Shown in pieces: positions 1 to 64,000 of a stretch of 64,000 nt of DNA (position 1 is its first letter; every line of letters begins with the position of its first letter). Source of the DNA: Bacteroidota bacterium (GTDB lineage Bacteria > Bacteroidota > Ignavibacteria > Ignavibacteriales > Ignavibacteriaceae); NCBI GenBank assembly GCA_022562275.1, contig JADFPP010000004.1, positions 1 through 64,000 on the forward strand. Reading direction: 5' to 3'. The position numbers and the translations under genes are program-made. Under the pieces are notes generated by a model. The model had not been told where the DNA came from. It saw only the letters and a list, made by a program, of their open reading frames with translations, and did not search any database.

Positions 1-1476
1 CTCAGAACCCTTACCGGTAACTTTCAGACTTCCGAACTCAAGGTCCTTCTCAATTAAATTTTTCTGTATGAATTGACGGGAAAGACTCATCCATTGTTCC
101 TTTGAAAGGTCGACTCCAATTCCGTAAGTCGAGAGTGAATTGTGGTTTTTAGCAATTACCTTGTTTGATTTTGAACCACGCAGCACGTCGGTTATATGAA
201 CAGCGCCGAAAATTTCTCCGGTCCTCTTTATGCACGATAAAAACTGCTGTGCTTTTACCGTTACATCGATGAGGTCTTCAGCATCAGCGTTACAATTGTC
301 ACACATACTGCAGTTATCCTGCGAATATCTTTCACCGAAGTAGGTCAGAAGGGGAATACGTCTGCATTCGTATGTTTCTACATATCGAACGAGAGCATCT
401 AAATGCAGTTTTGCAATTCGTTTTTCTTTATCTTCTTTTTGATCGATGAAATAATTTATCTTCCTGATATCACCGTAACTAAAAAGGAGCAGACAATGCG
501 CCCTTAACCCGTCGCGCCCCGCTCTTCCAATCTCCTGATAGTATGATTCGATATTCTTCGGAAGGTCATAATGAATTACAAACCTTACATTCGGCTTATT
601 TATCCCCATCCCGAATGCGATAGTAGCAACAATGATCTGAACATCATCTTTAATAAATTGTTCCTGATGGCTCTTCCTCTCTGTATCGCTCAGACCTGCA
701 TGATAAGGTAAAACAGAAAAACCCCGGTGATGTAATTCTTCGTAAAGTTCATCAACCTGCCGGCGTGAAAAACAGTAAATTATTCCGGATTGATCCGGAT
801 ACTTTCCCAAAAAATCTAATGTTTGCTCAAGGGGATTAATTTTACGGACAATCTGAATAAATAAATTCCGCCTGTTAAAACTGGCAAGAAACTTTTTGGA
901 TTCTTTTAAATGAAGATTTTTAATAATATCTTCCTGCACACGCGGAGTAGCCGTTGCAGTAAGAGCAACGGAAACAGCTTCCGGAAAGTGTGATTTTATT
1001 TCTGCTAACTGTCTGTACTCCGGACGGAAATCGTGTCCCCATTCGGAGATACAATGTGCTTCATCAATTGTAAGGCAATCCAATTTAACGGAAGAAAGAA
1101 GATCGAGTGTTTTTTCCATCGCCAGCGTTTCGGGAGCTACGTAGAGCAGCTTTACTTTGTTGTTCCTTATTTTTTCTTCATTCGCCCTGTAATCTTCCGG
1201 TGAGAGTGAACTGTTTAAAAATATTGCATGAACTCCGTATTCTCTTAACTGTTCAACCTGATCTTTCATTAAAGAGATGAGCGGCGAAACTACTACCGTT
1301 AAACCATCAAAAATAAGAGCGGGAATTTGATAACATAACGACTTACCGCCGCCTGTGGGCATTATTACAAGAGAATCTTTTTTAGATAAAACATGATGAA
1401 TGATTTCCCTTTGAAGCGGGCGAAAATTATCATACCCGAATATTTTCTTTAAAATAGAATCGGCTTTATCTATCAT
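1..1476 (-). CDS. recQ: ATP-dependent DNA helicase RecQ (C-terminus cut by window edge)
   Basis: RecQ unwinds DNA 3'-5' in recombination and repair. Reading back from the ATG at 1476, the frame stays open to base 1, so the gene continues off the left edge. The translation shows Walker A (MPTGGGKS, about residues 39-46), the DEAH box with the RecQ-specific aromatic-rich loop (DEAHCISEWGHDFRPEY), motif III TATAT, motif VI QEIGRAGRDG, and the four-cysteine zinc region (CRRI...CSMCDNC). The start of an RQC winged helix follows. The HRDC domain, if present, lies outside the window. It is transcribed away from the secreted-protein gene to its right and shares no operon visible here. Confidence 0.95.
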   Translation of the reverse strand, partial: MIDKADSILKKIFGYDNFRPLQREIIHHVLSKKDSLVIMPTGGGKSLCYQIPALIFDGLTVVVSPLISLMKDQVEQLREYGVHAIFLNSSLSPEDYRANEEKIRNNKVKLLYVAPETLAMEKTLDLLSSVKLDCLTIDEAHCISEWGHDFRPEYRQLAEIKSHFPEAVSVALTATATPRVQEDIIKNLHLKESKKFLASFNRRNLFIQIVRKINPLEQTLDFLGKYPDQSGIIYCFSRRQVDELYEELHHRGFSVLPYHAGLSDTERKSHQEQFIKDDVQIIVATIAFGMGINKPNVRFVIHYDLPKNIESYYQEIGRAGRDGLRAHCLLLFSYGDIRKINYFIDQKEDKEKRIAKLHLDALVRYVETYECRRIPLLTYFGERYSQDNCSMCDNCNADAEDLIDVTVKAQQFLSCIKRTGEIFGAVHITDVLRGSKSNKVIAKNHNSLSTYGIGVDLSKEQWMSLSRQFIQKNLIEKDLEFGSLKVTGKGSE

Positions 1477-1691
1477 TAATATCTGCCACGATTGAATAAA
1501 GTTTACTAATTAACCCGTGTTACTAATATAAAAATTTCTTCAATTGAATTCTCTGGAAAATACAAAATGAATAATTTCTGTGATTTCTGGTTTCCGGATA
1601 ACCCCATTTAAATTTAAATATGTAAATTCGATTCTAATTAATTCGCAAATTCGCAGCATTTATTTGTTACAAAAACTCAATTACATAGCGA

Positions 1692-3467
1692 TCATCTCAT
1701 TAAAATCAATTTCTTTGTTTCTCTGAAACTGCCTGCACTTAGTGTGTAAAAATATACTCCGCTGCTAAGGGACAGGATATTATCCTGTCCTACGGAAAAT
1801 TTAACTTCATATGTGCCGGCGGGTTTCTCTTCATTTACAAGTGTTGCAACTTCTTTACCCAATACATCAAAAACCTTCAAACTTACAAATTGCCTTTTGC
1901 CCACTGCATATTGTATACTGGTTGATGGATTAAAAGGATTTGGATAGTTCTGTTCTAACTTAAAATCCATCGGCTGAAATTTTTCTGCTGCAATTGATGT
2001 TACAGTAAAACTGTAATCTGTTACTTTAGGAAAATGATCCGATGCATTTCGTGTATCAAACTGCTGTAAGCCGTATTGAGTAAGCCGGCTTGCACTCATT
2101 ATTTCGGTTTGAATAACAAATGATTTTTCAACACTCATAACACTATTTGAATAAATCTGAAAATCCAATCTTCCCGGTGGGAATGATGAATTATCATTAC
2201 GCCAAGTATATGCAGTCCTTTTATCAGTGTGTTGAGCAATAAGGTCTTCTAAATCTGTTCCGTCCCAGTCGGGTGGTCCGCCGTTTCCAAAAAATTGAGT
2301 GTTTATTATATCCCCGGTTACCAAAGTTGTTAGCTGTTGTCTATCTCCAACAAGATTCAAATCTCCCAGTATCATAAATGGTGTGTTTGCAGGAAGATCA
2401 ATTCTACCGCCGGGTGTTTTTGCATCCAAAATAAAAGCAATTGTTGCGTCGGCTTCCAGCTGCCTTGTATTATTATTTGATGAACCTCCGCAGCATTTAT
2501 AATGAGAATTGATCACCATCAAATCATTATTAAAATATGACGGAAGATCAATGAGAGAAGCTGTTATTCTACGATCGGGATAAACTGCCCAGTTTTGCGT
2601 TATAGGATATTTCGATAGTGTAACATTTCCGAAATCTAGTTTAACACTATTCCAACTTGCTCCATTTGGAAGCGGCAACATTTCATTTATTTTACTTTGA
2701 ACTTGAATTGCGTCAGAATCGAAAAATTCATTAAAACAAATTATATCCGGTTGAATTGCCTGGAGAATGCGGGTAAAATATTGTTCTTTAGCAGGATCAA
2801 GCAGTCCATCAAAAAGGATATTATAATTCATGATTCTTAAATATGAGTTATCTTCTCTGTTAATTTCAATGAGGTTAACAGGCGGCGTCGGTGTATCATC
2901 AAAACTGTACTCGAATACCTCCCCATTATTCGGCATCCAATCGCCGTTTGTTACATTATCCTTAAAAAATATTTTAATGGTTGAAGAAGTAAAAAGCGGA
3001 TCGGTTCCATTTGGCAGTACATTTCTTCCAATTGCAATTTCATAAGTAGTATCGATAACTGTTGGCAAGCTTCTATATTGAATATCAGCGAATGAAATGA
3101 ATGTTTGGCCGTTTTTATAAAATGATCCATTTCTAAAACCAAAATCCCATCTTAACTCTGCGCCAATTCTATTCACAAACACTCCTGTTCCACTGTTATC
3201 ATCCCCGTCAATATAAAGTGTAAGCTGGTTGTCTTCCACCAGTTTGTTTTCAGGCGATAAATTTAGTCGTATAAATAGGAAATCCTCATCATTCGTAACA
3301 GAAAAATCTCTGAAATCAAAAATATTTCCGTCGCCAATATCATCAATGTAAGTTGGAACCGGAATATTCCAATCATCGGTTTTTCCGTCTAATAATATTG
3401 GAAGAGATTGGCTAAATGAATTAGTTAATAAAGTACAAAGAAAAAGCAAGAGAAAAATTCTTATCAT
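1692..3467 (-). CDS. secreted endonuclease/exonuclease/phosphatase-family protein with T9SS sorting domain
   Basis: This 591-residue protein begins with a signal peptide (hydrophobic to about residue 19, FSQ end). Residues about 22-200 look like a beta-rich carbohydrate-binding-type domain. Residues about 208-490 carry endonuclease/exonuclease/phosphatase motifs: MNYNIL, CFNEF (metal Glu), NSHYKC, GDLNLVGD and ASDHFP (catalytic Asp-His). The last 90 residues are a type A T9SS sorting domain: YPNPFNPST, then VFDVLGKEV and SSGVYFYTL. It should therefore be exported and attached at or released from the surface. The substrate (extracellular nucleic acid, phospholipid or phosphoester) cannot be read from sequence. 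The gene stands alone between recQ and a divergent ArsC-like gene. Confidence 0.85.
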   Translation of the reverse strand: MIRIFLLLFLCTLLTNSFSQSLPILLDGKTDDWNIPVPTYIDDIGDGNIFDFRDFSVTNDEDFLFIRLNLSPENKLVEDNQLTLYIDGDDNSGTGVFVNRIGAELRWDFGFRNGSFYKNGQTFISFADIQYRSLPTVIDTTYEIAIGRNVLPNGTDPLFTSSTIKIFFKDNVTNGDWMPNNGEVFEYSFDDTPTPPVNLIEINREDNSYLRIMNYNILFDGLLDPAKEQYFTRILQAIQPDIICFNEFFDSDAIQVQSKINEMLPLPNGASWNSVKLDFGNVTLSKYPITQNWAVYPDRRITASLIDLPSYFNNDLMVINSHYKCCGGSSNNNTRQLEADATIAFILDAKTPGGRIDLPANTPFMILGDLNLVGDRQQLTTLVTGDIINTQFFGNGGPPDWDGTDLEDLIAQHTDKRTAYTWRNDNSSFPPGRLDFQIYSNSVMSVEKSFVIQTEIMSASRLTQYGLQQFDTRNASDHFPKVTDYSFTVTSIAAEKFQPMDFKLEQNYPNPFNPSTSIQYAVGKRQFVSLKVFDVLGKEVATLVNEEKPAGTYEVKFSVGQDNILSLSSGVYFYTLSAGSFRETKKLILMR

Positions 3468-3548
3468 TGTTTTCTCAAATTGAAATTACTTATTATAAAG
3501 ATAGTTTTTAACAGGTAATATTGAAAGGTGTTAAAAAAAGATTTTAAA

Positions 3549-3893
3549 ATGAATATTCAAATCTTCGGCACAAAGAAATGTAAGGAAACCCAAAAAACAG
3601 AGAGATTTTTTAAGGAAAGAAGAATTCAGTTTCATTTTAGAGATTTGAATATTAAAGGTGTTTCAAAAGGTGAACTCGAGAATATTTCCCGCACAATTCC
3701 GGTTGAGAACTTTTTGGCAAAAGAGAGCAAGCAGTTCAAAAAGCGAAATCTTGAGTTTATGGTTTATGATACCGAAGAAGAATTATTAAACGATCCGCTT
3801 CTATTCCGAACTCCAATTGTTAGAAACGGCAAGTTAGTTACTATTGGCTATCAACCGGAAATCTGGAAAGAATGGATTGCTGAGGAACGGTAG
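3549..3893 (+). CDS. ArsC/Spx/YffB-family thioredoxin-fold protein
   Basis: A short thioredoxin-fold protein of about 114 residues. It has an N-terminal beta strand (IQIFGT), then a single Cys in KKCKETQKTERFF at the position of the ArsC/YffB redox Cys. There is no second Cys, so the Spx CxxC is absent. The C-terminal part, with FRTPIV, NGKLVTIGYQPEIW, is the conserved family ending and contains the expected Arg. I chose the ATG at 3549; a GTG at 3528 would add seven residues, and neither start has a clear ribosome binding site. It could be an arsenate reductase or a glutathione-dependent reductase of unknown substrate. No ars genes are nearby, so an arsenic role is not supported. Confidence 0.75.
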   Translation: MNIQIFGTKKCKETQKTERFFKERRIQFHFRDLNIKGVSKGELENISRTIPVENFLAKESKQFKKRNLEFMVYDTEEELLNDPLLFRTPIVRNGKLVTIGYQPEIWKEWIAEER

Positions 3894-4062
3894 TGAAAAA
3901 ATTAATGCAGAATGATATAGATAGCTATTTTGGTAGAAGAACAGTGGTCTTTGGCACTCGAATAACATTGTAGTAAATGAGTGAGCTAAATATTGATTGA
4001 TGGGTGGAGTATAATTTAGTTTAGGACTTTTCTAAATTACAATCCGAATTCATAATAATTTA

Positions 4063-5571
4063 TTGTTATTAAACTTAAAAAAAAGTACGAAACCTGTAGC
4101 TCATAAAATAATCGTAATGTTCATTGGGTTCGGAAGTATTCTCCTTGCCTACTTGTTATACCCAAATTTTCTTGGGGATGATACTTTCATTCATATCGGT
4201 TTTATTAAAGATTTATCCGGCGGTAAGGGGTTTTCATTTGCGGGTACAAAAACTTATGGTACAACTTCTCCAATGTGGGTAATCATTGGAGCAATAGTAA
4301 CGAAGTTATTTACTTCTCCTGAAACAGCTGTTAGATTATTAAGCTTAGTCTTCACATTTTCAACTCTATATCTGCTTTATATCATCTTATCAAAAGCAAA
4401 CATAAACATAAAAATTATTTATGCTGCGATATTATCGCTCGCACTCAATCCTTTCTTTTTACGCTGGGGTTTATCGGGTATGGAAGTGACTGCTTCAATG
4501 AGTCTTTTGCTTTCTATTTATTATTTGTTTTATAAGAGTACAAATAAATTTAAATGGAATATTGGAGGTTTTGTATTCGGACTTGCCATTCTTACAAGAC
4601 CGGAATTCCTGGGATTTTATTTGATCTTTATTTTTTACAATTCTTTCACGCGTACAATAACAGGAAAGAAACTATTTACATCTGCTCTAATTACTATAAT
4701 TACACTATCAGGATGGTTGTTGTTTGCATATTATTACTTTGGTACAATAATTCCGAATACATATTTATACAAAGCCGGCGGCAGCTTAATAAGTTTTGGG
4801 TTTGAATATGCAACAAGGACCTTGAAACTTTTCGCGGCTGGTAACTTGCCAGAATTTGTTTTGTTAGTTACTCTGTTAGTTGCCTTGATATTTATCGGCA
4901 GAAGAAAGCAAAATAATTCCGGAAAGTATCATGATTTATTAACTATACTTAAAGAAAAAGATTTAATATTACCCATACTTTGGATCGCAGGTTTCTATGG
5001 TTTTTATTTGTTGAAAGATGTAACTGTTATTTCACGATATTCTTTGATGCTGATACCTTTCATTATCATTATTGTAGCTCTATTATTTAATTTTATCAAA
5101 GACCAAATTAGTGAAAAAACTAAAAGTACAATCCTTATAATTTACTTGTTCACAACAATTTTTGGTTATGGTTTCATAACATTTTATGTTGTTAAACCGG
5201 CAAGCGACGAATTTGTAAAGGGATTCCAAACATCTTACAGAGAAATAGCATCAATTATAAAAAAGGATTCGGGAAACAGGAAAACAGCAGTTGCATTAAC
5301 TGATGTAGGAATAATTGGTTGCTTTTCAGGTGCAAAGGTTTATGATTTTGCCGGATTGGTGGATCATTCAAGATTTAATTATGATAGCAGTCACGATTAT
5401 TTAATGGCTAAAAAACCCGGTTACGTTATTTTAAGAGAAGAATATAAACCGCAAGACATCTTACCCGACGGAATTGAAATAGAAATTTTATTCAAAAGGA
5501 CATTAGGCGGCTTTGGTATCAATCATTCGAACCCAAGAACAGTTACATTATATAAATTGTATTGGAAGTGA
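4063..5571 (+). CDS. polytopic membrane glycosyltransferase-like protein (GT-C fold)
   Basis: About 502 residues with roughly ten to twelve hydrophobic segments. After the first membrane segment comes a loop with an acidic pair (FLGDDTFIH) followed by GTTSPMW. This is typical of GT-C enzymes that use lipid-linked sugars (ArnT/PMT-like). A final soluble part of about 120 residues (TDVGIIGCFSGAKVYDFAGLVD onward) is often found at the C-terminus of this group. The called start is TTG at 4063; an ATG at 4117 would begin inside the first membrane helix, so TTG is kept with doubt. Donor and acceptor are unknown. It converges on glnA across a strong hairpin. Confidence 0.7.
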   Translation: MLLNLKKSTKPVAHKIIVMFIGFGSILLAYLLYPNFLGDDTFIHIGFIKDLSGGKGFSFAGTKTYGTTSPMWVIIGAIVTKLFTSPETAVRLLSLVFTFSTLYLLYIILSKANINIKIIYAAILSLALNPFFLRWGLSGMEVTASMSLLLSIYYLFYKSTNKFKWNIGGFVFGLAILTRPEFLGFYLIFIFYNSFTRTITGKKLFTSALITIITLSGWLLFAYYYFGTIIPNTYLYKAGGSLISFGFEYATRTLKLFAAGNLPEFVLLVTLLVALIFIGRRKQNNSGKYHDLLTILKEKDLILPILWIAGFYGFYLLKDVTVISRYSLMLIPFIIIIVALLFNFIKDQISEKTKSTILIIYLFTTIFGYGFITFYVVKPASDEFVKGFQTSYREIASIIKKDSGNRKTAVALTDVGIIGCFSGAKVYDFAGLVDHSRFNYDSSHDYLMAKKPGYVILREEYKPQDILPDGIEIEILFKRTLGGFGINHSNPRTVTLYKLYWK

Positions 5572-5578
5572 AGTTAGA

Positions 5579-5611
5579 AAGTGCCAGTCACATTAACAGT
5601 GACTGGCACTT
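5579..5611. terminator. bidirectional hairpin terminator between convergent genes
   Basis: A perfect 13-bp inverted repeat with a 7-base loop (arm AAGTGCCAGTCAC, loop ATTAACA) lies between the stop of the membrane glycosyltransferase and the stop of glnA. The arm is AT-flanked on both sides. It probably ends both transcripts. Confidence 0.8.
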
Positions 5612-5629
5612 AATCGGTAATTTTCTTAT

Positions 5630-7057
5630 TTAAACATCGTAATAAAGCCCAAACTCAAACGGATGCGGCTGTTGTGCCATTGGTTTGATTTCTTTTTCCA
5701 TCTTATAATTTATCCATGTTTCAATTACATCCTCTGTAAATACATCGCCTTTTAATAAATATTCGTGATCATTTGCTAAAGATTTAATTGCTTCTTCGAG
5801 CGAGCCCGGAGTAGAAGGTACATTTGCTAATTCTTCAGGAGGAAGATCGTATATATCTTTATCCAATGGTTCACCCGGATCAATTCGGTTTGTTATTCCA
5901 TCCAATCCGGCCATCATTAATGCAGAAAATGCAAGATAAGGATTCGCCGAGGGATCGGGGCATCTGAACTCAATTCTTTTAGATTTCGGACTTGCCGAGT
6001 ACATAGGTATTCTTATTGCTGCACTCCTGTTACATTGAGAGTATGCAAGATTCACCGGGGCTTCAAATCCTGGGACTAATCTTTTATACGAATTTGTTGT
6101 GGGATTTGTAAGAGCTAACAGGGATGCTGCATGCTTTAAAATTCCACCGATAAAATAAAGTGCCATTTCACTTAAACCTGCATAACCGGATCCAGCAAAC
6201 AATGGTTTCCCTTTTTTCCATAATGAAATGTGCACGTGCATTCCGCTTCCGTTATCACCCTGAATTGGTTTGGGCATAAAAGTAACAGTTTTATTACCAA
6301 GCTTAGCTGTATTCTTAACAATATATTTAAACATTAATAATTGATCTGCAGATTTAACCAAAGGTTCAAATTTTAAATCAATTTCACACTGCCCGCCGCT
6401 GGCAACTTCGTGATGCTGTGCTTCAACATCAATACCGCAATCAATTAATTTAAGCACCATTTCATTTCGTAAATCATTTAGTGAATCCGTTGGAGGCACA
6501 GGGAAATATCCTCCTTTATATTGCGGTTTGTATCCTAAGTTTGGATTCTCTTCCTTCCCGCTGTTCCAACTTCCTTCAACGGAATCGACATGATAGAAGC
6601 AATGATTCGGCTGTGAATCATATCTCACATCATCAAAAACAAAAAATTCCGCTTCCGGTCCAAAGTAAACTGTATCGGCAAGACCGGAAGTTTTTAAATA
6701 TGCTGTAGCTTTTTGTGCAATGTTTCTCGGGCAGCGTGAATATTTTTCCTTTGTTGCTGGTTCGTAAACATCACATATAAAACTTATTGTCGGAGCCTCT
6801 GCAAATGGATCAACGAACATAGTTGATGCATCAGGAATTATGAGCATATCACTTTCGTTTATTTTTTTCCAGCCGCGAATTGATGAACCATCGAAACCGT
6901 ATCCGTCATCAAACGAATCCTTATCAATCTGGCTGGTCGGCACAGTAAAATGCTGCCACTGTCCCGGGAAATCCATAAACTTAAGATCAACAAACTTTAT
7001 CTTTTTACTTTTAATAAAGTTAAGAACCTTGCTTTCGGGTGAAACTGTTTTTGCCAT
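5630..7057 (-). CDS. glnA: glutamine synthetase type I
   Basis: Makes glutamine from glutamate, ammonia and ATP; 475 residues, the normal length for GSI. Visible signatures are DGSSIRGW near the N-terminus, the metal site [11 protein letters not shown], the glutamate/ammonia region [22 protein letters not shown]-like [13 protein letters not shown], and the C-terminal [14 protein letters not shown] tyrosine in [10 protein letters not shown] sits at the usual adenylylation site, so control by GlnE is possible. Only 22 bases separate it from the upstream Lrp-family gene on the same strand. The two are likely co-transcribed, with the regulator responding to nitrogen or amino acids. Confidence 0.97.
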
Positions 7058-7079
7058 TTTATTATCCTATTTTTCTTAA

Positions 7080-7526
7080 TTAAATATTGATTGCTGTTGT
7101 TTCTTTTATGGTTGAAAGTACAAATGTTGTTTTGGTTGCGGTAACACCCAGCCAAGTTTGAATTTCGCTTAATAATTTTTCAAGCGCCTCGGTGTTTCTC
7201 ACAACAACCTTAAGTAAATGTGATCCTTCACCAAGAACAGAATGACATTCAAGAATCTGAGGCATTTTGTCCACATGAGATATCAAAGATTTATAGTGTT
7301 TGGAAGAATCCATAACCACATGAATATATGCCATAATATCCAGACCAAAAGATTGTTTATTAATTTTAGCATAATAACCTTCAATAATGCCGTGTTCCTC
7401 CAGTTTATTTAATCTTTCGCTAACCGAAGGAACTGAAAGTCCTACGTTTTCGGCTAATTGATTTCTTTTTGTTCTGCCTTTTTCCTGAAGTGTTTTTAAT
7501 ATCTTAATGTCTATGTCGTCGAGCAT
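7080..7526 (-). CDS. Lrp/AsnC-family transcriptional regulator
   Basis: A 148-residue protein of standard Lrp length. The N-terminal winged helix-turn-helix (residues about 3-55; NQLAENVGLSVPSVSERLNKLE, shown here only as the family pattern) is followed by the RAM ligand-binding domain (about 65-145; HSVLGEGSHLLKVVV). It is read directly into glnA. The arrangement suggests it senses an amino acid, perhaps glutamine, and controls glnA and its own transcription from the AT-rich upstream region. The ligand is not readable from sequence. Confidence 0.9.
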   Translation of the reverse strand: MLDDIDIKILKTLQEKGRTKRNQLAENVGLSVPSVSERLNKLEEHGIIEGYYAKINKQSFGLDIMAYIHVVMDSSKHYKSLISHVDKMPQILECHSVLGEGSHLLKVVVRNTEALEKLLSEIQTWLGVTATKTTFVLSTIKETTAINI

Positions 7527-8226
7527 TTATTGCCTTATTTTTTTATGGATATTTTATTATTTGATTCGTAAAATAAGGATTATAATTATACAAACCAATT
7601 ATTATTAGGTATTATTTAGACTATACCATATTTAATTATAAGAATGGATGCTTTCATTAACATTTCTTAGGTGTGAAACAATTATCGTGCTACTTTTTTA
7701 AACGTATTATTAACCAAGAATCATTTTTCTTTTGCATTTACCTTTAAACGAGTTAATTATAAATAAAGACAATCCATTTTGGTATGAAGAGTTATTGGTG
7801 TGATGACCTTGCTTTATTTTCCCTTATTTTTTCGTTGTTTGTCCTTTTCTATTTTTCTGTTGTAAGTCTTCTTTGATTTCTCAATTTTGGGCGGTTTTTG
7901 TGGCAGAGGAACTCTTTTTTTCTTCTTTTTAATATTTATTTTTTCTTTATCAGGCATCGATCAGATAAAAAATTACTTTAAATAGTTGAACTAACAAAAC
8001 CATATTTTATAATTTTATTTGTCAACTAAAAAATTTATTAAATGTAAATTTGTAGGTTTATTATTATAATCGCTTCAACTGAATTGGAACTAAATCAATT
8101 GCTTTCTGATTTATTAATTAGTCTCTCCTCACATTCTTTTTCTTTTTCATTTCTGATTCTGATTACAGATTATAATTTAATTCCGAAGTATTTTATAATT
8201 TAGAGTTATTCTTTTATCCGGTTTTG
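7527..8226. other. AT-rich intergenic region between lrp-type and anti-sigma-like genes
   Basis: 700 bases of low-GC sequence. It presumably holds the promoter of the lrp-glnA pair near 7530-7680 and the small lysine-rich ORF at 7814-7957. I see no tRNA, no long inverted repeat and no convincing terminator after the anti-sigma-like gene. Confidence 0.5.
7814..7957 (-). CDS. small lysine-rich ORF (47 residues)
   Basis: A complete frame from ATG (7957) to TAA (7814), nearly half basic residues (for example NIKKKKKRVPLPQK). It is the only coding-like stretch in the 700 bases between the lrp-type gene and the anti-sigma-like gene. There is no clear ribosome binding site. In AT-rich DNA a Lys-rich frame can arise by chance from poly-A tracts, so this is tentative. 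If real it could be a nucleic-acid-binding or ribosome-associated peptide. Confidence 0.35.
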   Translation of the reverse strand: MPDKEKINIKKKKKRVPLPQKPPKIEKSKKTYNRKIEKDKQRKNKGK

Positions 8227-8469
8227 TTAATCACAATCATCAAGATCAAGAAATTTCATTAACCTCTTATGTGCATCTTTCGACATTTTTACATTATACT
8301 TGCGGTAACAATCGATTGTAATTTCAACCGTCTCGTAGTAACTTTTACAATCCAAACATTCATCTAAATGATCTTTTATTGTGATACATTTCTCAGAGTT
8401 TAGGTCTTCACCAAGACTCTCACAAATATAATTCATAACCTCTTTACAGGTAACTGTCTTTTCGTTCAT
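8227..8469 (-). CDS. small zinc-finger anti-sigma-like protein
   Basis: 80 residues with the HX3CX2C signature (HLDECLDC, about residues 33-40) of zinc-binding anti-sigma proteins, plus an earlier Cys pair region. There is no transmembrane helix, so it would act in the cytoplasm, like the ChrR/RsrA-type ZAS proteins. Its ATG shares one base with the stop codon of the preceding ECF sigma gene (TAATG), indicating translational coupling. Likely role: binding and inhibiting that sigma factor, perhaps with redox or metal sensing through the cysteines. The C-terminal half gives no further clue. Confidence 0.75.
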   Translation of the reverse strand: MNEKTVTCKEVMNYICESLGEDLNSEKCITIKDHLDECLDCKSYYETVEITIDCYRKYNVKMSKDAHKRLMKFLDLDDCD

Positions 8470-9026
8470 TATTGTAATGATTTACTTAATTCATTTCTTA
8501 GAAATGCTCGGGCCCGATGGAGCCTTGATTTTACTGCTGGTACAGACAGATTAGCAATTTCTCCTGTTTTCTCAGTTGAAAATCCTTCAACATCACGAAG
8601 AAGAAATATCATTCTATAATCGGGAGTCAATTTTTTAATGGCATTGTCTAATATAATTTTTAACTCTTCATTCTCAGCAATTTTATTTGGCAACGTACTC
8701 CAATCAACGGCATATTTTTCTTCAAATATATTTTCATCATCCTCCAGCGAAACAAACGGGCGATTTTTTATTTTCCGGGCAAGCATCAAACAATGGTTTG
8801 ATACTATCCTGAACAGCCAGGTAGAGAGTTTTGATTTTCCATCAAATTGATGCAGTGATTTTACCATACTGTAAAAAGTCTCCTGCATAATATTCTCGGC
8901 TTTATCTTTATCCCTGCAAATCTTAAATGCAAAATTATAAATAGTCTGTTCGTGAATCTTCACTAAATTAGCAAGAGCTTTCCTATCACCAGATTGAGCT
9001 CGTTTTATTATTTCTTTTTCTTCCAT
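8469..9026 (-). CDS. ECF-type RNA polymerase sigma factor
   Basis: 185 residues with sigma-70 region 2 (about 20-90; YNFAFKICRDKDKAENIMQ and TWLFRIVSNHC) and region 4 (about 125-180; LTPDYRMIFLLRDVEGFS followed by the SVPAVKSRLHRAR recognition helix). There is no region 1 or 3, as usual for ECF factors. It is coupled to the downstream zinc anti-sigma-like gene. Target promoters are unknown. The pair probably regulates itself. Confidence 0.92.
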   Translation of the reverse strand: MEEKEIIKRAQSGDRKALANLVKIHEQTIYNFAFKICRDKDKAENIMQETFYSMVKSLHQFDGKSKLSTWLFRIVSNHCLMLARKIKNRPFVSLEDDENIFEEKYAVDWSTLPNKIAENEELKIILDNAIKKLTPDYRMIFLLRDVEGFSTEKTGEIANLSVPAVKSRLHRARAFLRNELSKSLQ

Positions 9027-9242
9027 AGATATGATGCAAGGGATAAAAATTAGATTCTGCTGAGTTTTAAATTATAATATATAATTTAGTACAAAATGTT
9101 TGCATATTATAGTGCCTTTAATAAATTTTTTTTCCGTTCATTCAAGTTGTTTTATATTTGCCAATGAAAAAGTTTAAGATTTGGCTTAAATTATGAGGTG
9201 AAAATTTGATTAAACTATATAAAAAATAATTCAAAAGAGATA

Positions 9243-11150
9243 ATGACGATAGACAAGAACATTAAAGAAATACGAATGAATAAAATTTTCAGCGGGGTTA
9301 GTGATTCAGAAATTGATTCTCTTATTAATCCGAATAATTTACTACATATAAATGAAGGAGACGTGATTTATCAGACTGGTGACGATACGAATGAACTATA
9401 TTTATTGCTGCGGGGTAATGTTAAAATAAAGTTCCCTTCTCACAACTATATTAGCAATAAGATTTTCAATGATTTCTTCGGGGAGAAAGAGCTATTTGAA
9501 AATACTCGCAGAAATTCATCTGCAGTTGCCATTAATAATTGTCTTTTATACCTGGTTAAAAATAGTGATTTAGAATCTTTTTTTTCAAAATCACCTTCGA
9601 TTAAAAAGAACATTGAAACTCTCGGAGAATTAATAATTCCGGAAATACCTGTTAAATCAAGCGTCAAATTTGATATTGCAAACTCAATAAAACCGAGATC
9701 ATTTATAGCATCTGTAACGCACAAAGAAAATTTCCCTGAGTCTAAGAAAGAGAGCGAGAATAGAAACGTTAATGATATGAAAATGGAAATGATATCCCAA
9801 TCTATCAACGAAGAAATTCATAAAGATGATTTGGACTCCATTACTGCTGCCGATGCTAGTATTGAGGCGATTGAAAATAATGATCTTCATTTTGCTCTGC
9901 CCGACAATTCTGATATAAAAGAAGAAAGCAATACTGCTTTAGAAGAAAAGAAAAAAGAAGTTCCTGAACCTGAAAATAAAACTGAGCATATTAATTTTCA
10001 AAGTCTATTTGAACGCATAGATGTTATTCATACTCAGTTAACGCTTTACGATACAACAAAATCCATCATAAAAACATTCCGGGAGTTAACATCATCTGAA
10101 GCTGGTGAAATATACCGGATAAATGAAATTGCCGGTGAAATTAGAAAGTTCGCCAACGATAATAAAATAATAAAGGAGATTCAATTTAAATCCTCCGAAG
10201 GGCTTACCGGAACATGCGCCCTGCAAAGAAAAGTTCTTAATTTCGAAAACCCTGGAGAGGATAGCCGCTTCGTAGAAGAAATCGACCAGCCCGGAGATGC
10301 CGGATTAAAGAAGATAGTATACCTTCCTTTGATAAATGAACAAGAGGAAATTCTTGCCGTACTTCAACTAGCACGTAAAAATCAAAACTACTCGGATGAG
10401 GAAATCAAACAGTTAAAGTTGATAACAAAACAAGCTGCTATTGCAATTGAAAGAAGCAAGAAGCTTGAACAATTAATTGAGAAAGAAAAACAACAAGCAA
10501 ATGATCATATCGCGAAATTTTTAACAGAAAACATTTTAATTCCCATCTATATAATTAATCGCTATACATCTCTTTTAAACGGTGGTGAGTTTTCTCAGAA
10601 AATCAAAAATATAATATCATTACTTGAAAAACAGGCAAATTTGTTTTGGGATATTATTCAATCAACTTTCGATTATAACAAAATTGATTTCGTATTAAGT
10701 TTCGAAAAAGTTAGTATTAATTCGTATTTGGATAGTATAATCGAACTACTTTCGGAATATTGCGATTCAAGAAATGTAAATCTGTTTAAGAAAACCGGCG
10801 ATGATGCAAAAGTGAATATTGACCCTGGTAAACTTTTCATGGCAATATACCAGATTATAAAAAATGGTTGCGACGTGACGAAAGCAAATGGTAAATTATT
10901 TATAAGTACTGATAAAAAGGAAGGTTACTTGCAAATATATGTGAAGGATTCGGGAAAAGGAATACCGGATGAGGATAAAGATCAAATTTTCATAACCAGT
11001 TATTCTGAAAGTAAGGGGAGAAACAAACTTGGTTTAGCTATCTCCAAAAAAATTATTGATTTGCATGGAGGACAAATAACGTTTTCCAGTAAAATAAATA
11101 AAGGCACTACTTTCACAATCCACATTCCGATTATTACTGATGCAGAGTAA
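9243..11150 (+). CDS. cyclic-nucleotide-binding / GAF / histidine-kinase-type ATPase sensor lacking the usual phospho-acceptor His
   Basis: 635 residues. Residues about 15-125 form a cNMP-binding (CRP-like) domain (GDVIYQTGDDTNELYLLLRG). An acidic, low-complexity linker covers about 130-255. A GAF domain lies at about 265-410. A helical segment at about 420-500 stands where a HisKA dimerisation domain would be, but it reads FLTENILIPIYIINRY instead of an SHELRTPL-type box. The HATPase domain (about 515-632) keeps the N-box (IIKNGCD), DSGKGIP and LGLAISKKI. Autophosphorylation on the usual His therefore looks impossible; it may act as an ATP-dependent scaffold or phosphorylate elsewhere. The start ATG at 9243 lacks a strong RBS. 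Confidence 0.8.
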   Translation: MTIDKNIKEIRMNKIFSGVSDSEIDSLINPNNLLHINEGDVIYQTGDDTNELYLLLRGNVKIKFPSHNYISNKIFNDFFGEKELFENTRRNSSAVAINNCLLYLVKNSDLESFFSKSPSIKKNIETLGELIIPEIPVKSSVKFDIANSIKPRSFIASVTHKENFPESKKESENRNVNDMKMEMISQSINEEIHKDDLDSITAADASIEAIENNDLHFALPDNSDIKEESNTALEEKKKEVPEPENKTEHINFQSLFERIDVIHTQLTLYDTTKSIIKTFRELTSSEAGEIYRINEIAGEIRKFANDNKIIKEIQFKSSEGLTGTCALQRKVLNFENPGEDSRFVEEIDQPGDAGLKKIVYLPLINEQEEILAVLQLARKNQNYSDEEIKQLKLITKQAAIAIERSKKLEQLIEKEKQQANDHIAKFLTENILIPIYIINRYTSLLNGGEFSQKIKNIISLLEKQANLFWDIIQSTFDYNKIDFVLSFEKVSINSYLDSIIELLSEYCDSRNVNLFKKTGDDAKVNIDPGKLFMAIYQIIKNGCDVTKANGKLFISTDKKEGYLQIYVKDSGKGIPDEDKDQIFITSYSESKGRNKLGLAISKKIIDLHGGQITFSSKINKGTTFTIHIPIITDAE

Positions 11151-11196
11151 ACAATAATAGTGATGTTTATGTGCTGCATATTAAGTTATGAAACGA

Positions 11197-11277
11197 GTCC
11201 CGATGAACCTGCCTGTCCGGTAAGCAGGTCGGGACGAGTTCCATATGACCAATACAAGAAATTCCGCCGGAGGCGGA
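11197..11277. repeat. REP-like palindromes upstream of miaA
   Basis: A nested hairpin (outer arm GTCCCGA/TCGGGAC, inner CCTGC/GCAGG, 11197-11235) is followed by a second palindrome TCCGCC-GGA-GGCGGA (11263-11277). GC content is far above the surroundings. A 14-base stretch beginning just before it (ATGAAACGAGTCCC) recurs, inverted, near 52830. These look like dispersed non-coding repeats. Confidence 0.6.
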
Positions 11278-11290
11278 CAAGTATAAACAT

Positions 11291-12217
11291 ATGAAATTCG
11301 AATTAATTACCATCCTTGGACCAACTGCTACAGGAAAAACTAAATTAGCGGCTCATCTGGCATACCAATTAAATGGTGAAATTATCTCGGCGGATTCACG
11401 GCAGGTTTATAAATTCATGGACATCGGTACAGGTAAAGATTTAACTGATTATGTTATAGATGGTAATACCGTTCCGTTTCATCTGATTAATATTGTTGAA
11501 CCAACCGGGGAGTATAATCTGTATAACTTCCAAATGGATTTTTACAAGGAATTTAAAAAAATTAAAAATAATGGGAAAATCCCGTTTCTTACAGGCGGCT
11601 CAGGTTTATATTTAAGTTCAATCTTACAGAATTATAAATTAAAACGGGCAGATAATTCAGAAGAAAAAATAAATGAGTTAAATAATCTTTCTGAAAAAGA
11701 ACTGCGTAAAATTCTATTAAGTTTAAAACCAAAGCAGCATAACATTACTGATCTGATTGATAAAGAAAGAATAATAAAAGCAATCTTAATTGAAGAGACT
11801 GATAATAAAAATATTAGCAAGGCTTACTGTTCGATTTCATCATTGAACATTGGAATTAAATTTGAACGAGGCGAAATAAATAAACGTATAACCAAAAGAT
11901 TGAAGAAAAGATTTGATGAGGGGATGATTGAAGAAGTAAGTAATCTTTTAAATATGGGTATTACTCACGATAAGCTGGCATTTTTCGGATTGGAGTATAA
12001 ATATGTTAGTCTATATCTGCTCGGCGACTTAAACTTTAATGATATGTTTCAAAAACTGAACAGTGCAATACACAAATTTGCAAAAAAGCAGATGACCTGG
12101 TTCAGAAAAATGGAACGTGAAGGTGTTAATATTAATTGGTTTGATGGTAATGATTACAACCGGATTTTAACTTTAATCGAAAAGAACTTCGTAGCGGATG
12201 CAAAACCTACCGGATAA
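11291..12217 (+). CDS. miaA: tRNA dimethylallyltransferase
   Basis: Adds a dimethylallyl group to A37 of tRNAs that read codons starting with U. 308 residues, normal length. The N-terminal P-loop GPTATGKT (about residues 9-16) is followed by SADSRQVYKFMDIGTGK, the LTGGSGLYL substrate-tunnel motif and the C-terminal MTWFRKM region. All are characteristic of MiaA. Its last 20 bases overlap the following glycosyltransferase gene, so the two are translated together. REP-like palindromes lie just upstream. Confidence 0.95.
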   Translation: MKFELITILGPTATGKTKLAAHLAYQLNGEIISADSRQVYKFMDIGTGKDLTDYVIDGNTVPFHLINIVEPTGEYNLYNFQMDFYKEFKKIKNNGKIPFLTGGSGLYLSSILQNYKLKRADNSEEKINELNNLSEKELRKILLSLKPKQHNITDLIDKERIIKAILIEETDNKNISKAYCSISSLNIGIKFERGEINKRITKRLKKRFDEGMIEEVSNLLNMGITHDKLAFFGLEYKYVSLYLLGDLNFNDMFQKLNSAIHKFAKKQMTWFRKMEREGVNINWFDGNDYNRILTLIEKNFVADAKPTG

Positions 12218-13526
12218 TGTAATCACATTCTTAAATCAGAATGCTTTAAAGGATTATAATATTGAATGGCAGAGCAAAAAAGGAATTAGTAATGTAATCG
12301 TAATTCCTGCAATTGCCGAATATGATAATATAAAGGTTTTAATAGCTCTTCTTTCACAAAATGATTTCACTTACTTTACATCATCTTTAGTTTTATTTGT
12401 GATTAATAATTCACTTTCTTCCAACACCGAAGTGACGGCAGATAATCTGAAAAGCCTGAATCTGTTATACTCAATTATTGATTCAAATAGTAATGATGGA
12501 TTTGCTGCAGAGATTATACGATCTGGCTTACAAGTTGGATTAATAGATGCTTCATCGAACGGCAGAGAACTTAATACTAAACATAGCGGTGTTGGTTTAG
12601 CAAGAAAGATAGGGATGGATCTTGCGCTTACTGTGTTTGATTATTCAACCGAGACAAATAAACTGATCATCTGCCTTGATGCTGATTGCAAAGTGCCTCC
12701 TAATTATCTAACGCGGGTAATTACTGACTTTAATAAAAATAACTATTCAGTAGCAATTATAAACTATGAACATAAGATTGATGGGAATGATATAAACAGT
12801 GCTGCAATAATTTGTTATGAAATATACTTGCGATATTATGTGGTTGGATTAGAATATGCGGAATCACTTTATGCATTTGATACTATCGGCTCAACTATTG
12901 TTTGTGATCACAATGCATATATAAAAGCAGGTGGAATGAACAAGCGAAAAGCAGCTGAGGATTTTTACTTTTTAGAAAAACTTTCTAAAAATTTTAAAAT
13001 TGGTAAGATTAATTCAACAACTGTTTTTCCATCTAATAGAAGTTCATGGCGGGTGCCATTTGGTACCGGGCAGCGTGTAACAAGGTTCATTGCTAATATT
13101 AGAAATGAATATTTATTACTTAATCCTTCCGTATTCGAAATCTTAAAGGATTGGCTGATGATATACAATTCGGATGAATTTATTGATCCACAGATTTTAT
13201 TAAATCGGTCAAATGAAATACATGCCGAACTTTATAACTTTCTGTTACTAAATAATTATACCGCACAATGGAAAAAGATTTTAAGTAACACGAAATCTGA
13301 CAAGCAGTTACAACATCAGAAGAAAATTTGGTTCGATGGTTTTAAAACTTTAAAGCTTATTCATCATTTGCGGGATACTGCTTTTCCCGAAGTAAATATG
13401 TTCGATGCATTGGATTCATTTTTTATTAAATTAGGAATAAATATTTTGATTAATAGAAATGGTAAAGCGATCCCTGAAATAGATATTCAAAAAGAATATC
13501 TTTATATACTTAGAAACTTAAGTTGA
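12198..13526 (+). CDS. family 2-like glycosyltransferase, soluble
   Basis: 442 residues. The N-terminal half has a GT-A pattern: VIVIPAIAEYDNI (nucleotide-sugar-binding start), a DXD-type acidic site in IICLDADCK (about residues 155-163), then AGGMN and an AEDFYFLEKL acceptor/base motif. The last 150 residues are helical and unassigned. It shares 20 bases with miaA, and a terminator-like hairpin in the MITE-like element follows. Substrate unknown. No polysaccharide cluster surrounds it, so the coupling to miaA may be only positional. Confidence 0.75.
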   Translation: MQNLPDNVITFLNQNALKDYNIEWQSKKGISNVIVIPAIAEYDNIKVLIALLSQNDFTYFTSSLVLFVINNSLSSNTEVTADNLKSLNLLYSIIDSNSNDGFAAEIIRSGLQVGLIDASSNGRELNTKHSGVGLARKIGMDLALTVFDYSTETNKLIICLDADCKVPPNYLTRVITDFNKNNYSVAIINYEHKIDGNDINSAAIICYEIYLRYYVVGLEYAESLYAFDTIGSTIVCDHNAYIKAGGMNKRKAAEDFYFLEKLSKNFKIGKINSTTVFPSNRSSWRVPFGTGQRVTRFIANIRNEYLLLNPSVFEILKDWLMIYNSDEFIDPQILLNRSNEIHAELYNFLLLNNYTAQWKKILSNTKSDKQLQHQKKIWFDGFKTLKLIHHLRDTAFPEVNMFDALDSFFIKLGINILINRNGKAIPEIDIQKEYLYILRNLS

Positions 13527-13535
13527 TCAGTCGTT

Positions 13536-13692
13536 TTGATAAACTGTTACGCCTGAGGCGTACAGGTAAAACGGTTAGAAAAGACTTTTTTGTTTCAGAA
13601 ACCCACGACTTAAGTCGTGGGTTACCTAATAACCAAATTAATAATTTAACCGTTTCTCCGAAGGAGTCCATTTGACAACGGTTTTTTATCAA
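13536..13692. repeat. 157-bp MITE-like palindromic element
   Basis: The ends are inverted copies of TTGATAAA followed by related arms that each carry a small hairpin (ACGCC-TGA-GGCGT at 13549-13561; CTCC-GAA-GGAG at 13656-13666) and then AAACGGTTA in both. The centre is a perfect 24-bp palindrome (13600-13623, arm AACCCACGACTT). The element has no coding potential. It sits between the glycosyltransferase stop and the FAD oxidase gene and also supplies a terminator. Confidence 0.65.
13648..13687 (+). terminator. rho-independent terminator after the miaA-glycosyltransferase pair
   Basis: Arms AACCGTT (13648-13654) and AACGGTT (13677-13683) enclose a small CTCC/GGAG hairpin and run directly into six T residues (13682-13687). 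Confidence 0.6.
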
Positions 13693-13754
13693 CAAAAAGA
13701 TTATCTGGTCAACTTATTTGATAGCGACTCAATCCACAAATCACAACAAAAAGA

Positions 13755-15227
13755 ATGATAATTAAAACCAAACAGGATGAAATTCAAAATTATTTAATTG
13801 ATGCTTCCAACACAAAAGGATTCTGCGATGCGGTTTATATTCCGGAAAATGTTTTCGAGGTGGCAGAAGTTATTAAGGAAGCAAACGAAAAAAAACAATC
13901 AGTTACAATTTCGGGAAACGGAACCGGATTAACAGGTGCCAGAGTTCCGCAGGGAGGAATTGTTATCTCCACAGAAAAGCTTAACAAAATAATTGAGATA
14001 AACACAAAAGAATACTTTGCAATCGTAGAACCGGGAGTGCTGCTTTCTGAATTACAGGATGCTGTGAAATCAAAAGGATTGCTGTATCCGCCTGATCCTA
14101 CAGAGCCTAATTGCTTTATTGGCGGAACGGTTGCCACTAATGCATCCGGCGCAAGAACTTTTAAATATGGTCCTACAAGAGATTACGTTGAAGAATTAGA
14201 AATAATACTGCCTGGTGGAGATTTTCTTAATCTGAATAGAGGAGAAAATTTTGCAGATGATCTTTCCTTATCGTTAAAAACATCTTCCGGAAAAGATATT
14301 AAATTAACACTCCCTGATTACGAAATGCCGAAAACAAAAAACGCTTCGGGATATTTTTGCAAACGTAATATGGATGCAATTGATCTGTTCATTGGTTCGG
14401 AGGGGACGTTAGGCGTAATAACAAAGATTAAATCAAAGTTGTTACCTATGCCTGCTGAAGTGATCTCATGCATTTTGTTTTTCGAATCTGAAAAAAGTGC
14501 CTTGAATTTTTTAACAAAAGCACGGGATAAATCTTACCGAACACGGGCTGTGAACAAGAACGATAGTATAGATGCCGCCGCATTGGAATTTTTTGATGAA
14601 AACTCATTAAACTTTTTAGTAAACGATTATTCAAACATTCCGCCCAATGCAAAAGCGGCTGTGTGGTTTGAACAGCAATGTAAAGAGAACGAAGATATTT
14701 TACTTGAACAATGGACAGATCTGTTTTTAGAGTATGGCGGAAAAGAAGAAGATGCCTGGTTTGCACTTACTGAAAAAGATAAAGAGAATATTATCGGATT
14801 CAGACATACAATTTCCACAAACGTAAATGAATACATTACATTAAACAATTTTCGAAAGCTCGGAACAGATGTTGCGGTGCCGGATGAAAAACTTATCGAT
14901 TTTTATTATGCTATTAAAAAGGATGTAGAAGAAAAGAAATTAGACTATGTTATTTATGGTCATTTGGGTAATTCACACCTTCATCTTAATATGCTGCCCA
15001 AAACGGAAGAAGAATTTACAGTGGGCAAATTACTCTACAAAAATATATGCAACCGTGCTATTAATCTGGGTGGTACATTTTCAGCCGAACACGGAGTTGG
15101 GAAAAATAAAACAGAATATCTTGTAGAAATGTATGGGCAAGAAAATGTAAACAAAATGAGAATGCTTAAAAAGACTCTCGACCCTAATTATATTTTGGGG
15201 GTGGGGAATATTTTTGAAAAAGAGTAA
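13755..15227 (+). CDS. FAD-linked oxidase, GlcD/D-lactate dehydrogenase type
   Basis: 490 residues. Residues about 15-215 form an FAD-binding type 4 (PCMH) domain: SGNGTGLTGARVPQGG, YPPDPTE, GGTVATNASGARTFKYG. Residues about 235-488 form the FAD-oxidase C domain, with GHLGNSHLHLN and the closing AEHGVGKNK. It should oxidise a 2-hydroxy acid such as D-lactate or glycolate and pass electrons to the quinone pool or another partner. No GlcE/GlcF or iron-sulfur partner is adjacent, so the electron acceptor is uncertain. It converges on cysS with only 30 bases between the stops. Confidence 0.87.
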   Translation: MIIKTKQDEIQNYLIDASNTKGFCDAVYIPENVFEVAEVIKEANEKKQSVTISGNGTGLTGARVPQGGIVISTEKLNKIIEINTKEYFAIVEPGVLLSELQDAVKSKGLLYPPDPTEPNCFIGGTVATNASGARTFKYGPTRDYVEELEIILPGGDFLNLNRGENFADDLSLSLKTSSGKDIKLTLPDYEMPKTKNASGYFCKRNMDAIDLFIGSEGTLGVITKIKSKLLPMPAEVISCILFFESEKSALNFLTKARDKSYRTRAVNKNDSIDAAALEFFDENSLNFLVNDYSNIPPNAKAAVWFEQQCKENEDILLEQWTDLFLEYGGKEEDAWFALTEKDKENIIGFRHTISTNVNEYITLNNFRKLGTDVAVPDEKLIDFYYAIKKDVEEKKLDYVIYGHLGNSHLHLNMLPKTEEEFTVGKLLYKNICNRAINLGGTFSAEHGVGKNKTEYLVEMYGQENVNKMRMLKKTLDPNYILGVGNIFEKE

Positions 15228-15257
15228 TTCTGATTTTTTGAATATCACAAAAAATAA

Positions 15258-16676
15258 CTATTTAACAAATTTATAAGTTGTACCTTCTTTAGAATCTTTA
15301 AGTTCAACACCAAGAGCTTTTAATTCATCCCTTATTTTATCTGCCAGAGCATAATCCTTTTTTTCCTTTGCATCTTTTCTCTTATCAATCATTTGTCGAA
15401 TAAAATTTACATCGAGATCCTTATTTGCAGATTTATCCTCAACATCAAAATTAATAATTCCCAAAACATCTACTGCTGTTCTTTCTAAAAATAATTTTAC
15501 TTTTTTATAAAATTCAGTATTAATATTTTCATTCTCAGCTATTGTACGGTTTACTTCTTTTACAAAATCAAATATTACTGCAACCGCCTGAGCTGTGTTA
15601 AAATCATCATCCATTGCAGCAATAAATTTATCTTCATACTGCTTTATATCTATTTCAGGTATAACCCTATTGGTTTGGTTTTTACTTAATTCCAGGTTTA
15701 TTTTATCAACAAGATTTTCAAACTTTTCCAGTCCTTTCTCAGCACCAGCAAGCAGTTCATCACTAAAATTCAATGGACCACGATAATATGCCTGCGTAAA
15801 AAATAATCTTATTGCTTCAGCAGAATATCTTTTCAGCACATCCCTTGCTGTAAAGAAATTGCCAAGAGACTTAGACATTTTTTCGTTTTCAATATTTAAA
15901 AATCCAAAATGAAGCCAGTATTTAACAAACGGTTTATCATTTAATACGACACTCTGTGCAATTTCGTTTTCGTGATGCGGGAAAATAAGATCGTTACCCC
16001 CGGCATGTATATCAAAATATTCTCCGAGGTGTTTGCAGCTCATTGCAGAACACTCGATGTGCCAGCCGGGTCTGCCTTTGCCCCATTTACTATCCCAATA
16101 CGGCTCGCCGGACTTTGCTTTTTTCCAGAGTGCAAAATCCAAGGGATTTTTCTTCTCTTCATTTATTTCTATTCTTGCACCAGAAATCAGATCATCAATA
16201 TTTTTTCCGCTTAAATTTCCATACTCTTTAAATTTTGATACATCATAAAATACATTACCATCAACATTATATGCATATCCTTTCTTCTCCAATGATTCTA
16301 TCATTTCAATAATATCCTCCATATGTTCTGTAGCTTTCGGATATATATCAGCCCTCTTCATTTTCAGTTTAGCATAGTCTTCAAAGAAGGCATTTGCATA
16401 CTTTTCTGCGAACGATTTGTAATTGCTCTGCTCTTCATTAGCTTTTTTAATGATCTTATCATCAATATCTGTAATATTCATCGCATAGGTTACTTTATAT
16501 CCGCTATATTCAATATATCTTCTCACAATATCAGCCATAATAAATGAGCGCGCATTGCCGATGTGAAAATAGTCATAAACGGTAGGTCCGCAAACATACA
16601 TTTTCACTTCCCGTGGATTTATCGGTTCAAATAGTTCCTTTTTCTTGCTAAGCGTGTTATAAATTGATAGCATCAA
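15258..16676 (-). CDS. cysS: cysteinyl-tRNA synthetase
   Basis: Charges tRNA-Cys. 472 residues, the usual length. Zinc-binding Cys in MYVCGPTVYD, HIGH-type HIGNARS (about residues 37-43), the GWHIECSAM and HAGGNDLIFPHHENEIAQS zinc/substrate motifs and KMSKSLGN (about 268-275) are all present. The C-terminal anticodon region has KDYALADKIRDELKALG. Two adjacent ATGs (16676 and 16673) can start it. It lies 116 bases downstream of the pseudouridine synthase on the same strand, so it may be part of that run or have its own promoter. Confidence 0.97.
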   Translation of the reverse strand: MMLSIYNTLSKKKELFEPINPREVKMYVCGPTVYDYFHIGNARSFIMADIVRRYIEYSGYKVTYAMNITDIDDKIIKKANEEQSNYKSFAEKYANAFFEDYAKLKMKRADIYPKATEHMEDIIEMIESLEKKGYAYNVDGNVFYDVSKFKEYGNLSGKNIDDLISGARIEINEEKKNPLDFALWKKAKSGEPYWDSKWGKGRPGWHIECSAMSCKHLGEYFDIHAGGNDLIFPHHENEIAQSVVLNDKPFVKYWLHFGFLNIENEKMSKSLGNFFTARDVLKRYSAEAIRLFFTQAYYRGPLNFSDELLAGAEKGLEKFENLVDKINLELSKNQTNRVIPEIDIKQYEDKFIAAMDDDFNTAQAVAVIFDFVKEVNRTIAENENINTEFYKKVKLFLERTAVDVLGIINFDVEDKSANKDLDVNFIRQMIDKRKDAKEKKDYALADKIRDELKALGVELKDSKEGTTYKFVK

Positions 16677-16792
16677 CTACTCCGGTCACATTCTATCCGA
16701 GCTTTATAAATATCAGTATGTGAATTAGTTGTCATTTTAAATTTATATAGTTGATTAAATAATTTCAATAATAAATATAATCATTATCGAAT

Positions 16793-17788
16793 TTACTTAT
16801 CAGAGAAAGGTTCAGATAGTTTGGCTATAAGAAGTTGAATATCATCAGGAAGATCCGAATGGAAACGCATCATTTTCCTTGTTTTAGGATGAATGAATCC
16901 CAAAGTTTTAGCATGTAAAGCCTGTCTTGTCATTATATCCAGAAGATCTTTCACATTGCTTTTTATCCCCGGAATATTAGATCCACTTTTTATTTGCCTG
17001 CCGCCGTAAGAGGCATCCCCAAAGACAGGCTTGCCAATGCTGGAAAGATGAACTCTTATCTGGTGTGTTCTGCCGGTTTTTAATTTCAGCTTTACGTATG
17101 ACGTGAATTCAAATTCTTTAATAACTTCGTAAAATGTAATTGCTGCCTTCCCTTCCACACTACTTACCGTGAACTTTTTTCTATCCTTTTTACTTCGTGT
17201 TATTAAAGATTCAATCTTTCCTTCAGTCTCATTGAATATACCCCAACAAACAGCATAATATTCTCTTTCAACGGTATGTTGTGCAAATTGTTCTGCAAGT
17301 TTTGCATGCGCCCAGTCTTCCTTTGCTACAACAAGCAGTCCGCTTGTATCTTTATCCAGGCGGTGTACAATTCCTGGCCTCCCCGGTTCATTTAAACTGC
17401 TTAGTTTTTGGGAATGATGGAGCAGCGCATTTACAAGTGTTCCGGTATAGTTTGCATACGCCGGATGAGCAACCATTCCTGCCGGTTTATTTACAACTAA
17501 CAGATATTCATCTTCGTAAATAATGTTAAGCGGAATGTCTTCCGGCTCGGCATCTTCCGGTCGTGGTGATATTGGTTGAACAGCTTCAATGATATCGGAT
17601 GGTTTTATATTATAATTTGATTTTACAACTGCCCCGTTCACAGTAACCAGTTTTGCTTCAATTAATTTTTGAACTTTAGACCGGGTGGCATTTTCAATAG
17701 AGTTTGCCAGGAAAATATCTATCCTCTCCTTCTTTTTTCCTTCAGGTATTTCAAAGCGATATTTTTTTTCATTTATCAGTTTGGTCAT
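16793..17788 (-). CDS. RluA/RluD-family 23S rRNA pseudouridine synthase
   Basis: 331 residues. An S4 RNA-binding domain (about 15-75; SKVQKLIEAKLVTVNG) precedes the RluA catalytic domain. The catalytic motif GIVHRLDKDTSGLLVVAK carries the essential Asp, and the C-terminal TGRTHQIRVHLSSIGKPVFGD is typical. Domain order and length fit RluD best, but RluA/C-type specificity cannot be excluded. Its start overlaps the end of the first lspA copy by 20 bases, showing it belongs to the same operon. Confidence 0.9.
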   Translation of the reverse strand: MTKLINEKKYRFEIPEGKKKERIDIFLANSIENATRSKVQKLIEAKLVTVNGAVVKSNYNIKPSDIIEAVQPISPRPEDAEPEDIPLNIIYEDEYLLVVNKPAGMVAHPAYANYTGTLVNALLHHSQKLSSLNEPGRPGIVHRLDKDTSGLLVVAKEDWAHAKLAEQFAQHTVEREYYAVCWGIFNETEGKIESLITRSKKDRKKFTVSSVEGKAAITFYEVIKEFEFTSYVKLKLKTGRTHQIRVHLSSIGKPVFGDASYGGRQIKSGSNIPGIKSNVKDLLDIMTRQALHAKTLGFIHPKTRKMMRFHSDLPDDIQLLIAKLSEPFSDK

Positions 17789-18449
17789 CTTCAGTTCGTC
17801 CGGCTAAATCATTTCCTGCATTCTTTTCATCATCCATAACTTCATTTAAATTGCCATTAATTTTTTCTGAGGTTGTTAACAATTCTTCATCAACTGGTTC
17901 AATCCCTTCTTTTGTATGATGTCTGTAAAATAATAACAAAATAAATACACCTATAGTTACAGATGCATCTGCTACATTGAAGATGGGCCATCTATCATAG
18001 TTCCGACCAAAAATTGTGAATTTAAAGAAATCGAAATCAAAGAAATCAACAACTTTCCCATAAAATATCGGGGCATAATCGTATATAATTCCATAAAAAG
18101 TACGATCAATTAAATTCCCTATTGCACCTCCCAAAATCATTGCAAGGGCAATACGCAGGCTTAATGATTTGTTTCTTTCTATATAAAGGTATACAAGCAA
18201 GCCAATACTGGCAATTAATGAAAATATAGAAATCCATAATTTAAACTCCGATCCCGGATTGAAACCGAAAGCCATACCTGGATTCTCGATAAATGTAATT
18301 TTAAATAAATTACCAATTACAGATATTGATTCACCCGGATACATCCCGGAAAATGAAAAATTTAAAAATGGAATCTTAATTCCTTTAATGTAGAATTTTG
18401 ATACCTGATCTATGAATATTACACCAAATGTAAAATATATTACGCGCAA
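17769..18449 (-). CDS. lspA: lipoprotein signal peptidase (signal peptidase II), copy A
   Basis: Cleaves prolipoprotein signal peptides in the inner membrane. 226 residues with four hydrophobic segments. The catalytic aspartates are present in GNLIDR and FNVADAS, and the NPGMAFG motif marks the family. It has a hydrophilic, acidic C-terminal tail of about 50 residues (from about 175) that the neighbouring copy lacks in this form. It lies 8 bases from the second lspA gene and overlaps the rluD-type gene. Confidence 0.9.
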   Translation of the reverse strand: MRVIYFTFGVIFIDQVSKFYIKGIKIPFLNFSFSGMYPGESISVIGNLFKITFIENPGMAFGFNPGSEFKLWISIFSLIASIGLLVYLYIERNKSLSLRIALAMILGGAIGNLIDRTFYGIIYDYAPIFYGKVVDFFDFDFFKFTIFGRNYDRWPIFNVADASVTIGVFILLLFYRHHTKEGIEPVDEELLTTSEKINGNLNEVMDDEKNAGNDLAGRTEDDQTDK

Positions 18450-18457
18450 TAATCCAC

Positions 18458-19048
18458 CTAATCTAAACTTAAACTGTTTTCTATTTTATCAATACTATTT
18501 TGGCGGGCAATTTTCCTCTTCCTTGATAATGCAAACAGTAAAGTTACAACACCCAGAATAATTGCTACGTCTGCAATATTAAAAACAAAAATACCCATAA
18601 CTTTACTGAGAAGGAAAAATTCAAATATTCTCAGATCAAGGAAATCAACTACATTACCCGAAAGCAAAGATCCATAACCATAAAAGTATCCGTAAAAAAT
18701 CCTATCAGTTAGGTTTCCTAAAGCCCCTCCTAAAATAATTGTAATAGACAGCCTTGAAATAAAATCCTCTTTCCGTATTCTGAATGAATATACTATTAAA
18801 CCAAGTGTGGCGATTATTGTAAGTATGGAAACAATTGTTTTAACCTCCGGTCCTAAATCTATTCCGAAAGCAATACCCGGATTTTCGACAGGGGTGATGT
18901 AAAAGAATTTATCTATAATAGGAATGCTTTTACTATTAGCAAGTCCTGAATGTTCAAGATTAATTAATGGAAAATAAAATCCCTTAACGTAAATTTTCGA
19001 AAACTGATCGGCAAATAATATTAATATTGAAATGAATATTAATTTCAA
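18458..19048 (-). CDS. lspA: lipoprotein signal peptidase (signal peptidase II), copy B
   Basis: 196 residues, the upstream member of a tandem lspA pair. It retains both catalytic aspartates (GNLTDR and FNIADVA), NPGIAFG, and four membrane segments. It is clearly homologous to copy A along the whole membrane core (ILGGALGN versus ILGGAIGN, VVDFLD versus VVDFFD), so both look active. A short basic tail (SRKRKIARQN) ends it. Reason for duplication is unknown; division of substrates is one possibility. Confidence 0.9.
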   Translation of the reverse strand: MKLIFISILILFADQFSKIYVKGFYFPLINLEHSGLANSKSIPIIDKFFYITPVENPGIAFGIDLGPEVKTIVSILTIIATLGLIVYSFRIRKEDFISRLSITIILGGALGNLTDRIFYGYFYGYGSLLSGNVVDFLDLRIFEFFLLSKVMGIFVFNIADVAIILGVVTLLFALSRKRKIARQNSIDKIENSLSLD

Positions 19049-19105
19049 ACTAAACCTTTGAAGAACAATAATGTCATATAAATTATAGCTTGTTTCTAAA
19101 GAATA

Positions 19106-19912
19106 CTAACGACCGCCTTTTCTCTGCTTGATTGGTAAACAATGCTGTGTATGTGGTACTGCTTCCAATCTTGCCTTAGGTACTAATGGGCAGGATTCAC
19201 AAAGATGCTGTGGAGATTCAATGCACTCAATACAAATTCCATAAGTTCCAGTATCTATACGTTTCAGAGCATCATCAAGGTAACCGAGGAATTTATTTTC
19301 TCTTTGAGCATAAAGAAAAGTTTTTTCTCTTTCCATCGCATCTGTACCTTGTTCGGCCATATGCAATGAATAAGGTGAATTCTCGTTTATGTATTCACCT
19401 GTTGCAGGATCGAGCATTTGTTCCTTCAAACTCTGAAGATCTTCTAAAATTTCTTCTCTTTTTTCAATTATAATATTCCTAAAATGTTCGAGATTTTTTT
19501 TACTATACCCCTTTATTTTTTTTATCAATTCAGCACGTGTGAGGACGTAAGTTTTAACTAATCCTTTCTTAAATAGTAGTTTCTTTTTTGTTGCTAATTT
19601 AGGAGTTTTATTTGCAGTTACCTTTTTAGTGGTTTTTATTACCTCGAATTTTTTCTTCGTCGTTGGTTTTGTATATGAAGTTTTTTTGGTTGTAACTTTA
19701 TTTTTTATAACCGCTGCTTTCTTTTTAACTGATTTTTTAGCGGCGGCTTTTTTTGATGTTACCTTTTTAGTTGATTTCTTCTTCGTCTTTGGCTTTTCCG
19801 ATGAAGTTTTTTTAGACGTAACTTTCTTCTTTGCTACTGCTGATTTCTTAGCAGTAGTTTTTTTTGCTACAGCTTTTGCAGCTTTTTTTGTTATAGATTT
19901 TTTCTTCCTCAC
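19106..19912 (-). CDS. TraR/DksA-type zinc-finger protein with histone H1-like Lys/Ala-rich N-terminus
   Basis: 268 residues. The first 115 are almost entirely K, A, T, S and V in histone H1/Hc1-like repeats (TKKKSTKKVTSKKAAAKKS). The rest is DksA-like: a coiled-coil helix pair (about 135-215; LEHFRNIIIEKREEILEDLQ, DAMEREKTFLYAQRENKFL) and a C-terminal zinc finger (YGICIECIESPQHLCESC) ending RLEAVPHTQHCL. The start is GTG at 19912 behind a good purine-rich site (GGAAAAGG). Role: probably RNA polymerase binding combined with DNA or RNA binding through the tail. It is located between ileS and the lspA pair on the same strand. Confidence 0.82.
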   Translation of the reverse strand: MRKKKSITKKAAKAVAKKTTAKKSAVAKKKVTSKKTSSEKPKTKKKSTKKVTSKKAAAKKSVKKKAAVIKNKVTTKKTSYTKPTTKKKFEVIKTTKKVTANKTPKLATKKKLLFKKGLVKTYVLTRAELIKKIKGYSKKNLEHFRNIIIEKREEILEDLQSLKEQMLDPATGEYINENSPYSLHMAEQGTDAMEREKTFLYAQRENKFLGYLDDALKRIDTGTYGICIECIESPQHLCESCPLVPKARLEAVPHTQHCLPIKQRKGGR

Positions 19913-19993
19913 TTTACCTTTTCCTTCAGTTGAATTTTTTTTAAATACTTTTTTCTATTAGTATATTTTTCTAAATTAATTAATCTCTTTTTG

Positions 19994-22900
19994 CTAAGAC
20001 TTTACCTTCTCAATCTGAATCGAACAAGAATGATCCCCAATTTCCCAATCTTGCTTAATTCCACCATTTAACTTATCTACATTTACTACATTTTCCGCAA
20101 GGGTTTCTGCAACAACATATTTTGTAAATGATTCAACCGCACTATTAATTATATCACTGCTTGTAAATCGGATACTTATCTTATCTGTAACTTCAAAGCC
20201 TGCACCTTTTCTCATATTCTGAATTCTATTAACAAATTCTCTGGCAATACCTTCCTCAATCAGTTTCTGATCCAATTCCGTATCAATTGCCACAGTAACA
20301 TTTCCATCAGTTTCAACAACCCAGCCTTTTATTTCAGAGCTTATTATTATCACATCTTCAAGTATAATAGAATACTCTTCCCCTTCAATTGTTATTTGTA
20401 CTGAATTTCCGCTTTCAAGTTTCTTGATCTGTTCAGCGCCAATATTTTTTATTTCGCGTGCAACCAATTGAACCTTTTTACCCAATTTGGGACCCAATGT
20501 TTTAAAATTTGCTTTGGCAGTTTTGTTCACAATTGAAGAATCATCCTCCAATACAATCATATCCTTAATATTAACTTCGTCTAAGATAACCTCCTTCATC
20601 TGAGACAATGCTTCTCTCTTATTACTATCTACAACAACCATTATTTTCTTTAGCGGCTGCCTTACTTTAAGATTAGTTTTGGCTCTCATCGCCCTGCTAA
20701 GATATACAACTTGCTGAGCTACCTTCATTTTAATTTCTAACTCTTTATTGATTGATGTAATAAGCGGAAATTCTGATAAATGAACAGATTCAAAATTCTC
20801 GTTGCCTGTAACTGAATTCAAATTACAATAGATTTCTTCGGATATAAACGGCGAAAAAGGAGAAATTAATTTGCAAACCGCTATCAGGCATTCATATAAA
20901 GTTTGATACGCTGCAAGTTTATTTTGATTCATTTCTGATTTCCAGAAACGGCGTCTGCTTCTTCTTACATACCAGTTAGAGAGATCATCAATTGTAAATG
21001 TTGATATTGCCCTTGCAGCTTTTGTAACATCATAGTTGTCCATCAGATTTTTATATTCGGCAATTAAAGAATTTAATTTGGAAATTATCCACTGATCAAT
21101 TTCCTCTCTGTTTTCAACAGGGATCTGTTCCTCGTCATACTTAAATTTATCAATGTTAGCATATAGTGCAAAGAAAGAATAAGTGTTAATCAATGTTCCA
21201 AAAAATTTTCTCTGAACTTCAAGTAATCCTTCTTCATCAAATAATGTGGGGCGCCAGGGCGGGCTGTTTGTTACAAGATACCATCTTGTAGCATCGGCAC
21301 CATATTTATCAAACAAAGTAAACGGATCAATCGTATTACCTTTTGACTTTGACATTTTCTGACCTTTTTTATCAAGGATCAATTCGTTTACAATAACATT
21401 TTTGTAAGCTACATTATCAAATAACATAGTAGAAATTGCATGCATAGTGTAAAACCATCCTCTTGTCTGATCAATGCCTTCACAAATAAAATCAGCTGGA
21501 AAGAAATTATCTTCGAATTCTTTTTTATTCTCGAAAGGATAGTGGTACTGGGCAAACGGCATCGAGCCAGAATCAAACCAGGCATCAATTACTTCCGGGG
21601 TGCGCTTATAAATCTTTCCGTTTCGTTCAAATAAAATTTTATCTATGAATGGTTTATGAAGATCAATATCTTCAATTTCTTTTACTGAAACTCTATTATC
21701 ATTTTCTTCAATAAACCCTTCTTTAAGTTCATCTATACTTCCAACAGCAAACATATCACCATCTTCCGAAACCCAAATTGGAAGCGGTGTTGCCCAAAAA
21801 CGGTCTCTCGATAATGCCCAATCTTTATTTTCTTCAAGCCAATTTCCAAATCTTCCTGCACCTACTTCCGGTGGCTGCCAGTTGATGGTTTTATTAAGTT
21901 CAATCATACGACCGGCAATACTGGTTGTTTTTATAAACCATGATTCACGCGCATAATAAATAACCGGCACATCTTCGTTCCGCCAGCTAAAAGGATAAGT
22001 GTGTACTATAGTTCCCTTTTTGTAGATCTTTCCTTCGTGCTTTAACTTAATAATTATGTCCTTGTCTGCATCTTTAACAAAACATCCGGCAAAATCTGTT
22101 ATTTCATCTGTAAAAAGTCCACCACGAGTAACCGGCTGAAGCATCGGCAAATCAAATTCCTTGGAGAGGTCGTAATCATCCGCACCAAAAGCAGGTGCTA
22201 TATGAACGATTCCGGAACCATCTTCCGTACTTACAAAACCTGCAGGAAGAACATAGAAAGCCTTTTTATTTACATTTATATAATCGAATAACTGTTCGTA
22301 TTCAATACCTTCTAATTCACTACCGCTCATCTCTTCAAGAATTTCATAATCGCCATCAATAACTGAAAGTCTTTCTTTAGCAAGAATAATTTTTTTGCCG
22401 TCTGTATTAATTTTAACATAAATAACATCCGGCCCTACAGCAAGTGCCACGTTTGAAATAAGTGTCCATGGAGTAGTTGTCCAAACAAGAAAATATTCGT
22501 CTTTATTAGTTATCTTAAACAGCGTATAAACAGAAGGGTCCTTTGTTTCCCTGTAACCCAACGCTAGCTCGTGTGAAGATAAAACTGTTTCCGATTTGGG
22601 ATCCTGCGGAACAATTTTGTAATCTTTATAGATCAGTCCTTTATCAAACAGCGTCTTCAAAGCCCACCAAACAGATTCTATATATTTGTTATCTAAAGTA
22701 ATATAGGCTTTATCAAGGTCAATCCAATATCCCATACGGGTAGTCATCTTTTCCCATAGATCCAGATAAGTAAAAACAGATTCGCGGCACGCTTTATTAT
22801 AATTCTCAACTCCATATTCTGCAACTTCACTTTTATGTTTAATCCCTATCTTCTTTTCGACTTCAATTTCCACCGGTAATCCATGTGTATCCCAGCCAGC

Positions 22901-23146
22901 TTTTCTCTCAACACGGTATCCTTGTAAAGTTTTATACCTGCATACTAAATCCTTTAATGTTCTGGACATAACATGATGAATCCCCGGCTGTCCGTTTGCA
23001 GTTGGAGGTCCCTCATAGAACGTAAACAATTTATCCTTGCTTCTAGTCGATACACTTTTTTCAAATATCTTATTGTCTTTCCAAAATTTTAAGATACGTT
23101 TTTCTATCTCGGGATAACCTATTTTTTCTATATTCTGTTTAAACAT
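19994..23146 (-). CDS. ileS: isoleucyl-tRNA synthetase
   Basis: Charges tRNA-Ile and edits misactivated valine. 1050 residues. HIGH-type motif in GQPGIHHVMSR, the editing-domain sequence TTTPWTLISNVALAVG, KMSKSKGNTIDPF, and an anticodon-binding domain with NLKVRQPLK. The length and C-terminal beta-rich tail match the longer, eukaryote-like (type II) IleS group, which is often naturally mupirocin-resistant; that last point is family knowledge, not visible here. It sits in the run between the coiled-coil membrane protein and the DksA-like gene. Confidence 0.97.
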   Translation of the reverse strand: MFKQNIEKIGYPEIEKRILKFWKDNKIFEKSVSTRSKDKLFTFYEGPPTANGQPGIHHVMSRTLKDLVCRYKTLQGYRVERKAGWDTHGLPVEIEVEKKIGIKHKSEVAEYGVENYNKACRESVFTYLDLWEKMTTRMGYWIDLDKAYITLDNKYIESVWWALKTLFDKGLIYKDYKIVPQDPKSETVLSSHELALGYRETKDPSVYTLFKITNKDEYFLVWTTTPWTLISNVALAVGPDVIYVKINTDGKKIILAKERLSVIDGDYEILEEMSGSELEGIEYEQLFDYINVNKKAFYVLPAGFVSTEDGSGIVHIAPAFGADDYDLSKEFDLPMLQPVTRGGLFTDEITDFAGCFVKDADKDIIIKLKHEGKIYKKGTIVHTYPFSWRNEDVPVIYYARESWFIKTTSIAGRMIELNKTINWQPPEVGAGRFGNWLEENKDWALSRDRFWATPLPIWVSEDGDMFAVGSIDELKEGFIEENDNRVSVKEIEDIDLHKPFIDKILFERNGKIYKRTPEVIDAWFDSGSMPFAQYHYPFENKKEFEDNFFPADFICEGIDQTRGWFYTMHAISTMLFDNVAYKNVIVNELILDKKGQKMSKSKGNTIDPFTLFDKYGADATRWYLVTNSPPWRPTLFDEEGLLEVQRKFFGTLINTYSFFALYANIDKFKYDEEQIPVENREEIDQWIISKLNSLIAEYKNLMDNYDVTKAARAISTFTIDDLSNWYVRRSRRRFWKSEMNQNKLAAYQTLYECLIAVCKLISPFSPFISEEIYCNLNSVTGNENFESVHLSEFPLITSINKELEIKMKVAQQVVYLSRAMRAKTNLKVRQPLKKIMVVVDSNKREALSQMKEVILDEVNIKDMIVLEDDSSIVNKTAKANFKTLGPKLGKKVQLVAREIKNIGAEQIKKLESGNSVQITIEGEEYSIILEDVIIISSEIKGWVVETDGNVTVAIDTELDQKLIEEGIAREFVNRIQNMRKGAGFEVTDKISIRFTSSDIINSAVESFTKYVVAETLAENVVNVDKLNGGIKQDWEIGDHSCSIQIEKVKS

Positions 23147-23178
23147 TAATTTGAGTTAATATTTCTTGATACATGTAA

Positions 23179-23790
23179 TTATTTTTTTTCATACTTCTTA
23201 ATTAATTCTCTTTCCGTTTGAATAAACTCTTTTAGTTCTTTTTCTACTCTTTCCTTTTCTGAAATAATTTTCTTTGCTTCTATCCTAGCATCATTAACTA
23301 TTTGTTTTGCGTTTAAATTGGCTTCTTTAATAATTAGTTCCGCATCTTTCCTTGATATATCAGTTTCTGTTTCCAATTGTTTTACTTTACCTTCAAGCAC
23401 TTCTGTATTTCGTCTTGTATGGATTACTTCCTGAATTGCAAGACCAAAAAATGCCATTAAACCAAGAGTAATATTTCTTAAACTAAAGAGAATAAGATTT
23501 TCGGTTAGCAACTCATTCGCACCAAAATAATCCGCAAAAAAAGTGATCATTAAAATGCTGACGAATGTTATCCCAACTATTACAGCAAAAACTATCTTCC
23601 CTCCCCGGTTCCACTGAAATACTTTATTAATATACCAGCCGCAAGCAAAGCACAATAGTGAAAGTACAAACCAAACAGCAAAATTCTTTTCGCCAAAATT
23701 GAATAAGTCAGTATCTAAAAAATTTGAAGAATAAATAAGAACACCAAGCAGTAACACTGCAATATAGTTTATCAGAGATTTCTTATTCAT
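23179..23790 (-). CDS. membrane protein with C-terminal coiled coil, function unknown
   Basis: 203 residues. Three to four hydrophobic segments in the first 120 residues (YIAVLLLGVLIYS, FAVWFVLSLLCFACGWYI, IVFAVIVGITFVSILMI, ITLGLMAFFGLAIQ), then a charged coiled coil to the end (about 125-203; AELIIKEANLNAKQIVNDAR). The coiled coil resembles the one in the DivIVA-domain protein two genes upstream (IKEAEIKASEIIKKA), suggesting that the two may interact at the membrane. It shares one base with the phosphorylase stop, so it is translationally coupled. I do not recognise a named family. Confidence 0.7.
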   Translation of the reverse strand: MNKKSLINYIAVLLLGVLIYSSNFLDTDLFNFGEKNFAVWFVLSLLCFACGWYINKVFQWNRGGKIVFAVIVGITFVSILMITFFADYFGANELLTENLILFSLRNITLGLMAFFGLAIQEVIHTRRNTEVLEGKVKQLETETDISRKDAELIIKEANLNAKQIVNDARIEAKKIISEKERVEKELKEFIQTERELIKKYEKK

Positions 23791-24611
23791 TACAACCTCT
23801 TAATTACTTCTTTCATTATTAAAGTCATCTTTGGCTCAGCTTCCATAGCAGTTGCAATAATTTTTTCAATATTTGCCGGTTTTAAATTATCGGGAAAACA
23901 TTCATCCGTAATAATACTAATACCTAAAACTTTTATGCCCATATGATTAGCAACAATGTTTTCCGGGATTGTTGACATGCCAACTACATCCGCTCCAATA
24001 GCTCTTAAAAATCTATATTCAGCCTTTGTTTCAAGGTTAGGTCCTGGTACAGCAGCGTAAACACCTTTTTGAACTTTTATTTTATTTTCCAGGGCAACAT
24101 TCTCAGCCAATGTAATCAGTTCAAGATTGTACGGTTCACTCATATCAGGGAATCTTGGTCCCAGCTCATCCTCATTCTTACCAATTAATGGATTATCACC
24201 CAAAAGATTTATATGGTCTGCCATTAACATAATATCGCCCCGGCTGTAAACCGGATTCATTCCACCACATGCATTTGAAACGAGCAACGTTTTAACACCG
24301 AGAAATTTCATAACACGAACAGGATAGGTAATTTGCACCATTGAATATCCTTCGTAAAAATGAAATCTGCCCTGCATTACAACAACACTTTTTTCTTCTA
24401 TCTTTCCAAAAATCAGTTTCCCGTGATGTGATTCAACGGTTGAGAGCGGGAAATGCGGCAGGTCTTCATATTCAATCTCATGCTGTATATCAATTTCTTT
24501 TGCTAATCCACCCAGTCCTGTTCCCAAAATTATTCCAATAGGGTAATCTTCCTTAGTAACTTTTCTAATTACTTCAATTGTTTCATTTATTTTTGAAATT
24601 AGTACGCTCAT
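23790..24611 (-). CDS. punA: purine nucleoside phosphorylase
   Basis: Phosphorolysis of inosine/guanosine in purine salvage. 273 residues, matching the trimeric PNP class. Motifs: GTGLGGLA (phosphate loop), VESHHGKL, MQGRFHFYEGY, LVSNACGGMNP, PGPNLETKAEYRFLRAIG (shown by pieces) and GMSTIPENIVANHMG. It could also accept S-methyl-5'-thioadenosine-like substrates, but the purine phosphorylase call is best. It is tightly packed: 2 bases after divIVA and a one-base overlap with the next gene. Confidence 0.93.
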   Translation of the reverse strand: MSVLISKINETIEVIRKVTKEDYPIGIILGTGLGGLAKEIDIQHEIEYEDLPHFPLSTVESHHGKLIFGKIEEKSVVVMQGRFHFYEGYSMVQITYPVRVMKFLGVKTLLVSNACGGMNPVYSRGDIMLMADHINLLGDNPLIGKNEDELGPRFPDMSEPYNLELITLAENVALENKIKVQKGVYAAVPGPNLETKAEYRFLRAIGADVVGMSTIPENIVANHMGIKVLGISIITDECFPDNLKPANIEKIIATAMEAEPKMTLIMKEVIKRL

Positions 24612-24613
24612 AA

Positions 24614-25150
24614 CTACAGTAATTTATCAACTATATCATCAACATCGACATTAAATTCATCTTTAGCTTTTTGCTTTTTTGGTTTTTCCTGTTCATCACC
24701 GGCTCTTTGAACTTTACTTTCAAATAAGTTAACCTGGGAATTTACCATTGCTTTGAGTTTGGATATTATTAAATCCTTTTCTTCTCTTAATATTATTACG
24801 GCATCCCTTATTTCGTTAGCATTTTCCTTTGCCTTTTTAATAATTTCCGAAGCTTTAATTTCTGCTTCCTTAATCACTAATTCAGATTGTTTTTGTGATG
24901 ATTCAAGTGATCTGGATGAGGATTCTTTAGCTTTAGCCAAAGTATCCTGCATATTTTTTTCCATCTTAATAAATTCAGTAACACGCTCACTAAGATTTTT
25001 AATTTCTTCTTTTATTTCTTCATTTTCATTTAATGAATCCTCAAATTCGGTAGCAAGTTTTTCCAGATATGCCTTTACCTCCTCTGTATTATACCCGCGG
25101 AGTGATTTACTAAATTCCTGAGATTTAATATTTTCAGGTGTAAGTTTCAT
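24614..25150 (-). CDS. DivIVA-domain coiled-coil protein
   Basis: 178 residues. The N-terminal DivIVA lipid-binding segment (LTPENIKSQEFSKSLRGYN, about residues 3-21, then VKAYLEKLATEFE) is followed by long coiled coil and a variable acidic tail (DEFNVDVDDIVDKLL). DivIVA-type proteins mark curved membranes at poles or septa. Its ATG overlaps the stop of the YggS-type gene by four bases (ATGA). The yggS-divIVA association is also known in Gram-positive division clusters, so a cell-shape role is plausible. Confidence 0.85.
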   Translation of the reverse strand: MKLTPENIKSQEFSKSLRGYNTEEVKAYLEKLATEFEDSLNENEEIKEEIKNLSERVTEFIKMEKNMQDTLAKAKESSSRSLESSQKQSELVIKEAEIKASEIIKKAKENANEIRDAVIILREEKDLIISKLKAMVNSQVNLFESKVQRAGDEQEKPKKQKAKDEFNVDVDDIVDKLL

Positions 25151-25848
25151 ACTATCCTCCAGTCTTTGGAGTAATCCCTTTGTCCGAAAATAGCCGAACC
25201 AATCCTAAGCATAGTTGCACCTTCATCAATTGCTATTTCAAAATCAACAGTCATTCCCATAGAAAGTTCACTTAGATTGAAACCTTGTTTATTTAATTTA
25301 TCTTTTAATTTACGCAATTCGGAAAAACTTTTCCTAATTAAAAGCTCATTATCTGTGAAGGGCGCCATTGTCATTAGACCAATCAACCGAATATTATCTA
25401 AATATTTACAATGATCAGCCAAAAATAATATCTGCTCATACTGTTCAATTCCAGCTTTAGTCTCTTCCGAAGAAGTCTTGATCTCCAGAAGAATTTTCTG
25501 AACTTTATCAAGCCTGGCAGCTTTATTATTTATTTCATCAGTTAGCGAAATCGAATCCACTGAGTGGATAAGTGATGCGGCTTTTACAACATACTTTACT
25601 TTATTGCGCTGCAAGGTGCCAATGAAATGCCAGGTAACTTTGTCAGCTAAAAGTTGATATTTATCTCTAAGCTCCTGAGCTTTATTTTCACCGAAATCAT
25701 AAACTCCTAATTTGTTAGCTTCTTTTATCTCATTTATTCCAAAATGCTTTGATACGGCTATTAATTTAATATCATCCGTATTTCTTTTAGAAGCCGCACA
25801 TTGCTTGCCGATTCTGTTTTTCAGCCGGTGTAAATTCTCTGAAATCAT
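25147..25848 (-). CDS. yggS: YggS-family pyridoxal-phosphate homeostasis protein
   Basis: 233 residues, typical YggS/PROSC length. The PLP lysine is in IKLIAVSKHFG (about residues 28-35), with the family motifs FGENKAQEL, WHFIGTLQRNKV and LIGLMTMAPF, and the phosphate-binding SMGMTVDFEIAI...GSAIFGQRDY ending. Function: binds PLP and balances vitamin B6 and amino-acid pools rather than acting as a classical enzyme. It is the first gene of the long minus-strand run, and the 230-base gap to pta should contain divergent promoters. Confidence 0.93.
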   Translation of the reverse strand: MISENLHRLKNRIGKQCAASKRNTDDIKLIAVSKHFGINEIKEANKLGVYDFGENKAQELRDKYQLLADKVTWHFIGTLQRNKVKYVVKAASLIHSVDSISLTDEINNKAARLDKVQKILLEIKTSSEETKAGIEQYEQILFLADHCKYLDNIRLIGLMTMAPFTDNELLIRKSFSELRKLKDKLNKQGFNLSELSMGMTVDFEIAIDEGATMLRIGSAIFGQRDYSKDWRIV

Positions 25849-26098
25849 ATCAAAATTAAGAATGTGAATGTATTGGTTTTACTATCAAAAATCAATGTTT
25901 TGCCGGTATTTATCCGGTCAATTAATACTACACCCATACAAGATCTTTTAATAATCCTCATGTACAAAAATATATCACAAAATTTATTTCACATTTGTAA
26001 TTCTTATAAAGATAAAAACTTATAATGATTGAATGATAAACATTCACTTTTAATTTTATTAAATTTTATATTGAATTTTGAAATATATGGAGAAACCA

Positions 26099-27076
26099 AT
26101 GGGATTGGAATTATTGGATAAAATAAAATTGAAGGCTGCAGATCTTAAAAAGACAATTATCCTTCCTGAATCGCATGATGAAAGAGTATTAAAAGCTGCT
26201 GAAATATTAAAAAAGAATAAAACCGTTTCGGTTATTACTTTAGGTAATGATGAAGTTATTAGAAAAGATGCAGAAAAATTAAATGTTGATCTTCAAGGTA
26301 TAAGAATTATTGATCCGATGAATTCAGATAAGTTAAGTGATTTTACAAACATATTTTTTAATCTGCGAAAACATAAAGGAATAACAATTAAGCAAGCACG
26401 TGAAACAGTTGTTAAGGATTTATTCTTTAGTGCAATGATGGTAAAAGAAGGAATGGCTGATGGAACTGTTGCAGGATCAATAGCTTCCACCGGAGATATT
26501 TTGCGAGCAGGAATTCAGTGCGTAGGTATGCCTGATGGAATATCAATAGTATCCAGCTTTTTTCTTATGCTCTTTCCCGATAAAGTGTTTAGCTTTGCTG
26601 ATTGTGCAGTCGTTCCCGATCCTGATGCAAATCAATTAGCAGATATTGCAATTTCCACTGCTGATAATCATCGAAAATTAACTGGTGAAGAGCCCTATGT
26701 TGCAATGCTTTCATTTTCTACAAAGGGCAGTGCACAGCATGAATTAATTGATAAAGTTATTGATGCCACAAAGTTCGTTAAAGAAAAAAGACCCGATTTA
26801 AATGTAGACGGCGAACTTCAGTTTGATACTGCTATAATGGAATCAATTGGGCTAAAAAAAGCTCCGGGAAGTTCTGTTGCCGGTAAAGCAAATGTTCTAA
26901 TTTTTCCCGATCTAAATTCCGGTAATATTGGTTATAAAATTGCACAGCGGCTTGCAGGAGCAGAGGCTATCGGTCCACTAGTCCAGGGATTAAAAAAACC
27001 TTGTTTTGATTTAAGCCGTGGCTGCAGTGTTGATGATATTGTTAACACTGCTTCTTTTGCAGCCGTGATGAGTTAA
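26099..27076 (+). CDS. pta: phosphate acetyltransferase
   Basis: Converts acetyl-CoA and phosphate to acetyl phosphate. About 325 residues, the short single-domain PTA_PTB form. Motifs: LPESHDERVLKAAE, GMADGTVAGSIASTGD, FADCAVVPDPDANQLADIA, and the ending PLVQGLKKPCFDLSRGCSVDDI. I chose ATG 26099 because GGAG lies six bases upstream; the longer TTG start at 26078 would include that RBS in the coding region. No acetate kinase gene is adjacent in this window. Confidence 0.93.
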   Translation: MGLELLDKIKLKAADLKKTIILPESHDERVLKAAEILKKNKTVSVITLGNDEVIRKDAEKLNVDLQGIRIIDPMNSDKLSDFTNIFFNLRKHKGITIKQARETVVKDLFFSAMMVKEGMADGTVAGSIASTGDILRAGIQCVGMPDGISIVSSFFLMLFPDKVFSFADCAVVPDPDANQLADIAISTADNHRKLTGEEPYVAMLSFSTKGSAQHELIDKVIDATKFVKEKRPDLNVDGELQFDTAIMESIGLKKAPGSSVAGKANVLIFPDLNSGNIGYKIAQRLAGAEAIGPLVQGLKKPCFDLSRGCSVDDIVNTASFAAVMS

Positions 27077-27294
27077 TCACTTTATTAGTCTTATGAAGAA
27101 TTTTTTATTTATCGATGAGATTTTTTCTCGGTCAATATCTTGGTTTTAAAATCCATTCGAAGTAGGAAATACTTGGCTTTGAACCAATTACATCCTTTCC
27201 TATTATGGATTTATATAGACACAATAAAAAATAGTTTTTTAAACATTTAGTGAAAATATTACTCAAACACTTAAACAACTTAAAAGGAATTACA

Positions 27295-27882
27295 ATGAAA
27301 ATGAACTTATACAAAACCTTATCAATCTGTTTTTTTATAAGCATTCAAATTTTTGCTTTTCAGATTGTGAATTCCGAAGGAGAAGGAGAATTGAAGAAAA
27401 ACATTAATGATATAATAGTGTTGGATATGGACAGCAGTCTTATTAGTCTTTCAGATTATAACGGTAAGGTATTATTAATTGTGAACGTTGCAAGTGAATG
27501 CGGCTACACTCCACAATATGAAAGACTTGAAAAATTATATAAGACATATAATTCACAAGGGTTTGAAATATTAGCGTTTCCTTGCAATGATTTTGGAGGA
27601 CAGGAACCGGGGACGAATGAAGAAATAAAAACATTCTGTTCATCAAATTATGGAATCACTTTCCAGCTATTCGATAAAGTTAAAATCCTGGGTAAGGACA
27701 AATCAGCGTTGTATGAAAGGTTAACTAACAACGATGTTACTGAAAAGTCTGACATAAAATGGAACTTTGAAAAATTTATCATTTCTAAAAATGGAAACAT
27801 TGTTGCTAGATTCTTAAGCAAGGTTGAACCAACATACTCGCAAATTACAAGGTTAATAGAAAAAGAATTGAATAAAGACTAA
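27295..27882 (+). CDS. exported glutathione peroxidase-family protein
   Basis: 195 residues. It starts with a signal-peptide-like hydrophobic segment (residues about 7-22). The catalytic Cys is in VASECGYTPQYERLEKLY (about residue 68), followed by LAFPCNDFGGQEPG with the conserved second Cys and Gln, and WNFEKFII with the catalytic Trp-Asn. It uses Cys rather than selenocysteine. The ATG at 27295 follows AAAAGG. A longer GTG start at 27250 is less likely. It probably removes hydroperoxides in the periplasm using thioredoxin-like electron donors. Confidence 0.88.
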   Translation: MKMNLYKTLSICFFISIQIFAFQIVNSEGEGELKKNINDIIVLDMDSSLISLSDYNGKVLLIVNVASECGYTPQYERLEKLYKTYNSQGFEILAFPCNDFGGQEPGTNEEIKTFCSSNYGITFQLFDKVKILGKDKSALYERLTNNDVTEKSDIKWNFEKFIISKNGNIVARFLSKVEPTYSQITRLIEKELNKD

Positions 27883-27932
27883 AAATTATTGTGCATCGAA
27901 GGTAATTGAAAAAATCATAATGTAAATTTAAG

Positions 27933-28415
27933 CTAATCCAGATTAAGCTCTTGCCTGATTAATAATTTGGCATTAATAATTTGTTTGTGATCCATTTTCA
28001 TCATTCCCCCAATTATTTTTATTAACCGGTCTTCATATTTATCTAATTTTTTATCCGTGTAAATTAATCGCCACAAGTTTTTTAGTAGTATATTTTTATC
28101 TTCATTTGTAAAATTCTCATTCACCACATTTGAAAACTCGAATAAGCTAACGCTATCTTTCAACTTTAATTTTGATAGCTCCATCAGTTCATTTACATAA
28201 ACAGCATCAATGTTAAATTGCTTTTGCAAAGATTGGATTACATTCTCTCTTTCCTCTTCCGTAAATTCTCCGTCTGCTTTTGCCATTTCAATAAATAAAG
28301 CGGCAGTAGCAATTTGTAATTGTTTATTACGATCGACCCGATCAACCACATCGTTCGTCTTTAACAATTCCAGATTGCTTTCATTGGTTAATAATTTTTT
28401 TAAATAATCAAACAT
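27933..28415 (-). CDS. TerB-like protein
   Basis: 160 residues, all helical, with the TerB pattern: LFIEMAKADGEFTEEERENV near residue 40 (acidic, metal-binding-type helix turn) and a second half LWRLIYTDKKLDKYEDRLI with the matching repeated acidic motif. TerB-like domains are linked to stress and membrane processes in several phyla; no other ter genes are nearby. Function here is unknown. It converges on the glutathione peroxidase gene. Confidence 0.75.
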   Translation of the reverse strand: MFDYLKKLLTNESNLELLKTNDVVDRVDRNKQLQIATAALFIEMAKADGEFTEEERENVIQSLQKQFNIDAVYVNELMELSKLKLKDSVSLFEFSNVVNENFTNEDKNILLKNLWRLIYTDKKLDKYEDRLIKIIGGMMKMDHKQIINAKLLIRQELNLD

Positions 28416-28496
28416 TCGTTTTTTACATTTTTGTTGTTAAAATAATTTTATCTGCAAAATACCTATCCTTTATTTCAAATTGCAACTTTACTATTA

Positions 28497-29447
28497 TTAT
28501 CCACTTAAATCTAACTCCATATAAATCAAAGCTCTTTTATACCTGTGATCATCCTTTTTCACTTTTTCTTTGAAACCGAGATTTTTGTACAGATTAATAG
28601 CAGCAACAAGCTTCTCGCTTGTGTAAAGCTTCAGCTTAACGACCCCCTTATCAACAGCATAACCAATTGCAGTTAAGGCTAACTTTTTTCCAATCTGTTT
28701 TCCCTGTGCTTTCTCGGTAACCCCCATTTTAGCCAATTCAAAACTAAAGTCATCAATTTTAATTACGGCACAAGTTCCAACAACCTTGTTATTTAGAATT
28801 GCAAAGAATATTTCGCCGCCTTTATTTATAATTTCTTTCTCTGGATTATTAAGAAATCGTTCATCTTCTTTTTCCAATCCTTCATCTTCAAAATATTTCT
28901 TAAGCCACTCACGATTTATTAGTTTAAAATCTGATTTGTACTTTCTTTTAAATGGAACAATAGTAATTTCTGCTAAATCCTTTTGTCTTAATTCATCTAG
29001 AACTCTGTTCATTAAAATATTGTTTCCGATTGCTTTACCAAGTTTTGATATTGAATAAATTAAATTGCTATCAATTTCATTTATTATCGATTTAACTGTG
29101 TTCTGAATGCCAACAATTAATGGTTCTAACAAAGTTAAATTTCTAGTGCCTTTTTCCGTTAACTCTAGAAGTGTAATTCTTTTGTCTATCGTAGATTTAT
29201 TATGCTTAATAAATCCTACTTTATTAAGATGATTAGTAATTTGCACAATTGCCGGATGGGTCATTCCAAGTATTTCAGCAATTTCATTTATGTTTACAGA
29301 TTCTTTTTCTTTCAGTACGAGTAAAACCGGTAGTGCTCTGGGTTCAAATTCTACATTCTGTTTAATTAGTAGTTTAGCAATTTGTGAAGTTATTGACTCG
29401 CTAATTTTTTTTAGTTTAACTCCAAAAAGTATGTCGGTGTCCAGCAT
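28497..29447 (-). CDS. MarR-type regulator fused to GNAT acetyltransferase
   Basis: 316 residues. Residues about 10-145 form a winged helix MarR domain (LAEILGMTHPAIVQITNHL and the wing STIDKRITLLELTEKG). Residues about 160-310 form a GNAT domain, with the acetyl-CoA loop in KAQGKQIGKKLAL (the Q/RxxGxG/A region) and LYKNLGFKEK at the end. Such fusions are known in a number of bacteria. The target could be a small toxic molecule that is both sensed and acetylated, or a protein. The AT-rich 79-base gap upstream separates it from the VOC gene. Confidence 0.85.
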   Translation of the reverse strand: MLDTDILFGVKLKKISESITSQIAKLLIKQNVEFEPRALPVLLVLKEKESVNINEIAEILGMTHPAIVQITNHLNKVGFIKHNKSTIDKRITLLELTEKGTRNLTLLEPLIVGIQNTVKSIINEIDSNLIYSISKLGKAIGNNILMNRVLDELRQKDLAEITIVPFKRKYKSDFKLINREWLKKYFEDEGLEKEDERFLNNPEKEIINKGGEIFFAILNNKVVGTCAVIKIDDFSFELAKMGVTEKAQGKQIGKKLALTAIGYAVDKGVVKLKLYTSEKLVAAINLYKNLGFKEKVKKDDHRYKRALIYMELDLSG

Positions 29448-29526
29448 TAAATATTATAATATTATTTACGTAAGTACTTACATAAATAATTAAATATTCA
29501 GAATAATCCAAATATTCATCTCTTAT

Positions 29527-30021
29527 TTATTCTTGTAGATCCAATTCTGAAAGTAAACCCGGAAGATCTAGTGGTGAAGTGACCAATAAAAAATTATCAT
29601 TCTCGTCGGTGGGCCAAAATTCATTGGGTCTATCACAATAGATTTCAATTCCATTTCCATCAGGATCTTTTATATAAATTGATTCAGTAATACCATGATC
29701 TGAAGCGCCTTCAAGAGGATATTTTGCTTCCCATAATATTTTGAAGGCTTTGGCAAGTTCATGTCGATTTGGATAAAGTATTGCAAAATGATAAAGACCG
29801 GAATGACCCTCAGGCGGTGGAGTTACATCCGGTCCTGCCCAGGTATTCAATCCAATGTGGTGATGATAATCCCCGGATGATAAAAAAACTGCTGAGTCGC
29901 CAAATCTTGCTGTAACACGAAATCCGAGAAGATCAGAATAAAATTTTACTGATCGTTCCAGATCTGCTACGGTTAAATGAACATGACCAATTTGAGTACT
30001 AGGATGAATTGAATATTCCAT
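29527..30021 (-). CDS. VOC-superfamily dioxygenase/glyoxalase-like protein
   Basis: 164 residues with two beta-alpha-beta-beta-beta modules. Metal ligands are suggested by GHVHLTV (His), the YHHHIGLNTW/LYHFAIL region (His) and GNGIEIYCD (Glu). The best family match by eye is the CatE-like catechol 2,3-dioxygenase group with the opening PSTQIGHVHLTVADLERSV. The substrate is unknown; no aromatic catabolism genes are near. It is single, between the MarR-GNAT gene and glgP. Confidence 0.8.
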   Translation of the reverse strand: MEYSIHPSTQIGHVHLTVADLERSVKFYSDLLGFRVTARFGDSAVFLSSGDYHHHIGLNTWAGPDVTPPPEGHSGLYHFAILYPNRHELAKAFKILWEAKYPLEGASDHGITESIYIKDPDGNGIEIYCDRPNEFWPTDENDNFLLVTSPLDLPGLLSELDLQE

Positions 30022-30088
30022 AATTAATAAATCTCATTATTTTATTTTAACTTTTTTAATTTATTGGCAATTCGGTTTTTCGTCTATA

Positions 30089-32599
30089 TTAATGCTTGAG
30101 TTTTACACCATCTTCAATAGGTACTGCCTGAACGTTCCATATCTTTTCGGCATAATCATTAACGGAACGATCACTGGAAAATTTTCCTATCCGTGCTACA
30201 TTATAAATTGATTTTTTTGTCCATGCATCTACATCCAAATAATCTTTGGTTACTTCATTTTGTTTTTCTATATAAGATTGATAATCTACAAGCAGACAAT
30301 ATTGATCGGAATTTAACAGACTGTCTATTATTGGCGAAAAAATTCCCGGTTCATTTTTATTAAAAAAATCTGAGGCTATCATATCTATTACACGTTTTAA
30401 TTTTTTGTTCTCTTCATAGTAGCTTCGAGGATTGTAATCATTTTCCTTTAGGTTAATTATTTCATGTGCTAATTTCCCGAAAATAAATATATTATCGTCA
30501 CCTACTTCTTCCCTGATTTCAATGTTTGCTCCGTCCATGGTACCAATTGTTAAAGCTCCGTTTAATGCAAACTTCATATTTCCTGTTCCGGAAGCTTCTA
30601 ACCCAGCCATAGAAATCTGTTCTGAAAGTTCAGAAGCCGGAATAATTTTTTCGGCAAGTGTAACAGAATAATTTTTAATAAAAATTACTTTTAGTTTATC
30701 ACCAACATCTTTATCGTTATTCACAATTTCGCCAACAGAATTGATAAGCTTAATGATTAATTTTGCCATCTGGTAAGCCGGTGCAGCTTTCCCACCAAAT
30801 ATTACAGTACGTGGGACCATTTTAATGTTAGGATTATCCTTTATCCTATTATAGAGAGTAATAACATGCAAAACATTTAAGAGCTGTCTTTTATATTCAT
30901 GAAACCTCTTTATCTGAACATCAAATATTGACTCGGCATTAATTTTTATATTTAATTCTTTATCCACATAATCAATCAATAGCTGCTTATTCAGCCATTT
31001 TGCACTGCGCCAACTTTCCAGAAATTCCTTATCATCAATAAACTCCTCTAATTTCCTAAGTTCATTTAAATTTCTAATCCATTCATCTCCAATTTTTTCG
31101 GTTATTATTTTTGAAAGAAACGGGTTTGCAGTTTTCAGCCATCTTCTTGGTGTAATTCCGTTAGTAATATTAATAAACTTGCCGGGAAATATTTTGTTGA
31201 AATGAAAAAATAATCTTTCCTTTAAAATTGCCGTATGAAGAGCAGCAACACCATTAACAGCAAAACTTCCAACAATAGCAAGGTTTGCCATTCTAACGCT
31301 CCCGCTATTCATTTTGTTTATAATTGATAACTGCGAAAGTATTTTTTCGTCGGTTGTATAATTTTTCTTTACATCATCAATAAATCTTCTATCTATTTCA
31401 TACACAATTTGAAGATGGCGGGGCAGGAGTTCTTTAAATAACTGAAGAGACCATTCTTCAAGTGCTTCCGGAACAACGGTATGATTTGTATAAGCGAAAG
31501 TGCTTGAAGTTATTTTCCAGGCTTTTTTCCAACTCATATTTTCTTCATCAATTAATATTCTCATTAATTCAGGTATAGCAATAACGGGGTGGGTGTCGTT
31601 CAATTGGATTGCGGTTTTTTTTGCAAACTTATCAAACGTGTCATGGTTAACTTTATATTTTCGTATGATGTCCTGCAATGTTGCTGAAACAAAAAAGTAT
31701 TGCTGTTTTAACCTGAGGAATTTTCCTTCAACATAACTGTCGTTTGGGTACAGAACTTTAGATATTGTTTCAGATTCATTTTTATTTGCTACCGATGCTA
31801 CATAATTACCACTATTGAAATCTATAAAACTGAAATCCTTTGGTGCCTTTGCCTGCCATAGTCTTAAATTATTAACTGTGTTATTTTTATACCCTGGTAT
31901 AGGAACATCAAAGCCCGAAGCTAAAACATCTTCGGTATCAACCCATTCATATGAAAATTTTCCATCTTTACTCTCAACTCTTTCAACCTTTCCATAAAAC
32001 TTAACTCTATATACCAAATCTCTTCTCATAATATCCCAGGGGTTCCCCCCGCTAAGCCAGCTATCGGCATATTCAACCTGATATCCATTCTCAATTTCCT
32101 GTTCAAATATTCCATACTCATAACGGATGCCGTAACCAAAGGCAGGAAGTTCCAAAGTAGCCATCGAATCCAGATAACATGCAGCAAGCCTGCCAAGACC
32201 GCCATTGCCTAATCCCATATCCCTCTCGAAATCTCTTATTTCTTCCAAACTATAATCATCTTTTTTAAGAATATTATAGCACTCTTCATAGAGATCCATA
32301 TTTATAAGAGCATTGCCTAATAGTCTACCCATTAAGTACTCTAAAGAAAGATAGTAAACTCGCTTTACATCCTGCTCGTAATATTGATTCTGAGTACGTA
32401 ACCATTTTTTTACAAGGCGGTCACGAACAGCTAAAGATAATGCATAATATGCATCGTCTCCTGTTGCTGTAATTTTATCCCGGACTAATTCAAATTCCAG
32501 ATGTTCAGCAAACTGATTTGATAATGAATATGTGCGTGGGTCTTCTTCATCAGTAAAAAAAATAGAGTCCTTCTCTTTTAATATATCTTTTCTACCCAT
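30089..32599 (-). CDS. glgP: glycogen/starch phosphorylase
   Basis: Releases glucose 1-phosphate from glycogen or maltodextrin. 836 residues, normal for the family. Visible: LGNGGLGRLAACYLDSMA near residue 120, QLNDTHPVIAIPELMR, ITNGITPRRWL, KRFHEYKRQLLN and the PLP-lysine/phosphate region EASGTGNMKFALNGALTIGT (given in full at 20 residues). It lies apart from other glycogen genes. The 120-base gap upstream is AT-rich and probably holds its promoter. Confidence 0.96.
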   Translation of the reverse strand: MGRKDILKEKDSIFFTDEEDPRTYSLSNQFAEHLEFELVRDKITATGDDAYYALSLAVRDRLVKKWLRTQNQYYEQDVKRVYYLSLEYLMGRLLGNALINMDLYEECYNILKKDDYSLEEIRDFERDMGLGNGGLGRLAACYLDSMATLELPAFGYGIRYEYGIFEQEIENGYQVEYADSWLSGGNPWDIMRRDLVYRVKFYGKVERVESKDGKFSYEWVDTEDVLASGFDVPIPGYKNNTVNNLRLWQAKAPKDFSFIDFNSGNYVASVANKNESETISKVLYPNDSYVEGKFLRLKQQYFFVSATLQDIIRKYKVNHDTFDKFAKKTAIQLNDTHPVIAIPELMRILIDEENMSWKKAWKITSSTFAYTNHTVVPEALEEWSLQLFKELLPRHLQIVYEIDRRFIDDVKKNYTTDEKILSQLSIINKMNSGSVRMANLAIVGSFAVNGVAALHTAILKERLFFHFNKIFPGKFINITNGITPRRWLKTANPFLSKIITEKIGDEWIRNLNELRKLEEFIDDKEFLESWRSAKWLNKQLLIDYVDKELNIKINAESIFDVQIKRFHEYKRQLLNVLHVITLYNRIKDNPNIKMVPRTVIFGGKAAPAYQMAKLIIKLINSVGEIVNNDKDVGDKLKVIFIKNYSVTLAEKIIPASELSEQISMAGLEASGTGNMKFALNGALTIGTMDGANIEIREEVGDDNIFIFGKLAHEIINLKENDYNPRSYYEENKKLKRVIDMIASDFFNKNEPGIFSPIIDSLLNSDQYCLLVDYQSYIEKQNEVTKDYLDVDAWTKKSIYNVARIGKFSSDRSVNDYAEKIWNVQAVPIEDGVKLKH

Positions 32600-32720
32600 T
32601 TTACCTCTGTTGTTGATATTTATTAAATATTAAATAAGAATATATAATTTAAAATAGTATCGGTTTATTGCAAAATTATTAAATAGATATACAGAGTAAT
32701 AAAATTTAATTCTAAAATTT

Positions 32721-33119
32721 CTAATCGTTTGTAATAATTGCTGTTGCTTCCATTTCCACTAATAACTCAGGATCAATTAAAGCATTTACCTCAACTAAAG
32801 TAGCAGTGGGTTTTATATCATGAAAATATTCTGAGAATGCTTCACCGATTTTTTCCCAATGTTTGATATTGATCACATACATTCTTATTCTGATAATATC
32901 GTTAAGAGACCCACCGGCATTATTTAAAATGGAAGAGAACTTTTCTATAATAACTTTTGCTTGTTTATACGGATCGCCTTTCCCAATAATATTCTCTCCA
33001 TCTATTGAGGTAGTCCCGGATATTTCCACTAAGTTACCAACTTTTACTGCACGGGAATAACCAATTGCATCTTCCCAAACATTGCCGGATGAATAATTTA
33101 TTCTTTTCTCCATATTCAA
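32721..33119 (-). CDS. RidA-family protein
   Basis: 132 residues. The family pattern is clear: GYSRAVKVGNLVEISGTTS, the conserved Arg in IRIRMYVINI and the closing ATLVEVNALIDPELLVEMEA. RidA proteins deaminate reactive enamines and imines; this one is of the YjgF/endoribonuclease L-PSP-like branch and could have another small-molecule role. Its start lies two bases from the stop of the DNA alkylation-repair-like gene, so the two are co-transcribed. Confidence 0.88.
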   Translation of the reverse strand: MNMEKRINYSSGNVWEDAIGYSRAVKVGNLVEISGTTSIDGENIIGKGDPYKQAKVIIEKFSSILNNAGGSLNDIIRIRMYVINIKHWEKIGEAFSEYFHDIKPTATLVEVNALIDPELLVEMEATAIITND

Positions 33120-33121
33120 AA

Positions 33122-33826
33122 CTATATAGTTCCTTTTAAGTACTTCTTTCTTTTCTTCCCGGGAAATTTCTCAATCGAATATCGAAGCATAGTTCTCGGC
33201 ATTTTATTATATCGTGGTTTTAGAAAATTCTCCAATGTTTTTAAATCCTGTTTCCCAACTTCCCTTAACATCCATCCAACAGCTTTTTGAATTAAATCGT
33301 GATCATCATTTAATAATATATCCGAAATCTGCAATGTGGTTTTAAATTGTTTGTTCTTTATAAATGTGTATGTTGAAATTACAGCTATCCTTCTTTTCCA
33401 AAGGTTTTTTGATCGGGCAAATTTAAATAATATTTGTTTATCATTTTTCAGGAGATGTTCTCCCATAATTTTAGGTGCCGACAGATCTACTAAATCCCAG
33501 TTATTAATTTTATTACTATTCCTTAAATAAAACTTATAAACTTTTTCTTTTCCTTTATCATTTGCTTTTTGATAATTATCCACAAGAATTAGAAGGGCAA
33601 TTAATTTCTCCTCATGGATTTTAGATTTTAGCAATATTTTCAAATCTTCGTTTTCTAAATCCAAAAACTTTTTAGCAATTTGTCTTTGTACTGGGACTTT
33701 TATTCCAACAAATTTGTCTCCTTCACCATATTCTCCCTTGCCTGTTTTAAAAAACCACTGCATCGTCTTAGCATGCTTTTCATTGGCACTATCTCTAATT
33801 ACTTTTCTCAAGTTTTTAAGTTTCAT
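33122..33826 (-). CDS. AlkD-like DNA alkylation repair protein
   Basis: 234 residues of HEAT-like helices typical of the AlkD DNA glycosylase family. Motifs: WFFKTGKGEYGEGDKFVG at the N-terminus, INNWDLVDLSAP (the catalytic-pocket Trp-Asp region), LWKRRIAVISTY and KAVGWMLREVGK. These residues are conserved, so excision of alkylated bases is likely. It is directly followed by the RidA-type gene. Both may handle damage by reactive metabolites, which is inference. Confidence 0.88.
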   Translation of the reverse strand: MKLKNLRKVIRDSANEKHAKTMQWFFKTGKGEYGEGDKFVGIKVPVQRQIAKKFLDLENEDLKILLKSKIHEEKLIALLILVDNYQKANDKGKEKVYKFYLRNSNKINNWDLVDLSAPKIMGEHLLKNDKQILFKFARSKNLWKRRIAVISTYTFIKNKQFKTTLQISDILLNDDHDLIQKAVGWMLREVGKQDLKTLENFLKPRYNKMPRTMLRYSIEKFPGKKRKKYLKGTI

Positions 33827-33980
33827 TATTACATAAATAGCAAATTGATGGTAAAAAATGTTTTTAATTAATACAATAGCTTTATGAATTATAGATTCCG
33901 TTAAATATGATTTAAGAGTAGCCTTATAGTCTTCTCAGTAAGATGGTGAATTTGCCGGACAATGGAGAGCATATGGTTTT

Positions 33981-35498
33981 TTATTGTACTGTAATCTTTT
34001 CAATCGCCGTGAGTAAATCATTTTTAGAAAATGGTTTTACTAAAAATTTATCCGCACCCACCTGATAAAATTGAGCGATTTTATCGTGCATGAACTCACT
34101 TGATAACACAAGAACAGGTCGTTTAAAGGGATCATTTTCTTTAATTTCTCTTACCATTTCAAGGCATTTATCCCACAGATTTTTTGTTACATCCAGAATA
34201 ATAACCGAATATTCCTTTTCATTTATTATACTTACATCATAATTATCGAATTGATATACTTCGAAATTATAAGTGTCTCTAAGAAAAACCTTTATCAGAT
34301 CATAGGATTCACCTGAGTCGTCAAACATTAAAACTTTATTGAAATCAATATCACTTCGGGAAACCGTATCAGGTAATTCTCGCATCTGATTTTTAGAAAG
34401 TGGAAGTGTAATTGTTAATGTTGTTCCCACACCTTTAATGCTATCAACTAAAATAGAACCACCCATTTTTTCTATATACCTTTTCGATAATGCAAGCCCT
34501 AAACCGTTTCCTTCAAAATTTCTGCTTATGTTCAAATCTTCCTGACTAAATGGTTGATAAAGATGATCGAGATATTCAGATGAGATACCAACCCCTGTAT
34601 CTTTTATTTTACAGGTTGCTATTCCCCTTTCTTCTAAAAGATTTACTTCAACATCAATATAACCCTGAGCGGTAAATTTAATGGCATTATCTATAAGATT
34701 ATTTATTGCTGTTTCAGTACATTGTAAATCCATATCAACATAGATCTTTTGTTTTTCATAATATGCTTTGATATCTAAATTTTTATCAATGGCATTTTTT
34801 TTGTTAGTAGCTATGGAATTTTGCACTATTTCGCAGAGATTGTATGAGCTAATATCCATGTTATAATTACCAGCTTCAATCTGAGCAAACTCAAGCATTT
34901 GCGTAATACTTTTGAATAACCGGGAACTTCCGGAATACAAATTATCAAGATATACTTTTTCTTCTGCGGTAAACCTATCTCTTAAGTTTTCTTTAATAAT
35001 TGTAGAATATCCTAAAATAATGTTTAAAGGGGTTCTTAATTCATGGGAAAGTACTGTAAGAAAAGTGTTTTTCAATCTCTCTGCTTCATTACCCATATCT
35101 CTTGCTTTCTTAATCTCTTCTTCGGCTAAAAATTGCTCAGTTCGATCCTCGTGAAGAAGTACGGCATATATTTCATTATCATAGTTGATTGGAAAAATAC
35201 TCGTTTCAAGTAATGGAATTGTGGCATCTCTGTTTAATAGAAGTGAATCAACATAGTTATCAACCGTAGAATATTTTTGTTTTTCCAGAGCATCTTGTAT
35301 TAAATGTTTAATTTCCCTTCTGGCTAATTCATTATCATTAAATACATTGTACTCTTTAATTTCGGATAATGTATAACCCCATTGAGACGTAAACAATTCA
35401 TTTGCGTATATCACATATCCTTCAGTGTTTATTACCTGAATAGGAAATCTGATTGAATCATATAACAATCGAAAATATTTTAACAGGGATTCAGACAT
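33981..35498 (-). CDS. PAS hybrid histidine kinase with C-terminal receiver
   Basis: 505 residues. PAS domain (about 5-125; VINTEGYVIYANELFTSQWG), HisKA with the phospho-acceptor box FLTVLSHELRTPL (about 150), HATPase (about 255-375; NNLIDNAIKF, DTGVGIS, GNGLGLALSK), and a receiver (about 387-505; MFDDSG acid pair, phospho-Asp in VIILDVTKN, Lys in LVKPFS). There is no membrane segment, so it is a cytoplasmic sensor. It starts two bases after the GAF-ATPase gene, and the pair probably works as one signalling unit. The output partner is unknown. Confidence 0.9.
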   Translation of the reverse strand: MSESLLKYFRLLYDSIRFPIQVINTEGYVIYANELFTSQWGYTLSEIKEYNVFNDNELARREIKHLIQDALEKQKYSTVDNYVDSLLLNRDATIPLLETSIFPINYDNEIYAVLLHEDRTEQFLAEEEIKKARDMGNEAERLKNTFLTVLSHELRTPLNIILGYSTIIKENLRDRFTAEEKVYLDNLYSGSSRLFKSITQMLEFAQIEAGNYNMDISSYNLCEIVQNSIATNKKNAIDKNLDIKAYYEKQKIYVDMDLQCTETAINNLIDNAIKFTAQGYIDVEVNLLEERGIATCKIKDTGVGISSEYLDHLYQPFSQEDLNISRNFEGNGLGLALSKRYIEKMGGSILVDSIKGVGTTLTITLPLSKNQMRELPDTVSRSDIDFNKVLMFDDSGESYDLIKVFLRDTYNFEVYQFDNYDVSIINEKEYSVIILDVTKNLWDKCLEMVREIKENDPFKRPVLVLSSEFMHDKIAQFYQVGADKFLVKPFSKNDLLTAIEKITVQ

Positions 35499-35500
35499 AA

Positions 35501-36814
35501 TTAATTTACAGGCAAAGTAATTTTAATTTTAGCGCCACCTTCCGAATTTATAATCTCCATATTTCCATTGTGTCTATCTACAATACTTTTACAAAGAAAT
35601 AATCCATAACCACCCTTTTTTTCTATTATTGATGAACTAAATGGTTTTTCCTTTATCTCTGTGGGAAATCCTGGGCCATCGTCGGCAATTTCCAGGGTTA
35701 TTACATCCTCATCCGAATGTGATTTTATAGATATTTGTGCATCTCTTTTTGCTTCTGCGGAATTGGTAAATATATGCACAAATAAATGCTGTATTTGTTC
35801 CGAATCATATTTACAGGAAGGTAAATTATTTAACTCTGTCTTGAATGTTATCAAATTAAATTTTTTCATTGGAGAAAGGTATTTAATAACAGATTGAAGC
35901 GTTCTGTTAATATCGCCGGTATCCTTATTTAGATTAAGGATAGAAGTCTCAAGAAGAACCTGTGCGTATTTCTGAATATTTCTTATACTGTCAATAGATA
36001 CTTTAGCTTTTAGTTTTAATCTGTCAAATAATAATGTGTTGCTATTTTTTGAATTGCCTTCATAATCTTTTTGAGATTTTTCAATGGTTCGCATTAAACT
36101 TTCCGTTTCAAGCAATGCCAGATGAACCAAACCCTGAAGTGACTGACCGATTTCAGAATCGATACTTGATTTCAAAGTTTTACGCTCGGCTTTTATCAGT
36201 TGAGTGTTTGCTTCCTGTAAAGCAGCATTTGCAGCAACCTGCCCATTAAAAAGCTGTGCGTTTCTAATGGCAGCAGCAGCTTGTCCAGCAAGTATTTCAA
36301 ACGTTCCGGTAATCTCACGCACTTTTATTTTTTGCAAGAACTTACTATCAACATATATTACACCTATCTTTTTTCCTTCTGTTATAAGCGGAGAGCAGAG
36401 AATGGTTTGAAGATCTAATTTGAGGATACTTTTCGTGGGATCATAATTAGTATCGCTTTGTGCCCCTTCTAGAAATATTGATTGACCAGTGAGGAAAACA
36501 TCTTCAACAACTGAATTACTTACATTGAAAGAATCTTCTGCAACTTCACGATTTTCTGAATCTAAACCTAATTTATATTCAAGTTCATCTTTTTTACCTT
36601 TAAGAACAATAAAACCCCGTTCTGAATTTGTAAGTCTGATTGCATTTTTAAGTACAAGTTGTAGTACATCATCTAATATTAAAGTACGATTTACTGTATT
36701 AATTATATTTAGAATTGCTTCTAAATTTTTAACGCGCTCTGAAGATTCTTCGTCACCAAGTGTGGCTTTTAAACCCGCATCTATATTTTTCTTAAATTCT
36801 GAAAATCTCATCAT
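35501..36814 (-). CDS. GAF-domain histidine-kinase-like ATPase without a clear HisKA
   Basis: 437 residues. A GAF domain covers about 30-190 (INTVNRTLILDDVLQLVL, then GERGFIVL-like SERGFIVLKG, LCSPLITEGKKIGVIYVDS). A long helical segment (about 195-300) follows without an H-E/D-x-x-T/N-P box. The HATPase is at about 320-437 (HIFTNSAEA N-box, ADDGPGFP, GYGLFLCKSIV). It may depend on the neighbouring hybrid kinase for phosphotransfer. The GAF ligand is unknown. It is the first gene of the pair; the promoter should lie in the 36815-36926 gap. Confidence 0.8.
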   Translation of the reverse strand: MMRFSEFKKNIDAGLKATLGDEESSERVKNLEAILNIINTVNRTLILDDVLQLVLKNAIRLTNSERGFIVLKGKKDELEYKLGLDSENREVAEDSFNVSNSVVEDVFLTGQSIFLEGAQSDTNYDPTKSILKLDLQTILCSPLITEGKKIGVIYVDSKFLQKIKVREITGTFEILAGQAAAAIRNAQLFNGQVAANAALQEANTQLIKAERKTLKSSIDSEIGQSLQGLVHLALLETESLMRTIEKSQKDYEGNSKNSNTLLFDRLKLKAKVSIDSIRNIQKYAQVLLETSILNLNKDTGDINRTLQSVIKYLSPMKKFNLITFKTELNNLPSCKYDSEQIQHLFVHIFTNSAEAKRDAQISIKSHSDEDVITLEIADDGPGFPTEIKEKPFSSSIIEKKGGYGLFLCKSIVDRHNGNMEIINSEGGAKIKITLPVN

Positions 36815-36926
36815 CTTTTCATTTAATAAATGAAACTAACTTATTTTATCCATTACCCAAAAACTGTGATATTAAATTAGAGTACAATGTAGATAATTTA
36901 TTTTTAATTTAGTCTAACAGTATTAC

Positions 36927-37103
36927 TTAAAACAAAAACCTTGCTTTGTTTACTAAGCCTAAGCACAACGCAATTACCGCTTTATAAAAAGCAACCGAAT
37001 GAGCTTTATTCAAGTCCCATCGATTCATTGCATAATTAAGCAAGGTTTTACTTTTAAATTTAAGATTTCGTCCGTCTCTGCTAACAATCCATTTTTTAGC
37101 CAT
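36927..37103 (-). CDS. short ORF overlapping the methyltransferase stop (58 residues)
   Basis: ATG at 37103 lies inside the last codons of the DNA methyltransferase gene (ATGGCTAA overlap of 8 bases) and the frame stays open for 58 codons to TAA at 36927. The product is basic (MAKKWIVSRDGRNLKFKSK) with a hydrophobic second half (VAFYKAVIALCLGLV). Codon choice looks like the neighbouring genes and the overlap suggests translational coupling. I do not recognise it. It could be an accessory protein of the modification enzyme, a remnant of a longer gene, or chance. Confidence 0.45.
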   Translation of the reverse strand: MAKKWIVSRDGRNLKFKSKTLLNYAMNRWDLNKAHSVAFYKAVIALCLGLVNKARFLF

Positions 37104-38391
37104 TTGAATACTGCACTAAGTTTAAAAATTTGTTTCTGTATTTGTAGTTAAAAGAATCATCGACGTCTGCTAATTGTTCCTTTATTAAATGAGCATTTAA
37201 AAAAGTTTTATTCTTAAGATAAAGATAACATAGCAAATGATTTTCCGAATCATATTTGTCCACATCAAATTTCATATATACTTTTTGCCCTTTTGTTTTC
37301 CTCTCAAGAAATTTAATAGCTTTACCATTTATCTCTTTTTTCTTTTTCACCCCAATTAATCTTACAATTATATTATTACTTAACTTTATTATCTCAGGAC
37401 TAATTATTTCCTTTACAATAAAATACTCTTCTCGTGCTCCACTATTGCTATCAATTTTTGAACCATACTGCAGTTTTTTTGGATCAATTTTTTTATCAAA
37501 TTTATGAGGATCAACAAATTTATAAGGCAATTTCTCAATTTCTTTTTCAAAATCAATATAAATATTTTGTTGGACTTTAAAAGTATAATTTGATTCATCA
37601 AACATTTTAGTATCATCTACAGAGAGCTTATCTTTTATGAAGGGTATAAACTCAGAATTTACTTCATAACCAATGGAGTTTCTTCCTAAATTTTTAGCAG
37701 CTAATGTTGTTGTACCACTTCCCAAAAAAGGATCAAGAACAGTATCGCCAACAAAAGAGAACATTTTTATTAATCTTTTGGGTAGTTCTTCTGGAAACAT
37801 TGCAATATGACCGTTTTGTTTGGCACCACCAAAATTCCAATGTCCGGAGAAATATGTTTTCCATTCATCTTTGGTCATTTTTGATTGTTCTTTTAACTCT
37901 TTGTCTGGCGGGATTGGTTGACCTAGCTTTTTAAATAATAGGATAAATTCATAATCAATAGATATGATTCCGTTTCTTGGAGTGGGATAACTACCCATCA
38001 AAGATGCTCCGCCCGTGGTGTTTGTGGTTGTTTTTTTTTGCCAAATTATAGCCCCCATATAATCAAATCCAGTCGACTCACAAAATTTTATTATTTCTGT
38101 TCTAATTGGTATGACTTTGTATCTTCCATAATATACGGCTCTAGCAAATTGATCACCAATATTTACACATAAACGACATCCTTTATGTAAAATTCTATGA
38201 GCTTGACTCCATACAAGATTTAGGTTGTTGATATAATTCTCATAGCTGTCATTATAGCCAACTTGGTTTTCAGAACCATAATCCTTTAATTGCCAATAAG
38301 GTGGAGAAGTTACAACGAGATGCAAGGATTCATCTTCAAGTTCTTTCATTTTTCTAGAATCACCATTTATAATAATATGGTCGGTCTTCAT
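37096..38391 (-). CDS. DNA methyltransferase (N4/N6, TSPPY type) with C-terminal SNase-like OB-fold domain
   Basis: 431 residues from ATG 38391 (GAGAG seven bases upstream; a TTG at 38403 is the alternative). Motif IV TSPPYW (about 28-33) comes before the AdoMet-binding DPFLGSGTTTLAAKNLG (about 220), the beta-class order, which with TSPPY suggests N4-cytosine methylation. Residues about 325-425 resemble a staphylococcal nuclease domain (VRLIGV, GKAIKFL, KVYMKFD, LLCYLYL, NAHLIKEQLADV), but the catalytic acidic and second Arg positions appear changed (VKKKKE, SENHLLC). It may bind DNA rather than cut it. No restriction endonuclease gene is recognisable beside it. An insertion sequence lies directly upstream. 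Confidence 0.83.
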   Translation of the reverse strand: MKTDHIIINGDSRKMKELEDESLHLVVTSPPYWQLKDYGSENQVGYNDSYENYINNLNLVWSQAHRILHKGCRLCVNIGDQFARAVYYGRYKVIPIRTEIIKFCESTGFDYMGAIIWQKKTTTNTTGGASLMGSYPTPRNGIISIDYEFILLFKKLGQPIPPDKELKEQSKMTKDEWKTYFSGHWNFGGAKQNGHIAMFPEELPKRLIKMFSFVGDTVLDPFLGSGTTTLAAKNLGRNSIGYEVNSEFIPFIKDKLSVDDTKMFDESNYTFKVQQNIYIDFEKEIEKLPYKFVDPHKFDKKIDPKKLQYGSKIDSNSGAREEYFIVKEIISPEIIKLSNNIIVRLIGVKKKKEINGKAIKFLERKTKGQKVYMKFDVDKYDSENHLLCYLYLKNKTFLNAHLIKEQLADVDDSFNYKYRNKFLNLVQYSNG

Positions 38392-38522
38392 TTCTACTCT
38401 CAATTTCTTCTAAAAACTAAGTAAAGATAACAAAACTCTATTTGAAAGTCTAGGATTTAATCTGTGCATATAACTTATTTATTAACCTGCACTTAATATT
38501 AATAGAAAACAAATATTATTCC

Positions 38523-38538
38523 TAGTTAAATACTCAAT
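38523..38538. repeat. left target-site duplication of the insertion sequence
   Basis: The 16 bases TAGTTAAATACTCAAT are identical to 39991-40006 and lie immediately outside the left inverted repeat. Confidence 0.9.
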
Positions 38539-39990
38539 TGTAATACCAATATAGAAATGTCATAGATTCGCCAAAGTAGAAATGTCAGTAAAAATAGTAA
38601 GAATTTGAGATTCTCAAAAAAGGAGAAATCTCAAATGAAAGGAACATTGACATTGAGTACAAAAGAAATAGACCGGCTAATGCTAATATCACAAATAGAG
38701 CAAGAGAAGATCTCTGTATTAGAAGCATCCAGTCTAATGGAATTAAGTCAAAGACAGATTTACCGGATATTGAAAAGGGTTAAAGCAGAAGGAGCAAAGG
38801 GTATAATACACAAACTCAGAGGGATAAAATCTAACAGAGGGTATCCGAGGGAGCTAAAAGAAGAAATAATCAAGATATACAAGAAACGGTATTCGGATTA
38901 TGGACCGACACTGTTTTCAGAGATGTTAGAAGAATATCACAATATTTCAATGAACAGAGAGACTCTAAGAAATTGGCTGAGACAGAGATCAATAACAACG
39001 TCAATCAGGAAAAAGAGACCACATAGAAGAAAAAGAGAAAGAAGAAGCTGCTATGGAGAATTGCTTCAGTTTGATGGTAGTCATCACGACTGGTTTGAAT
39101 CCCGGGGAGTTGAGTGTTGCCTGTTAAATGCTGTTGATGATGCTACAGGAAGAGTATATCTGAGGTTTGCTTCATCTGAGAATACAGAGGATGTACTGTT
39201 AACAATGTGGGAATATGTAAACAAATATGGTATACCCAGAAGCATATACACCGATAGGGGCAGTGTTTACTATGCCAAGGAGAAACTTACAGATTTTGGG
39301 CGTGCAATGAAGCAGTTAAACGTTGAGTTAATCATTGCAAAATCTCCACAGGCAAAAGGAAGAGTAGAACGCTTTAACAGGACACTTCAGGACAGACTTA
39401 TAAAAGCATTAAGACGCGAGGGTATATCAAACATAGCCGAAGCTAATAGATACCTTCAGGAGGTTTTTATAAACAAGTTTAACCAGAGATTTGCAGTTAA
39501 CCCGGAACTGCCGGATGTGCACAGATTGGCAAAGGGATATAAACTGGAAGATATATTCTGCTACAAAACATACCGGCAGGTAAGGAATGATTATACAATA
39601 AATCTCAATGGTGGATATATCCAGTTACTAAAAGGAACTGCTCCTCTACCAAAACCAAAACAGAATGTAACTATATGCAAATGGCTTAATGGACAAATGC
39701 ATATATATTTTAATGAGCAGGAGCTAAGTTACAAATCGTTAAAAGATAAACCTGGAAAGAAAGGATATAAATCACATAAAGTTCCAAAGGATCACCCATG
39801 GAGGAAAATGAATCAAAGGCTAAAAGAGGACAAAAGAAGGAATTATTTGATCGCAGCATTAGGGTAACTCCATTACGGCTACGCCTTCATTCCGTTACCC
39901 TAATGCAATACATTAATTACATATTTATTATTTTAATTACTGACATTTCTAAATTGGTGAAAGTACTGACATTCTTACTTTGCTATTACA
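38539..39990 (+). mobile_element. complete insertion sequence, ISNCY/IS1202-like, 1452 bp
   Basis: The element is bounded by imperfect inverted repeats (38539-38590 and 39938-39990) that begin TGTAATA and each contain two copies of AATGTCA, one shared end being GAAATGTCAGTA. It encodes one DDE transposase and is flanked by a perfect 16-bp direct repeat. The intact ends, intact gene and identical flanks suggest a recent insertion. The family assignment rests on the transposase pattern. Confidence 0.9.
38635..39867 (+). CDS. DDE transposase, ISNCY-like
   Basis: 410 residues from ATG 38635, which has AGGAG nine bases upstream; a TTG at 38605 is in frame but lies before that RBS. The N-terminal helix-turn-helix (ASSLMELSQRQIYRILKR) is followed by an rve/DDE core: first Asp in LQFDGSHHDWF, second in YTDRGSVYY, Glu in KGRVERFNRTLQ. 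The beta-rich C-terminal part is Mu-transposase-like (VRNDYTINLNGGYIQL). The gene is intact and should be active. It faces away from the methyltransferase and toward the metalloprotease gene's 3' end. Confidence 0.93.
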   Translation: MKGTLTLSTKEIDRLMLISQIEQEKISVLEASSLMELSQRQIYRILKRVKAEGAKGIIHKLRGIKSNRGYPRELKEEIIKIYKKRYSDYGPTLFSEMLEEYHNISMNRETLRNWLRQRSITTSIRKKRPHRRKRERRSCYGELLQFDGSHHDWFESRGVECCLLNAVDDATGRVYLRFASSENTEDVLLTMWEYVNKYGIPRSIYTDRGSVYYAKEKLTDFGRAMKQLNVELIIAKSPQAKGRVERFNRTLQDRLIKALRREGISNIAEANRYLQEVFINKFNQRFAVNPELPDVHRLAKGYKLEDIFCYKTYRQVRNDYTINLNGGYIQLLKGTAPLPKPKQNVTICKWLNGQMHIYFNEQELSYKSLKDKPGKKGYKSHKVPKDHPWRKMNQRLKEDKRRNYLIAALG

Positions 39991-40006
39991 TAGTTAAATA
40001 CTCAAT
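39991..40006. repeat. right target-site duplication, containing the stop codon of the metalloprotease gene
   Basis: Identical 16 bases to 38523-38538. The complement of TCA at 40002-40004 is the TGA stop of the 1210-residue protein, so the insertion duplicated the stop and left the gene intact. Confidence 0.9.
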
Positions 40007-43000
40007 CTTTTAAGAGTTTTAGAGATAAGAACCATTCCCAATCCGTTATTTTTTCCGACCATGCTTTCGCTACACCTGCTGAAAATGTCGTTTCCAAATT
40101 ATACCAATGTTTGAATTTAATATCTACCTGAGCACCAATATTTATCCAATAATTTCCTAATTCAGATTCTGTAATTAATCCCTGCGAATAAACTGCAAAA
40201 TCAAAATGATTAATAAGTTGATTTCCTATAGCTAATTCACTAACTCTTAAGGGAGGGAAATCATTTTCAAACATAAATTTAAGAAATTTAGTGTTCATCA
40301 TATTATAAATCGGAATTCCCGGATACCGAAATACCTTTCTAAATTGTCTAACCTTTCCATTATCTACACCTCTGTTTCCAAATCCGCCAAAATAAAAATT
40401 TCCCTGTACCAGGTTTTTATTTTCAATAGCATAACCACCTGCAAGTTTCAAATGAAAAACATTATGATTTGTAAGCCACAAAGAGTATTTGTCATATTCT
40501 AAATACCCGTTTAACATCATCTCCGGATTATCAAATTGCGTAGCATAAAACGAAAATGTCAGAGAAAATTGATCACCATGTTCATAATCAGAACTGCCTA
40601 TCGTTCTTCTAAGATTCTTAGAAGTAAGATTATATACTAACACACCAAAATCAGGCTGAGATACTCTTACAAGGTTATCATTAATAAATTCCACGCCTGT
40701 GTACAAAGATAGCGAAGCTTCTTGTTTTATTGTATGCGGTTTATCATATAACCAGTAATATGTATGATTAAGTTTAAATTTGGAACCTATCATACCTCTT
40801 TTACGAGAATTAAAAAGATCAAAGAAGTCAGGTCCGTTATATTCATATTCGATATAAAATCTTTGTTTATAATCATACTTTAATCGAAAATGAAAAAACG
40901 GAATGTTTGGTGTTTCATTAAACGGTGATATACCCAATTCCATAATAAAATCATGCAATAACAGGGGATCAGATACATGTGTAAATAATCCTAATACAAC
41001 TTGATTTTGAAATCCGGTTATGACCGGTAGAAGTGAGTGCAAATGTAAATTTTTCAGTCCATTATAAGTTCTCTCGCTTGTAAATTTTTTTTGATCAGCT
41101 ACTTTTGCTGCGTCCTTCAATACCCAGTCATATAGTTCCGGATCCTGATCAATAATTTTTTGTCCGTAGTATTTAATCGCCGGTAAATAGAGTGCGGGTT
41201 TGTTTGCGATCATAACCGGAATAAATCCATCAGTCGTAAACTCAAATGCAAATAGAGAATCGGGTGTAATTTCAATGGGTTTAAATAATCCTGTTAAGCA
41301 ATTTGTTAACGCTGTAATTTTGGAATCACTAAAGCTATAACTATAAAGATTTGATACTCCGTTAGTATATGCGTTCCAATAAATGCGTTTTCCATCTTCA
41401 CTCCACGAAGGATTCTCGGGCGACCCTTCTGAAGTTAGAATCTGAAATGATAACGACTTCGAACTTAATAAATTATTAATATCGAAAAGTATTAAAGACT
41501 GCTGACCACTTGACCGATGTAATATGCCTAATAATTGTTCACCGGATTTAGAAACAGATAAATGGGATAGCTCTTCACCAAAATCAAATGAGAACACCGG
41601 CTCAATTGATTGATAGGGATAAGGAGAGATTACTAAGGTGGATAAACCCCCTTGCTGTTGAACTCCCCATAAATCCTGAGTGTGGGGACTAACAGTAATA
41701 TTGCCGATCCTGCTATCGGGAAAGAGCAGCTTTTTTTCTTTTGTAAATAAATCTATTACCCAAACGTCTCTAAATAATTTATTATTATTTGTAGTAAAAA
41801 AGAAAAGATTATTACTTTCATCAAATGCTGTTGAAGCAACCTGATACATACTTGGAGTAGGTAATGATATTAGGAATTCTGAATTTCTAGTGAGCAAATG
41901 AAATTTTTGCAATGTGGCTAATTTTGCTGATTGATGGTATCCATAAATTATTGATAATGTTTTCGAATCATAATATGGTTGTGTAACCCACCCAAAGTCA
42001 GTTTTACTCAGTTTATTTATCCTTGTTAAAATTGAGGATTCAAGTATTTTTATATTTTCCTTCTGAAATTTATTTTCGGCGATTGCAAATTCACTCCAGG
42101 CTTCATTAAAATCACTTCCAAAAGTATCTCTAAATTTGCCAACAAACCCAGTTAAATTTTGATCAGGATATGTCTTGTACCAGTCAATTACTTTATTCAC
42201 TCCATATTTAATTGCCAAGAAAGATACAAATCGAGTTCCATAGAAATAATAATTGTTTTCAAGAAAGATTGACTCGTGTGATAATATTGTTTCAATATCT
42301 CTATGAGAAGGGAATTTTTTATTTTCATGAATTAAAGTTCTGAAATACATTTCATCAAAATTTCCTAAAGTTCTGCCATACCCACCACTTAACCACGTTT
42401 CCATAAACACAGCAATCCCTTCATGATACCAACGAGGTGAATAACGGGTAAAGTTTCCGAGCACACTGTAAATAGTTGTAAAAGGCTGGGTTTTTTCAGG
42501 GGGGACTCTACGGAATAAATCTCTTACAACAGCTTCCAGATCAGATTCCTCATCGTTTACAACAATATGAACCAACTCATGGCTAAGAAGCCATTGGATC
42601 CTTTCGTTGTAAGGAACTGCTTCATAGCCCGGTTCAAATGCTTCTATTTCCAATCGGATATAATTCTGAGGAACATTCGTCGTTGCTCCAAATCCGTAGT
42701 CGCTAACATCATAAGTATTTATTATTATTTTATCCGTTGGTTTATAATCAAATATTGCCGTTAACCGTTTGAGTGCATTTTCAGCGCTGCTTAAAATATG
42801 ATTGGCTAAATGTGCATGACTTTCCCTATAAATCAATCTGAAATGTTCACTCTCCTTTTCATACCAATCTGCTTTTTCTCTATAAAAAAATTGCAATGTG
42901 AATTTATTTTTGTCTGATGACTCAATAATTTCATATGCGATTTTTATCGAACCAAGTTTTAATTTTATGATCACACTAATTCCTTCGGAAACAACATCTA

Positions 43001-43634
43001 CACTTAAAACCTTTGTACTAGCCGTAATGTTTTTTTCTACTTCAGGTGCCAATGAAGTGTTTCTTAGCATAACGCTAACTACATTATTTACATCTCTGGT
43101 AATAGAAAACTTTGCATGCTTCAACATGTTAACAGTAAAAAATACATTTGAACTATCCTCTGTTAATTCAACCCTCCACAATTTATTTCTTTCAGCCATC
43201 AAATTTTCTGTAATAAATAATTTATTTGGACTAGTAATTATAATTTGCTTGGAAGATAATTTATTAATTATTTCTAATGATACATTTAAAGGAATAAAGA
43301 TTATTTTATCCACATAATGAATGGATGTAGGTAGTTGAAATGTTTCTGTCTTTTGTGTGTCCTTCGATCTAATAACCAGGTAGGGATTATTTCCAACAGC
43401 ACTTAGCTCATAAGCCGGAAAATCGATGCTTAGTTTTCTACCAATATCATCGTATGAATAGCTGTATCCAAGAATATCCGCAATCCCCTGAAATGAGACA
43501 TAAACAGATCCATCGATGTTATATGATGGCAGAAGATGCTCATTCTCACCTTCAGAAACACTTATATACGATTGTTGCTGACAAACACTTGCAGAATAAC
43601 ATAAGAGGAAAAGAAGAAATACTGCTCTAATCAT
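40002..43634 (-). CDS. large exported metalloprotease-propeller-beta-barrel protein
   Basis: 1210 residues with a signal peptide (to about residue 18). Residues about 25-140 resemble a copper-amine-oxidase-like N-terminal (stalk) domain; about 150-250 an AMIN-like domain. Residues about 257-530 are a gluzincin (peptidase MA-like) domain with HELVH (352-356) and the third zinc ligand in WYHEGIAVFMET (Glu405). Residues about 560-850 contain TolB/WD-type propeller blades (NPSWSEDGKRIYWNAY). Residues about 880-1210 are alternating beta strands suggesting an outer-membrane barrel. It probably displays a protease on the cell surface; the substrate is unknown. The insertion sequence lies at its 3' end. 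Confidence 0.8.
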   Translation of the reverse strand: MIRAVFLLFLLCYSASVCQQQSYISVSEGENEHLLPSYNIDGSVYVSFQGIADILGYSYSYDDIGRKLSIDFPAYELSAVGNNPYLVIRSKDTQKTETFQLPTSIHYVDKIIFIPLNVSLEIINKLSSKQIIITSPNKLFITENLMAERNKLWRVELTEDSSNVFFTVNMLKHAKFSITRDVNNVVSVMLRNTSLAPEVEKNITASTKVLSVDVVSEGISVIIKLKLGSIKIAYEIIESSDKNKFTLQFFYREKADWYEKESEHFRLIYRESHAHLANHILSSAENALKRLTAIFDYKPTDKIIINTYDVSDYGFGATTNVPQNYIRLEIEAFEPGYEAVPYNERIQWLLSHELVHIVVNDEESDLEAVVRDLFRRVPPEKTQPFTTIYSVLGNFTRYSPRWYHEGIAVFMETWLSGGYGRTLGNFDEMYFRTLIHENKKFPSHRDIETILSHESIFLENNYYFYGTRFVSFLAIKYGVNKVIDWYKTYPDQNLTGFVGKFRDTFGSDFNEAWSEFAIAENKFQKENIKILESSILTRINKLSKTDFGWVTQPYYDSKTLSIIYGYHQSAKLATLQKFHLLTRNSEFLISLPTPSMYQVASTAFDESNNLFFFTTNNNKLFRDVWVIDLFTKEKKLLFPDSRIGNITVSPHTQDLWGVQQQGGLSTLVISPYPYQSIEPVFSFDFGEELSHLSVSKSGEQLLGILHRSSGQQSLILFDINNLLSSKSLSFQILTSEGSPENPSWSEDGKRIYWNAYTNGVSNLYSYSFSDSKITALTNCLTGLFKPIEITPDSLFAFEFTTDGFIPVMIANKPALYLPAIKYYGQKIIDQDPELYDWVLKDAAKVADQKKFTSERTYNGLKNLHLHSLLPVITGFQNQVVLGLFTHVSDPLLLHDFIMELGISPFNETPNIPFFHFRLKYDYKQRFYIEYEYNGPDFFDLFNSRKRGMIGSKFKLNHTYYWLYDKPHTIKQEASLSLYTGVEFINDNLVRVSQPDFGVLVYNLTSKNLRRTIGSSDYEHGDQFSLTFSFYATQFDNPEMMLNGYLEYDKYSLWLTNHNVFHLKLAGGYAIENKNLVQGNFYFGGFGNRGVDNGKVRQFRKVFRYPGIPIYNMMNTKFLKFMFENDFPPLRVSELAIGNQLINHFDFAVYSQGLITESELGNYWINIGAQVDIKFKHWYNLETTFSAGVAKAWSEKITDWEWFLSLKLLKD

Positions 43635-43781
43635 TTATCTGGGAAACTACTATAATTATTTAGAGATAGTAAGAAACTAGTTTAAATTAAAATTTTTAAA
43701 AATAAAAGATATGCCTTTCCTCAATTATATAAAAGAGTTTACGGAATGAATTAAAGTATTACATGAAAAGATTTATAAAGA

Positions 43782-43809
43782 AAAAGCCTCCAATAAATTG
43801 AAGGCTTTT
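43782..43809 (-). terminator. rho-independent terminator of the tandem-repeat peptide gene
   Basis: A 10-bp hairpin with one mismatch (AAAAGCCTCC / GAAGGCTTTT) and an 8-base loop. Read on the minus strand it is followed by TTTTTCTTT. It lies 80 bases downstream of the repeat-peptide stop and before the metalloprotease gene, separating the two transcripts. Confidence 0.75.
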
Positions 43810-43888
43810 AAAGTAGGCAAATTTGAAATATTATTTCAATATCACCGTACGAACCTATTTTAGGCTATATTAAATAACTGTTAGAAAC

Positions 43889-44275
43889 TTATCTTGAAAA
43901 TCCATAACGGCTTCCAAGCTCATCAAGCTGTGAACCTGATCTTGAAAATCCATAACGGCTTCCAAGCTCATCAAGCTGCGAACCTGATCTTGAAAATCCA
44001 TAACGGCTTCCAAGCTCATCAAGCTGCGAACTTGATCTTGAAAATCCATAACGGCTTCCAAGTTCCTCTAGTTGTGAAGCGGATCTGAACTCAACATTTA
44101 TTGCATCATTCAGAAACTCTACGGTAACAGAGGAAGAATTTTGGGCTTCAGACACAGTTATTATATTATCTTGGTTAACGCGGTACCGGGTTGCTTTTTC
44201 AACATTATTAGCAACCTGTGCGTAACCGGACAAGAATAGCCCACCCACAAGTAGGGATAATATAAATAAACGCAT
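43889..44275 (-). CDS. small secreted protein made of four 16-residue tandem repeats
   Basis: 128 residues from ATG 44275 (a GTG at 44284 would add three). The signal peptide is clear (RLFILSLLVGGLFLSGYAQ). A short spacer (about 23-64) is followed by four head-to-tail units to the last residue: SASQLEELGSRYGFSR, SSSQLDELGSRYGFSR, then two identical SGSQLDELGSRYGFSR. Every unit begins after Arg and ends in Arg, so a trypsin-like protease would release equal 16-mers. There are no cysteines in the repeats and no T9SS tag. A sigma-54-like promoter lies about 105 bases upstream and a terminator downstream. I do not recognise the family. A multi-copy signal peptide precursor or a surface repeat protein are both possible. 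Confidence 0.8.
   Translation of the reverse strand: MRLFILSLLVGGLFLSGYAQVANNVEKATRYRVNQDNIITVSEAQNSSSVTVEFLNDAINVEFRSASQLEELGSRYGFSRSSSQLDELGSRYGFSRSGSQLDELGSRYGFSRSGSQLDELGSRYGFSR
43892..44083. repeat. four 48-bp tandem repeats inside the peptide gene
   Basis: Units at 43892-43939, 43940-43987, 43988-44035 and 44036-44083. The first three differ from each other by one or two bases. The fourth, which encodes the N-terminal repeat, is more diverged. 48 is a multiple of three, so copy number can change without breaking the frame. Confidence 0.97.
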
Positions 44276-44284
44276 AGCGCCCAC

Positions 44285-44744
44285 TCACAATTAGTTAATA
44301 TAATGACACATTTAAGAACTACTGCCTACCTCACCCTATACATAAGGATATACGTAGCCCTTAAAGGTGAAGTTAAATTCCAATGTTTGTGCCACTAGTA
44401 TATTCTTCAAATTGTTTGTATTTGGTTTGTTTTGTAAGTTTTTGATTGTAATAATTACTACAATTTTATAGTAATTAGCTGAGAGTGTAATGAATATTTA
44501 CAACATTTCATTGCTGTGGTTTATACGACGATTGTTTGTTTTTGTTAAAAAAAGTTAATATTTCTCAGTATGTAATTTGTCTTGAAACATCTGAACATTT
44601 GGATTTTTTTTGAATGATTATTAGGAACCTTCGCATAACCTCTTAAAGGGGGGCGCAGCATAACAAAAATGTTGGAATACAATAAGTGTTGTCAATTTTA
44701 AATAGTTGTTTTCCCAATTAAACAAGGTTACGCGAAGCCTCCTA
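44285..44744. other. 460-base upstream region of the repeat-peptide gene
   Basis: No gene is seen here. The region holds the sigma-54-like site near 44380 and most of an inverted-repeat element (44616-44750). The remainder is AT-rich, as expected for a region that activator proteins bind and bend. Confidence 0.6.
44380..44394 (-). promoter_or_regulatory. sigma-54-like promoter upstream of the repeat-peptide gene
   Basis: On the minus strand the site reads TGGCAC-AAACA-TTGG. The -24 element is perfect and the GG to -12 spacing is exactly ten bases, but the -12 pair is GG instead of GC. It points toward the repeat-peptide start and lies in the same intergenic region as the end of the sigma-54 activator gene. 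Confidence 0.45.
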
Positions 44745-44750
44745 TTATTC
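44616..44750. repeat. 135-bp element with 25-bp imperfect terminal inverted repeats
   Basis: Left arm 44616-44640 and right arm 44726-44750 match in 20 of 25 positions when inverted (core CTTCGC-TAACC). The right arm overlaps the stop codon of the sigma-54 activator gene. It could be a small non-autonomous mobile element or a large transcription-ending fold. Confidence 0.5.
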
Positions 44751-46127
44751 TTTTAAGAGTGTGTCTAGTTTAGGTCTTGATATCCCCAGTAGTTTAGCAC
44801 ATTGAGTTTTGTTGCCCTTCATTTTCTGTAAAACTTCAGATGCATAATACTTTTCAAGTTTCCTTATTGCAGTTGTACCATAATTAACATCTAACCTTAT
44901 AACATTATCCGGTATTGTACCATCGGAAGAGAATTCCTGGGAATCTATCTGGGTGCTTCTAATTAAATTTGAAAAATCGTTAAGCTTCAATTTATCATCC
45001 TCACTTAAAAGAACAGCTCGTTCAACAGCATTTCTTAACTCCCTTACATTACCCGGCCACGGATATCCTTTTAAAAAATGCTGAAGATCCTTACCAATTT
45101 TTCTGAATGATTTATCAAATTGATTATTAAACTCATTTATAAAATGATTTGCTAACATTACTATATCATCTTCTCTTTCTCTTAAGGGAGGTATCTCAAT
45201 CGAAACTACATTTAACCTGTGAAATAAATCTGTTCTAAAAAGTTTTTTTTCAACCATTGAATCAAGATCTTTATTTGTGGCAGAAATTATCCTTGCGTTG
45301 ATCGGAATATCTGCAACACCCCCAAGTCTTTTAATAACTTTTTTTTCAATTGCCCGTAATAACTTTGATTGGATACTGAGACTCAAATCACCGATCTCAT
45401 CCAGAAATAAAGTCCCCCTATCAGCTAACTCAAATAACCCAATTTTCCTGGTTCTTGCATCAGTGAACGCCCCTGCTTCATAACCGAAAAGTTCAGATTC
45501 CAGCAAACTTTCAGGAATTGCGGTGCACACAATATCAATGAATGGAAAAGCACCGGTTATACCATTGTTATGAATTGCCCTGGCAAACAATCCCTTGCCC
45601 GTACCTGTTTCACCCAAAATAAGAACATTAGCACTGCTTTTTTCAGAAACTTTTTTTGCAAGATTCACAACACGTAAGAGTTTTTCAGACTCCCCCATAA
45701 TTGAATGGATTCCTTCTTTGCTAACACCAAAAGTCCCCATTTTATTTGTTTCAGTTATATATGCTTTATTCGAAATTATTTCTGCTAGTAGAGAAGTGAA
45801 TTTCAATATTTCATATGGGAACACAAAAATATTATAGAATCCAAACTTAAGAAGTGAGGTGACAAAAAGTGCATCGGCATTACGAATAACAATGAGAATT
45901 TTATTACTTAATTGTTTTCTAACTGCTAAAACATCTTTTAGCTTTAATGATTCGGTTGAATCTATCTGCAATAATATTATATCATTATCTTCAGGCGAAA
46001 AACTATCCGGGAAAGAGAAATTAATTGGGATCCCCTTTAATATTAGCTGTTTCAAAGCTGAAGTTATTGAAACAACATCACTTGAATCGGAAAAGATTTT
46101 TATGTTTACTTGAGTTTCATCCATCAA
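44745..46127 (-). CDS. sigma-54-dependent activator with degenerate receiver domain
   Basis: 460 residues. Residues about 5-120 have a receiver-like alternating fold but lack the usual Lys (VFPYEILKF) and a clear acid pair, so normal phosphorylation is doubtful. The AAA+ domain (about 140-370) has Walker A GETGTGKG (172-179), the sigma-54 contact loop as GAFTDA instead of GAFTGA (219-224), and Walker B FLDEIGDL. A Fis-type helix-turn-helix ends it (NKTQCAKLLGISRPKLD). It follows the kinase gene by 8 bases, so the kinase may be its upstream signal. Its likely nearby target is the repeat-peptide promoter. Confidence 0.92.
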   Translation of the reverse strand: MMDETQVNIKIFSDSSDVVSITSALKQLILKGIPINFSFPDSFSPEDNDIILLQIDSTESLKLKDVLAVRKQLSNKILIVIRNADALFVTSLLKFGFYNIFVFPYEILKFTSLLAEIISNKAYITETNKMGTFGVSKEGIHSIMGESEKLLRVVNLAKKVSEKSSANVLILGETGTGKGLFARAIHNNGITGAFPFIDIVCTAIPESLLESELFGYEAGAFTDARTRKIGLFELADRGTLFLDEIGDLSLSIQSKLLRAIEKKVIKRLGGVADIPINARIISATNKDLDSMVEKKLFRTDLFHRLNVVSIEIPPLREREDDIVMLANHFINEFNNQFDKSFRKIGKDLQHFLKGYPWPGNVRELRNAVERAVLLSEDDKLKLNDFSNLIRSTQIDSQEFSSDGTIPDNVIRLDVNYGTTAIRKLEKYYASEVLQKMKGNKTQCAKLLGISRPKLDTLLKE

Positions 46128-46135
46128 TTAGCTCA

Positions 46136-49100
46136 TCATACAACTTGAATTTTCTCAAGCTTTTGCATAGCCTTCAGTCGTTCTTCCTTCTGTAAATACG
46201 CAGTTTTAAATTGCGTTGTTTCTATGTTTTCGGCAATTGAATTTATAAGATCCCTCGTGTAAATTATGAAATTTTTTGCTTTATTAAAATTGCCCCTTTC
46301 AGAATAACTTTCTGCGAGAGCAAATAGAACTTTCCAGGTCAGTTCAACAATTCCTTCTTCTTCCAACAATTTATAGGCTTCTTCAAAATGCTCGATTGCC
46401 GGTGAAGAATTATCATAACTAAAATAACGAGAAACCAAACCGAGTAAATATTCACGATTTGCATTAAAGATGTTATTTCGCTTGCAAACCTTTATGAAAG
46501 ATGAATTTTTTAGTTCTTCTTCTGCTTCGGAGATTAATTCCAATTCTATAAGATAATTTAATAAAATTGTATTAACTGTAACATAATTTATTAAATCTTC
46601 TTTCTCAAGATAATCATCCCTAATCATAACCAGATCTGTAGTATTAATATTTTTCCCGGCTGCAATTAAATTTAAATTATTCAGAAGCAACAGGTCATTT
46701 TTATATTTCTCTTTCACAGGAGAATCTTCTAGCAAATTTGAAGCATCCTTGCATAAATCATTCAACCTTTCAGCATTACCTATCGTGAAGTGAAAATAAC
46801 CAAGCAGAATCATAACCGGGATAAGTTCTTCAACATTATTTAATTTTTCAAATATCGTTTTTGATTCATCCAGAACCTCAAATGCCTTTTGGTATTCACA
46901 ACTGGTTAAATAACTTTCACCTAAATTACTCAGAACCAAACCTTCATTCTTTTTGTTGCCCTGGCTAAGAAATATATTATGAGCTCTTTTATAATATTTA
47001 ATTGCTTTATCAAAATTTAATTCTTCAAAGTAATATACTCCATTATTTAAAAGCAGCAGACCCTCCTGCGATAAATTTCCTATTGAGCGGTTAAGATTCA
47101 GCGCTTTATTCCAGCTCTCTTCAGCCTTTGCTTTATTTCCAATGATGTTATTCATAATTCCAATATTTAGTTCAATAGAAGCTACTTTACTAAGTAAACC
47201 TTCTTTTTCAAAAAAACTTAGGGCATTTTCAAACTGTATCAGGGCAGACCTCGAATCATTTTCATTATAATGGTAACACATTCCTAATAAATTATGAAGT
47301 CGTCCCCTGTCTTCATCAGTAACCTGTTGTCTTTCTAAAATCTCGTTACACATTTCAGCTGCTTCGGTAAAATTATTTAAATCAAATTTAGCATAAGCAA
47401 TTTCAACTAAAAGTTTATTTTTTCTGTATTTATCATCAACTTTTAGGATTAAAGACTCTAATAATTCCTTTCCTTCTTCTAATTTTCCTGAACCAATTAA
47501 AGAGCTTCCTTTAATAATATATAGCTCGAGTATTTTATCTTTTTGTAATGCTCTAATATCAACTTTTTTTACAATTTCGAGTGTAGATTTAAATTCACTT
47601 AGATTGTATAAAGTTTCGGATAATTTATATCTTACCTCATTTTTAGAAGTCTCATTAATATTAATTTCGAGTAAATGAGTTAAAATGCCTCTTACGTATG
47701 AATATGCCGATAGTTTTTGTGCGCCATCAATTTCTTCATTCCAGATTAAATATGCCTTATCGGGTTTTCCTGCTAATTCATACTGACGTGCCAATTCAGT
47801 ATTATTAAATCCGGGTAGTTCCTCTTGAATATTCTCCGCTAAACCAAAGTGAAACTTTTCTTTGTTATCAATAAGAGAATAGATGTGCTGTTTTAATCTG
47901 GTAGATGTAATTACAGGTGCCGGGTTCTCGTTAATTGCTCGTATAATATTATTGTATTGTAAATTTGAAAGAATTTTAATTAATTCATTGTGATCTTTAC
48001 CGAGTAAACTTGCCAGGGAACTTTGTTCTAAGCTATTATCAAATGCGGAAATGATTTTAGCAGCATCAATCTCATCATTATTCAGATTTGAAATTCGAAG
48101 ATCATAAATCGCACTTTGCGATCCCTCCAAATTCGTAAGTCTTTCTACATCCTCATTTAATTTTACTCCGTCCCGTTCAAATATTATTATCTGCAATCCT
48201 ATTAAATCACTTATGAATTCAATTATGTTGCCCGGGAGCAGATCTGCGTACAAAAGAATTATTTCCTTAAGTTCATTTTTGGGAAACAAGTTATAAAAAG
48301 CTAACTCCAGGTAATCCGACAGTTGTCTGTCGGTAAATGAACCGATTGTTAGTTCTTTCAGATTATTAATATTGCCGGAAGTGTAGTCGATGTCAGATGA
48401 TTCCGAAATAATTACTTTAATACCATTAACCTGTAGAAGTGGAATTAATTCGGAAATAATTTCACCGGAAAACTTATCAAATAGATTGTAATCATCTATC
48501 AACAAAGTAAATTTTGATCTGCTTGTAATGATTGGCAATAATGAATGCAATCCGTCAATAAAATCTTTTTCAGATTTATTTAAAAAAGACAAAACCAATG
48601 ACAGCTCATTATCATCAAGGTTTGTAAATACCTGCCGAGTAAATATTATTCTTTTTATTATATGCCTAATAAGATCTAAACCGGATATGCCTTGAGTGAT
48701 ATTAATTAAAATTGAATCCGGAATTATTTTGTACATATGATTAATCAATAAACTTTTTCCGCTGCCGCCAAATCCTTTTAATGTAAAAACTTCGCTGCTG
48801 TTCTTATCATTTATATATGAACTAAGAATATTTACAAAGTCCTGTCTACCGCAAAAAACTTTTGCAGGCACAAAATTGTTATAGAGTGTAGCATCAATTT
48901 CAAAACCCAGATCACAAATAACCTGCAATGCATTTGAATATCTTTTTTCCGGATCTTTTTCCAGTAACTTTTTAACAACAGTAATTAATTCAGTACTGAA
49001 AACTGTAGATTCTGGAAAATGAAACTCATTCTCAACCTGAGCCTTATAAATATCAAGTTCAATCCCGGTTTCAAAAGGAAGTTTGCTATATATAATCTCA

Positions 49101-49702
49101 TATAATAATATTCCCAGCGAGTATAGATCAACTCTATGATCATGACGTTCTTTTTTTAATAATTCGGGTGCTATGTATTGGGCTGTTCCCTTAATAACCC
49201 GTTCCTTTTCATTTGGAAGATATTGTGCAAGACCAAGATCAATCAATTTGACTTGCAAAGAATCGGAAGCAGATGAGACAAGTATATTTTCTGGCTTAAG
49301 ATCATAATAGATGTAATTCGATTGATGCAGATAATATAAGACTGAGCATATCTGTTTTAATATTTCTCTTAATTTTTCTTCTTCCTTTAACGAATCATAT
49401 TTAAATAATTCGTCTGATTCGAAATATTCAAGTGAAATGAAATTGGAACCAATTTTTATCCGATCATCCACATCAACTTTTACTACTTCACCAATCTCAA
49501 ATGCTTTAATAATATTCGGATGATCTAATTTTCTGAGCGTAAAATATTCATCCTTAAATGATCTAAGCTCTTCTTCGCTTACATCAGGAGGAAGGAATTT
49601 AACTGCAACTACTGCAGCGCCAAAATCAACATCCTTACAGAGGAATACTTCGCTTCTGCCTTTTCCAATCTGTTTAAGTATTTCAAATCTGTAGTTGATC
49701 AT
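46136..49702 (-). CDS. Ser/Thr protein kinase fused to ATPase and TPR repeats
   Basis: 1188 residues, cytoplasmic. Kinase domain (about 5-265): IGKGRSEVFL glycine loop, VAVKFL Lys35, catalytic loop YYDLKPEN (HRD replaced by YYD, so a non-RD kinase; Asp134 kept), DLG instead of DFG (Asp155), and GTAQYIAPEL. A STAND/AAA-type ATPase follows (about 280-600; Walker A GFGGSGKS, 310-317; LLIDDYNLFD). From about 640 the protein is TPR-like helical repeats (for example ALNLNRSIGNLSQEGLLLLN). The architecture resembles PknK-type kinases. Its start overlaps the OppC-type permease stop (ATGA), and the sigma-54 activator follows. It probably senses a ligand with the TPR part. Confidence 0.92.
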   Translation of the reverse strand: MINYRFEILKQIGKGRSEVFLCKDVDFGAAVVAVKFLPPDVSEEELRSFKDEYFTLRKLDHPNIIKAFEIGEVVKVDVDDRIKIGSNFISLEYFESDELFKYDSLKEEEKLREILKQICSVLYYLHQSNYIYYDLKPENILVSSASDSLQVKLIDLGLAQYLPNEKERVIKGTAQYIAPELLKKERHDHRVDLYSLGILLYEIIYSKLPFETGIELDIYKAQVENEFHFPESTVFSTELITVVKKLLEKDPEKRYSNALQVICDLGFEIDATLYNNFVPAKVFCGRQDFVNILSSYINDKNSSEVFTLKGFGGSGKSLLINHMYKIIPDSILINITQGISGLDLIRHIIKRIIFTRQVFTNLDDNELSLVLSFLNKSEKDFIDGLHSLLPIITSRSKFTLLIDDYNLFDKFSGEIISELIPLLQVNGIKVIISESSDIDYTSGNINNLKELTIGSFTDRQLSDYLELAFYNLFPKNELKEIILLYADLLPGNIIEFISDLIGLQIIIFERDGVKLNEDVERLTNLEGSQSAIYDLRISNLNNDEIDAAKIISAFDNSLEQSSLASLLGKDHNELIKILSNLQYNNIIRAINENPAPVITSTRLKQHIYSLIDNKEKFHFGLAENIQEELPGFNNTELARQYELAGKPDKAYLIWNEEIDGAQKLSAYSYVRGILTHLLEININETSKNEVRYKLSETLYNLSEFKSTLEIVKKVDIRALQKDKILELYIIKGSSLIGSGKLEEGKELLESLILKVDDKYRKNKLLVEIAYAKFDLNNFTEAAEMCNEILERQQVTDEDRGRLHNLLGMCYHYNENDSRSALIQFENALSFFEKEGLLSKVASIELNIGIMNNIIGNKAKAEESWNKALNLNRSIGNLSQEGLLLLNNGVYYFEELNFDKAIKYYKRAHNIFLSQGNKKNEGLVLSNLGESYLTSCEYQKAFEVLDESKTIFEKLNNVEELIPVMILLGYFHFTIGNAERLNDLCKDASNLLEDSPVKEKYKNDLLLLNNLNLIAAGKNINTTDLVMIRDDYLEKEDLINYVTVNTILLNYLIELELISEAEEELKNSSFIKVCKRNNIFNANREYLLGLVSRYFSYDNSSPAIEHFEEAYKLLEEEGIVELTWKVLFALAESYSERGNFNKAKNFIIYTRDLINSIAENIETTQFKTAYLQKEERLKAMQKLEKIQVV

Positions 49703-50985
49703 TTGCTAACCCCCGGATTGATTGATCTATTTAATCTTTTACCGAAATCATTAGCAGAGAAAATGGTAAATATTAATATGAGTCCGGGAAAAGAAATCAT
49801 CCACCAAGCTTTGGTTACATAACGCTGACCTGATTCTATCATCGCACCCCACGATGGGTACGAGCTTCCTGTTCCCAACCCTAGATAGCTTAATGCAGAT
49901 TCAGCCAAAATAACATTACTAAACTGGAATACTATGCTAACAACGAGCGGGATAAATATAACCGGGAGAATTTCATTAGTGAGAATTTTTCTTTTGGTCA
50001 GACCCAACATTCCAGCCGTGAGGATATAATCTTTATTTTTTTCTGAAAGCACTTCACTCTTAACTATTTTGAACAAACTCATCCACCCGGATAACCCCAG
50101 CACAATAATTACAGATGTAATTGAATTGCCGAACAATGCAAGTATCAATACAATTAGATAAATAATCGGGAATGCTAAGAACAGATCCGTCAACCTGCTG
50201 AAAATAATATCAATAACTCCACCTTTAAATCCTGCAATAAACCCTAAAAATAATCCAATTATTAAAGAAACCATAACTGCAGAAATACCAACAAGTAAAG
50301 AAATTCTGGTGCCGTAAATTATCCGTGCAAATATATCCCGACCAAACTCATCTGTTCCAAGAATATATGTTTTGCTCGTTATATCAGCCACACCATTATT
50401 AACCCAAAGTGCTGAAAGAGTGATTTTTTTTTCTATCCCCTTTTGTGTATAGATAATATAGTCTGACATTATTTTTATTGAATTAGCAATAACTATACTT
50501 TCATCATAAGATGGCTTTAATACATTATTCTTATAATTAATGAATTCTTCAATTGATGTGCCCTGAGACTTTTCTCCTTTATTTAAATGAAGGATCATCA
50601 CAGTAGAAAAAGGTGAAAGTAATTTTGTTGCTTTCAGATCTTTTTGGAAATCAGGATTTTCATCGGTTATTATTAGGGCAAAAATAAACGATATCATTAA
50701 AAGTACTATTACCGTATAAGAAAAATTAATCGAATTTTTTAACCAGGACAATCTATTTCTAAAAGCATACAACAATACTGGAATAATTAAAAACAATTTA
50801 ATCGATAGTAATGCGTCAAACAAATTAAAATCAAGTATATGAATAGCATTGCCAAATTCTGACATTAACAAATAAGAATATTTTATCCAAAGTAAAATTA
50901 AATTTAATAGCAGTTCTGCCCGGAAGATAATTATCACCAGCCAGGATAAAATAATTAAGTACCATATCCGCGGTTTGAATTTCAA
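49699..50985 (-). CDS. peptide ABC transporter permease, OppC/DppC type
   Basis: 428 residues, longer than the usual 300. The C-terminal 260 residues are a standard permease: GTDEFGRDIFARIIYGTR, then about five helices with the EAA-type loop AGMLGLTKRKILTNEILP and the closing LSYLGLGTGSSYPSWG. The N-terminal 150 residues add extra membrane segments and a hydrophilic periplasmic insert of about 100 residues (TDENPDFQKDLKA onward) that could contact the binding protein. It overlaps the OppB-type gene and the kinase gene by four bases each, which couples transporter and kinase translation. Confidence 0.9.
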   Translation of the reverse strand: MKFKPRIWYLIILSWLVIIIFRAELLLNLILLWIKYSYLLMSEFGNAIHILDFNLFDALLSIKLFLIIPVLLYAFRNRLSWLKNSINFSYTVIVLLMISFIFALIITDENPDFQKDLKATKLLSPFSTVMILHLNKGEKSQGTSIEEFINYKNNVLKPSYDESIVIANSIKIMSDYIIYTQKGIEKKITLSALWVNNGVADITSKTYILGTDEFGRDIFARIIYGTRISLLVGISAVMVSLIIGLFLGFIAGFKGGVIDIIFSRLTDLFLAFPIIYLIVLILALFGNSITSVIIVLGLSGWMSLFKIVKSEVLSEKNKDYILTAGMLGLTKRKILTNEILPVIFIPLVVSIVFQFSNVILAESALSYLGLGTGSSYPSWGAMIESGQRYVTKAWWMISFPGLILIFTIFSANDFGKRLNRSINPGVSK

Positions 50986-51968
50986 TTCATTAATCCTTTT
51001 ATCATTCTTTTATCAATTTTCATTTTTATCAGATCGGCAATAAAGTTTGAAATTATCATTAGCAGCCCTGCAGCAAGAGCACAGCCGATCACAAGTGGAT
51101 AATCTCTAGAAAAAACAGAGTCCATCATTAACCTTCCCATTCCCGGTAAACCAAAAATTATTTCAGTTATGAGTGCCCCTCCTAAAAGTATTCCAAGTTC
51201 AATTCCTGCAACTGAAAGAAGAGGACGAATTGCATTTGGCAAAACATGTTTTTTTAATATTATTTTCTCATCATATCCACTTGCTCTTAGATTAAGAATG
51301 AAGTTCTGCTGATAGGTATCTTCCAAATTATCTCTAAGGTACTTGTAGAACATTGCAATGCCGGCTGAAGATAAAGTTATTAATGGAAGCGTAAGATGCC
51401 AGAAATAATCTCCTATTTTTCCTGCGAAGGAAAAAGAATCAAACTCCAAAGCTTTACTTCCTGATGATGGAAATAAATCAAGCTGGACAGAAAATATATA
51501 AATAAGAAACAGACCTAAAACAAATGCTGGAGTTGCATAAGCAACTAAGGAAAATTTTGAAACTATTTTATCGAATAAGCCGCCAGGATTCCTGATAGAT
51601 TTTAATGCGAGATAAAACGAAACTACCATCTGAATTATAAAAGAGAGAAAAGCAAATACAAAAGTGAAAGAAAGAAACTGCAATACAACCGTTAATACCG
51701 GCAATCTGTAATTATATGATATTCCCAGATCCCCCCTGAATATATTAACAACAAAAATAATATATTGGTTGAAGACTGGCTTATCTAAATTGAAATCAGA
51801 AGTTACTTTTTTCATAAGCTCGGGACTAAATTCAGCAGACAAATATTTTTGTGCTGGATCGCCCGGTGATAGTCTGATTAGAATGAATAAAAAACTTATA
51901 AGCAAAAAAAGAGTTATCAGCGAACTGATTATTCTCTTCAATAAAGCTTTAAGGAACTCTTTGTTCAT
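50982..51968 (-). CDS. peptide ABC transporter permease, OppB/DppB type
   Basis: 328 residues from ATG 51968. The frame is open further upstream to 52049, but that extra stretch lies in a REP-like repeat, so MNKEFLKALLKRI is taken as the real N-terminus. The family signature FILIRLSPGDPAQKYL follows the first helix, about six helices follow, and LRASGYDEKIILKKHVLPNA is the EAA loop. It ends with an ATGA overlap into the OppC-type gene. Together with the binding protein and the divergent ATPases it makes a complete peptide or nickel-type importer. Confidence 0.92.
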   Translation of the reverse strand: MNKEFLKALLKRIISSLITLFLLISFLFILIRLSPGDPAQKYLSAEFSPELMKKVTSDFNLDKPVFNQYIIFVVNIFRGDLGISYNYRLPVLTVVLQFLSFTFVFAFLSFIIQMVVSFYLALKSIRNPGGLFDKIVSKFSLVAYATPAFVLGLFLIYIFSVQLDLFPSSGSKALEFDSFSFAGKIGDYFWHLTLPLITLSSAGIAMFYKYLRDNLEDTYQQNFILNLRASGYDEKIILKKHVLPNAIRPLLSVAGIELGILLGGALITEIIFGLPGMGRLMMDSVFSRDYPLVIGCALAAGLLMIISNFIADLIKMKIDKRMIKGLMN

Positions 51969-51998
51969 CTGGTAATAATACCTTATTTTTACAACAAT

Positions 51999-52070
51999 AT
52001 CCCTGCGGGGACGCAGGGATGAGCTCTTAAATTCAGCCCGTGTGAGCAAGCGTCCTCGCTTGCGGTTTCC
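51999..52070. repeat. REP-like repeat, copy 1
   Basis: About 72 bases with two hairpins: CCCTGC/GCAGGG (52001-52018) and GCAAGCG/CGCTTGC (52046-52063). A close copy in the same orientation lies at 52722-52790, on the other side of the broken transposase gene. Confidence 0.85.
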
Positions 52071-52095
52071 ACTAAATTCGACCCGTTTACATTAT

Positions 52096-52651
52096 TTAAA
52101 CCCTTAACTTACGAATATCATCAATCGGGATTATAGGTTCACTACCTTTATCATAAAAACAAGCGGACGAATATTCGTAATCGGATCTTTCATTAGCTAA
52201 CTGCCAATTTTTAGCAATAGGATTATTGTGCACATATTCCAATTTCTGTTTCAAATAATCTACTGAATAGATATTCTTCGCTTGTATTTTTTGCCAAAAA
52301 TAATGCTTCGATTTTAAATTTTCTTTTTGTGCAGCATCTTTAAAATATTTCAACAATCTCCAATCTCCAATTTTTAAATTCTTTAGAAATTCGTGAGCAG
52401 TAAACGAACTAAAAATTTGTAATATCTGGTTAATGCTATATTCATCAGTTGGTTTACTAATAAAATGAAGATGATTTGGCATTATTACAAACGCATATAA
52501 TTTTATCCTAATTATTGGTGTGAAGCCATTTTAATGAGTTTAAAACAATATCTCTATATTGTTTTTTTTTCAATATCCTAACCCAATCAACAATTGTGGC
52601 AGTTACAAAAAATAAATGCCCTTCAATGTGAAGTGCTCTAAAAGTTTCCAT
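52096..52651 (-). pseudogene. REP-associated tyrosine transposase (RAYT, IS200/Y1-like), one frameshift
   Basis: ATG at 52651 opens a frame with the RAYT start (METFRALHIEGHLFFVTAT) and runs through KWLHTNN to a stop at 52508. The following frame continues exactly where the family continues: RIKLYAFVIMPNHLHFI with the HUH motif (NHLH), then LEYVHNNPI and the end at 52096. Deleting one base near 52509-52516 restores a product of about 180 residues. The gene is flanked by two copies of a REP-like repeat, as is usual for RAYTs. It is probably inactive. It lies between the binding-protein gene and the OppB-type gene and may have inserted into an older operon. Confidence 0.85.
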
Positions 52652-52721
52652 TACTTTTCTTGTAGGAGTTAACTCTTATAAAGTATAAAAAACTAAAATA
52701 TGTTTCTTTTGCGCTGCTGTC

Positions 52722-52790
52722 ATCCCTGCGGGGACGCAGGGATGAGCTGTTAAATTCAGCCCGCGTGAGTAAGCATCCTCTGCCGTTTCT
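52722..52790. repeat. REP-like repeat, copy 2
   Basis: Direct copy of 51999-52070 with the same CCCTGC/GCAGGG hairpin. The second hairpin is decayed by a short deletion (GAGTAAGCATCCTCTGCC). Just downstream, 52823-52845 carries CCCCAATATATCGGGG and the inverted copy of the 14-base stretch also seen near 11190. Confidence 0.85.
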
Positions 52791-52846
52791 ATTCATCTGT
52801 TTATAATTTTATATTTTTGCCCCAATATATCGGGGACTCGTTTCAT

Positions 52847-54508
52847 CTAATTTTCAACTGACCATTCCCAGCAGTGAGTTATTGCACCAAGAGGACTTAT
52901 ATCAATATTTTCAACTTTACTATTGATTCCAACAATATTAGATATCCAATACATAAAAGTTGCCGGCTGGTCTTCGTGGATAATTTTTTGAAACTCAAAA
53001 TACAATTCTCTCTGCTTCTCTTTGGGTGAAGGCTTTTTTAATTTATCTATAATTATATCAGCATAATTATTCTGATAGCTAACAAAATTTAGTGGGGTCG
53101 TTTGCAAATCAGAATACCAGAAAGCTTTTAATTCGATAGGTACGGGGATATACCAGGCAGCCATCCAGGCATTTAAACTTTTCGCAATAAGTTTATCAAT
53201 AAAAGCTCCCATCTCTAAAGTCTCTATGCTCATTCTGATCCCAACAGCTTTTAAATTATTCTTAACTATAGTTGATGCATAATTTCTTAATGGGTTACCT
53301 CCAGGGATTGTCAAATTGAATTCAAATTCCAAACCGTTTTTATCAATAATTCCATCATTATTTGTATCCCTCCATCCCTGATCAGAAAGAATGTTTCGTG
53401 CCTTTTCAGGATCATAATCATATTGTACTATATCGGGGTTATAATAATATGCAAATATAGGGGAAACAGGTGTTGCAGCAAGTACACCATAATTGTATAA
53501 ATATTCTTCAAGGATTTCATTTCTGTTTATTGCATAAGTGAGTGCAATTCTAATTTCCCTACTGCCAAATAAGTTATTCGGAGTGATCTTTCCATTTTCC
53601 GTGTAGCTCTTCGGATCTATATTATTCCATCCAATATAATCGTATTCTCTCCCATCAATAGTTTTTATTTTGAGGTCATTCATATCGTTTAATTCTTCCA
53701 TATCCTCAGTTTGGATCAATTCCATAAGATCGATTTCATTTTTTTTTAACTGCGTTAACCTGGCTGTATAATCCGGAATAATTTTGAATACTAATTCATC
53801 AATGCTACCCGGATTATAGAGAAAAGAGTTTTTATTTATACCAAGAGTTATGGTTTGATTTCTATCCCATTTTATTAAAACAAACGGACTGTTTGTAACC
53901 GGATTAAAATTATCTTCAGCTGTGGCTAAATCTTTTCTTTCATATTTACTAAATATGTGTTTAGGAATTACGGGGTGAACAATATCAAGAAAATTTGGTG
54001 TTGAGCCAGGCAAAAAATTGATTTGTAATTCATAATCTGATTTAACCACAAAGGTTTTTTCAACATCAATATGATTTTCTTCATCAGTATAAAGGATTTC
54101 AAAGATTCCATACAGTCTGCTATTCACATTAGGATCTGAATAAACATCGAGGGAGAAAACAACATCTTCAGCAGTAAAAGGTTCTCCGTCTGACCATTTT
54201 ACATCATTGCGTAAATAAAAAGTGATCGACGATGAATCTGATGCCCATTCCCAACTTTTAGCTAACATCGGAAATGCCTCGAGTTCTCCCAGATTTTCAT
54301 TCCACTTAAAATCCGCTAAGCTTAAGTAAAGTAATTCTGTAATTGCGCCTTCATCCACACTGGAAGCAAATAATGGGTTAAATGTATTTACATCGGCTGG
54401 AATTCCAATCACAACTCTGTTAGGATGTTCAGTTTTTTTATTGCAGGAAGATAGAAATACAAATATAAGAATGACAAGTATGAGTGATGACTTTTTAATC
54501 ATGTTCAA
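52847..54508 (-). CDS. peptide-binding lipoprotein of ABC transporter (SBP family 5)
   Basis: 553 residues. A lipoprotein signal ends in LSSCNKK (Cys about residue 22). The mature protein has the family-5 pattern: VVIGIPADVNTFNPLFA, the WSDGEPFTAEDVVFSLD signature, and the C-terminal half with FRPWDPS-like YWISNIVGINSKVENI. It is anchored in the periplasm or outer membrane and delivers oligopeptides or similar ligands to the permeases. It lies upstream of the permeases on the same strand but is separated from them by the RAYT pseudogene, and is divergent from the ATPase genes. Confidence 0.93.
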   Translation of the reverse strand: MNMIKKSSLILVILIFVFLSSCNKKTEHPNRVVIGIPADVNTFNPLFASSVDEGAITELLYLSLADFKWNENLGELEAFPMLAKSWEWASDSSSITFYLRNDVKWSDGEPFTAEDVVFSLDVYSDPNVNSRLYGIFEILYTDEENHIDVEKTFVVKSDYELQINFLPGSTPNFLDIVHPVIPKHIFSKYERKDLATAEDNFNPVTNSPFVLIKWDRNQTITLGINKNSFLYNPGSIDELVFKIIPDYTARLTQLKKNEIDLMELIQTEDMEELNDMNDLKIKTIDGREYDYIGWNNIDPKSYTENGKITPNNLFGSREIRIALTYAINRNEILEEYLYNYGVLAATPVSPIFAYYYNPDIVQYDYDPEKARNILSDQGWRDTNNDGIIDKNGLEFEFNLTIPGGNPLRNYASTIVKNNLKAVGIRMSIETLEMGAFIDKLIAKSLNAWMAAWYIPVPIELKAFWYSDLQTTPLNFVSYQNNYADIIIDKLKKPSPKEKQRELYFEFQKIIHEDQPATFMYWISNIVGINSKVENIDISPLGAITHCWEWSVEN

Positions 54509-54644
54509 AGCTTTTATGTTTTGTGATAAATATTACTTTATTTATGAGTCGTAACTAAAAAACTATATTATCAGCAAAATGTTTTTTAGAGTAGACTCAA
54601 TTTATTATTTTGCTAAATAAATAAAAAATAAGATATTATGTACG

Positions 54645-55382
54645 ATGCTTAAAGTTAATATTGACAATATAACTATATGTAACAACCATACTAAACATTT
54701 ACTTTTAAAGAACGTAAATTTCGAACTCCTAAAAGGAAAAGTTTATACTATTCTGGGTAAGAACGGAACAGGGAAATCAACATTAATTAAATCGTTAACA
54801 GGGTTGCTCAACAAAAATATATTCCAAACAAACGGAACAGTATTATTTGAAGATGAAAATATTCTTACTTGTGATGCGGAAACATTACAGCAAGTAAGAT
54901 TTAATAAAATCAGATATGTTTTTCAGGATGCAGTAAATAGTTTTGATCCTCTTAAGACGTTTCAATACTATTTTAAAAATTCATTTGCGCCGAGAGACCA
55001 AATTAATGAACTATTAAATTATTTTCTTCTACCGGATTATAATCACATTTCGCAATTATATCCTTATGAAGTTAGCGGCGGAATGGCTCAGCGGCTAAGT
55101 ATAGTATTGGCATTTATTGCAAATCCTCAATTATTAATATTGGATGAACCAACCTCAAATATTGATTATGCAATCTCAAATTTATTGCTGCTTAAGTTGA
55201 TGGAACTTACTAAAGAAGATAGAACTGTATTACTTGTAACACAGGATATTAATTTTGCGGGAAAAGCTAGTGATGAAATTTCACTTATTTCAGATGGAAC
55301 GATTTCTGCATTCAAAAGTAAGACTGACTTTTTTGCACAGCAGGATGTTGATTTACTAAATTCAATTGATGAATTACAATGA
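54645..55382 (+). CDS. peptide ABC transporter ATPase (DppD-like) with altered H-loop
   Basis: 245 residues. Walker A GKNGTGKST, Q-loop VFQDAVNSFDPL, signature VSGGMAQR and Walker B LLILDEPTSNID are intact. The H-loop His is replaced by Gln (LLVTQDINFAG), which in ABC proteins usually lowers or abolishes hydrolysis at that site. This and the following ATPase overlap by four bases (ATGA) and should pair as a heterodimer. At 245 residues it also lacks the C-terminal oligopeptide-transporter extension normally found in OppD/DppD. It is transcribed divergently from the binding-protein gene. Confidence 0.9.
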   Translation: MLKVNIDNITICNNHTKHLLLKNVNFELLKGKVYTILGKNGTGKSTLIKSLTGLLNKNIFQTNGTVLFEDENILTCDAETLQQVRFNKIRYVFQDAVNSFDPLKTFQYYFKNSFAPRDQINELLNYFLLPDYNHISQLYPYEVSGGMAQRLSIVLAFIANPQLLILDEPTSNIDYAISNLLLLKLMELTKEDRTVLLVTQDINFAGKASDEISLISDGTISAFKSKTDFFAQQDVDLLNSIDELQ

Positions 55383-56176
55383 AAGAAGAACTTATACAAT
55401 TACAGGATGTTTCATATTCTGTAGAAAATAACCAGCTGACTTTTGGTAAAACAGATACCGCTGATATATTGTTTGATATAAATTTTTCTATCTATAAAGG
55501 TGAGGTGCTGGGAATATGCGGCGAATCCGGTGGGGGTAAATCAACCCTCGCAAAGTTGATTGCAGGAATAATTAAACCAACAAACGGAGAACTTATATTG
55601 AGCAAAAAGTTATCCGCAAATAAAAATAACCCGAGAACAATCCAGATTCTTTTTCAGAACAGCAGTAATTTAATAAACCCTTACAGAAAAGTGAGCACTA
55701 TTATTGATGAAGCCATACGACTCTCCGGTGCAAATAAAGAAAAGATTACAGAAAAAAAAATTGAATTGTTTGAAACACTTTGTATAAACCAAACGCTTTT
55801 TAAAAGAAGAGGAATGGAACTAAGCGGCGGAGAAAGGCAGAGAGTTGCGCTTGCAAGATTACTTGCGCTTAAGCCAAAAGTATTAATACTGGATGAACCT
55901 TTCTCTGCGCAGGATATTACATCACAGCTTAATTTTGTAAAAGTGTTAAAATGTATCAATAAAGATTTTGAAGTAACAATGATATGCATAAGCCACAATT
56001 TGAAAATACTAAAGAATTTTGCAGAAAGAGTAATTGTTATACGAAATGGAAGGATAGTTGAAATGGGAGATACAATAAAAATATTTGACTCACCAGAATA
56101 TCCGTACACAAAATTTTTATTACGCGCTGAAGAGTTTTCTTTAACTAAAGAAGAAATTCATGCTCACAGAAACTAA
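55379..56176 (+). CDS. peptide ABC transporter ATPase (DppF-like)
   Basis: 265 residues with all catalytic motifs: GESGGGKST, Q-loop ILFQNSSNLINPY, signature ELSGGERQRVALARLLA, Walker B LILDEPFSAQD and the H-loop His in MICISHNLKIL. The C-terminal GDTIKIFDSPEYPYTKFLL is the standard OppF/DppF ending. It probably carries the active hydrolysis for the heterodimer with the altered-H-loop partner. It ends the + strand transport pair. Confidence 0.93.
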   Translation: MKEELIQLQDVSYSVENNQLTFGKTDTADILFDINFSIYKGEVLGICGESGGGKSTLAKLIAGIIKPTNGELILSKKLSANKNNPRTIQILFQNSSNLINPYRKVSTIIDEAIRLSGANKEKITEKKIELFETLCINQTLFKRRGMELSGGERQRVALARLLALKPKVLILDEPFSAQDITSQLNFVKVLKCINKDFEVTMICISHNLKILKNFAERVIVIRNGRIVEMGDTIKIFDSPEYPYTKFLLRAEEFSLTKEEIHAHRN

Positions 56177-56517
56177 TGTTAGACTAATATCCGGTTAATT
56201 TGTATTTGTATCTTCGCCAGCTTAATAAATTGAGGCAATCCAATCCGGGTAAATCTGATAGGGGTGTTTATTAGTTACATTCAATATTGCTATTGCCTTA
56301 TACGAAAAAGAATAGGCGCCTTTCATAAATCAGTATTAGCGACTTAATTGACACTTACCTTCAAATTTGTCATTTAATTTTTTACCGAAGAGTTAATATT
56401 TACTAAAAGTACTATTTCCGGTAGAGGCATAATGTTTGCTTAATTGTAAACATTCAAGATCAAAATGATTGTTATCAAAAATCTTAGAGTTATTCATCAT
56501 AATAGGAGATAAGCACT
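56177..56517. other. intergenic region before the small TPR gene
   Basis: 341 bases without a convincing gene or strong hairpin. AGGAG at 56504-56508 serves the TTG start at 56518. I see no terminator after the ATPase pair and no recognised RNA element. Confidence 0.5.
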
Positions 56518-56814
56518 TTGCTCAAAAACAAAATCACTAATGAACAAGAGCAGCAATCTCAACTAAATAGATATTCTCAAATTTTTTACAATGTTGCGGG
56601 AATAGAAAAATCAGAACGTGGGCAAAACGAAGAAGCAATTGAATACTTTACGAGGGCAATCAAGTCAAATCCTAAAGATGCAATATCCTACTTCAATAGA
56701 GCAACATTAAAGGTTTGCATTGGAGATATAAATGGAGCAAGATCAGACTTTAAAAAATCAGAGAATTGCTATGGTGATAATAAACTTACAATTACGAATT
56801 ACCCCATATTGTAA
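56518..56814 (+). CDS. small TPR-repeat protein
   Basis: 98 residues. The TTG start is supported by AGGAG nine bases upstream. Two TPR-like helices pairs are visible: FYNVAGIEKSERGQNEEAIEYFTRAI and AISYFNRATLKVCIGDINGARSDF (quoted in part as NEEAIEYFTRAI and GDINGARSDFKKSE). It has no signal peptide. Function unknown; a protein-protein adaptor is likely. It stands alone between the ABC ATPases and ispD. Confidence 0.65.
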   Translation: MLKNKITNEQEQQSQLNRYSQIFYNVAGIEKSERGQNEEAIEYFTRAIKSNPKDAISYFNRATLKVCIGDINGARSDFKKSENCYGDNKLTITNYPIL

Positions 56815-56855
56815 AAAATATATTTCTGCATTTCAAAATAAGTTACACTTACGGT

Positions 56856-57557
56856 TTAATCTATTTTTTTCCGAGAATAAGCGAGTGTAAGTGCCTCAAA
56901 CATCTCAACATCTTCAGCGGTTGTAACCTTAAAATTATAAACAGATCCCTCTACAATATTCACCTTTTCGCCTATTTGCCTTACTAACATTGATTCGTCT
57001 GTCCCTATATAATTATTTTCATAAGCGTTTTCCATGGCTTTCATCAAAACAGAATAAAGAAAGATCTGCGGTGTTTGCACATAATAAACTTCATCCCTAT
57101 CCAAATAAGTTTCAACAACCTGGTTTCCTTTTACAAGTGTATCTTTTGCTTTAATGCAAACCAGGGCATTACCTTTTTGCTTTGCTGTTTCTATCGCATT
57201 AGTTAATACGTTTTGAGGAAGGAGTGGTCTTACAGCATCGTGTACAACAACTAAAACATTTTCAGAAACAGTCTCTATTGATTTTAAAGCGTTGTAAACA
57301 GAATCTTGTCTTGTGTTTCCGCCTTCAGCAACTTTCGAAATTTTAGAGAAATGAAATTTTGTTTTAAGGGTTTTAAGCAGATCGAAATATGAGGGTTCAG
57401 CGGAAATAATTATTTCATCAATTAGTTTGTTGTGCTGAAAGACATCAAGAGTGTAAGCGATAAGTTCTTTATTATGAAATTTCAGATATTGTTTAGGCGT
57501 GGCAATGCCACTCCTAACGCCTTTACCTCCGGCGGGGATTACAGCAATGGTTTTCAT
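56856..57557 (-). CDS. ispD: 2-C-methyl-D-erythritol 4-phosphate cytidylyltransferase
   Basis: Third-step enzyme of the MEP isoprenoid pathway, transferring CMP from CTP. 233 residues, normal length. Motifs: VIPAGGKGVRSG at the N-terminus (CTP loop), VVVHDAVRPLLP, and DRDEVYYVQTPQIFL, with TDESMLVRQIG near the end. No ispF is adjacent. Its upstream 370 bases contain REP-like palindromes before queA. The product feeds the same isoprenoid pool that MiaA uses. Confidence 0.95.
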   Translation of the reverse strand: MKTIAVIPAGGKGVRSGIATPKQYLKFHNKELIAYTLDVFQHNKLIDEIIISAEPSYFDLLKTLKTKFHFSKISKVAEGGNTRQDSVYNALKSIETVSENVLVVVHDAVRPLLPQNVLTNAIETAKQKGNALVCIKAKDTLVKGNQVVETYLDRDEVYYVQTPQIFLYSVLMKAMENAYENNYIGTDESMLVRQIGEKVNIVEGSVYNFKVTTAEDVEMFEALTLAYSRKKID

Positions 57558-57927
57558 CAGTTTATATTTCCAGTTTCATCCGTGGTTAAGTATAAATGTA
57601 TGCCTGCCCGCCGGACCGGCGGGGCTGTATGATTGTATGTAATCAATCCGGCAGCTGCCGGATAGGAATTTATTGCTAATCTTATCCCATTCACCATTAT
57701 TAAATTTTTTAATAAAAGACTCATTTATTTTCTGACGAATAATGAGACTGTTCATATTCATCAAACAACTATTAATATTTCTGTTTCTATCGGTCATAAG
57801 CCTGGGTACCATTTAATAAATCCTTAACAATCATTTCTCATACATCCATTCAACCATACAGCCATACAAATTCTCATTTCAAAATTATAACCATTCCCTT
57901 TGTTGTTACTCAGCAATCATGCTCGTC
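57558..57927. other. intergenic region between queA and ispD
   Basis: 370 bases. It contains two GC-rich palindromes (57607-57663). The rest is AT-rich with loosely repeated CATACA words. A 78-codon open frame on the minus strand crosses the palindromes but does not look coding. Confidence 0.5.
57607..57663. repeat. two REP-like palindromes
   Basis: CCCGCCGG-A-CCGGCGGG at 57607-57623 and the perfect 18-bp palindrome ATCCGGCAGCTGCCGGAT at 57646-57663. Both are much richer in GC than their surroundings and resemble the non-coding repeats near 11.2 kb and 52 kb in style, not in sequence. Confidence 0.65.
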
Positions 57928-58962
57928 TCATATTATAAGCATTGCATCACCGTAACTTAAAAAGCGATACTTCTCCTTTAACGCCTTCTTGTAAGCTTTA
58001 AATATAAAGTCTGAATCTGCTAATGCAGACACTAACATTAATAATGTTGATTCGGGTGCATGAAAATTTGTAATTAACTTTGTTGTTATTTTAAAATCAT
58101 ATGGTGGATAAATGAATTTATCCTTCCATCCGCTATTTGCTTTTAAAAATCCATCTGCAGTAGTGCTTGTTTCAAGAGCGCGGCAGGTGCTTGTACCAAC
58201 AACAAAAATATTTTTATTTGTTACCAGTGCTTTATTAACCTTATCTGTTGTTTTTTGTGAAACCTCAAAATATTCAGAATCCATTCTATGTTTGGTCAGA
58301 TCTTCAACCTCAACGGGTCTGAATGTACCAAGACCAATATGAAGAATTATAGGGACAATGCTTACACCTTTATTTTTTATTTTAGCAATTAGACGATTCG
58401 AAAAGTGCAGACCTGCAGTTGGTGCAGCAACTGCTCCATCAACTCTTGCAAATAATGTTTGATAATTTTCTCTATCTGCCGGTTCAGGGTTTCTCTTGAT
58501 GTATGGAGGAAGAGGGGTAACGCCTATTTTATCCACAGCTTTAAATATATTACCCGGCTGATTAAATCTAACAGTTCTCCCACGTGATGTGGTGTTGTCT
58601 ATTACTTCGCACCATAGTTTATCGTTAAAGTATATTTTGTTTCCAATGCGCACTTTCCTGGCCGGATCAACAATTACATCCCAAATACATTCTTCTTCAT
58701 TTAATTCACGCAAGAGAAAAACTTCTATCTTGGCATTTGTTTTTTCCTTCATACCAAACAATCTTGCCTGAAACACCCGTGTCTCATTAACCACCATAAC
58801 ATCACCCTTTCTCATATAGTTGGAAACATCACTGAATTTGTGATTTTCGATTTCACGGGTTTCCCTATTTAGCACTAACAATTTTGCTTTATCTCTTGGT
58901 GTAACAGGATATTTTGCAATTGCACTTTTTGGCAAATTATACTTGAAATCTGATAATTTCAT
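57928..58962 (-). CDS. queA: S-adenosylmethionine:tRNA ribosyltransferase-isomerase
   Basis: Converts preQ1-tRNA to epoxyqueuosine-tRNA. 344 residues. Motifs: LSDFKYNLPKSAIAKYP at the start, MVVNETRVFQARL, GAVAAPTAGLHFS, HIGLGTFRPV and the C-terminal NFHAPESTLLMLVSALA. All are diagnostic. No tgt is beside it in this window. It is separated from ppdK by 93 bases on the same strand. Confidence 0.97.
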   Translation of the reverse strand: MKLSDFKYNLPKSAIAKYPVTPRDKAKLLVLNRETREIENHKFSDVSNYMRKGDVMVVNETRVFQARLFGMKEKTNAKIEVFLLRELNEEECIWDVIVDPARKVRIGNKIYFNDKLWCEVIDNTTSRGRTVRFNQPGNIFKAVDKIGVTPLPPYIKRNPEPADRENYQTLFARVDGAVAAPTAGLHFSNRLIAKIKNKGVSIVPIILHIGLGTFRPVEVEDLTKHRMDSEYFEVSQKTTDKVNKALVTNKNIFVVGTSTCRALETSTTADGFLKANSGWKDKFIYPPYDFKITTKLITNFHAPESTLLMLVSALADSDFIFKAYKKALKEKYRFLSYGDAMLII

Positions 58963-59055
58963 TTTGCATACCTTTATTAATTAATTTAATAAACAAGACT
59001 GACTCGAAAGTTCGATTTGTATTTCATTATTTATGAGACAGCCTTGTAACATAAT

Positions 59056-61836
59056 TTATTTTCTTTTTGAAGATTTTTTCTTTTTACTTTTTGATTTATT
59101 CTTTTTTGCTATAGAATTTTCATTTACAACCGCTCTGGCAGCAGCTAACCGCGCAATCGGAACCCGGAATGGCGAGCAGCTAACATAATCTAATCCGATA
59201 CGATGGCAAAATTCAACCGACGATGGTTCGCCCCCGTGTTCACCACAAATACCAACTTTAAGATTCTTACGGATTGAGCGACCCTTTTTCGTTCCCATCT
59301 TAACCAGCTCTCCTACTCCAGTTTGATCTAAAGTTTCAAAAGGATCTGAAGGGATTATTTCTCTTTCAACATATAGCGGAAGGAATTTCCCCGCATCGTC
59401 TCTCGAAAGACCAAATGTTGTTTGAGTAAGATCGTTTGTTCCGAAGCTAAAGAATTCTGCATGTTCGGCAATCTCATCTGCCGTTATGCAAGCTCTCGGT
59501 AATTCAATCATTGTTCCAACAAGGTATTTGATCTTCTTACCTTTTTCCTTCATAACTTCTTTAGCTACCTTTCGCACTATCTCTTCCTGAAGTTTAAATT
59601 CATTAACATGGCTTACCAGCGGAATCATAATTTCAGGTTTAACTTTAATGCCTTTCTTCGCAACATTTATTGCGGCTTCAATTATTGCTCTTGCCTGCAT
59701 TTCAGTTATTTCAGGGTAAACAACACCAAGACGACAGCCCCTGAATCCAAGCATTGGGTTGAATTCATGAAGACTTTCAATTTTCTCTTTTAGTTTCTTC
59801 TCAGAAATTTTTAGTTTCGAAGCAAGGGCTGATATTTCTTTTGCACCGTGCGGAAGGAATTCATGCAACGGCGGATCCAAAGTTCTTATAGTAACTGGTC
59901 TGCCATTCATTACCTCAAAAATTCCTTCAAAGTCAGAACGCTGTAACGGAAGAAGCTCTTCCAATGCTGCTTTTCTTTCCTCAACAGAATCCGATACGAT
60001 CATCTTACGAACAGCTGTAATTCTATCGCCGCCGAAGAACATATGCTCGGTTCTGCATAAACCAATACCTTCAGCACCAAATGCAATAGCGTTAGCTGAT
60101 TGGTCGGGCTGATCTGCATTTGTTCTTACCTCCATTCTGCGAATATTATCTGCCCACTTCATAAGACTTGCATATGTTTGATAGACATCTGATTGTGATG
60201 GTTTAAGTGTTTTTGAAATTAACACCTGAATAACTTCAGAAGGTTTTGTTTCAAGTTTACCCTTAATTACTTCGCCGGTTGTTCCATCTAAAGAGATGTA
60301 ATCTCCTTCTTTTACAACTATATCACTGCCTTCAACCGCAACAGTTTTATTTTTATAATTGATCTTTAACGATCCGCAACCTGCGACACAAACTTTGCCC
60401 ATCTGTCTTGCCACCAAAGCAGCATGTGATGTCATTCCACCGCGTGCCGTAAGAATTCCTTCGGAAGCATCCATTCCCTTAATATCGTCGGGTGAGGTTT
60501 CAATTCTAACAAGAATTACTTTTTCACCTTTCGCTGCCATTGCTTCGGCATCTTGTGCATTCAAAGCAATTTTACCCGAAGCTGCACCAGGACCAGCATT
60601 TAATCCTTTTGCTAATAATTTTCCTTCGGCAATCGCTTTACGTTTTTCAGCTCCGTCAAAAATTGGTCGAAGTAATTGATTTAACTGATTAGGTTCAATT
60701 CTTAGTATAGCTTCTTCTTTAGAAATAAGTTTCTCTTTAACCATATCAACTGCCATTTTAACAGCAGCAAAACCGGTTCTTTTACCAACACGGCACTGCA
60801 GCATCCAAAGTTTGCCTTGCTGAATAGTGAACTCAATATCCAACATCTCTTTGTAATGTTTTTCAAGAGTTTTTCGGTAGCCAATTAGTTCTTTATAAAT
60901 TACAGGGTCATCTTTTTCTAATTCGGAGATGGGATGAGGTGTGCGGGTTCCTGCAACAACGTCTTCACCTTGAGCATTAAAAAGATATTCGCCGTAAAAA
61001 ACATTTTCACCCGATGCCGGATCGCGTGTAAATGCAACACCCGTTCCTGAATCTTCGCCCATATTACCAAAGACCATAGATTGAATGTTTACAGCCGTTC
61101 CCCACTCAGCAGGTATATCATTTAATTTTCTATAAACAATTGCGCGTTCATTCATCCACGAACCGAAAACTGCGCCAATAGCCCCCCACAATTGTTCCAC
61201 CGGATCATCGGGGAAATCGTTTCCGGTTTTTACTTTAATTTCTGTTTTGAATTCTTCAACTAATTCTTTCAAATGATCTGCTGTTAATTCAGTATCGAGC
61301 GTAATACCATGTTTTTCCTTTTTCTTAGCAAGAATAATTTCAAACGGGTCTTCCGCGTGTTTATCTTCGGGTTTTAATTCTAAAACAACATCGCCGTACA
61401 TCTGCACAAATCTTCTGTATGAATCATACGCAAACCGCGGGTTGTTTGTTTTATCAATTATCGCCTGAACGGTTGTATCATTTAATCCGAGATTAAGAAT
61501 TGTGTCCATCATACCAGGCATTGATGCACGCGACCCACTACGAATGGAAAGTAAAAGAGGATTTATAGCATCCCCAAACTTTGCACCCATTTTCTTTTCA
61601 ACTTTTTTAAGTGCTGAAAGTACCTGCTCTTTCAATTCTTTCGGATACTTTTTTTTATGATCATAATAATAAGTACAGACTCCGGTAGTAAGAGTAAAAC
61701 CAGCGGGTACCGGTAATCCAATATTAACCATCTCAGCCAGATTAGCACCCTTACCGCCAAGGAGTGCCTTCATTCCACTTTTACCCTCGGCTTTCTTACC
61801 GCCGAAGAAATAAACATACTTTCTGTTTTTCAACAT
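59056..61836 (-). CDS. ppdK: pyruvate, phosphate dikinase
   Basis: Interconverts pyruvate, ATP and phosphate with PEP, AMP and pyrophosphate. 926 residues. N-terminal ATP-grasp domain ([22 protein letters not shown]), central phospho-His domain ([19 protein letters not shown]), and C-terminal PEP/pyruvate barrel ([42 protein letters not shown]). A basic Lys/Ser tail of about 17 residues ([15 protein letters not shown]) extends past the normal end. No regulatory PPDK kinase gene is seen nearby. It supports gluconeogenesis or pyrophosphate-linked glycolysis. Confidence 0.97.
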
Positions 61837-61879
61837 TTATTTTTCCTCCATAGATAGAATAAACTGTCTATCGTTTGTT

Positions 61880-62920
61880 TTAATTATTAAATAATAAAAA
61901 ATTTGTGAATGATTCTTCCTCATCCATTTCCAGTTCAATCTTTAAATAAAAAATATCCATATCATCCAATTCTTTTGAGAAGGTCATCAGTTTAACTGCG
62001 TCTTTTTCAGTTGTAACAACAGAATGCGAATTAGTTGCATAGAATTCTTTCCTGATAAGTTGTACTTCTTTAATAGTGTAACTCTTATGGTCTCTGAAAA
62101 TTAATTTATTTGAGGTATCTACATTCGTTTGCGCCAGTGCATTCAAAAATGAAAACGGGTTGGCAATTCCAGAAACCACCAGACTTCTTTGCCCTTCAAA
62201 TTCTTCCAGCACGTACACATCTTTTTTAACAACATCAACAAAACTAATTGCTTTATAGCTGGCTGTATAGATTTTTTTGCCTTCAAAATATTTTTTTTTA
62301 TTAGCCGGAATATTTATTTTTTCAGAAAATTTTCTATTGATTATAATTATATCAGCTCTTTGCAAACTTGTAAAAGGTTCCCTTAATTTTCCTGTTGGTA
62401 ATAAGTTATGAATAAAAAAATTATCTGCCATTAAAAACCTCTGATCAATAATCGTAATATCCACATCTCTTTTTATCCAGCGATGCTGAAAAGCATCATC
62501 TAACACAATAGTTTCTACTCCCGTTTCCTCAATAAGTTTAACGGCACCATATACCCTGTCTTCACAAACCGCTGCAGGAACATTGCATTCCAAAACAGTT
62601 TGATAAATTTCATCTCCGCTTTCCTGCACTGTGGTAAGAATTTTTTCGCCATCCGATACGAGTCTAAAACCACTGCTTTTCCTTCGATAACCTCTGCTAA
62701 GAACTCCAACTTTTTTGTTTCTGCTTTTTAACAATTTAACCAGGAAAATTACCATTGGTGTTTTCCCAGCGCCGCCAACAGATATATTTCCCACTGAAAT
62801 TACTTTTGCATTAACTCTTTTACTTTTAAAAATGTTTTTATCAAAGAACAAGTTCCGCAACTTAATTATTAAAAAGTAAACCGGAACTAAAGGAAACAGT
62901 ATAAACTTCAATAACCTCAT
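61880..62920 (-). CDS. lpxK: tetraacyldisaccharide 4'-kinase
   Basis: Phosphorylates the 4' position of the lipid A disaccharide at the inner membrane. 346 residues. N-terminal membrane segment (KFILFPLVPVYFLIIKL), Walker A in NISVGGAGKTP, LSRGYRRKSSGF, DEIYQTV and the Walker B-like LDDAFQHRWIKRD. All match LpxK. The gene lies 11 bases after the acyltransferase-type gene and follows lpxB, so the three form a lipid A operon. Confidence 0.95.
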   Translation of the reverse strand: MRLLKFILFPLVPVYFLIIKLRNLFFDKNIFKSKRVNAKVISVGNISVGGAGKTPMVIFLVKLLKSRNKKVGVLSRGYRRKSSGFRLVSDGEKILTTVQESGDEIYQTVLECNVPAAVCEDRVYGAVKLIEETGVETIVLDDAFQHRWIKRDVDITIIDQRFLMADNFFIHNLLPTGKLREPFTSLQRADIIIINRKFSEKINIPANKKKYFEGKKIYTASYKAISFVDVVKKDVYVLEEFEGQRSLVVSGIANPFSFLNALAQTNVDTSNKLIFRDHKSYTIKEVQLIRKEFYATNSHSVVTTEKDAVKLMTFSKELDDMDIFYLKIELEMDEEESFTNFLLFNN

Positions 62921-62931
62921 CGCACACTGCC

Positions 62932-63588
62932 CTAAAAAACCCGTGCTTGTTTTTGCAGCTCATTCAGTTTATTCTCACAATCAATTATCATTTCCGAGGT
63001 TTCATCATAACTTAGATTCGAATCAACATAAATAGGTTCAGAATAAACAATTTTTGCCTTGCTAAAAAAAAATGGTACTTCAAATTTATCCCAGTTACCA
63101 AGTATTTTTTTCTTCTTGAACCCAACTCCTGCAAGAACTAATGGCACTTCACTCTTTTTTGCTGTTACAACGGCACCGGCTTTGAATTTATGATACGGTC
63201 CTCTTGGTCCATCCGGAGTAATTGTAATTGAATAATCATTCCTGGCATATTTAACCATCAGTCCAAGGGCAACGTCACCACCTGAACTACTAGATCCGCG
63301 GACAACTTCGTATTTCCAACTTTTAAGAATTTTTGCTAATAGATTACCATCCTTGCTTTTGCTTATCAGTGCAGCAAATCCTGGATTTCCATGTAAATAC
63401 CATGGTAAAAGCATTGTTCCATGCCAAAACACCAGAATGTATTTCTTATTTTTTTTATCTAATTCTTTAACACTGTCCTCATTAAATTTAATTATGTTTA
63501 AACTTTTGCAAAGCGCTGTTACAATATTCGTTAAAAAAAGGTGCCCTGTAAATCTTAGTGTTTCCTGTCTTACTTTTCTAAGCTTCAT
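62932..63588 (-). CDS. DUF374-type lysophospholipid acyltransferase-like protein
   Basis: 218 residues. Pattern of the DUF374 family: FWHGTMLLPWYL, ALISKSKDGNLLAKIL, VRGSSSSGGDVAL and ITPDGPRGPYHKFKAG. The family is related to acyltransferases and often lies among lipid A genes. Here it sits between lpxB (11-base overlap) and lpxK (11-base gap). It probably adds an acyl chain to lipid A or handles its precursors; the exact substrate is not readable. It lacks the LpxL/LpxM-type length. Confidence 0.85.
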   Translation of the reverse strand: MKLRKVRQETLRFTGHLFLTNIVTALCKSLNIIKFNEDSVKELDKKNKKYILVFWHGTMLLPWYLHGNPGFAALISKSKDGNLLAKILKSWKYEVVRGSSSSGGDVALGLMVKYARNDYSITITPDGPRGPYHKFKAGAVVTAKKSEVPLVLAGVGFKKKKILGNWDKFEVPFFFSKAKIVYSEPIYVDSNLSYDETSEMIIDCENKLNELQKQARVF

Positions 63589-64000
63589 TCATTAATTCAT
63601 ATATATGTTTTGCGGCACGAGCAGAGGCGTCTGCATTTCCCAATTTATTTTTTACTTCACTTAATTTTGTTTTTATCGATGAATATCTATTTTGATCACT
63701 TAATATTTGTTTGCCTGCATTATATATTTTCTCCTCCGAAACATCACTCTGAATTAATTCAGGAACAACAACAACATCAAGCAAAATATTGGGCATTCCA
63801 ATTTTATTTACCTTAATTAATTGTTTACCAATAAGGTAGGTTAGCATGCTTGTTTTGTACACAATAATCATTGGAAGTGCGAAATAGGCTGCTTCCAAAG
63901 TTGATGTTCCTGATTTTATGATCCCAAATTTTGCATGTTTTATTAGGTCATATGTATATCCCGTAACAACTTTAATATCAGATGTTCCGCTTAATCGATT
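63578..64000 (-). CDS. lpxB: lipid-A-disaccharide synthase (N-terminus cut by window edge)
   Basis: The frame is open from the stop at 63578 to base 64000, giving the last 140 residues. Signature: KSGTSTLEAAYFALPMIIVYK (quoted in part: KSGTSTLEAAYF), YLIGKQLIKVNKIGMPNIL and VPELIQ. These are the conserved C-terminal nucleotide-sugar-binding region of LpxB. An internal ATG (63898) is not a start; the upstream sequence continues the family alignment (VVTGYTYDLIKHAKFGIIKSG). The stop overlaps the next gene by 11 bases. Confidence 0.92.
   Translation of the reverse strand, partial: NRLSGTSDIKVVTGYTYDLIKHAKFGIIKSGTSTLEAAYFALPMIIVYKTSMLTYLIGKQLIKVNKIGMPNILLDVVVVPELIQSDVSEEKIYNAGKQILSDQNRYSSIKTKLSEVKNKLGNADASARAAKHIYELMNEA

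Follow-up and report, generated by a model that had tools for sequence, protein, structure and literature searches.

The window analysed here, a 64,000-nucleotide stretch of an Ignavibacteriaceae genome, carries a locus in which genes for an oligopeptide importer, a Ser/Thr kinase, a sigma-54 activator, a secreted repeat protein and a predicted protease lie together (Table 1). We refer to the secreted repeat protein as PEP, to a family of tag-bearing lipoproteins as LIP, to the kinase as KIN, to the activator as EBP and to the oligopeptide-binding lipoprotein as SBP. An ORF check and Pfam domains bear out the gene set, strands and reading frames of an earlier note on this DNA, as well as its four-base overlaps of OppB with OppC (50982-50985) and of OppC with KIN (49699-49702) and its 8-base spacing of KIN and EBP (46128-46135). 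The locus reaches beyond the limits drawn in that note, to the gene for the predicted protease PD40. Comparison of positions 43500-55000 with Rfam gave no convincing match to a structured RNA.

Table 1. Features of the locus, numbered from the first nucleotide of the window.
Feature	Position	Strand	Description
PAS-HisKA-HATPase-REC hybrid kinase	33981..35498	-	In relatives, comes after the GAF protein
GAF-HATPase protein	35501..36814	-	In relatives, usually directly downstream of PEP-PD40 or LIP-TPR; here a methylase and an IS intervene
PD40, predicted outer-membrane zinc peptidase	40002..43634	-	Signal peptide, HELVH-x48-E, PD40 repeats, apparent C-terminal beta-barrel
PEP, 128 aa	43889..44275	-	Begins with a signal peptide (MRLFILSLLVGGLFLSGYA), then a leader of ~45 aa that contains NVEKATRYRV, the four 16-mers and the stop codon
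Four tandem 16-mers	44036-44083, 43988-44035, 43940-43987, 43892-43939	-	Tag SRYGFSR ends each
-24/-12 (sigma-54) promoter	44394-44379	-	TGGCACAAACATTGGA; upstream of PEP; -12 element TTGG, not TTGC
Second palindrome	44447..44460	-	TAGTAATTATTACA; found by eye; counterpart of GGTAA..TTACC in relatives
Enhancer (GTAA-N7-TTAC)	44487..44501	-	GTAAATATTCATTAC; 107 bp upstream of the -24 element
EBP, sigma-54 activator	44745..46127	-	Sigma54_activat and HTH_8; AAA+ (GAFTDA), Fis-type HTH, degenerate receiver
KIN, Ser/Thr kinase-ATPase-TPR	46136..49702	-	Pfam Pkinase, AAA_16 and TPR
OppC-type permease	49699..50985	-	BPD_transp_1
OppB-type permease	50982..52049	-	BPD_transp_1; coordinates assume the first start codon; translation may in fact begin at an inner ATG
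Truncated REP-type transposase	52096-52482		Between OppB and SBP
SBP	52847..54508	-	SBP_bac_5, 240.6 bits against a cut-off of 32.4
ABC ATPase 1 (OppD/NikD-like)	54645..55382	+	ABC_tran; divergent
ABC ATPase 2 (OppF-like)	55379..56176	+	ABC_tran

The same arrangement, with the ABC ATPases divergent from SBP-OppB-OppC-KIN-EBP-PEP, is found across the Ignavibacteriaceae in dozens of genomes, and the core of the locus is also present in further families of the class Ignavibacteria. Repeat genes homologous to PEP occur, with gene order kept, in 36/80 Ignavibacteriaceae genomes, which excludes a chance origin of the locus. The conserved co-occurrence of repeat protein, KIN, EBP and Opp importer, proposed in the earlier note as something to look for in related genomes, is found.

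PEP likely starts at ATG 44275. It was described in that note as a secreted protein of four Arg-bounded 16-mers; it does have a signal peptide and exactly four units, SASQLEELGSRYGFSR, SSSQLDELGSRYGFSR and, twice, SGSQLDELGSRYGFSR. Excision of the 16-mer at Arg boundaries, for instance by an Arg-C-like cut, does not hold as a general rule, given that the repeat boundary is R or K in most relatives and in some species is instead Q, T or H. The number of repeats varies among relatives, with up to 19 species-homogenised repeats, and the pN/pS between units is 0.096 (pN 0.032, pS 0.335; pooled over 34 genomes). DNA-level gene conversion is ruled against as the source of this homogeneity by the synonymous divergence between units. 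PEP has no Pfam match, and its AlphaFold model, which is of low confidence (58.6), consists of short helices with no beta-solenoid seen.

Within one genome the 16-mers share a species-specific heptapeptide tag, SRYGFSR in the source genome and, for example, SRYAFAQ or ARYGFTR in congeners, and the same tag is found at the C-terminus of LIP, a lipoprotein family unrelated to PEP. The earlier note did not include this family, the TPR proteins of ~412 aa paired with it or the protease linked to PEP. It had held that its reading would be refuted if the repeat protein were absent from related loci that share the kinase and transporter. Such loci do exist, and in number; there a LIP with the same kind of tag, behind the same enhancer, stands in place of PEP. 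OppC and a carrier of the tag co-occur (48/3/5/24 over 80 genomes; Fisher 1.6e-12), and LIP tags are seen in some genomes with no detected Opp cluster (G018 and G038, both drafts).

The tags of PEP and LIP are identical at 7/7 residues in 13/26 genomes. Shuffling among all genomes gave a mean of 0.8 such matches and shuffling within genera a mean of 6.0 and a maximum of 12, with 0/5000 shuffles reaching 13. Because matched tags differ in 1-7 of their 7 codons, with serine codon families almost always different, we reject DNA conversion as the source of the matches. The agreement is not universal: in G014, G019 and G020 the PEP and LIP tags are unlike (e.g. SSYGYSK vs SRYGWGK), so that PEP and LIP do not always supply a single ligand, and some LIPs have extra residues after the tag, which is thus not always terminal. 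In the source genome the tag is confined to PEP and one LIP, whose version, SRYGWSR, is one residue off. LIPs are membrane-anchored and arranged in arrays, and are often paired with the ~412-aa protein, in which Pfam finds TPR families only; LIP directly precedes the TPR gene in 54 pairs. LIP tags co-diverge with these adjacent TPR proteins (partial r 0.27), and 0/2000 pseudo-tags score as high. Selection and covariation both point to this 7-residue segment.

The sigma-54-like promoter noted earlier before the repeat gene has a counterpart in 18/18 PEP genes tested, and the source genome carries an RpoN gene. We rejected the -24/-12 motif alone as a mark of control by EBP, since it also precedes many unrelated genes in the genome; the specific part is GTAA-N7-TTAC, which occurs in 17/18 PEP promoters, 105-109 bp upstream (5% of random 350-mers contain any such site). 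Distal LIPs mostly lack this enhancer. EBP itself has the features of a sigma-54 activator, namely an AAA+ domain with Walker A, an HTH and, in a genome with RpoN, a target with a -24/-12 promoter and upstream enhancer. Most homologues read GAFT[DNS]A as against the usual GAFTGA. A degenerate receiver sets it apart from ordinary two-component regulators: the phospho-acceptor Asp expected of a response regulator is replaced by Gln here, and among homologues the position is Gln in 32 and Asp in 3, and the Lys position holds another residue in the common variants.

KIN conforms to a Hanks-type kinase, with catalytic K36, D135 and D156 conserved in at least 95% of 60 homologues and the HRD Arg replaced (YYDLKPEN); it has no signal peptide. 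With its kinase and ATPase domains controlled for, the distance between KIN TPR domains correlates with the distance between tags (partial r 0.40, n=49; 0.42, n=38; P=0.001), and although partial Mantel tests can be anti-conservative, the domain and pseudo-tag controls speak against an artefact. The correlation survives removal of any genus, and 0 of 2000 column sets from EBP and 0 of 2000 from the kinase and ATPase domains, used as pseudo-tags, attain the observed value. In the same distance tests the tag showed no co-divergence with the KIN kinase domain, the KIN ATPase domain, OppB, OppC or EBP, and co-divergence with SBP was weak (P 0.02-0.14 with Hamming distances and as high as 0.24 with BLOSUM). 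The KIN-TPR columns that co-vary most with the tag lie at about residues 813, 850, 853, 905 and 957.

PD40 co-occurs with PEP in 34/36 cases (34/2/4/40; Fisher 9.6e-16). Its motifs predict an outer-membrane protease with a barrel. The peptidase MA clan (gluzincins), a candidate family for it, is marked by HExxH and a downstream Glu zinc ligand within a thermolysin-like fold; in PD40, H352, E353, H356, W402 and E405 are conserved in at least 95% of 20 homologues. It matched none of the Pfam peptidase families, and an AlphaFold model of the N-terminal half gave no confident fold (pLDDT 39). In LIP-only genomes PD40 is missing and the tag and kinase cluster are kept.

Taken together, the shared tag, the TPR co-divergence, the promoter and enhancer, and the protease co-occurrence point to the tag as a peptide that is probably recognised as such. 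We consider it probable that the locus is an export-processing-import peptide circuit with feedback, in which we infer the steps of release, import, binding and phosphorylation. PEP would leave the cytoplasm via Sec and be cleaved, most likely by the adjacent PD40 zinc peptidase, each 16-mer yielding a short peptide that contains SRYGFSR. The Opp system (AppA-like SBP, OppBC and the two ATPases) would bring this peptide into the cytoplasm, where it would bind the TPR superhelix of KIN and alter KIN activity. KIN would act, directly or indirectly, on the neighbouring EBP, and EBP, bound at GTAA-N7-TTAC enhancers, would switch on the sigma-54 promoter of PEP and close a feedback loop, presumably positive in sign. 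The C-terminal tags of LIP would be a second carrier feeding the same peptide pool, and the free TPR proteins paired with LIP may serve as extra receptors.

The tag peptide may be used between cells rather than for self-sensing. The opposite reading, a serious one that we nonetheless hold only tentatively, is that tags freed from PEP and LIP by periplasmic cleavage need not leave the cell and are returned by Opp, so that KIN reads the status of export, of the protease or of the envelope. It fits all of the genetic evidence for the main circuit equally well, and our confidences in the two overlap because the molecular steps are common to both. The anchoring of LIPs in the membrane and their arrays, a predicted protease with a signal peptide and apparent barrel, and the retention of peptides by diderm cells would all suit self-monitoring. 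Against this, one shared species-specific tag per genome has the look of discrimination among lineages, for which self-sensing alone would have no need, and tandem amplification suggests that quantity is important.

In curli, the repeat protein CsgA and the anchored CsgB share repeat sequence, and PEP might by analogy form an extracellular repeat or fibre for which LIP tails act as anchors or nucleators through homotypic contacts, with Opp, KIN and EBP merely regulating on nutrient peptides. The same tag in an anchored protein and a repeated secreted one, and a variable repeat number, resemble such an assembly. We regard it as unlikely, given that it predicts co-divergence of the tag neither with the TPR domain of KIN, a protein with no signal peptide, nor with the TPR proteins adjacent to LIP, that lineages with LIP alone lack any repeat protein for it to anchor, and that PEP matches no Pfam amyloid family and shows no beta-solenoid in its low-confidence model; the curli sequences are also unrelated. 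Quite unlikely, too, is a heptapeptide recognised by a secretion or processing machine such as PD40, with the kinase circuit unrelated. The PD40-PEP co-occurrence and the position of tags at or close to C-termini are what such a sorting or docking tag would show, but only two proteins carry it in the source genome, tag and kinase cluster persist in LIP-only genomes without PD40, and the TPR co-divergence is left over. A general sorting tag we reject on the first of these counts, with which a family-wide scan for tags followed by a terminal stop agrees (PEP, LIP and background-like matches). That the locus serves ordinary uptake of nutrient oligopeptides under a kinase regulator, with the repeat protein and tag matches incidental, seems to us highly improbable: Opp systems are common in nutrition and SBP is a generic SBP_bac_5 member, but synteny, tag covariation, the enhancer specific to the tag gene and the TPR co-divergence speak against it, and the covariation statistics, unless they are an artefact, contradict it.

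Parts of the proposed circuit have known counterparts. Enterococcal sex pheromones derive from lipoprotein signal peptides and are imported via an Opp-type system; the likeness lies in a lipoprotein-derived peptide and its import, and the difference in the position of the LIP tag at the mature C-terminus. Among solved structures SBP is closest to AppA of Bacillus subtilis (1xoc, E 9.9e-51), whereas the importer here has dedicated linkage to kinase and activator genes. EBP shares with NtrC/AtoC-type activators the AAA+ core, Fis-type HTH, -24/-12 promoter and upstream palindromes, and differs in the Asp-to-Gln change in most homologues, the GAFT[DNS]A motif and a Ser/Thr rather than histidine kinase as neighbour. 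The closest parallel is RRNPP(A) quorum sensing in Bacillota, which includes Rap-Phr, PlcR-PapR and Rgg-SHP (PMC10075063, PMC11343458), where tandemly duplicated pheromone precursors are known (PMC11343458) and peptides are imported by Opp importers (PMC10569065). Import-type peptide signalling through TPR sensors is documented mainly in Gram-positive Bacillota, and the largest published search covered Bacillota and viruses only (PMC10075063); in the openly accessible literature, to which our search was confined, we found no papers on pheromones in Ignavibacteria.

The proposed circuit would work like RRNPP signalling, with a secreted precursor, a predicted short peptide, an Opp-type importer, a putative cytoplasmic TPR sensor and linkage of precursor and receptor genes (PEP or LIP follows KIN and EBP), yet it is not an RRNPP member. 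RRNPP systems release a mature peptide of about 5-10 residues outside the cell, and their receptors combine a C-terminal TPR domain, to which the peptide binds, with an N-terminal HTH or Rap-type bundle; in KIN Pfam finds neither an HTH nor a Rap domain. The putative receptor here is a Ser/Thr kinase-ATPase-TPR protein, the output a sigma-54 activator and the host diderm. The system is set further apart by up to 19 homogenised repeats, by the presence of the tag on an additional, unrelated lipoprotein and by a linked, predicted zinc peptidase. Whether these features amount to a class of its own among peptide communication systems, one found in diderm Ignavibacteria, with a heptapeptide code on two unrelated secreted proteins that is imported and read by a TPR-pocket Ser/Thr kinase controlling sigma-54 promoters, and with the free TPR proteins acting as additional receptors, we judge to be evenly balanced. 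If the circuit works as proposed, the import-type principle would hold in a diderm lineage too, the receptor being a kinase and the output running through sigma-54. The dozens of species, with a tag and a TPR pocket particular to each, would then form a natural specificity code in which the co-evolution of peptide and receptor is directly testable, and the tags would offer signal candidates in a group that is known largely through metagenome-assembled genomes.

PEP, the secreted repeat protein, has homologues in 36 of the 80 genomes of the family, and their loci share the order ABC2-ABC1 / SBP-OppB-OppC-KIN-EBP-PEP-PD40: divergent ATPases, an oligopeptide-binding lipoprotein, two permeases, a Ser/Thr kinase-ATPase-TPR protein, a sigma-54 activator, PEP and a predicted zinc peptidase, with a GAF kinase and then a PAS hybrid kinase usually next. 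The co-occurrence of kinase, activator, permeases and short secreted repeat protein anticipated in the earlier note is thus borne out; in two genomes of one genus (L040, L041), PEP lies directly behind the kinase, without an activator. Cluster-type OppC occurs in 51 of the 80 genomes. Where PEP is absent from a cluster, a lipoprotein of ~185 aa (LIP) takes its place behind EBP, ending in HFSRYGFAK, HFSRYGWSK, HFSRYAFIK or similar; behind it come a TPR protein of ~405 aa and a GAF kinase. The cluster core extends to other families of the order and class (KIN identity 28-39%), and in a 396-genome sample of the phylum LIP was found within the class, with a single weak match outside it. Draft contigs often end within the PEP repeat array (L002, L004, L013, L015, L028-L031), so that repeat counts in drafts are minima. 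Our conclusion is that the system is real, conserved and specific.

The window corresponds to contig C24 in a draft genome of 3.4 Mb. Its minus-strand genes run, after SBP and a transposase, OppB, OppC, KIN, EBP, PEP and PD40, with overlaps and gaps as originally described. In PEP a signal peptide precedes a leader of ~45 residues, and the four 16-mers after it reach the stop codon. The transposase is of the REP-associated tyrosine type, truncated at its N-terminus, and no counterpart lies between OppB and SBP in the relatives read. Because the GAF gene directly follows PD40 in several relatives, the methylase and IS481-like transposase look like an insertion; the same methylase lies near PEP in locus L048.

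Features of the locus, with window coordinates
Feature	Position	Strand	Remark
SBP	52847-54508	-	first in transcription order
Truncated REP-type transposase	52096-52482	-	between SBP and OppB
PEP 5' leader	44276-44378	-	
PD40	40002-43634	-	1210-aa protein, last in transcription order
DNA N6/N4-methylase with SNase-like C-terminus, and IS481-like transposase	37096-39867		between PD40 and GAF kinase
Two ABC ATPases			divergent from the minus-strand genes

LIP gave 97 matches in 44 of the 80 genomes, and its tail corresponds to the seven residues that close the PEP repeat in that genome (SRYAFAQ in both, and likewise SRYIFAK, SRYGWAT, ARYGFTR and SRFGWVR). Identity is complete (7/7) in 13 of the 26 genomes having both carriers, against a mean of 0.8 full matches when PEP is shuffled among all genomes, and a mean of 6.0 (maximum 12 in 5000 trials) when it is shuffled within genera only; in the window's genome the tags are SRYGFSR (PEP) and SRYGWSR (LIP, contig C18). 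Matching tags use different codons, serine being nearly always TCN in one and AGY in the other, so that copying of a single DNA segment does not account for them. Within PEP arrays, units have diverged at synonymous sites (pS 0.335) while protein divergence is low (pN 0.032); between species, positions 1-9 of the 16-mer (SxSQLxELG) are near-constant and the tag is variable. K, T, Q or H takes the place of the terminal Arg in relatives, a variation that speaks against Arg-specific excision being general. Several genomes carry, beside the PEP-matching tag, a second class, SRYGFVN or SRYGFIN, possibly a separate channel. LIP and PEP both follow EBP, with differing tags, in L053 8218-9823 (SRYTWAK and SVYGYSK) and L054 8796-10177 (SRYGWGK and SSYGYSK). 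LIP also forms tandem arrays, with as many as five genes on one contig and frequently accompanied by free TPR genes of ~412 aa (L102 1-5036, L166, L173, L187); after several LIP-TPR arrays stands a lone SBP_bac_5 lipoprotein, kin to SBP and distant from permease genes (L170, L171, L172, L173, L185, L187).

If a TPR domain in the cytoplasm reads the tag, the two are expected to change together. Partial Mantel tests, in which KIN's own kinase and ATPase domains served as controls and the tags of 23 genomes were entered by hand, showed tag and TPR distances to be correlated (r 0.40, n=49; within the family r 0.42, n=38; P=0.001, the lowest value that the test can give); dropping any genus left the correlation in place. 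The same analysis found no tag correlation with kinase, ATPase, OppB, OppC or EBP, and a weak one with SBP (P 0.02-0.24 by set and metric). Under a stricter null, none of the diversity-matched pseudo-tags (2000 from EBP, 2000 from kinase-ATPase columns) reached the observed value; 20 of the 30 best tag-associated KIN columns lie in the TPR region, mostly at residues 780-1080; and 54 adjacent LIP-TPR pairs gave a partial r of 0.27, whereas their pseudo-tags averaged -0.13 and did not exceed 0.13. Given that Mantel statistics may be anti-conservative, we regard this as strong but indirect support for the TPR domain reading the tag. Neither a role of the repeat and tag proteins in surface assembly nor use of the heptapeptide as a sorting tag predicts TPR co-divergence. 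The main rival is self-monitoring, in which the tag peptide would stay with the producing cell.

As to maturation, PD40 carries HELVH followed 48 residues later by WYHEG, a pattern seen in MA-clan zinc peptidases; at least 95% of 20 homologues retain H352, E353, H356, W402 and E405. PD40 repeats come next, and the C-terminal part resembles an outer-membrane barrel. Of the 36 PEP genomes 34 have PD40, versus 4 of 44 others (Fisher 9.6e-16), and most LIP-only genomes lack it. For PEP maturation or export it is the natural candidate.

The sigma-54-like promoter first noticed before the peptide gene recurs: a -24/-12 element, TGG[CT]A[CT]-N5-[TC]TG, is present in 18/18 complete PEP upstream regions, usually ~100 bp before the start, though by itself the motif is widespread in the window's genome, which encodes RpoN. 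A palindrome, GTAA-N7-TTAC, lies 105-109 bp upstream of this element in 17/18 regions, with a second palindrome nearer to it; LIPs behind EBP have the same site at the same spacing (e.g. G060, G024, G025, G152), and only ~5% of random 350-mers have any site of this type. EBP has the loop GAFTDA, and its receiver domain has no phospho-Asp (the position is Gln in 32 homologues and Asp in 3). The catalytic residues of KIN are conserved. Positive feedback of EBP on PEP is likely because of the promoter's position. The PEP 5' leader folds better than shuffles (z -2.4); outside the genus the folds of relatives' leaders show no common shape, and it matched no Rfam family.

The analysis shows the gene set, the shared tag under selection, the TPR-specific co-divergence, the enhancer architecture and the linkage of the predicted protease. 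PEP would be exported and then cut, and the tag peptide brought in by Opp; KIN would bind it through its TPR domain and act on EBP, which would control PEP. The earlier note's chain of release, import, kinase sensing and activation of the peptide gene was largely right, a general excision of Arg-bounded 16-mers apart; it had missed LIP, and PD40 was absent from its circuit. The literature searched yielded no published description of the system; the large RRNPP search was limited to Bacillota and viruses (PMC10075063). The circuit would work in a way similar to RRNPP signalling in Bacillota, a group in which tandem precursors of pheromones likewise exist (PMC11343458). It is not an RRNPP member, however: its predicted receptor, a kinase-ATPase-TPR protein, has neither an HTH nor a Rap domain, its output would be sigma-54, and its tag has two unrelated carriers.
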